A DNA stretch of 23,847 nt, taken from positions 1-23,847 of IMG/VR virus record IMGVR_UViG_3300009376_000084; one strand, given 5' to 3'. Both the position numbers and the translations under genes were made by a program. Below are positions 1 to 23,847 of the stretch, in pieces. The notes below the pieces were generated by a model. That model was not told the DNA's origin. It did not search any database and was given only the letters and a program-made list of their open reading frames with translations. How positions within the stretch are numbered: the first letter of the stretch is position 1; each line of letters begins with the position of its first letter. Origin of the DNA: a virus.

Positions 1-75
1 AAATAAATGCAAACCCCCGCAAAAATTATCGCGTAGCCCACTATTGTTATTGCGGTCATGGAAGTCAAAATTCAT
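1..75 (-). CDS. Partial small ORF leaving the left edge
   Basis: Downstream of the DUF932 gene on the minus strand, an ATG at 75 opens a frame without stops for 25 codons to the window edge. An AAAGGA sits directly against it, which is too close for a normal ribosome site. A second ATG at 59, in another frame, begins MTAITIVGYAIIFAGVCIY. That is strongly hydrophobic and would make a membrane segment, but its Shine-Dalgarno spacing is long (about 16 nt). One of the two probably starts the next leftward gene. The part visible is too short to choose or to assign a function. Confidence 0.3.
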   Translation of the reverse strand, partial: MNFDFHDRNNNSGLRDNFCGGLHLF

Positions 76-85
76 TCCTTTCTGC

Positions 86-114
86 GGACCGTGACTGATA
101 TTTTGCCACGGTCC
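86..114 (-). terminator. Hairpin after the DUF932 gene
   Basis: GGACCGTG (86-93) and CACGGTCC (107-114) form a perfect 8-bp inverted repeat with a 13-nt loop, just beyond the stop codon of the leftward DUF932 gene. No run of U follows on the minus strand, so it may be a weak terminator, an RNA-processing stem or a stabilising 3' end rather than a classical intrinsic terminator. Confidence 0.35.
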
Positions 115-128
115 ACATATTGGGGTTA

Positions 129-1205
129 TTAATTAGCGCCTACTAGCTGTAATTGAGAAGCTGATTTTCCCAAAACTTCGAAGTCGTTTTTATACGCTAC
201 GTGTTCCGGAAGGTCGATAATTCCCGCGCGGGCCATTGGCCAATACGCGCCTTGTAAAATCTTTTCACGGTTCGGCATAGAATTTTGACTTTCTGCATAC
301 CGTGTAAAGGAATTATAAAGGCGCCACGCTGTGGGTTTATCGTCCGCGAACCATTGGGACTTTTTATCGTTATACAGGCTGTGGACCTTTTGAAGGTCCG
401 ACCAACTAACAATATTAGCTCCGTTTACTTTCATTTTAGACGCTGAAATTAAACACGTGTTTAGCTGTGTCTCCGTTACCGTTCGCGCTTGCATTTCTGC
501 TACGTTCGCGCCGTAGGTCTCAAAAGAATTAGCGAGACCCTGTAGACCGTCATAAATAAGTTGTCGCGGTCCGTTCAATAACGGTTGATCATTTTCGTCA
601 AGGCCCGTCCAATTTTTTGTTTGTTTATGACGCGCGACGAAAATATCAACTAAAGCGCGCATCCCGTTTAAACAAATAAGAGCATTTATCTCGGACCCAC
701 AATTGGCGCGGACCCGCGATACATTCGAACCTCGATAAAAAACAGACATTCCGACCGCGCCGTCCGCTAATGTTTGCAATACAGCGGGCGCGATATTATG
801 TGGGTCGCTGTGGTCCTGTTTATAAACTTCCACGGCGTGTGTAAGTTTATAGTCTGCGTCCCCTGCACCTGATATTTCGAATAAACCGTCCCGTCCGATG
901 TGCGCGACGTTGCGGTCAATTTTTCGAATATCGTCGTCCCCGCCTTCGCGCGCGATGTCTGTGCGCTTAAACGTGATCAACTGGTTCGTGTTTTGCATTA
1001 TTGGATTTTCCACGGTCCCCACATTTTTTTGTTGCCAAAATTTGGTCCCGTCGTGATCTAAAATGTGCTGGAATGTTTCCGCAATACTAGCAATGTCACT
1101 ACTTTGCTGGTACTTTGGGTCCTGTGGGCTTGCAATTGCAAGGCCCGCGTTTTTCAGCGCTTCGACGGAATGAAAAATTTTGGTTCCTGATACTCGAGTA
1201 GTCAT
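129..1205 (-). CDS. DUF932-family phage protein
   Basis: A protein of 358 aa. The ATG at 1205 is preferred over the upstream GTG at 1220, because a TGGAG Shine-Dalgarno lies 9 nt before the ATG and inside the longer version. Family resemblance rests on the segment SEINALICLNGMRALVDIF (about residues 170-190) and the C-terminal PTAWRLYNSFTRYAESQN, which match the conserved NGM and T-W-x-L-Y-N-x-x-T-x-Y blocks of DUF932 / phage-plasmid-like proteins (from memory of the family). These proteins occur in phages and plasmids. Their biochemical role is not settled, though early expression and links to DNA metabolism are common (inference). It is the last complete gene of a leftward unit with the two small genes upstream. 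The gene is rich in CGCG compared with the rightward genes. No catalytic motif was recognised. Confidence 0.6.
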   Translation of the reverse strand: MTTRVSGTKIFHSVEALKNAGLAIASPQDPKYQQSSDIASIAETFQHILDHDGTKFWQQKNVGTVENPIMQNTNQLITFKRTDIAREGGDDDIRKIDRNVAHIGRDGLFEISGAGDADYKLTHAVEVYKQDHSDPHNIAPAVLQTLADGAVGMSVFYRGSNVSRVRANCGSEINALICLNGMRALVDIFVARHKQTKNWTGLDENDQPLLNGPRQLIYDGLQGLANSFETYGANVAEMQARTVTETQLNTCLISASKMKVNGANIVSWSDLQKVHSLYNDKKSQWFADDKPTAWRLYNSFTRYAESQNSMPNREKILQGAYWPMARAGIIDLPEHVAYKNDFEVLGKSASQLQLVGAN

Positions 1206-1267
1206 TTTAAATAACTCCACATAAAAAGGTTAAAGGAATGTTTAATTTCTCGAGAATCAAATTACTA

Positions 1268-1283
1268 TTTAAAGCGCTTTTGT
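1268..1283. repeat. 16-bp inverted copy 1, with palindrome AAAGCGCTTT
   Basis: TTTAAAGCGCTTTTGT lies between the 92-aa gene and the DUF932 gene, 63-78 nt upstream of the DUF932 start. An exact inverted copy occurs at 1818-1833. The core AAAGCGCTTT is a perfect 10-bp palindrome, typical of a dimeric regulator site. The two copies bracket the two small leftward genes. Confidence 0.6.
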
Positions 1284-1292
1284 TTCGAAGGT

Positions 1293-1571
1293 TTATAAAA
1301 CTTTTACTTGGATATATTTTCGTGTTTCAATGTTTTTGAATTGATCAATAATGCATTCCTTGTACGGATGTTTAAAAACTTCTGAATGCATATACATCCA
1401 ATTCCCGACGAAGTTATAACTTTTTTTATCGGGTATTTCGTGGAATACCCCTGACTGTATAGCGTTTTTAAATGCTAAGTCAGGGTCCCTATAATCAGGT
1501 GTTATCCCCGTTTCAGGGTGCCGATTGTGGTGCGCTTTTATACTTCGTCCAAACCTATCATATTTTTTCAT
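1293..1571 (-). CDS. Hypothetical 92-aa early protein
   Basis: An unrecognised 92-aa protein with a Lys/Arg/His-rich N-terminus (MKKYDRFGRSIKAHHNRH) and an aromatic-rich middle. There are no membrane segments and a single Cys. Its ATG follows the TAA of the upstream 76-aa gene without a gap. A GGGGG tract about 6 nt upstream serves as ribosome site, so translation is probably coupled. It belongs to a leftward, probably early-transcribed unit with the 76-aa gene and the DUF932 gene. Function cannot be inferred. Confidence 0.6.
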   Translation of the reverse strand: MKKYDRFGRSIKAHHNRHPETGITPDYRDPDLAFKNAIQSGVFHEIPDKKSYNFVGNWMYMHSEVFKHPYKECIIDQFKNIETRKYIQVKVL

Positions 1572-1802
1572 TTAGGCCCCCGCGAGATAATCAGTAACTA
1601 GTGGAATATCCCACCCAAACATTGACCCGCCTTTCATAATATCGGCCTGTTCCTTTGTAACACCGATGGATTCATTAAGTTCGGCAACGTCGCCCGGTAG
1701 CGTGTTTTTAAAATAGCCTTTTTCTCCGTAATAAATTGATACCGTTTCCCCGTCCGTTAAGGACGCGTAACACATTAAAGGTAAAGTGTTTTTTGTAGAC
1801 AT
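1572..1802 (-). CDS. Small conserved phage protein, 76 aa
   Basis: First gene of the leftward unit. An AGGAA Shine-Dalgarno lies about 8 nt before the ATG at 1802. The C-terminal half reads ELNESIGVTKEQADIMKGG then SMFGWDIP. This pattern (GVT-x-x-Q-A-x-x-M-x-x-G-SMFGW) is familiar from small hypothetical phage proteins, often encoded near DUF932 genes, but it has no known function. The protein is acidic and soluble, with no signal or membrane segment. The palindrome AAAGCGCTTT lies 19 nt upstream of the start and may be an operator for it. Confidence 0.65.
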   Translation of the reverse strand: MSTKNTLPLMCYASLTDGETVSIYYGEKGYFKNTLPGDVAELNESIGVTKEQADIMKGGSMFGWDIPLVTDYLAGA

Positions 1803-1817
1803 AAAAAATTCCTTTCT

Positions 1818-1833
1818 ACAAAAGCGCTTTAAA
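1818..1833. repeat. 16-bp inverted copy 2, with palindrome AAAGCGCTTT
   Basis: ACAAAAGCGCTTTAAA is the exact reverse complement of 1268-1283. It lies 16 nt upstream of the 76-aa gene start on the minus strand, close to where a repressor would act on that transcript. Its partner lies upstream of the DUF932 gene. Confidence 0.6.
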
Positions 1834-1872
1834 AAGTAATTTGATTCTCTTAACAGCGGGGGGTTCGTGTTT

Positions 1873-2038
1873 TATACCCTTTAAACGTCCGCTCGGCTAT
1901 GGAATATCTTGCCTTATTTATGGTCCATTATCGGGGGTGCCTTCCTCGGCCACGTGGGGTCGTCCGTCCCAACACCCGATAAACGTTAACTTCATTTATA
2001 ATAGTAGCAAACCCCGTGCCAAACGTATACCCTTTAAA
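1873..2038. repeat. Pair of 13-bp direct repeats, TATACCCTTTAAA
   Basis: TATACCCTTTAAA occurs exactly at 1873-1885 and 2026-2038, 153 bp apart, in the leader region of the leftward unit. The copies flank the possible leftward promoter. They may be protein-binding sites or the relic of a duplication. Nothing else in the sequence tells which. Confidence 0.45.
1995..2022 (-). promoter_or_regulatory. Possible leftward promoter
   Basis: On the minus strand TTGGCA (2022-2017) and TATAAA (2000-1995) are separated by 16 bp, close to the sigma70 pattern. Transcription would start near 1988 and give a leader of about 185 nt before the 76-aa gene. Isolated matches like this are common in AT-rich DNA, so support is moderate at best. 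Confidence 0.3.
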
Positions 2039-2142
2039 TAATATTTTTAGGCCCTTTTTTAGCGTTTTATGGGGTCCGCGATAGGTTTATATTGACCGCG
2101 CGACGGTTTATGGGTGGTTTTTTAACGGATTATTGACGCTCG

Positions 2143-2524
2143 CGTCAATATTTTGACAAGATTGCGTAGAGTATTGTTTTATAAGGACTTACAGCGACAA
2201 TGTTTTGACGCTCGCGCCAATATTTTGACGGTTTGACCGTTTGCTCGCGCTATAAAACAGAGTCGCGGATAAATACAGGCCCGCAGTCTAAATAAGTTCG
2301 CTACTTTATTAATCGCATACTAGCGAACGCGGTTATTCCGATATCGTCGCGCGCTAGTTTAGTGTCAAAAGTATGGCGCCAGTTTATTGACACGCGCCAA
2401 AAGTTTGACAGCGATGTTAGCGTCAAAAGTTTGACGCCAATTTATTGACGAGCGTCAAAATTTTGACGGTGATGTCCGCGTCAAAATAATGACGCGTCAA
2501 AATATTGACGTCAAAATTTTGACG
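2143..2524. repeat. Array of twelve 16-bp dyads, CGTCAA-N4-TTGACG
   Basis: Units start at 2143, 2195, 2215, 2363, 2377, 2395, 2421, 2435, 2453, 2479, 2495 and 2509. The two at 2453 and 2509 are perfect palindromes, CGTCAAAATTTTGACG. The others deviate by a few bases (CGCC for CGTC, TGACA for TGACG, varied central four). Several adjacent units overlap by 2 bp or abut (2363/2377, 2421/2435, 2479/2495/2509); others are separated by short spacers such as GCGATGTTAG and GTGATGTCCG. Dyad symmetry points to a dimeric DNA-binding protein. Density and position suggest origin iterons, a partition-like site or a cooperative operator. No gene for the cognate protein is recognisable in this window. Confidence 0.85.
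2296..2328. repeat. 8-bp inverted repeat between dyad clusters
   Basis: GTTCGCTA (2296-2303) and TAGCGAAC (2321-2328) are perfect inverted arms around a 17-nt AT-rich loop. It lies in the gap between the left (2143-2230) and right (2363-2524) dyad clusters and is unrelated in sequence to them. It could be a hairpin used at an origin or a separate protein site. Confidence 0.5.
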
Positions 2525-2570
2525 CCTACCCCACCCCCCAAGCCGACGCCCCCGCCGCAGCATTTGCTTC

Positions 2571-2640
2571 AAGTTACACGTAATTTTTTGAAATTTTAAA
2601 TAATGTGTATACATTTATTAATGTTTAAAGTATGTTATTC
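2571..2640. promoter_or_regulatory. AT-rich segment with possible terS promoter
   Basis: This stretch right of the C-rich tract is almost all A and T. It contains TTGAAA (2588-2593) followed after 16 bp by TACATT (2610-2615), a weak sigma70-like match. It also contains the small dyad AATGT-GTAT-ACATT (2602-2615). It could be the start of the rightward unit or a DNA-unwinding element next to the dyad array. The promoter call is uncertain. Confidence 0.3.
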
Positions 2641-2673
2641 TTTTGTTCGTTAGTAACTTAGAGGATTTAATTT

Positions 2674-3192
2674 ATGGCAAACGATGATCGTGCCGCCGTC
2701 TTTGACGAAATAGACGAACAACAGGCTAATAAAGTTAAGCCCAAACGAAGCAAGGGCGGACGCCCAAAAGGTTCCAAGGCATCAAACAAGTTCGAACCTA
2801 CAGACCAACAGCGCCAGTTAGTTGTTATGATGACGTCTAACGGAGTAAAACACTCAGAACAGGCAAGAGCGCTCAATTGCGGGGAACGAACTTTGCAAAA
2901 GTATTTTAAAGACGAACTTGCATTCGGAAAGATGAGGGCTACCGCCCACGTATCGGGCGCGTTGTACCGAAACGCTATGGAAGGAAATGTATCCGCCCAG
3001 ATCTTCTGGTTGAAAGCACAGGGAGGCTGGAGAGAAGCGGACCGGCTGGAGATAACAGGAGCCAATGGCAAGGACTTGTTGACCGATACGGAACGGGAAC
3101 AGCGGTTAGCTGCTATACTGATGAAGCTTCCGCATAAAAAACCGATAGAAGCGAAAGCAGTAAAAACACCCACTGGAAAAATAGAGGCATAA
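2674..3192 (+). CDS. terS: Terminase small subunit
   Basis: A 172-aa DNA-recognition subunit of the packaging motor, which binds phage DNA and delivers it to the large subunit. Residues 24-35 (KRSKGGRPKGSK) are a basic, AT-hook-like segment. A helix-turn-helix follows at about 57-80 (VKHSEQARALNCGERTLQKY). The helical stretch at 95-120 containing NAMEGNVSAQIFWLKAQGGW is the oligomerisation-type block seen in many phage small terminases. A GAGG ribosome site lies 9 nt before the ATG. It is the first gene of the rightward unit, directly after the dyad array, and terL follows within about 0.9 kb. The call rests on HTH, motif and position. Confidence 0.85.
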   Translation: MANDDRAAVFDEIDEQQANKVKPKRSKGGRPKGSKASNKFEPTDQQRQLVVMMTSNGVKHSEQARALNCGERTLQKYFKDELAFGKMRATAHVSGALYRNAMEGNVSAQIFWLKAQGGWREADRLEITGANGKDLLTDTEREQRLAAILMKLPHKKPIEAKAVKTPTGKIEA

Positions 3193-3197
3193 AATTA

Positions 3198-3422
3198 ATG
3201 ATTATTCACGTTAATTCAAATATGATCCGAAGTAATGCGAAGCACGGAGATAACAAACCTCCTTTAACAGTGAGAAAGAATAAAACGGCGGTCGTTAATC
3301 GTTGCCATGAACTTGAAATAAAAGGTGCTTCAAAAATAGTTTATAGGCCGGACAATCCGTTGCCGTGCGGTGCGAAAGTGTGGGTGGAAACTAATGCTGA
3401 AATTAAATGTTTTAATATATAA
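3198..3422 (+). CDS. Conserved small phage protein, 74 aa
   Basis: A soluble 74-aa protein of unknown function. The pattern MIIHVNSNMIRSNAKHGDNK then PPLTVR near the start and PLPCGAKVWVET near the end matches a small protein repeatedly found next to terminase genes in podovirus-like phages (memory-based). The predicted fold is mostly beta. It lies 5 bp after terS and its TAA abuts the next ATG. No catalytic residues are evident; C36 and C57 could pair or bind metal, but this is speculative. Confidence 0.7.
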   Translation: MIIHVNSNMIRSNAKHGDNKPPLTVRKNKTAVVNRCHELEIKGASKIVYRPDNPLPCGAKVWVETNAEIKCFNI

Positions 3423-3629
3423 ATGATCTGGCTGCTCATGGTGATAACCCTTAATCTTTCCACGACCCCGATACAGATCCAGTATGGGGAAGTGATAGAA
3501 ACGTTTCAGACCGAACATGAGTGTATCACCCGGCAAGCTAAATTTTTCAACGATGCTAAACGGGAAAATCGCCCCATCCCCGCCAATTTCAATCTGGGTT
3601 GTGTTCCCCTTAAAAGGAGTATAATGTAA
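3423..3629 (+). CDS. Small exported or anchored phage protein, 68 aa
   Basis: The N-terminal MIWLLMVITLNLS is a short hydrophobic segment suited to membrane insertion or export. The rest is polar, with Cys at residues 34 and 60 and a C-terminal motif PIPANFNLGCVPLKR familiar from small phage proteins in this position. The charged region before the hydrophobic stretch and a lipobox are both missing, so a spanin call is not supported. The start directly follows the previous stop, and the TAA overlaps the next ATG (TAATG). Confidence 0.65.
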   Translation: MIWLLMVITLNLSTTPIQIQYGEVIETFQTEHECITRQAKFFNDAKRENRPIPANFNLGCVPLKRSIM

Positions 3630-3877
3630 TGAGTTTGGTTTACCCTTGGCAAAAAAAATTCTACAAAAGACAACGCCCTTCAAAAGAAAAGATAAAGAAA
3701 TTTGAAGAATTTCTTAAGATTTATAAAAAGCATAAAAAACGGGAAAGGGATAAAAAACAACTGGAAGAGGCGATAAAAAATAATCCGGATGTTTGGGATG
3801 CTAAAAAATTTGAAGAGATGGAACGCGAGAAGAAGAAAAGGAAACGAGATGTGAAACAACCTAAAGGGAGTATCTGA
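3629..3877 (+). CDS. Lys/Arg-rich small protein, 82 aa
   Basis: An unrecognised 82-aa protein dominated by Lys, Arg and Glu, with long predicted helix or coiled coil (residues 17-72) and basic clusters such as KKHKKRERDKK and REKKKRKRDVK. No hydrophobic core is evident, so it is likely extended or helical on a partner, and binding to DNA or RNA is plausible from charge alone. Its start overlaps the previous stop (TAATG) and its stop overlaps the next start (TGATG), so it is translated as part of a chain. It belongs to a series of very basic small proteins in this module. Confidence 0.65.
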   Translation: MSLVYPWQKKFYKRQRPSKEKIKKFEEFLKIYKKHKKRERDKKQLEEAIKNNPDVWDAKKFEEMEREKKKRKRDVKQPKGSI

Positions 3878-4044
3878 TGCCTATCAAATATGTGAATGGG
3901 AAAAAAATACATCTCCCATACCCCAAGAAAAGAAAACGAAAACGGAAAAGCCCGAGCAAGACTTTACGGAAAAGGAAAAGGCTGAAGAAGTCCAAGGCTA
4001 CTTTATACAGCGAGTTCAAGAAAAAACTAAAACGGAAAAAATAA
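3877..4044 (+). CDS. Extremely basic 55-aa protein
   Basis: The ATG at 3877 shares a base with the preceding TGA. The 55 codons read MPIKYVNGKKIHLPYPKKRK, then almost only Lys, Arg and Ser, ending in KKKLKRKK. About half the residues are Lys or Arg and very few are acidic, a composition like protamines or histone tails. The N-terminal 15 residues look more structured (IKYVNGKKIHLPYP). Its position directly before terL, joined by overlap to another basic protein, suggests nucleic-acid neutralisation or head contents, but no family is recognised. The continuous chain of start/stop junctions supports it being real. Confidence 0.6.
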   Translation: MPIKYVNGKKIHLPYPKKRKRKRKSPSKTLRKRKRLKKSKATLYSEFKKKLKRKK

Positions 4045-4056
4045 AAAGGCGAATAT

Positions 4057-5649
4057 ATGACGGATCTTAACGCGCTACTGGAACAGTATGCCGATCTTCC
4101 TCCTATGCAGAAAGCAGAGATCGACCAACTGGTTCGGCAAGACATTCTGGACAAACCGTGGCGACCCCTGATTAATGTCGATAACCCCGAAATTATAACA
4201 CCGCAGCAACAGGCTTATGAATCCAAGGCGGATATCCTGTTATTCGGAGGCGCAGCCGGTGGGGGGAAATCATCACTTTTGATAGGTCTGGCTCTAACGG
4301 CACACCAACGATCTGTCATATACCGAAGAGAGGTAAAACAACTTGGACCCATCGAAGAAGAGATTATACGTATACGGAAAACACGGCAAGGATTCAACGG
4401 TCAATTACATCGTTTTGATCTTGGGAAAAACAGGGCTATTCGCCTTGGGGGGATGCAGTATGCAGGAGATGAAGTTGCTTACCAAGGTGATCCCAGAGAC
4501 CTCATTTGTTTCGATGAATTAACACAATTCCTAGAATCCCAGTTTAGATACGTCACCACATGGAACAGATCGGCAGACCCCGCACAGCGCTGTCGGATTA
4601 TATGTGCCACGAATCCGCCGACAAGCGCGGAGGGTCAATGGGTTGTAGGTTACTGGGCGCCGTGGCTGGATAAGGAGCATCCTAATCCAGCGAGGCCGGG
4701 GGAGTTGCGCTGGTTTATAAGTGACGAAGAAGGTGAAGATACTGAAGTTGAAAGTTCCGATCCCATCTGGCAAGACGGCGATTGGGTCGTACCACGTTCG
4801 AGAACTTTTATTCCCTCCTCTGTTGACGATAATCCTTTCTTAATAAATTCGGGATATAAGGCTGCACTTCAGGCATTGCCCGAACCGTTGAGATCCCAGA
4901 TGCTAATGGGTGATTTTAACGCGGGGATGCAAGACGACCCGTGGCAAGTCATCCCGACAGAATGGGTGGAACGGGCTATGGAGCGGTGGACCTCGGAAAA
5001 ACCATCGGGCGCCAAAATGGATTGTCTGGGGGTTGATCCAGCAAGAGGGGGGAAAGATGATTTTGTTTTAACTCCGCGATACGGAAACTGGTTCGGTGAA
5101 CAGATTGTCAAAAGAGGGCAGATGACTCCCGACGGACCAACGGGTGCTGCAATCTGTACATCTTACGTCAGGCATGGATCGCCCATCATGCTCGACATTA
5201 TAGGGGGAGCCGGGGCATCGATCTATGATCACCTTAAAACTAACGGGGTCAATGTTCACGCTGTGGATGGTCGTAATACAAGTCATGGAAGAGATCTCTC
5301 TGGCTCCCTCGGCTTTTTTAACAAGAGAAGTGAGAACTGGTGGCGGATGCGGGAAGCCCTAGATCCCGAAGGAGACGAGCGAATCGCGTTGCCTCCTGAC
5401 AGGGAATTGAAATCGGATCTCTGCGCTCCTAAATGGCAGTTGACTAACGGAGGGATTCAAGTTGAAGGAAAGTCTTCCGAATGCAAGGACGGGTTCGGGG
5501 ATCTGAAAAAGAGATTGGGACGATCTCCCGGCAAGGGAGACTCCTGTGTTTACGCATTACTGGAAGCCAAAAAACATGGAGGAAGAATTCATGCAACCCC
5601 ACCAAGATCAAATTCACGCTACAACCCGCATCGAGTCTGGAGAAAATGA
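4057..5649 (+). CDS. terL: Terminase large subunit (ATPase and nuclease)
   Basis: A 530-aa motor that pumps DNA into the prohead and cuts the concatemer. The ATPase domain has Walker A GGAAGGGKS (residues 64-72), Walker B LICFDEL (149-155) with catalytic acid E154, and the coupling motif ICATNPP (182-188). The RNase H-like nuclease domain follows, with metal-binding candidates D327 in LGVDPARGGKDD, D380 in MLDIIGG and D495 in GDSCVYAL. Length and order fit phage large terminases in full. An AAGGCG ribosome site lies before the ATG. It docks on the portal encoded at 10765. No sign of breakage. Confidence 0.96.
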   Translation: MTDLNALLEQYADLPPMQKAEIDQLVRQDILDKPWRPLINVDNPEIITPQQQAYESKADILLFGGAAGGGKSSLLIGLALTAHQRSVIYRREVKQLGPIEEEIIRIRKTRQGFNGQLHRFDLGKNRAIRLGGMQYAGDEVAYQGDPRDLICFDELTQFLESQFRYVTTWNRSADPAQRCRIICATNPPTSAEGQWVVGYWAPWLDKEHPNPARPGELRWFISDEEGEDTEVESSDPIWQDGDWVVPRSRTFIPSSVDDNPFLINSGYKAALQALPEPLRSQMLMGDFNAGMQDDPWQVIPTEWVERAMERWTSEKPSGAKMDCLGVDPARGGKDDFVLTPRYGNWFGEQIVKRGQMTPDGPTGAAICTSYVRHGSPIMLDIIGGAGASIYDHLKTNGVNVHAVDGRNTSHGRDLSGSLGFFNKRSENWWRMREALDPEGDERIALPPDRELKSDLCAPKWQLTNGGIQVEGKSSECKDGFGDLKKRLGRSPGKGDSCVYALLEAKKHGGRIHATPPRSNSRYNPHRVWRK

Positions 5650-5659
5650 GGATGTAAAA

Positions 5660-5878
5660 ATGCAAGTAGACGGACACAACGATGCTATTATCGGCATGGG
5701 AAACAGTTTCGGTAGAGGCAATGTTTTGATATACAGTGTCGATAAAATACTTAAAAAGCTGATGAAACGCGACGGTATGACTGAAGAGGAAGCTATGGAA
5801 TTTTTCAGCTTTAATATAGCGGGATCATACAACGGTCCGGGGATGCCTATATTTCTTTTCGAGTATCACGATGAGTGA
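5660..5878 (+). CDS. Conserved small phage protein, 72 aa
   Basis: The ATG at 5660 is preferred. The frame is open further back (ATG at 5546), but that part overlaps the end of terL, and a GAGG lies 6-9 nt before 5660. The 72-aa protein has the layout DAIIGMGNSFGRGNVLIYSV, then a helix, then GMTEEEAMEFFSFNIAG and GMPIFLFEYH. This GMT-x-EEA-x-x-FF-x-FN pattern is widely seen in small phage proteins of unknown function (recognised from memory). It is probably a compact alpha/beta protein in the cytoplasm. Its stop overlaps the next start. Confidence 0.7.
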   Translation: MQVDGHNDAIIGMGNSFGRGNVLIYSVDKILKKLMKRDGMTEEEAMEFFSFNIAGSYNGPGMPIFLFEYHDE

Positions 5879-6050
5879 TAATCAATACGAACCAACAGTA
5901 GAAGAGAAAAGAAACGGGTGGACAAGAAGTACTCTAAAGGCGTATATTCTAGGCAGGGAGAAAGAACAATCCCAAAATATACTCAAGAAAAAAGTGGTTC
6001 GACCAATCGAACAGAATCATAAATACAGACCTCATAAGTGGAGAAGCTGA
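5871..6050 (+). CDS. Small conserved-looking protein, 59 aa
   Basis: A 59-codon gene starting inside the last codons of its neighbour (ATG 5871, previous stop 5876-5878). The sequence begins MSDNQYEPTVEEKRNGWTRS and ends HKYRPHKWRS. The arrangement Y-x-P-T-x-E-E, GWT, REKEQ and a C-terminal Y-R-P-x-x-W resembles short hypothetical proteins next to terminase genes in other podovirus-like phages. The net charge is positive and the middle is helical. Function is unknown. Its TGA is one base before the next ATG, and a GGAG inside its end serves that gene. Confidence 0.65.
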   Translation: MSDNQYEPTVEEKRNGWTRSTLKAYILGREKEQSQNILKKKVVRPIEQNHKYRPHKWRS

Positions 6051-6051
6051 T

Positions 6052-6375
6052 ATGGGTGGGATGAAACCGCCGGGACAGGGCGAAGGAGCAATTAACACTT
6101 ATCTTAGGAAGCAATACTTAGAACCATATGAAGCAAAACGCAAAGCGACCGCTAAAGTTGGCGAAGCAAAGGTAAGAAAAGAACCGCTGAAAAATATTCC
6201 TGACAAGAAAATCATAAAACGGGGGAAAGATTATCGTTCCCGAATTACTTCCAGAATTCAGACTTCCGGTGTCACCAAACGTCCTAAAGCATCACGGGCG
6301 AATTTAGGAAGTCGCGTTGCCGCGTTACTCAAACCGAAAACAGACAAGCAGAAAACAGAGGATAAACTTGGATGA
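6052..6375 (+). CDS. Basic small protein, 107 aa, C-terminal DKLG
   Basis: An unrecognised 107-aa protein rich in Lys and Arg. It starts MGGMKPPGQGEGAINTYLRK and has a basic middle (KKIIKRGKDYRSRITSRI). The end, TDKQKTEDKLG, has the same last residues as the two polyproline proteins near the portal (NTKLG, SDKLG). A GGAG about 9 nt before the ATG is a good ribosome site. The stop overlaps the next start (ATGA). It is probably a virion or nucleic-acid-associated protein by neighbourhood, but that is inference only. Confidence 0.65.
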   Translation: MGGMKPPGQGEGAINTYLRKQYLEPYEAKRKATAKVGEAKVRKEPLKNIPDKKIIKRGKDYRSRITSRIQTSGVTKRPKASRANLGSRVAALLKPKTDKQKTEDKLG

Positions 6376-6647
6376 TCCCCTTCGGCCCTCTAATCCCGTT
6401 GTTGACCCGAGTCGGGGCTACATTAATGGCTCGCCTTCTGGCTAAAAAAGCCGCCCGTAAAAAAATACTGAACGATGCGGGTCTACAGAAGAAGGTAAAA
6501 AAACTAGCGGAGAAAGCGCTGAAAAAGGAAAAGAAAAACGAACAGATGGAAAATGAACTCCCTAAATGGGCGAAGGACATAGCCGCCAGAGAAGAGCAAG
6601 CCATAAAAGATAAATTAAAAGGCGACGCCAAGCGGAGAAGGAATTAA
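6372..6647 (+). CDS. Helical basic small protein, 91 aa
   Basis: A 91-aa protein. Residues 1-24 (MIPFGPLIPLLTRVGATLMA onward) are hydrophobic or amphipathic and could insert in a membrane or pack in a bundle. The rest is a long Lys/Glu helix, probably coiled coil (about 25-65), with a terminal KRRRN. An amphipathic helix followed by a charged coiled coil is a layout seen in small proteins carried in or acting on the virion, but no family is recognised. The ATGA overlap with the gene before and TAATG overlap with the 1072-aa gene after suggest coupled translation. Confidence 0.65.
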   Translation: MIPFGPLIPLLTRVGATLMARLLAKKAARKKILNDAGLQKKVKKLAEKALKKEKKNEQMENELPKWAKDIAAREEQAIKDKLKGDAKRRRN

Positions 6648-9600
6648 TGGGAGGACAGAACCCACAAGATATGTTCAAGCGCGGGATGCCGATGTTAGGC
6701 CAAGTTCCGTCGCGCGTCGAGGAAGGCCCCCTTGGGCAGCTTCATAAGGACACCACTGAACTCATTCAATCCACGCAGAAAGACCAATCCCAGCAGCAAA
6801 TAGATTCCATTATCACTCCCGACGAACAATCATTTATAGACGCCCAGAAAGTCGATGAACAAGTTGCTAAACAGAAGGAGTATCAGGATGCGGGGTTTGC
6901 TTATCCTCTAGACGAATCGATTACAGACAAAGAGTATCTTGTGGGGAAACTATACGAAGCAGGAGAGGAATGGTCGGTTGATGAACCCCTCCATGATTTG
7001 CAAGCAGGGTACAGATTTGTGATGATGGAGAAATACAAAAAGCATCTTGAGAATATCCAGCAACCCGACAATATAGACATACCCGGCTGGAAGAAGATGA
7101 CTCTTGCGGCCTTACAAGATGATCTTGACTACTCCATATCTCACCATAGCGGTCTTAATCCGGTACCACCCGTCACCTCGCCTCCTCCCCCGTCGATTGC
7201 GAAAGGCGATACAACAGATAAGGTATTTTTAGTACAACAATTGAGAAAGCTCAACCCAGAACAATTCGGAACTTGGGCCGACGACGAAATGGAAGAGATC
7301 TCTCTTGCTAGTTTACAAAAACAGTTTAGAAATAAAATGACTGCAAAACTAGACGATTACTGGTCAGGAACAAAATACCCCGGCGATAAAAATTATTTTG
7401 ACGATCTGCCTCTAGATGAATTAATGGCGGAATATGACACGATGGTTTTTGATCAATCAGAACTCGGAGGCGGGGAACTGAAAACGGCTTCAAAGCATAG
7501 TTATGAGACTTCTTTACATAAACTGAAAGACAAATTCACCAACCCCATCGACAAACCAGAAGAAATACACCCCGTAAGAAAATTCGTACAATCACAACGA
7601 GATCGAGGGGCGAAGATATTTGAGATCGGTCGAGGGTTGGGTATATTAGAAAAACTTAAGAAACTCCGCATGGTGATAAAAAACCGCAAAGCGGCCCAGA
7701 AGACCCAGATCGTGGAACAAGAACTGGCTATCGCGGAAGCAGCCAGACAACAACGGATATTAGATCAAGACTATGACCCCGAGGATCGTCAAGTTTCGAT
7801 TGGGGGGAGTTTCCCTGTTTACGAAACAGAAGAGAAGACGTTGGCGGAACTTGAAGAAGACGCGAGGGAACGCGGACCAGACGCCGCTTGGGATGATGAC
7901 ATTTACCCCTCTGGGCCAAAAGGTCTTCGCGGACCTATGCCGGTCCCCCATACAGAGGAAGAAAATAGGTTAACCAGACATATCCTTAATAGCCCGCTGA
8001 TGAGAAAAATACTGGGACCCGACGGTCTGACTAAAGATCACCCAGTGAGAAAAGTTCTTCGGGACATACATACACACGGAAAAAGATTTAATAGAATGAC
8101 CGGAAAAAGAAGACGAACTACGGAGCAACGGGCGATAAATGAACTTTCCGAAACGCAGAAAGTATATTTAATCGAAGCACTGAGGCAACGAGAAGCATCG
8201 GGTATACCGGAATCGAGTGTTGATATTAAAGACAAGCGCATTTCAAACTTTATAGATGACCTAGCAGCTATACGGGGTATGGCAACTGCTGACCAACGGG
8301 AACAGGAACGCGTAAAGGGGGCAAAAGAAAGAGGGGAAGACATAAAATATCGCGTACCGAAACTGACCGAAAAAGGTGAACCTGTGGGGAAGTGGAGAAG
8401 CCCGAAAGCTTTTTCACGGTACCCGAAAGTCGTCTGGAAACACGGTAAATTTCAACCTTTAGATCATTCTGGAACAGGCGCCGTTTATCACGGACCCGTA
8501 GAAAAAGAGACAATAGATCTGGAGAAGTATCCTACGGGGAAGAAGATGATAGGTGTGAAATACGCGAATGCTGCTGCCCAAGCGTTTAGGTGGTCTTCGG
8601 AGGCTTTAAATCTTCCAGAGGAGTTTCAAGAGAGGCACGGTATATCTTGGGACGAGTTCACAAGTCAATACAAGGACATGAAAAAAGGATTGGGTGATCT
8701 CGAATTTAACAAGATAAACGAAAAAAACGCGGTCAAAAGATTAAAATCCAGTATGGACAAGTTGGTAGAAGTAGGGAACAAACTTTGGTCGGACCCAAAA
8801 AACCAAGAAAAATACGGTGCAGCATGGGGGGATCAATGGAAAAAAATGCCTACCATATCCAAGATTATGAAGAAAGACCCTAAACAGCGGGCTTATTATT
8901 ATAAGCAGTTGCACTTTCTTTCGGGAGGATCAGAGGAGATAGCTAATCACCAGTTAAAACTGATGGGTTTTGATAATCAAACAGGCGAGTATATAGCTAA
9001 AATGTCCCCCGATAGAGCCGCGATGGTCGCCGAGTATGAAGATGCTGTTAATGCACTTAGGGGGGATGTCGTGGCCCAGATGGCTATTTTTCAAAACCCG
9101 GTTGAGGGGAGAGATCCTTACATACCAGAAACGGTCATTAAAAGGAAACTGCCGGATACAATATCCGTACAAGATTATGAGGATTTCCAAAAAATGATAA
9201 ATGAATTTGATTATAAGTCTCTCGGGGATATGGTAGACCCGCAGTTAGCTAGACGGATTCTTTTGACTAATCTGGAATTAGCTTACATGGATCTCCCCGG
9301 TTTTTCTACCCCGACTGGTCTACGGAGTCTTTTTATTTTAAAAGAAGAAGAGAAGCTTGACAGAACCTTGACACCCGACGAAGTATCCGAATTAAAAAAA
9401 CGTAAGGTGCTAACAAGAAATAAAAAAATAAAAATAAGCGAATTAAATGATCTTAAGAGTTCTACTTTCGTAGAGGGTCCGTTAAGACACATGGCATCAT
9501 TACCCTCATGGGGTGAATTTGAAAGGAGAACGGATAAAACTGACGAGGACGATAATGTAATCGGAAAGTATCACGCGTACCAAGAAACTTTATTGGCGTT

Positions 9601-9865
9601 AGGGTTTACGGGTTCAAGAGTAAGTGACGAAGCGGGAACTTCAACGGCTATGCTCGATATGAAGGCTATAAAAGTCCCGTGGGGGAATTTTCCGGGTAAG
9701 ATAACTGCCAGTACGCTTCAAGCATTATTAGCGGGCGGCCTGATCACGACCGCCCAGATAAAACGATTGCAGAAAGAGAACAGGCCAGAACGAAGAACGC
9801 GGGAAAGAAAAAAACAATACAGAAATAGGAGCAAATATGGAAGAAGAACAAGAAACATCAGATGA
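6647..9865 (+). CDS. Large unknown protein, 1072 aa
   Basis: The largest gene in the window, intact, with no recognised enzyme motif. It has a Pro-rich linker near residue 170-185 (PPPPSIAK) and a Lys/Arg-rich C-terminus (RRTRERKKQYRNRSKYGRRT). It shows an internal weak repeat starting TDKEYLV (92), TDKVFLV (190) and TQKVYLI (503), each followed by a helix. The motif HPVRK occurs at 308 and 465. Charge is high throughout and there is no signal or membrane segment. It lies between terL and portal, where podovirus-like phages rarely carry so large a gene. A head-internal or ejected protein is plausible from size, charge and site (inference). A tail-fibre role is less likely. Confidence 0.9.
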   Translation: MGGQNPQDMFKRGMPMLGQVPSRVEEGPLGQLHKDTTELIQSTQKDQSQQQIDSIITPDEQSFIDAQKVDEQVAKQKEYQDAGFAYPLDESITDKEYLVGKLYEAGEEWSVDEPLHDLQAGYRFVMMEKYKKHLENIQQPDNIDIPGWKKMTLAALQDDLDYSISHHSGLNPVPPVTSPPPPSIAKGDTTDKVFLVQQLRKLNPEQFGTWADDEMEEISLASLQKQFRNKMTAKLDDYWSGTKYPGDKNYFDDLPLDELMAEYDTMVFDQSELGGGELKTASKHSYETSLHKLKDKFTNPIDKPEEIHPVRKFVQSQRDRGAKIFEIGRGLGILEKLKKLRMVIKNRKAAQKTQIVEQELAIAEAARQQRILDQDYDPEDRQVSIGGSFPVYETEEKTLAELEEDARERGPDAAWDDDIYPSGPKGLRGPMPVPHTEEENRLTRHILNSPLMRKILGPDGLTKDHPVRKVLRDIHTHGKRFNRMTGKRRRTTEQRAINELSETQKVYLIEALRQREASGIPESSVDIKDKRISNFIDDLAAIRGMATADQREQERVKGAKERGEDIKYRVPKLTEKGEPVGKWRSPKAFSRYPKVVWKHGKFQPLDHSGTGAVYHGPVEKETIDLEKYPTGKKMIGVKYANAAAQAFRWSSEALNLPEEFQERHGISWDEFTSQYKDMKKGLGDLEFNKINEKNAVKRLKSSMDKLVEVGNKLWSDPKNQEKYGAAWGDQWKKMPTISKIMKKDPKQRAYYYKQLHFLSGGSEEIANHQLKLMGFDNQTGEYIAKMSPDRAAMVAEYEDAVNALRGDVVAQMAIFQNPVEGRDPYIPETVIKRKLPDTISVQDYEDFQKMINEFDYKSLGDMVDPQLARRILLTNLELAYMDLPGFSTPTGLRSLFILKEEEKLDRTLTPDEVSELKKRKVLTRNKKIKISELNDLKSSTFVEGPLRHMASLPSWGEFERRTDKTDEDDNVIGKYHAYQETLLALGFTGSRVSDEAGTSTAMLDMKAIKVPWGNFPGKITASTLQALLAGGLITTAQIKRLQKENRPERRTRERKKQYRNRSKYGRRTRNIR

Positions 9866-9914
9866 AGACGGCGGGATCGTAAAACGACCGACCGCTGGAT
9901 CGGGAGATGAATGA
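9837..9914 (+). CDS. Possible 25-aa acidic peptide
   Basis: An AGGAG Shine-Dalgarno (9827-9831) lies 5 nt before an ATG that opens 25 codons (MEEEQETSDEDGGIVKRPTA and five more), in a different frame inside the end of the 1072-aa gene. Its TGA overlaps the ATG of the next gene (ATGA). The strong ribosome site and perfect junction suggest a translated leader coupling the two genes, or a real acidic micropeptide beside very basic neighbours. It could still be chance. Confidence 0.45.
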   Translation: MEEEQETSDEDGGIVKRPTAGSGDE

Positions 9915-10276
9915 AAACAATAGTCAGCTTCCGAGGTTACGGAAACCACCCGTTGAAGTGGATGTTGAAAGACGGGTTCAAACATACGGTTATTGCAATA
10001 CAGACAGGGGATTACTGGGTTGAAATAGATTACGCAGTAGGCGTTCCGATCACTCATGTTATTGCCCATAAGGATTATGATCTGTTAAACTATTATGTGA
10101 GAGAGGGATATACCGTTGTAAAAAGGGACCAAGAAATAAACAAACAGTTTAAATTTAATCTGTTTCGTGGTAATATTTTTGTGGCAAACTGTGTCGGCTT
10201 GACGAAAGCGTTATTAGGTTTAAATAGTTGGGCGATTACCCCATATCAACTTTATAAGAGGTTACAGAAACCATGA
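9911..10276 (+). CDS. Probable permuted papain-fold (NlpC/P60-like) hydrolase
   Basis: A 121-aa protein. The C-terminal block NCVGLTKALLGLNSWAITPY then QLYKRL is familiar from phage proteins encoded near the portal and resembles the nucleophile helix of papain-like hydrolases (C94). H25 in FKHTVIAI followed by a strand with E39/D40 would give the permuted His-before-Cys order of LRAT/YiiX-type enzymes. If active, it could cleave a peptide, amide or ester bond during assembly or entry. The catalytic assignment is inferred from residue pattern only. It has an ATGA overlap with the acidic micropeptide and 4-bp overlap with the next gene. Confidence 0.6.
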   Translation: MKTIVSFRGYGNHPLKWMLKDGFKHTVIAIQTGDYWVEIDYAVGVPITHVIAHKDYDLLNYYVREGYTVVKRDQEINKQFKFNLFRGNIFVANCVGLTKALLGLNSWAITPYQLYKRLQKP

Positions 10277-10515
10277 GTATTTTTCCCGGATTTGGCAGCC
10301 CAAGCGCTCCGGCTCCTCCGCCGCCTCCGCCTCCGCCTCCGCCTCCGATAGAAAGAACTGATCCATCTATCGCAGAAGCGAAGAAGAAATTGGAAGCCAG
10401 TGAAGCAGCACGGAGAGGACGAAGAGGTTCCATGCTGACTCAAGCAGGACAAACTGTTACAGGCGGGAGTATATTAAGACCTTCCGCTGATGATGATAAC
10501 ACTAAACTAGGATAA
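10273..10515 (+). CDS. Polyproline small protein A, 80 aa
   Basis: It starts MSIFPGFGSP, then has eleven consecutive Pro (15-25), a charged helix, the motif GRRGSMLTQAG and the C-terminus DDDNTKLG. The layout of Pro tract, R-R-x-R-R-G-S-x-L-T and a Gly end is typical of short proteins encoded just before the portal in podovirus-like phages (recognised by pattern, function unknown). The Pro run is coded by CCTCCG hexamer repeats and would need elongation factor P for efficient translation (established for polyproline). It is followed by a paralogue. Confidence 0.75.
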   Translation: MSIFPGFGSPSAPAPPPPPPPPPPPIERTDPSIAEAKKKLEASEAARRGRRGSMLTQAGQTVTGGSILRPSADDDNTKLG

Positions 10516-10520
10516 CTATT

Positions 10521-10760
10521 ATGTCTATATTCCCCGGTGGGGGTTCCCCGCCAAGACCCGCACCGCCTCCACCTCCGCCTCCTCCACCGCCTCCACCTCC
10601 GCCTCCTCCCGAGCCGGAAGGAAAACGCGTGGATAAACAGAAAGCGAAATACGATATTGCCCGTCGGGCTGGACGCCGTGGGTCTACGTTAACAAGAACG
10701 GATACTGGCTTGGGTGATGTTTCCAGAACGGAAGCTGGCGGAAGTGATAAATTAGGGTAA
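10521..10760 (+). CDS. Polyproline small protein B, 79 aa
   Basis: A tandem paralogue of the gene just upstream. It shares MSIFPG at the start, the Pro tract (here sixteen residues, 15-30), the RRGSxLT motif (RRGSTLTR) and a C-terminus SDKLG, but the middle differs. An AGGAT lies before the ATG. Codons for the shared start mostly differ between the two, so the duplication is old or under protein-level selection. It lies 4 bp before the portal gene. A role at the portal vertex or in assembly is guessed from position only. Confidence 0.75.
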   Translation: MSIFPGGGSPPRPAPPPPPPPPPPPPPPPPEPEGKRVDKQKAKYDIARRAGRRGSTLTRTDTGLGDVSRTEAGGSDKLG

Positions 10761-10764
10761 TAAA

Positions 10765-12453
10765 ATGCCAGAAGAGAGAAACGACGAGAAGCGTGTTCTC
10801 GAACATATAAAAAGGCAGAAAGCTGCCCAGAACAGGCGATCCCAGTTTGAACATCATTGGGACGACCTGACGCGGGTATTACTGCCGCGCCGTCAGGGGT
10901 TTATGACAACGACCCAAGACGGGGAGCAAAGAGTCGAGGATATTTACGATGGAACTCCGATGCAGGGAGCCAGAAGTCTGGCGAACACGGTAGGTGCCAT
11001 GATCCGACCAGAAGGTCAGGACCTGACTATAATCCGTACGGAGAATGAGGATCTGGCGAAAATCGGGGAAGTACAGGATTGGCTCGGTCGCGCAACGGAA
11101 AACCTCAATGAGGCGATTCGTGACCCGAGGGCCAGATTTCGACAGGCAACCGGGGAGGTTGACCTCGACCTTGTGGTATTGGGTACGGGAATACTGTATC
11201 TGGGAATGGGCATGGATCAGGATCATCTCCTGTTTCAATCGGTTCATCTGAAGGACGGATTTCCCCTATTTTGCGACGAGGGAAAACCAGTCGGGATGTA
11301 CCGAACCAAGAAGATGTATCTCTGGCAAGCAGAACTGATGTTCGGGTTGGAGAACCTGTCACGGGAATCCAAGGAGAAAATTTTAAACAAAAAACAAGAT
11401 GATAAAATAGATTTGCTGTATTCCGTACAGAAGCGAAAAGGAGAAAAGAAAACCGAACCTATTTTTTCCAAGGATCTACCTTACGAAGAACTCTGGATGG
11501 AAGTTCAATCTAAACACATTATACGGGAAAAGGGATTTCACGAATTTCCTTTTATTATCCCACGATGGGACACATCTTCTGGGGAAGAATACGGAAGATC
11601 TCCGGGAATGATTGCCCTTCCGGATTCCAATACATTACAGTCTATGGGAGAAACAATCTTGGTTGCCGGCCAGCGTGTTGCTGATCCTCCCCTGATGGCT
11701 CCCAATGACGGAGCGTTTTCTGAGGTCAACACTTTCCCCGGAGGGATGAGTTACTATGACGTCGAAACCGCTTCCCAAGTTGGGGGCAATCCGTTCTTTC
11801 CTTTAATCTCGGGTGCTAACTTACCTGTTACCCGTGATATGCAGACGGATATACGGAATCAGGTAGCGGCGGCATTTTTCAAGAATATATTGAATCTTCC
11901 GCAGAGTGGACCACAGATGACAGCTACGGAAGTTATTCAACGGAAAGACGAATTTATAAGGGAAGTCGGCCCCGTATTCGGAAGATTTGAAACCGATTAC
12001 AACCACCCGATTGCGGAACGGTCTTTCAAGATCATGTTGCGGAATGATGCGTTTGATGAAATCCCGGAATCACTACAGGGACAGAATGTCAAGTTTGAAT
12101 TTGATCTCCCTGTTAATAAAATTAAGAAACAGGTTGAAGCTGCTTCCGCAACCCAGTGGGCGATGGAAGTAATGCAGATGGCACAAGTAGCCCCCGAGGC
12201 AAGACATATGGTCAATGTAGATGCCCTTGCCAGATTCAAGGCCGATGCGATGGCACTTCCGCATGATATAGTTAATACACGGGAAGAAGTACAAGCCAAG
12301 TTACAAGCAGAACAACAGCAGATGGCACAACAGCAACAAATGATGATGATGCAGCAAGGGGCTGAGATTGCAGACAAGGGCGCGGGTGCGTTGAAGAAAG
12401 CAGGAGAACATATAAGGGGTATGGAACAACAGGCCGAAGGAGCGCCCGCATGA
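10765..12453 (+). CDS. Portal (head-to-tail connecting protein)
   Basis: A 562-aa portal subunit. Twelve copies would form the ring through which DNA enters and leaves. It matches the head-to-tail connecting family of podoviruses: an N-terminal helical start with FEHHWDDLTRVLLPRRQGF (28-46), then DGTPMQGARSLANTVGAMI, the EYGRSPG block near 275, and the wing/crown region with GPQMTATEVIQRKDEF near 380. The C-terminal tail is Gln/Met-rich coiled coil (about 512-535) and is likely the barrel extension inside the head. Length is normal. The stop overlaps the next ATG (ATGA). It works with terL and the tail adaptor at 17330. Confidence 0.93.
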   Translation: MPEERNDEKRVLEHIKRQKAAQNRRSQFEHHWDDLTRVLLPRRQGFMTTTQDGEQRVEDIYDGTPMQGARSLANTVGAMIRPEGQDLTIIRTENEDLAKIGEVQDWLGRATENLNEAIRDPRARFRQATGEVDLDLVVLGTGILYLGMGMDQDHLLFQSVHLKDGFPLFCDEGKPVGMYRTKKMYLWQAELMFGLENLSRESKEKILNKKQDDKIDLLYSVQKRKGEKKTEPIFSKDLPYEELWMEVQSKHIIREKGFHEFPFIIPRWDTSSGEEYGRSPGMIALPDSNTLQSMGETILVAGQRVADPPLMAPNDGAFSEVNTFPGGMSYYDVETASQVGGNPFFPLISGANLPVTRDMQTDIRNQVAAAFFKNILNLPQSGPQMTATEVIQRKDEFIREVGPVFGRFETDYNHPIAERSFKIMLRNDAFDEIPESLQGQNVKFEFDLPVNKIKKQVEAASATQWAMEVMQMAQVAPEARHMVNVDALARFKADAMALPHDIVNTREEVQAKLQAEQQQMAQQQQMMMMQQGAEIADKGAGALKKAGEHIRGMEQQAEGAPA

Positions 12454-12599
12454 AGTGGCAGGGATTAAAGTCCCCGGTGATTACGCCGGAAGAAGAAGAG
12501 AATACAAGGCGGCTACAGGAGTTTTTTAAATGGGTCACCCGACTTACGGGAGATCCTAAATGGTGGATAGAAGTAGACGCTTTTATAAAGGAAAAATAA
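12450..12599 (+). CDS. Small Trp-rich protein, 49 aa
   Basis: The ATG at 12450 overlaps the portal TGA by four bases (ATGA). The 49 codons start MKWQGLKSPVITPEEEENTR and contain a helix ending in KWVTRLTGDPKWWIEVDAF. The four Trp in 49 residues are notable. The junction and a stop two bases before the next gene support translation by coupling to the portal. No family is recognised. Small proteins here in related phages are often unassigned. Confidence 0.55.
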   Translation: MKWQGLKSPVITPEEEENTRRLQEFFKWVTRLTGDPKWWIEVDAFIKEK

Positions 12600-12600
12600 A

Positions 12601-12936
12601 ATGCCGCAGAAACGAAAAAGGCCCCCTAGTATAAGCACGTTATCTAAAGTTAAAGATTTAGAAGGTAAAGTGTGGAATAGAACATATAGAGAAGAGATAG
12701 CAAAAGGAAAGAGTGACGGCACAGCTAAAAGCATAGCCAATAAAAAAGCTAAACAAGCTAGATTAAACGCACAGGTAGCTGAAGATATAGCTATAGGCGC
12801 CCGCAATGAAGAGGGTGTTTTCGTAACATCTTTCCCACTCGGGTTGAACCAGTTTAAAAATAAAACTGAAATGGAAAAAGCTAGAAAGATTAAAAAACTA
12901 GAAATAAGAAAAAGAAAACGAGACAAAGATAAATAA
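12601..12936 (+). CDS. Lys-rich small protein, 111 aa
   Basis: An unrecognised 111-aa protein that begins MPQKRKRPPS and ends KLEIRKRKRDKDK, with basic tails at both ends around a helical middle. The central part (GARNEEGVFVTSFPLGLNQF) is less charged and may fold. It is AT-rich, with AAA and AGA codons prominent compared with the portal gene, hinting at a separate history. The stop abuts the next ATG. Part of the basic series in this module. Confidence 0.6.
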   Translation: MPQKRKRPPSISTLSKVKDLEGKVWNRTYREEIAKGKSDGTAKSIANKKAKQARLNAQVAEDIAIGARNEEGVFVTSFPLGLNQFKNKTEMEKARKIKKLEIRKRKRDKDK

Positions 12937-12975
12937 ATGGCAAGTTCAATAGATAACGCTTTCATAACCCAGTAC
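12937..12975 (+). other. Copy of capsid N-terminal peptide
   Basis: Thirteen codons encode MASSIDNAFITQY, against MSTTINNAFITQY at 14885-14923. In the shared NAFITQY all seven codons differ, each at the third base only. The similarity is therefore at protein level and is not a recent DNA duplication. Confidence 0.6.
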
Positions 12976-13251
12976 GGAAGGAGAAAACCCAAAATGGCAC
13001 AGAAACGAACCAGAGTTAAAAAAGTGGGGGTTATAGTTGTCCCTAAAGAAAAGAAAAAAGAAAATAAAACTGAGTTAAAAAAGCGAAAAGACAAAGCAAG
13101 AGAGCTAAATTTATCACTTAAAGCGACAGAAGAATATATGATGACAGGTAAATTACCGAAAAAGAAAAAAGAAAAGAAAAAAAGCCCGGTTCAAACTTTA
13201 TTATATAAAGGACGTCCGATAGGAAGCCGAAAACGGAGCGTATCTGTTTAA
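12937..13251 (+). CDS. Basic protein with capsid-like N-terminus, 104 aa
   Basis: From ATG 12937 the protein starts MASSIDNAFITQYGRRKPK, where 9 of the first 13 residues equal the capsid start MSTTINNAFITQY. The rest is Lys-rich (KKEKKKENKTELKKRKDK, KLPKKKKEKKKS) with no folded domain evident. An in-frame ATG at 12994 has a better ribosome site (GGAAGGAG, 12976-12983), giving an 85-aa version without the capsid-like part. Start 12937 abuts the previous stop and has no clear Shine-Dalgarno, so translation would rely on coupling. Both forms may be made. Its stop overlaps the next start (TAATG). Function is unknown. Confidence 0.6.
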   Translation: MASSIDNAFITQYGRRKPKMAQKRTRVKKVGVIVVPKEKKKENKTELKKRKDKARELNLSLKATEEYMMTGKLPKKKKEKKKSPVQTLLYKGRPIGSRKRSVSV

Positions 13252-13577
13252 TGCCGAGAAAAAAGGTAAACAAGGCGACTGATCCCGAGGAACTGTTCGA
13301 TCAGTTTAAAAAGATAACCCAGTACCAGAGCGATTTGGAGAGGTACAAGGATTTCCGTGAATTATTTCTCGGTTCTGATTTAGGGAAACGGGTGTTCAAT
13401 GAAATACTGGGTATGGGATATATGGCAAATGACACGACGAAATTTAACAAGTACGGGGTTGACCCGAATGCAACATTAATATCAACTGGGGAACGGAAAC
13501 TGGCTTTGATGATTCATAAGCTGGTTATGGTTGAACCACCCGCTCCTCCACCACCAACACAAAAATCGAGGCGATAA
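13251..13577 (+). CDS. Bbp19-like phage protein, 108 aa
   Basis: The core YKDFRELFLGSDLGKRVFNE, then FNKYGVDPNATLISTGERKL and ALMIHKLV (about residues 37-93), fits the small Bbp19-like family first named in Bordetella phage BPP-1, which has R-x-F-x-x-x-F-x-x-x-x-G-x-x-V and a C-terminal G-x-R-x-x-x-x-x-I block (memory-based). Function is unknown; the genes usually sit between portal and scaffold/capsid, as here. It has basic ends (MPRKKVNK; QKSRR) and a short Pro-rich stretch PPAPPPP near the end, recalling the polyproline pair upstream. Confidence 0.65.
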   Translation: MPRKKVNKATDPEELFDQFKKITQYQSDLERYKDFRELFLGSDLGKRVFNEILGMGYMANDTTKFNKYGVDPNATLISTGERKLALMIHKLVMVEPPAPPPPTQKSRR

Positions 13578-13580
13578 TTT

Positions 13581-14471
13581 ATGGCAGACGAAGAAGCAGT
13601 AGAGACAGAAGAAGCGGTTGAAGAAACCGAAGCGACCGAAACGGAAACTACGGCTCCCGAAGAACAGGAGTCGGTAGAGATCGAATCTTGGCGTGACCTG
13701 ATCGAAGACGAGAAGTTACAGAAACACGCTGAACGGTTTACCAGTGTGGATGCACTGGTACAGGCGAATCTGGAGTCGAGACAGAAACTGTCCAAGGCGA
13801 TTGTTCCCCCGGGAAAAGATTCGGACGAAGAAGATGTTACTGCTTATCGTGAAGCGTTGGGGGTTCCGAAGGATGTAGACGGGTACGATTTTCCATTGCC
13901 GGAAGGGGTTGAACGCACGGATGCCATGATGGATTCCGAGGACCATTGGGCTAATATATTCATCGACAATAATATTCCGAAGGAAACGGCTGATGTTCTG
14001 ATACAGGAATTTCGGGGTGAAATCGAAAAGATGATGGCCCAGAAAACAGAAACGGATCAAACCTACACTCGGGAGAGTGAAGAAACAATGCGGAAGGAAT
14101 GGGCCGAAGATTATGACAAGAATCTCATTTTCGCGTCACGGGCGAGTGAACAACTTCTCGGGGATGATTTCGAGGACGCCCGTTACATAGAAACCTCCGA
14201 CGGGAAGTTTGTTCTGGATCACCCAATTCTGATTCGTATGTTTGCCAAGCTCGGCCGGGATATGGGAGAAGGTGCATTAGGCAGTGTGGCTACAGAAGGT
14301 GAAAAAGAAACCTTATTAGAACAGGCCAACTCCTATCGTGACAAACGTCTCGAAGCCCATGCGAAAGGAAATAACGCTGAAGCCCGCCGATGGGATGAAA
14401 AAGAACGTCTCATCCTTGAAAAGATTCACGGCAGCGGGCCGATTGTAGGAGCAGATACAAGGACTTCATAA
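13581..14471 (+). CDS. Scaffold / capsid assembly protein
   Basis: A 296-aa protein directly upstream of the capsid unit. The N-terminal 38 residues are almost only Glu, Thr, Ala and Val (very acidic). Then come DALVQANLESRQKLSKAI and LGVPKDVDGYDFPLPEGV, a motif common in phage scaffolds, followed by long helices up to the C-terminus. Scaffolds guide capsid-protein co-assembly and then leave the head. Size, charge, helicity and position agree with T7 gp9-type proteins, although sequence similarity to T7 is not claimed. A GAGGCG ribosome site lies before the ATG. The acidic tail could bind the basic small proteins encoded nearby (inference). Confidence 0.85.
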   Translation: MADEEAVETEEAVEETEATETETTAPEEQESVEIESWRDLIEDEKLQKHAERFTSVDALVQANLESRQKLSKAIVPPGKDSDEEDVTAYREALGVPKDVDGYDFPLPEGVERTDAMMDSEDHWANIFIDNNIPKETADVLIQEFRGEIEKMMAQKTETDQTYTRESEETMRKEWAEDYDKNLIFASRASEQLLGDDFEDARYIETSDGKFVLDHPILIRMFAKLGRDMGEGALGSVATEGEKETLLEQANSYRDKRLEAHAKGNNAEARRWDEKERLILEKIHGSGPIVGADTRTS

Positions 14472-14472
14472 T

Positions 14473-14676
14473 ATGGAGAAACAGCGGTCTGGAAAAACTA
14501 GGTACGAAAAACAGGGTTATTATTCATTTTTCGCGGGCGGGCCAAAGGTATCCAAAGAAGAATACGAGAAAGGGATAAACGACGCAATTGATGCGTATGT
14601 AAAAAAACAAGAGGATAAAAAAAAGAAGCGAAAGCAGAAACGAAAACGAAAAGGAAAAGAAAAAAGAAAAAGATAA
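14473..14676 (+). CDS. Small protein with Lys/Arg tail, 67 aa
   Basis: AAGGA lies about 10 nt before the ATG, which follows the scaffold stop by one base. Residues 1-43 look foldable (GYYSFFAGGPKVSKEEYEKG then INDAIDAYVKK). The last 24 residues are nearly all Lys or Arg (DKKKKRKQKRKRKGKEKRKR). A neutral head plus polybasic tail is the clearest case of the pattern seen in this module. The capsid promoter starts four bases after its stop. Nucleic-acid or acidic-protein binding is plausible. No family is recognised. Confidence 0.65.
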   Translation: MEKQRSGKTRYEKQGYYSFFAGGPKVSKEEYEKGINDAIDAYVKKQEDKKKKRKQKRKRKGKEKRKR

Positions 14677-14680
14677 AGAA

Positions 14681-14709
14681 TTGACAAAATATACAAGTAG
14701 TTGTATATT
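14681..14709 (+). promoter_or_regulatory. Strong sigma70-type promoter for the capsid unit
   Basis: TTGACA (14681-14686), a 17-bp spacer and TATATT (14704-14709) are nearly ideal. Transcription would start near 14716, giving a 169-nt leader before the capsid gene. It is the best promoter match seen in the window and explains how the capsid could be made in excess of the upstream genes. Confidence 0.8.
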
Positions 14710-14711
14710 TT
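14686..14711. promoter_or_regulatory. Operator-like dyad over the capsid promoter
   Basis: Arms AAAATATACAA (14686-14696) and TTGTATATTTT (14701-14711) are perfect 11-bp inverted repeats around GTAG. The dyad fills the spacer and the -10 box of the promoter, so a bound dimer would block polymerase. It is too AT-rich for a good terminator. A repressor site is likely; the regulator is not identified here. Confidence 0.6.
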
Positions 14712-14715
14712 TCAT

Positions 14716-14884
14716 AGGCGGCTTCCCTTATGGCCCCGCCGATAAGTTTTACAACATTACCGATGCCCCGTTAGAAAGAAGACACGGCCTCCGTAAAGGA
14801 CTTCCCGAATTCTGAATTCAACACGGCTTCCAGAGGAAATGTAATTGCAGTTAACATTTACTTTAATTTTTTTGGAGGCTTTAA
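14716..14884 (+). promoter_or_regulatory. Capsid gene leader with strong ribosome site
   Basis: There is no gene in this leader. GGAGG (14874-14878) lies 6 nt before the capsid ATG. GCCTCC (14787-14792) is an exact complement of GGAGGC (14874-14879) and could fold onto the ribosome site. A related GGCTTCC occurs at 14825-14831. A short GGCGG/CCGCC stem (14717-14740) stands at the 5' end. The leader is long for a phage structural gene and may control translation or mRNA stability. Confidence 0.4.
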
Positions 14885-15784
14885 ATGTCTACCACTATTA
14901 ACAATGCGTTTATCACGCAATATGAGCGTGATGTCCACGACGTCTTCCAGAGGGATGGTTCCGTATTGAAACCAACCGTCCGGTTTAAATCAGACGTTGT
15001 CGGATCTGTAGCGACGTTCCAGAAAATCGGGACTGGCGTAGCTACAACTAAAGCGCGACACGGCACTATTACCCCGATGAACCAAACTCATACGGCTATC
15101 TCCACGACCCTAGCTGATTTCTATGCTGGCGACTGGGTTGATAAACTGGATGAGGCAAAAATAAATATCGACGAACGTATGGCTATCGCCCGTGGCGGTG
15201 CTAAAGCGTTAGGCCGAAAAGTCGATTCTCAGATTTTTACGACTCTGGATTCTACATCTCAATCAACTGTCTCTTTTACGGTATCTTCATCTGCCGCAGT
15301 AAGAAACGGTTTATTGGGTATGATCCAAGCCTTAATCGCAAATGATGCTTATGATCCCGGAAATATGTACGGTGTCATGTCCCCCAAATTATGGGCGATG
15401 GCGTCAACGATTCAAGAGTTCGCATCTTCTGATTATGTCGGCGTAGACGGACTTCCTTACAAGGGCGGCGCTGCGGTTGGTAATTACAAACGCTGGGCGC
15501 AGGTTTTGTGGACAGTTCATTCTGGAAATCCGGGTGTAGCAACTTCTACATCCAAAGTTTTCGTCTGGAACAAGACGGCTGTTGGTTATGCCGCAGGTAA
15601 AACCCCGGCGAATCTTGCAGGTACAATGTCTGGTGAGACTTCCATAGGCGCAGATATTACGTGGCATGGTGATCGTGCAGCACACTTTGTTAACCACGCT
15701 ATGTCTGGGAATTCTGTTATGATTGATGACGGTGGAGTAATCGAGGGCAATCTCGATGACACTGCTGCTATCCCAACTTCATAA
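14885..15784 (+). CDS. Major capsid protein
   Basis: A 299-aa protein forming the icosahedral shell. It starts MSTTINNAFITQYERDVHDV and contains VVGSVATFQKIGTGVATTKA, then LDEAKINIDERMAIARGGAK with a long helix (spine-helix-like), and ends with strands around TWHGDRAAHFVNHAMSG. This matches a capsid family common in podovirus-like phages, expected to have the HK97 fold (family knowledge). No protease-cleaved delta domain is evident, consistent with a separate scaffold gene upstream. Its own strong promoter and GGAGG ribosome site fit very high expression. Codons are less AT-rich than those of the basic genes. Confidence 0.9.
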   Translation: MSTTINNAFITQYERDVHDVFQRDGSVLKPTVRFKSDVVGSVATFQKIGTGVATTKARHGTITPMNQTHTAISTTLADFYAGDWVDKLDEAKINIDERMAIARGGAKALGRKVDSQIFTTLDSTSQSTVSFTVSSSAAVRNGLLGMIQALIANDAYDPGNMYGVMSPKLWAMASTIQEFASSDYVGVDGLPYKGGAAVGNYKRWAQVLWTVHSGNPGVATSTSKVFVWNKTAVGYAAGKTPANLAGTMSGETSIGADITWHGDRAAHFVNHAMSGNSVMIDDGGVIEGNLDDTAAIPTS

Positions 15785-15797
15785 GGGGGGATAATTC

Positions 15798-16391
15798 ATG
15801 GCTTACTCAGCAAGCAATTTATATAATCACGGTACCGGGTATCCCGGTAACGCTTACTATACCTATAAGTCTGACACGGACACTCGTGAAACTGTTATGA
15901 CTGCGGGGTACTTTAACAACTCGGACGATGATCTGAATCTGACTGCCGATGACACGATTTTTGTTGTCGGGGATCAGGGCGGGTACACCCTTCGGGTAGA
16001 TGCTGTTTCATCTGGTTCTGTTGCAACCGAGTTGGGAACGGGTTCCCCGATTATTCTTTCAACTCATATGTTGGCAATTTCTACGACTACAAGCGCATGG
16101 GTAGTATCTCCATGTGACGGCATTATCAGCCGTATGTGGACTGTTATTCACGGCGCTTGCGGAACCGATACTACTATGGGTCTGGAAATCGGAGGAACCA
16201 ACGTAACAGATGGTTCTGACGCCGATATCATAACGATTACCGCTTCGGGTTCTGCGGCAGGTAATGTGGATACTGGGACTTGCGACGGAGCTAACGCAAT
16301 AACCGAAGGAGCAGCTATCGAAGTCACTTGTGGCGGCGAAGGCAGTACGGCTTCTGAAGCAACGTGTTTAGTTGAAGTTTTACCAGCGTAA
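15798..16391 (+). CDS. Probable head decoration protein, 197 aa
   Basis: A GGGGGG ribosome site precedes the ATG. The protein is all-beta in appearance. An N-terminal domain (about 20-75) contains TAGYFNNSDDDLNLTADDTI. A C-terminal jelly-roll-like domain (about 90-197) has repeated V, T, G and S residues and SAWVVSPCDGIISRMWTVIH, the start of a fold often seen in phage decoration or head-fibre proteins. It has several Cys (C105, C120 and more). It follows the capsid gene and shares its promoter, as decoration genes usually do. The N-domain recurs alone in the next gene. Role inferred from fold and place. Confidence 0.6.
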   Translation: MAYSASNLYNHGTGYPGNAYYTYKSDTDTRETVMTAGYFNNSDDDLNLTADDTIFVVGDQGGYTLRVDAVSSGSVATELGTGSPIILSTHMLAISTTTSAWVVSPCDGIISRMWTVIHGACGTDTTMGLEIGGTNVTDGSDADIITITASGSAAGNVDTGTCDGANAITEGAAIEVTCGGEGSTASEATCLVEVLPA

Positions 16392-16393
16392 AT

Positions 16394-16425
16394 TAATCGG
16401 AGTGCTTCGGCACTCCGGTTTTCTT
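16394..16425 (+). terminator. Intrinsic terminator after the capsid unit
   Basis: CGGAGTGC (16398-16405), a UUCG tetraloop and GCACTCCG (16410-16417) form a perfect 8-bp GC-rich stem followed by GTTTTCTTT. This is a textbook rho-independent terminator. It would end or thin transcription between the 197-aa gene and the 96-aa gene. Confidence 0.9.
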
Positions 16426-16448
16426 TAATCAATAACGAGGATATCGAT

Positions 16449-16739
16449 ATGGCTTTTGACACATCGGAATTGGCGTTGATTTCTCACGTTAATGGTTACA
16501 ATTATTACCGCTATGATACTACGGATGCTCATACTACCGTAGATGCCGCCGGGTATTTCAACAATGATGACGATGACCAGAAAATGGTAGTCGGCGATAT
16601 CATCTATGTTGTTGTCTGGTCTACAGCGGTGAGAACTGGTACTATCTCCACATACGGTACGCATATAGTTAATGCAGTATCGTCAGGAGCCGTAGATATC
16701 ACTAATGTAACCACTGGCACTATGACCGACTCTGATTAA
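16449..16739 (+). CDS. Small beta-rich paralogue of the decoration N-domain, 96 aa
   Basis: The ribosome site GAGG lies before the ATG. The protein contains YYRYDTTDAHTTVDAAGYFN then NDDDDQKMVVGDIIYVV, matching the N-terminal domain of the 197-aa neighbour (YYTYKSDTDT..., TAGYFNN, DDTIFVV) and ending AVSSGAV like its VSSGSV. It is about half the length and lacks the C-terminal domain. It is isolated between a terminator and a long hairpin, so its dose is probably set separately. Possibly a minor decoration or fibre-base subunit; otherwise unknown. Confidence 0.65.
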   Translation: MAFDTSELALISHVNGYNYYRYDTTDAHTTVDAAGYFNNDDDDQKMVVGDIIYVVVWSTAVRTGTISTYGTHIVNAVSSGAVDITNVTTGTMTDSD

Positions 16740-16751
16740 ATATTAACGTGT

Positions 16752-16812
16752 AAAATACTGGTTTTTCCTTTTAATATTATTGTACTGAGGAAATTGGAAA
16801 AACCAGTGTTTT
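16752..16812 (+). terminator. Long hairpin between head and tail genes
   Basis: Arms 16752-16768 (AAAATACTGGTTTTTCC) and 16796-16812 (GGAAAAACCAGTGTTTT) pair over 17 bp with one T-G wobble, around a 27-nt loop. The stem is AT-rich at the base and lacks a strong U tract. It could be a second terminator, an RNase III-type processing site or an attenuator. Confidence 0.6.
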
Positions 16813-16834
16813 CACTACTTTTAAAGGAGATTTT

Positions 16835-17317
16835 ATGCTCAAGGCGCGAACTAATAAGCTGAATAAACCGGAAGACGGAAATTTTGGCAAAGTTTGGAAC
16901 TATATCTGTGACCAGCATGAAATAAAAGAATGCTTTACTGAAGGATTTTTCAACACCGTGGGGGGAAATCTCATGGCGGGTGATACGATTCGTATGATGG
17001 AGATAAGACAGAATCGTATTATGGCTGTATGTGAAGGAATTATCTTGGAAGTAAAAAATGAGGATACCGGGTACAATGTTGAATTTCATCCTTTAAGCAC
17101 AAAAATATCTAATTTTCCAAGACCGAAAGTAGAAAAAGAAAAACCAAAAGAAGAAGCTCCCCCAGAATTTATTTTAGGCACTGGATTAGTAGAGTGGAAT
17201 CTAGGAAAACGGGCATATACGATTTTTGCTAACGGAAAACCTGTATGCGAAGTAGAAAATAAAGCGGAAGCCCATGCAATCGCAAGAGGGGATAAACCAA
17301 TACCCGCTATAGTTTAA
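16835..17317 (+). CDS. Hypothetical 160-aa protein before the tail adaptor
   Basis: An AGGAG lies about 7 nt before the ATG. The N-terminal domain contains CFTEGFFNTVGGNLMAGDTI then RMMEIRQNR and CEGIILEV. The G-F-F-N, L-x-A-G-D-x-I arrangement echoes the GYFN...GD-x-I core of the two upstream proteins, so it may be a third diverged member. A Lys/Glu/Pro linker (about 100-114) joins it to a small C-terminal domain (LVEWNLGKRAYTIFANGKPV). No function is recognised. A head- or tail-associated role is inferred from neighbours. Confidence 0.6.
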   Translation: MLKARTNKLNKPEDGNFGKVWNYICDQHEIKECFTEGFFNTVGGNLMAGDTIRMMEIRQNRIMAVCEGIILEVKNEDTGYNVEFHPLSTKISNFPRPKVEKEKPKEEAPPEFILGTGLVEWNLGKRAYTIFANGKPVCEVENKAEAHAIARGDKPIPAIV

Positions 17318-17329
17318 CAGGAGATTTGT

Positions 17330-17920
17330 ATGCCGAGTGAAACCGACATAGCGAATGTAGCGTTGAGACTTGTCGGAGGTACACGAATAACCTCCTTCAC
17401 ACAGGCAACTCCAAATGCCAATGCGGTAAACGATATTTATACGGAAATCCGTGATAATATGATGGAATTCCCGTGGAATTTTGCTACCCATCGTGTTGAA
17501 TTAGCACAATCATCAACTACCCCCGCATTTGGATACGATTACGCCTATGCGCTACCTTCCGGCTGGTTATACACTATTTCTGTCCACGATAACGACGCCG
17601 GATACGGAACGATAGATTATCGTGAAGAACAGGTAGGGAATCAAAAAGTAATATCAACCGATCATTCTAATGTCTACCTGACGTTTGTTAAACAGGAAAC
17701 TGACCCTAATTTAATGCCCGCTTCATTTCGGATTGCGTTAGCATCCGCCTTGGCTCAAAATCTGGCGATTACTATAGCTAATTCAAATGTTCTTGAAGAT
17801 CAACTGCGGCAAAGAGCCGAGAAAGATCTGGCAAGAGCTAAATCTATTGATGCTATGGGTTCTTTCCCCGAACCTCGTCCTAGAGGCACATGGGCTGATT
17901 CTCGTAATGGATTTCGATAA
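17330..17920 (+). CDS. Tail tubular protein A (adaptor)
   Basis: A 196-aa protein, equivalent to T7 gp11, that forms the ring between portal and nozzle. The conserved start DIANVALRLVGGTRITSF and ANAVNDIYTEIRDNMMEFPW then NFATHRV are typical of the family. The C-terminal helical part (MPASFRIALASALAQNLAIT then a basic-acidic helix) also fits. Normal length, AGGAG ribosome site 6 nt before the ATG, and TAATG overlap with tail tubular protein B, so the two are coupled. Confidence 0.92.
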   Translation: MPSETDIANVALRLVGGTRITSFTQATPNANAVNDIYTEIRDNMMEFPWNFATHRVELAQSSTTPAFGYDYAYALPSGWLYTISVHDNDAGYGTIDYREEQVGNQKVISTDHSNVYLTFVKQETDPNLMPASFRIALASALAQNLAITIANSNVLEDQLRQRAEKDLARAKSIDAMGSFPEPRPRGTWADSRNGFR

Positions 17921-20724
17921 TGCCAAAAGTTCATCCGATAACCCCATCGATGAATACTGGGGAACTAACCCCAAGACTGGCTGCCCGCGTAGATTTTAAT
18001 AAATACCCCAGTGGTTTGGCAACTATGGAGAATCTCATCCCTCTCCCCGAGGGTGGAGCCATGCGCCGTTCTGGTACACGTTATGTAGCGGCTACTAAAA
18101 CCGGGGCTACTGTAAAATCCCGTCTTAAGAAATTTGAATTTTCTACGACCCAAAATTATATTATAGAGATGGGCGCAAATTATATGCGGTTTTACCGAAA
18201 TCAAGGGCAGATCACGGTTCCCAATATTACCGCTTCGATTACCAACGGAACATTTCCATCCGGAATCAGCAGTTGGACTGATAGATCTGGAAGCGGATCA
18301 TCAATCGCCCATGATGCTACTAATGATAGATTAAGTCTGGTTTCCAATGGAACAACTACGGCTAGTGCGGAACAAGCTGTTACGAATTCTTCCGCAATCG
18401 AACACGTTCTTCAATTTCAAGTGATTGGCGCACCGGGAGATTATGTTTTCTTACGGGTCGGAACCTCATCTACGGGGACTCAAATAGTTAATGATTTCAT
18501 TGCGGAAGTCGGGTATCACTGTTACTCCTTTACGGCGACTGCGGCTAATTTTTATGTGCAGTTTTTAAGCGAACAGGCAAAAACAGTTCAGATAGATAAT
18601 GTCGCGTTACTGGATAATGTCCCTGTTGAATTGGTAACACCCTATGCAGAATCACATCTATATGATATTGAAGGCCCACAATCAGCGGATATTCTTTATA
18701 TGTTTCACGCGGCGTATCCTACATATCGATTGGAACGCCGTGGACACACGACATGGTCACTTATAGAAGTTCCGTGGCAGGATGGCCCTTGGCTACCGGT
18801 AAACGATACTACAACAACTTTCACCTGTAACGCAGCTACGGGACTCGGCAAGACTTTAACAGCTTCTTCTACAAACGGAGTTAACGGCGGGGCGGGGTTC
18901 ACCTCCAGTGATATCGGACGATCTTTCCGCTTGACAGATAATAGCACAACCAACTGGGGATGGGGGGTCATAACAGCAATAACAGATACGACTACGTGTA
19001 CGGTGGATATTGACAGAACTGTATCGGTTACTACCGCAGAAACAGACTGGCGGCTCGGCTCTTGGTCTGCAACGACAGGATATCCTTCTACGGGGGCCTT
19101 TTTTGAACAACGACTATACGCCGCTGGAAATACGGATCAACCCCAGACTTTCTGGGCTTCCCAGACGGGGGATTTCGAAAACCACGGTCCAGACAGTGAT
19201 CCTACGGCGGGGACCTATGACGGCACGGTACAGGATGATGATGCCTTGGACTTTACAATTTCCGCTGATAACGTCAATGCTATACGCTGGATGTCAGCGG
19301 GGGAAGATACTTTATCAATCGGAACTACTGGAGGTGAATGGGTTCCGTCGTCTACAGGGGCGGTTATAACACCTTCTGATGTTGCCGTTCGCAGACAAAC
19401 TACACATGGTTCTGCTCAAGCAGCACCCGTCCGGGTGGATAATATTGTCCTCTTCGCCCAAAGAGCAAAACGAAAGATAAGAGAATTCGGGTTTACGTTT
19501 GAAACTGACGGATACCGAGCATTTGATATGACTCGGTTGGCGCAGCATATCACGGTAAGCGGGATCGTGGAAATGGATCATGCGGAAGAACCTGATTCCC
19601 AAGTCTGGGTAGTTCGTAACGATGGTCAGCTTCCTGCGATGACATTCCGCCGACAGGAAGATGTGGTCGGGTGGGCAAGACATATATCAGGCGGGCATTT
19701 CGGACAGGTAACAGTCACAGTTACCGACTACACGAACATCGCGGTAGGAACTACATTAATTTTAACTAAATCAGATGGGGAATCTATCACCTTTACCTCT
19801 GAAGCTATTAGCGGATCAGCCCCGGCTGAAACACTGGGATTCCGCCCGAATGAATCCAATGACACGACTGCCGATAATATATACACGGCAGTTAACGCAC
19901 ACGCCGATTTTACCGTCGCTAACCCGGCGGCAAACATAGTTACTATAGAAGAAACTACTCATGGTTCAACAGGACTTCTCACGATAGCCAGTTCCGACCC
20001 GGTACGACTTGCGGTCGCAAGCGAAGGTCATTCGGTCGTTGAAAGTGTTGCCGTGATTGCAGGGACCGATGGAGCGGGGCAAACTCACGATTCTACAAGT
20101 CGGGACGAAGTCTGGTTACAGATAAAAAGAACTATAAATGGCGCAACTACCCGTTACGTGGAATTTTTGGAACGGGATTACGATGATTCTCAAGATGCGG
20201 AAGACGCGGTTTACAGTGATTCCTGTATCACTTATGACGGTACATCAGCGACTACGATCACGGGTCTTGACCATCTAGAAGGTGAAACAGTCAAGATATG
20301 GGCGGACTCAGCGATACAGGCTGATAAAACCGTTTCCAGCGGAAGTATTACTCTGGACACGGCTGCCAAGGTCGTACAGATAGGATTGGGATATACCCAT
20401 AAAATCAAAACACTTAAAATAGCAGACGGAAACAAGGCAGGAACTTCTGTCGGCAAAACCAAGCGGATTAACGGGGTTACTTTTGTTATGTTGAACAGCC
20501 ATACCATAGAATACGGCCCAAGTTCATCAGACTTGACAAAGAATGACTTTCGTGAGGTTTCTGACGTCATGGATTCAGCGACACCCATATTTACTGGGGA
20601 ACTGTTCGTGGAGTTTGACGGAAATTGGGGTTCAGACCCAAGGATCTTTATTGAAAGTGATGATGCCGCACCGTTTACGCTATTGGCAATTGCGCCAGAA
20701 GTCAAGATTAACGCTTTAAAATAA
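17920..20724 (+). CDS. Tail tubular protein B (nozzle), with inserted domains
   Basis: A 934-aa protein, counterpart of T7 gp12, forming the tail nozzle. The conserved start is NTGELTPRLAARVDF, then YPSGLATMENLIPLPEGGAM then RRSGTRY (1-55), with FEQRLYAAGNTDQPQTFWAS (about 395-415) further on. Residues about 108-232 form a jelly-roll-like insert starting NGTFPSGISSW and ending QIDNVALLD, as in carbohydrate-binding modules. A second insert at about 594-704 (TDYTNIAVGTTLILTKSDGE and onward) splits the family core between GGHFGQ and VVESVAVIAG. The inserts probably extend from the nozzle and may touch glycans (inference). It is longer than T7 gp12 (about 800 aa). Confidence 0.92.
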   Translation: MPKVHPITPSMNTGELTPRLAARVDFNKYPSGLATMENLIPLPEGGAMRRSGTRYVAATKTGATVKSRLKKFEFSTTQNYIIEMGANYMRFYRNQGQITVPNITASITNGTFPSGISSWTDRSGSGSSIAHDATNDRLSLVSNGTTTASAEQAVTNSSAIEHVLQFQVIGAPGDYVFLRVGTSSTGTQIVNDFIAEVGYHCYSFTATAANFYVQFLSEQAKTVQIDNVALLDNVPVELVTPYAESHLYDIEGPQSADILYMFHAAYPTYRLERRGHTTWSLIEVPWQDGPWLPVNDTTTTFTCNAATGLGKTLTASSTNGVNGGAGFTSSDIGRSFRLTDNSTTNWGWGVITAITDTTTCTVDIDRTVSVTTAETDWRLGSWSATTGYPSTGAFFEQRLYAAGNTDQPQTFWASQTGDFENHGPDSDPTAGTYDGTVQDDDALDFTISADNVNAIRWMSAGEDTLSIGTTGGEWVPSSTGAVITPSDVAVRRQTTHGSAQAAPVRVDNIVLFAQRAKRKIREFGFTFETDGYRAFDMTRLAQHITVSGIVEMDHAEEPDSQVWVVRNDGQLPAMTFRRQEDVVGWARHISGGHFGQVTVTVTDYTNIAVGTTLILTKSDGESITFTSEAISGSAPAETLGFRPNESNDTTADNIYTAVNAHADFTVANPAANIVTIEETTHGSTGLLTIASSDPVRLAVASEGHSVVESVAVIAGTDGAGQTHDSTSRDEVWLQIKRTINGATTRYVEFLERDYDDSQDAEDAVYSDSCITYDGTSATTITGLDHLEGETVKIWADSAIQADKTVSSGSITLDTAAKVVQIGLGYTHKIKTLKIADGNKAGTSVGKTKRINGVTFVMLNSHTIEYGPSSSDLTKNDFREVSDVMDSATPIFTGELFVEFDGNWGSDPRIFIESDDAAPFTLLAIAPEVKINALK
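19699..20031 (+). other. Inserted domain in tail tubular protein B
   Basis: Residues 594-704 interrupt a conserved stretch that in other tail tubular B proteins runs almost directly from a GG-containing turn to VESVAV-x-(P/A)G then DEVWL. The insert is Thr/Ser/Val-rich beta and has no Cys. The boundary is judged by eye from family memory. Confidence 0.45.
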
Positions 20725-20743
20725 AAGGTTAAACGAGTACAAT

Positions 20744-21184
20744 ATGCGTAGATACGCGAACTGGTCTGACAGACTGATTTGTTTTTTAGCAGATAGGGAT
20801 AGGACCCCTTTAAAATGGGGGAAGTCAGACTGTTCTTTATTTGCCTGTGATGCTATAAATGCCATGAACGGTTCTGACCCCGGACACTGGTTTAGAGAAA
20901 GATATGAAACTAAAAAACAAGCGTTTAAATTATTAAAACAGTTTGCAGGAGGGGGTCTTACAGAAGCCGTAGAAAAAATCGCCAAGGAAATGGGCTACCC
21001 TGAAATACAACCTGAAAAAGCAAATTCTGGGGACATGGTTTTAATAGATGTTGAAAATATTCATCCGGATGCCTACGGTTTAACCGCCGCAATTATGGTA
21101 TGTCCGGAAGTAGCCATTGCACAAGGTAAAGATAACTTGGTGTATGTTGACGATCCTGATATAAAAAGGGCATGGGCCATATGA
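20744..21184 (+). CDS. DUF6950-type papain-fold-like protein
   Basis: A 146-aa protein with LICFLADRDRTPLKWGKSDC (residues 11-30), where WG-x-x-DC is the nucleophile motif of NlpC/P60-like proteins. FACDAINAMNGSDPGHWFRE, ANSGDMVLIDV and the end IKRAWAI match the DUF6950 family of phage tail-region proteins (by memory). The catalytic His normally in H-V-G or G-V strands is not obvious (GLTAAIMV), so it may be inactive or use another residue. In the tail module it could help local cell-wall opening or be structural. The stop overlaps the next start (ATGA). Confidence 0.75.
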   Translation: MRRYANWSDRLICFLADRDRTPLKWGKSDCSLFACDAINAMNGSDPGHWFRERYETKKQAFKLLKQFAGGGLTEAVEKIAKEMGYPEIQPEKANSGDMVLIDVENIHPDAYGLTAAIMVCPEVAIAQGKDNLVYVDDPDIKRAWAI

Positions 21185-21834
21185 TGACACCGAATAAAGT
21201 TCTGAACTGGGCGGTTACAACAGGATGTTACAGGTTATCCCCCGGCTGCAACAGTTGTCCTTCGTACTGGGAATATTTTAGCGATAAAAAAGATTACAAA
21301 CCTGTTATCCATGAAGAAATTCTGGATGAGCCTTTAATGAACCCGCAAGCATCTGCATACGAAGTAGCTTTCGGGTCAGACCTGTTTCATAGTGACATTC
21401 CGCTTGAATTTCAGCGGCGTGTTTTTGAAGTGATGAATAAAGCCCATTGGCATACTTTTTCGGTTGGCACGAAAAGAATTGCCAGACTGGCTTTACTGAG
21501 TTTTAATTTTGATTGGACAGAAAATATACAGGTTACTGTTCCCGTAGAATCAGGGGAATACACTTGGAGAATTGATATTTTAAAAGGACTTCCTGCCAAG
21601 AAAAAAGCGGTTTCAATTGTTCCTATACTTGGTCCGTTTGACGATGATATAGACTTCACCGGAATAGACGTAGTCAGCGCGGCCCCAGAAACATGGGGAT
21701 ACAAACGCCCGCATAATTCTAAATGGATAGAACACATACGCCAAAAATGTATGGAACAAGAAATCACGTTTTCTAATAACACTATTTTGTATTCACACGA
21801 AGGTAAAAAATCTCATGCTGTTAGACATAACTGA
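21181..21834 (+). CDS. DUF5131 (phage Gp37/Gp68) protein
   Basis: The start at 21181 is chosen because ATGA overlaps the previous stop; in-frame ATGs also lie at 21172 and 21184. The protein of 217 aa has C16, C23 and C26 in TTGCYRLSPGCNSC, the C-x6-C-x2-C cluster typical of DUF5131, which resembles a radical-SAM iron-sulfur site. Then come VAFGSDLFHSDIPLEFQRRV, HTFSVGTKRIARL and IVPILGPF, all family blocks, and a final HNSKWIEHIRQKCMEQEITF. The activity of DUF5131 is not known. Finding it between tail and ejection genes is odd. The cluster Tyr after C26 is replaced by Pro. Confidence 0.8.
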   Translation: MMTPNKVLNWAVTTGCYRLSPGCNSCPSYWEYFSDKKDYKPVIHEEILDEPLMNPQASAYEVAFGSDLFHSDIPLEFQRRVFEVMNKAHWHTFSVGTKRIARLALLSFNFDWTENIQVTVPVESGEYTWRIDILKGLPAKKKAVSIVPILGPFDDDIDFTGIDVVSAAPETWGYKRPHNSKWIEHIRQKCMEQEITFSNNTILYSHEGKKSHAVRHN

Positions 21835-22426
21835 TATAGAAATATTATTTAAAAAGAAATGTCACTGTTTGGGCGCCACTGGAACCGCCGCTGCCGTATC
21901 GCTTGCCGGAACGGCTGTCTCCGCCGTCGGTATGATTCAGCAAGGACAGGCGCAAGCCTCCCAAGCTAATTTCCAAGCGGGGGTTGCGAGAAATAATGCT
22001 ATTATAGCTCAACAGCAAGCGACTCGGGCAAGACAACAAGCGGCGATAGACGAACAGGATTTTAGAAGACAACAGGGTGATTTAATGGCTTCCCGACGAG
22101 CTTTAATGGGCGGCGGGGGCGTTGAGGCCGGAGCCGGATCTCCGTTAGCAGTATCATCCGATTTCGCAGGAGAATCAGAACTAAACGCCTTACGAATAAG
22201 AAATATGGGCGAAGTAGAAGCAAATAGATTACAGCAGGAAGTAATGAACCAGCAAGCCCAAGCTGGACTTTTTGGAATGCAGGGCCGTCAGGCTGTTACA
22301 GGTTCGTATTATCGAGCGGGCGGTACGTTAATGAGCGGAATGGGGTCGGCAATAGGCGGGTTTAAATCTCCTTCAGCCCCCCCAAAATCTTTTAGTCATA
22401 GTATGAAATACGCCGGAACTAGATAA
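21815..22426 (+). CDS. Internal virion protein (T7 gp14-like)
   Basis: A 203-aa protein overlapping the DUF5131 gene by 20 bp. GAAGG lies about 10 nt before the ATG. The core CLGATGTAAAVSLAGTAVSA then VGMIQQGQAQASQ is a small hydrophobic helix followed by long Ala/Gln/Arg coiled coil with DEQDFRRQQGDLMASRRALM then GGGGVEAGAGSPL and ESELNALRIRNMGEVEANRL. This is the pattern of podovirus ejection proteins that form the outer-membrane pore. The first ~18 residues (MLLDITDIEILFKKKCHC) appear extra compared with relatives and may be an added start. Probably ejected into the host envelope with the next proteins. Confidence 0.75.
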   Translation: MLLDITDIEILFKKKCHCLGATGTAAAVSLAGTAVSAVGMIQQGQAQASQANFQAGVARNNAIIAQQQATRARQQAAIDEQDFRRQQGDLMASRRALMGGGGVEAGAGSPLAVSSDFAGESELNALRIRNMGEVEANRLQQEVMNQQAQAGLFGMQGRQAVTGSYYRAGGTLMSGMGSAIGGFKSPSAPPKSFSHSMKYAGTR

Positions 22427-22446
22427 TAATAAAGGACACATATAAA

Positions 22447-22884
22447 ATGGCAATTCAGCTTCCACGCAGACGAGATGTAAGACCAAGCAGAAAATACGCA
22501 CAACCTATTACACGGCAAATGATCAAACCGGTTCCGGGCCGACGGGACCCCGGCGCTCGGGGCGGGCCTAGTGCGGCGGCAACCCCGCTTGCTTTCGGCG
22601 GTGGTGCAGGTATGGAAGAAGCTGGAAAACAACTAATGGCGTTAGGTGAACAATGGGCGAAGGAAGAAGCGATAGCACAGGCCCAAAGAAACGCGCTTTT
22701 ACAAGAAGCACTTATAATGAGAATAAACCAACAACTAAAAGAAATGTCATCATCCCCTAATACAAAAACGGCTGTAACAAAGACTCCAAATTTGGGCGGT
22801 CTGACCGCACCTTCTGGAGGTGGCGGTTATCAAGGTCCAATGACTCAAAGCGGGGATGTCGCGGATATGGGGCCTTGGAAATAA
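22447..22884 (+). CDS. Possible internal virion protein, 145 aa
   Basis: AAGGA lies before the ATG. The N-terminus is Arg/Pro-rich (MAIQLPRRRDVRPSRKYAQP then ITRQMIKPVPGRR), then a Gly/Ala stretch and a helix (EEAGKQLMALGEQWAKEEAI then AQAQRNALLQEALI), then a Gly-rich tail. The RR-D-V-x-P opening is like the N-terminus of larger ejection proteins of podoviruses, but the protein is much shorter. It may be a split-off N-terminal part of the next gene's ancestor or a separate ejected protein. Medium confidence in the reading frame, low in function. Confidence 0.55.
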   Translation: MAIQLPRRRDVRPSRKYAQPITRQMIKPVPGRRDPGARGGPSAAATPLAFGGGAGMEEAGKQLMALGEQWAKEEAIAQAQRNALLQEALIMRINQQLKEMSSSPNTKTAVTKTPNLGGLTAPSGGGGYQGPMTQSGDVADMGPWK

Positions 22885-22900
22885 CACACTGGAGAAGATT

Positions 22901-23847
22901 ATGAGCGAGATCGATATAGGGGCTGCGGAATGGTATTTGGACCCCCGTGAAGTAGATAAAAAAGTAGAAGATATGACCAATCTTGTTAATGAGACGGTCG
23001 AACAGTATCCGCATCTGCCGGGTCTTGGGAATAAACTAAACGAGAAACTGTACGAAAGTACAACGGCGTTAAGATTGACCGCGCAAGAAGAAACACAGAA
23101 ATTAGTGGAAGACCGAGTTTCGGGAAAATTGCAGGAAGTTGCAATGCAATATGGATTACAGGGAAAATTCCAAGACGTATATATGGGTATGGTTGATGTT
23201 ATAGCCCCATTTGCTACCGCGTTAGGAGGACCGAACGCAACACGAGATTTACTAACAAAAAATTTTGATGCTTATTTTAAGAATCATTACGGCGCTTCGT
23301 CCCAATTTCCAACTCAAGGTAAAATCGATATCCTAAATGAGGCGATAACTAACAAAGATATGCAAAGTATCATATCCCCCGAAACAATGGGCGGGGCTAT
23401 AAAAGTTCATAAGCAGATGATAGAGGCTCTTAAAACCACTAATAAGTCAGAATTTGAAACACGAAAAAACAATATAAAAGATTTAGAAGACAGCGGTGTA
23501 AAGATCGATCCGGAGAAAAAGACTAGATATATGTTAACCGGAGATTATAGCGATATAGATCCGGCTAAAATGTCAGAGGTTGAAAAACGTAAAGATGCTA
23601 TAAAAGCTGCCCAAGCCGCTGGGTATCCGATGAACGTGGACATAATAGGCCCCTATATATTAACAGGAAATATACCGGATAATGTAGATAAAGACGTAGA
23701 CGCCAGAAAAGCGCAGATAGACAAAAGGAATGCGGAACGTGTCGCTAAAGGAATCCCCAAGTATTCTCAAAGAATTTACGATACCTACATTCTAACAGGG
23801 AATATGCTTGAAGATACTGAACTGGAAAAAGTAAAAGCAAACATAAA
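22901..23847 (+). CDS. Partial internal virion/ejection protein with YxLTG repeats
   Basis: The ATG at 22901 has GGAG 7 nt upstream. The frame is open for 315 codons to the right edge, so the gene is cut. The N-terminal part is helical (MSEIDIGAAEWYLDPREVDK, then helices rich in Glu/Lys/Gln). From residue 210 a tandem repeat begins with YMLTG (210), YILTG (252) and YILTG (296), about 42-44 residues apart, each followed by a helix with Asp/Lys and KRK or ARK. No lytic motif is seen in the visible part. By location it follows two probable ejection genes and may be the counterpart of T7 gp15 or gp16. Confidence 0.7.
   Translation, partial: MSEIDIGAAEWYLDPREVDKKVEDMTNLVNETVEQYPHLPGLGNKLNEKLYESTTALRLTAQEETQKLVEDRVSGKLQEVAMQYGLQGKFQDVYMGMVDVIAPFATALGGPNATRDLLTKNFDAYFKNHYGASSQFPTQGKIDILNEAITNKDMQSIISPETMGGAIKVHKQMIEALKTTNKSEFETRKNNIKDLEDSGVKIDPEKKTRYMLTGDYSDIDPAKMSEVEKRKDAIKAAQAAGYPMNVDIIGPYILTGNIPDNVDKDVDARKAQIDKRNAERVAKGIPKYSQRIYDTYILTGNMLEDTELEKVKANI

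Follow-up and report, generated by a model that had tools for sequence, protein, structure and literature searches.

Exchangeable small basic proteins encoded at fixed positions among the head genes of uncultured marine short-tailed phages: candidate internal head cargo

Between the terminase genes and the MCP gene of the phage analysed here lie seven small ORFs, B1–B7, that encode strongly basic proteins (55–111 aa, pI 10.1–11.7, net charge +15 to +26). These genes are under purifying selection, the basic genes of the clade occupy fixed slots with changing sequences, and one of the seven proteins, B6, carries a copy of the N-terminal arm (N-arm) of the MCP that is kept at the protein level. 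As judged from sequence, we give about an even chance (roughly 0.5) to the reading that the basic genes encode exchangeable internal head cargo, recruited through contacts with the scaffold and the MCP.

The window, i.e. the whole stretch of DNA that was analysed, comprises positions 1–23,847 of IMGVR_UViG_3300009376_000084, an IMG/VR virus record without known ends. It holds the head and tail module of a podovirus, with terS, terL, portal, scaffold, MCP, two tail proteins and an internal virion protein, the last matching phrog_418 at 21815, downstream of the tail genes. The gene at 13581 is called scaffold because of its position before the MCP gene and its acidity. The positions occupied by basic genes are termed slots A (terS–terL), B (terL–g9911), C (portal–g13251) and D (scaffold–MCP); L numbers denote loci of relatives.

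3629–3877, + strand: B1, 82 aa, net +16, pI 10.1, slot A; dN/dS 0.11 with the L029 homologue
3877–4044, + strand: B2, 55 aa, the most basic (net +26, pI 11.7), slot A; dN/dS 0.03–0.08 with the L008 and L029 homologues
6052–6375, + strand: B3, 107 aa, net +19, slot B; dN/dS 0.06 against L008
6372–6647, + strand: B4, 91 aa, net +15, slot B; dN/dS 0.21–0.37 for B4-type pairs
6647–9865, + strand: P1072, large helical accessory protein of 1072 aa, slot B; basic C-terminal tail conserved in the alignment
10273–10515, + strand: PP1, conserved poly-Pro protein 5' of the portal; N-terminus MSIFPGFG common to some B3-type proteins; weak PHROG matches
10521–10760, + strand: PP2, paralogue-like poly-Pro protein; weak PHROG matches
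10765–12453, + strand: portal (head-tail adaptor), left anchor of slot C; phrog_332, E 2e-105; tblastn matches to HTVC010P-type phages and epsilon15
12601–12936, + strand: B5, 111 aa, net +17, slot C; L005 homologue 71% identical, dN/dS 0.18
12937–13251, + strand: B6, 104 aa, net +25, slot C; residues 1–13 copy the MCP N-arm
13251–13577, + strand: g13251, small conserved protein, right anchor of slot C; phrog_528, E 1e-4; sub-threshold Bbp19-like Pfam match
13581–14471, + strand: scaffold, net -39, N-terminus very acidic; phrog_3742, E 5e-29; phrog_458, E 1e-8
14473–14676, + strand: B7, 67 aa, net +16, slot D; dN/dS 0.21 with the L005 homologue
14885–15784, + strand: MCP, predicted HK97 fold with an N-terminal helix at residues 7–24; phrog_3437; model pLDDT 80; best PDB match the LME-1 phage capsid 9eg4

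The positions and lengths of the seven ORFs among the packaging and head genes are as given in the initial annotation, and the Lys/Arg-rich tails quoted there are all present: KKKLKRKK in B2 (3877), RKRKRDKDK in B5 (12601) and RKRKGKEKRKR in B7 (14473). A Shine-Dalgarno-like sequence precedes most of the basic ORFs, and adjoining ORFs abut or overlap by a few bases. B3 ends in ...DKLG like PP1 and PP2, and some of its relatives start with MSIFPGFG as PP1 does, while B4 combines a hydrophobic N-terminus, PLIPLLTRVGA, with a C-terminal DAKRRRN segment common to other basic proteins of slots A–C. No convincing Pfam, PHROG or NCBIfam match was obtained for B1–B7, and no relatives of B3, B5 or B6 were detected in cultured phages among 50,697 phage records.

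The assignment of this phage to the T7 type in the initial annotation is not upheld. The best matches of portal and MCP are phrog_332 and phrog_3437, respectively, and do not indicate a T7-like portal or head module. By tblastn the portal matched 218 phage records, all below 60% identity, the best being HTVC010P-type pelagiphages (~32%) with epsilon15 further down (~26%); the phage is thus, on its portal relationships, of the HTVC010P/epsilon15 kind. Megablast recovered no DNA similar to the window among the 50,697 phage records. HTVC010P displays the same order of terL, small proteins, portal, small protein, scaffold and MCP, and epsilon15-like podoviruses have a homologous portal. In contrast to the window phage, the HTVC010P genes lying between head genes are not strongly basic, its sole gene between scaffold and MCP encodes a near-neutral protein of 58 aa and its scaffold is less acidic.

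Scans with portal, MCP and terminase gave 109 distinct loci on the first pass. Some 28 relatives from uncultured marine short-tailed phages have portals 66–96% identical to that of the window; the head genes are conserved across this clade (ingroup alignments of 70–96% for portal and 83–96% for MCP) and the basic genes are mostly unrecognisable between its members. Relatives of the MCP are also present in genomes of Alphaproteobacteria, which makes marine members of that class candidate hosts. Slot C, scored as basic when it held at least one ORF with a net charge per residue of at least 0.12, is basic in 28 of 29 ingroup loci against 1 of 22 outgroup loci, counts that are not independent trials, the loci sharing ancestry and some perhaps stemming from overlapping samples. 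The sole ingroup exception is apparently L063, whose portal is only 61% identical. In the outgroup this slot is usually either empty or taken up by a protein of near-neutral or slightly acidic charge that begins much like WIERAQSAEAKL. The expectation of the initial annotation that charge and gene order would be kept where sequence identity is lost is thus borne out at slot C. Ingroup occupancy of the other slots is 13/21 loci for A, 12/23 for B and 21/43 for D. Random loss among close relatives, named beforehand as an outcome that would speak against a functional set, was observed for single genes but not for slot C overall: L002, with portal and MCP 96% identical to those of the window, is without B5 and B7. 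The 95 basic proteins fall into 55–58 full-length clusters, or 33 if any local match is allowed. On these comparisons the basic genes have repeatedly received new sequences and kept their charge.

The proteins had been described as not obviously homologous, which holds for whole proteins but not for short segments. In a count that left out highly charged words, 186 low-charge six-residue words are common to different clusters, against a mean of 2.6 and a maximum of 7 for shuffled proteins. By inspection, the DAKRRRN C-terminal segment is found on proteins with differing N-termini in slots A, B and C, and further shared segments include the hydrophobic start PLIPxxTRxGA, LLYKGxP, GIxVVP, YPPPK repeats and the slot D start SHEKS. 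Replacement of the basic proteins is modular, yielding mosaics of short shared segments. A comparison of protein ends with the core proteins gave two clear shared ends, MSIFPGFG (PP1) and the MCP N-arm (B6). Apart from MCP and PP1/PP2, no core protein gave a convincing match. An end match between L028 and terS was rejected as a probable artefact.

The N-terminus of B6 follows the MCP N-arm in the same register (MASSIDNAFITQY against MSTTINNAFITQY), the MCP starting with MSTTINNAFITQYERDV and B6 with MASSIDNAFITQYGRRK. The two proteins agree at nine of their first 13 residues, giving a same-register score of 48 against a null maximum of 35. Eight of these nine, including all seven of NAFITQY, use different codons; the remaining one is the initiator Met. 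Because codons would still be in common after a recent duplication of the DNA, the identity of residues with different codons indicates that the N-arm segment of B6 is maintained by selection at the protein level. Conservation of the copied stretch is high throughout the MCP family, and in the predicted HK97-like structure the stretch corresponds to the tip and the first half of the N-terminal helix. The pattern NAFITQYGRRKP was found in only three other IMG/VR contigs, so that four loci carry the N-arm copy counting the window, and most basic proteins have other N-termini. The MCP N-terminus contacts the scaffold in P22, T7, SPP1 and 80alpha (PMC6813328; PMC9965877). By analogy, B6 would bind the scaffold as the MCP N-arm does, and the copy speaks for a connection to the assembly of scaffold or capsid.

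The very acidic N-terminus noted previously for the scaffold is confirmed, with 20 Asp/Glu among its first 50 residues. The match of phrog_458, a 'protease' family, is the scaffold gene itself. The median net charge of the scaffold is -39 in the clade versus -19 outside, and that of its first 50 residues -18 versus -7. Basic charge is correlated with scaffold charge over 58 loci (rho -0.63), but within the clade no correlation was detected (rho -0.22, p 0.34), which therefore indicates one shared evolutionary step rather than repeated covariation; scaffold acidity and basic genes may simply share one branch. The earlier suggestion that the basic proteins tether scaffold thus receives partial support, from the N-arm copy in B6 and from the more acidic scaffold of the clade. 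The same coincidence at clade level would be expected if the basic proteins were assembly cofactors that act together with the acidic scaffold in building or sizing the procapsid, leave with the scaffold and are absent from the mature virion. An N-arm copy could then compete with the MCP for scaffold, and ~87 sets of basic proteins would balance 300 scaffold copies, a copy number that is assumed. Assembly factors are, however, normally conserved, whereas the basic genes change even between phages whose portal and MCP are 96% identical, and slot D is empty in many relatives; we consider this role unlikely.

Accessory genes commonly lie in gaps of phage late operons, and the Lys/Arg-rich, hypervariable and mosaic composition of the basic proteins would also suit proteins that act late in the cytoplasm, in nucleic-acid binding or anti-defence, and whose genes simply occupy tolerated gaps in the head operon. 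Such genes are nevertheless missing from the tail and replication regions of the same genomes. In four clade genomes (G001, G002, G003 and the window), strongly basic ORFs below 250 aa account for 13 of 44 between terS and MCP and for 0 of 68 downstream (Fisher p 1.5e-6). With the MCP N-arm copy also pointing to head assembly, a purely cytoplasmic role is less likely still.

Protamine-like condensation, put forward in the initial annotation, fares worse again and is improbable on stoichiometric grounds. High positive charge that is kept despite low sequence constraint would fit bulk neutralisation of the packaged DNA, but neutralising half of a 40–52 kb genome (an assumed size) would need ~300–390 copies of each protein, i.e. 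22–28 MDa of protein for 26–34 MDa of DNA, so that the protein would weigh nearly as much as the DNA. Furthermore, the number of basic genes differs widely between relatives, and B1, B3 and B5 have conserved non-basic segments.

The basic ORFs are, on the evidence of their substitution patterns, real genes. Homologous pairs from relatives display purifying selection, with dN/dS mostly 0.03–0.37 (0.06–0.27 for B3); the higher average of B6 (0.68–0.89) arises because its divergent middle is not reliably alignable, both ends being kept. The charge is in part a consequence of A-rich DNA: full nucleotide shuffles reach the observed basicity of B1, B4, B5 and B7 in 393–935 of 2000 cases and that of B2 in none, and shuffles within codon positions reach the observed charge in only 0–21 of 1000. 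Purine enrichment at fourfold-degenerate third positions is restricted to B7, and the A-richness of the other genes therefore follows the amino acids and not a strand bias. That an A-rich, purine-loaded coding strand yields the basic ORFs as a functionless by-product, as the full shuffles of B1, B4, B5 and B7 would allow, is thus largely refuted and highly improbable, given dN/dS values well below 1, the codon-position shuffles, the unbiased fourfold sites and the conservation of the N-arm copy at the protein level.

The cargo reading has its closest parallel in the internal proteins of T4, which are basic, present in ~300 copies each, bound to the scaffold gp22 in the core, equipped with targeting peptides of 10–19 residues and variable among T4 relatives, IPI being an injected restriction inhibitor (PMC9026906). 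Similarly to IPI, IPII and IPIII (with Alt), B1–B7 are small, basic, several per genome and variable among relatives; short N-terminal segments common to otherwise different proteins exist in the window clade too, but are of several kinds and would be targeting segments at most putatively. In contrast, no sequence relation between the two groups was found, the window phage is a podovirus and not T4-type, B6 copies the coat protein itself and no cleavable targeting peptide was recognised in B1–B7. Neither a prohead protease nor a T4-type cleavage site was recognised in the head region of the record, which is a fragment. Association with the scaffold core, as in T4, is also proposed for B1–B7. 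The podovirus ejection proteins (P22 gp7/16/20, T7 gp14-16) are also internal to the virion and delivered with the DNA, but their genes lie at other positions, they have no detected similarity to B1–B7 and the window phage has its own phrog_418 protein. The arrangement was initially regarded as new for T7-type phages; basic internal head proteins are already known, albeit from T4 rather than from T7-type phages, and a search of the open-access literature found no comparable set reported from a podovirus.

As internal head cargo, the basic proteins would enter the procapsid at assembly through short segments that engage scaffold or coat, B6 being the clearest case, and electrostatic attraction by the unusually acidic scaffold would assist. 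They would then either stay in the head alongside the DNA or leave with it on ejection. Such fast turnover resembles that of cargo under selection from a changing host, as with IPI of T4. That the proteins enter the head, bind scaffold, are ejected and act against the host are steps that we infer. More tentatively, and on balance doubtful, cargo loading may be modular across the clade: basic proteins without homology to one another would be directed to the procapsid by ends captured from head proteins, among them the coat N-arm copy as an uncleaved capsid-targeting tag.

P1072 may be a large member of the same set. Its basic tail, reported in the initial annotation, is present (RRTRERKKQYRNRSKYGRRTRNIR at the C-terminal end) and kept in the aligned relatives. 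The protein evolves fast, being only 42% identical to its L002 counterpart although portal and MCP are 96% identical, and is missing from many relatives. Family searches gave no match and no recognised enzymatic or polyvalent domain, comparison with PDB sequences gave a chance-level match only, and conserved peptides recovered no relatives in IMG/VR outside known portal loci; its low-confidence model (pLDDT 48) was left out of the fold search. P1072 resembles the polyvalent proteins packaged by phages (PMC5512222) in being large, fast-evolving, accessory and encoded among head genes, but differs in having none of their recognised domains.

These genes show that a functional gene set can be recognised by its charge and its place among other genes once sequence similarity is gone. 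If the cargo reading is true, small short-tailed phages too would carry changeable internal head proteins, best known so far in large T4-like phages, with the coat protein's own arm serving as an address label. Proteins could then be loaded into phage heads by means of a compact tag, and the role of variable internal proteins after their injection could be addressed directly.

The following features lie around the major capsid (coat) protein (MCP) gene, upstream of the portal gene and in the tail region:
14680-14884, leader ahead of the MCP gene, conserved at the DNA level in 11 relatives
15798-16739, two genes in succession 3' of the MCP gene, alike in their N-terminal halves and each with a match to phrog_18004
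10273-10760, neighbouring short proteins PP1 and PP2, which contain long stretches of proline and the motif GRRGSxLT
21172-21834, phrog_2045 protein among tail genes

The conserved MCP leader contains two small hairpins that show compensatory changes, and a pairing of its GGCTTCCAG segment with the MCP Shine-Dalgarno TTTGGAGGC is predicted. Coat synthesis may be under translational control by the leader, for which Rfam returned no match. The leader starts with a promoter-like TTGACA-17-TATATT.

The gene pair is possibly a duplicated capsid-associated gene; several relatives have one matching place, which fits the shorter gene better. PP1 and PP2, both carrying the motif, are conserved upstream of the portal gene, and similar proteins are present in pelagiphage HTVC010P. 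The phrog_2045 protein presumably resembles the phage Gp37/Gp68 (DUF5131) kind.

MCP relatives with 38-66% identity (loci L124-L172) lie mostly within Alphaproteobacteria genomes, many of them Rhodospirillales-like, which suggests related prophages and Alphaproteobacteria as a possible host group.
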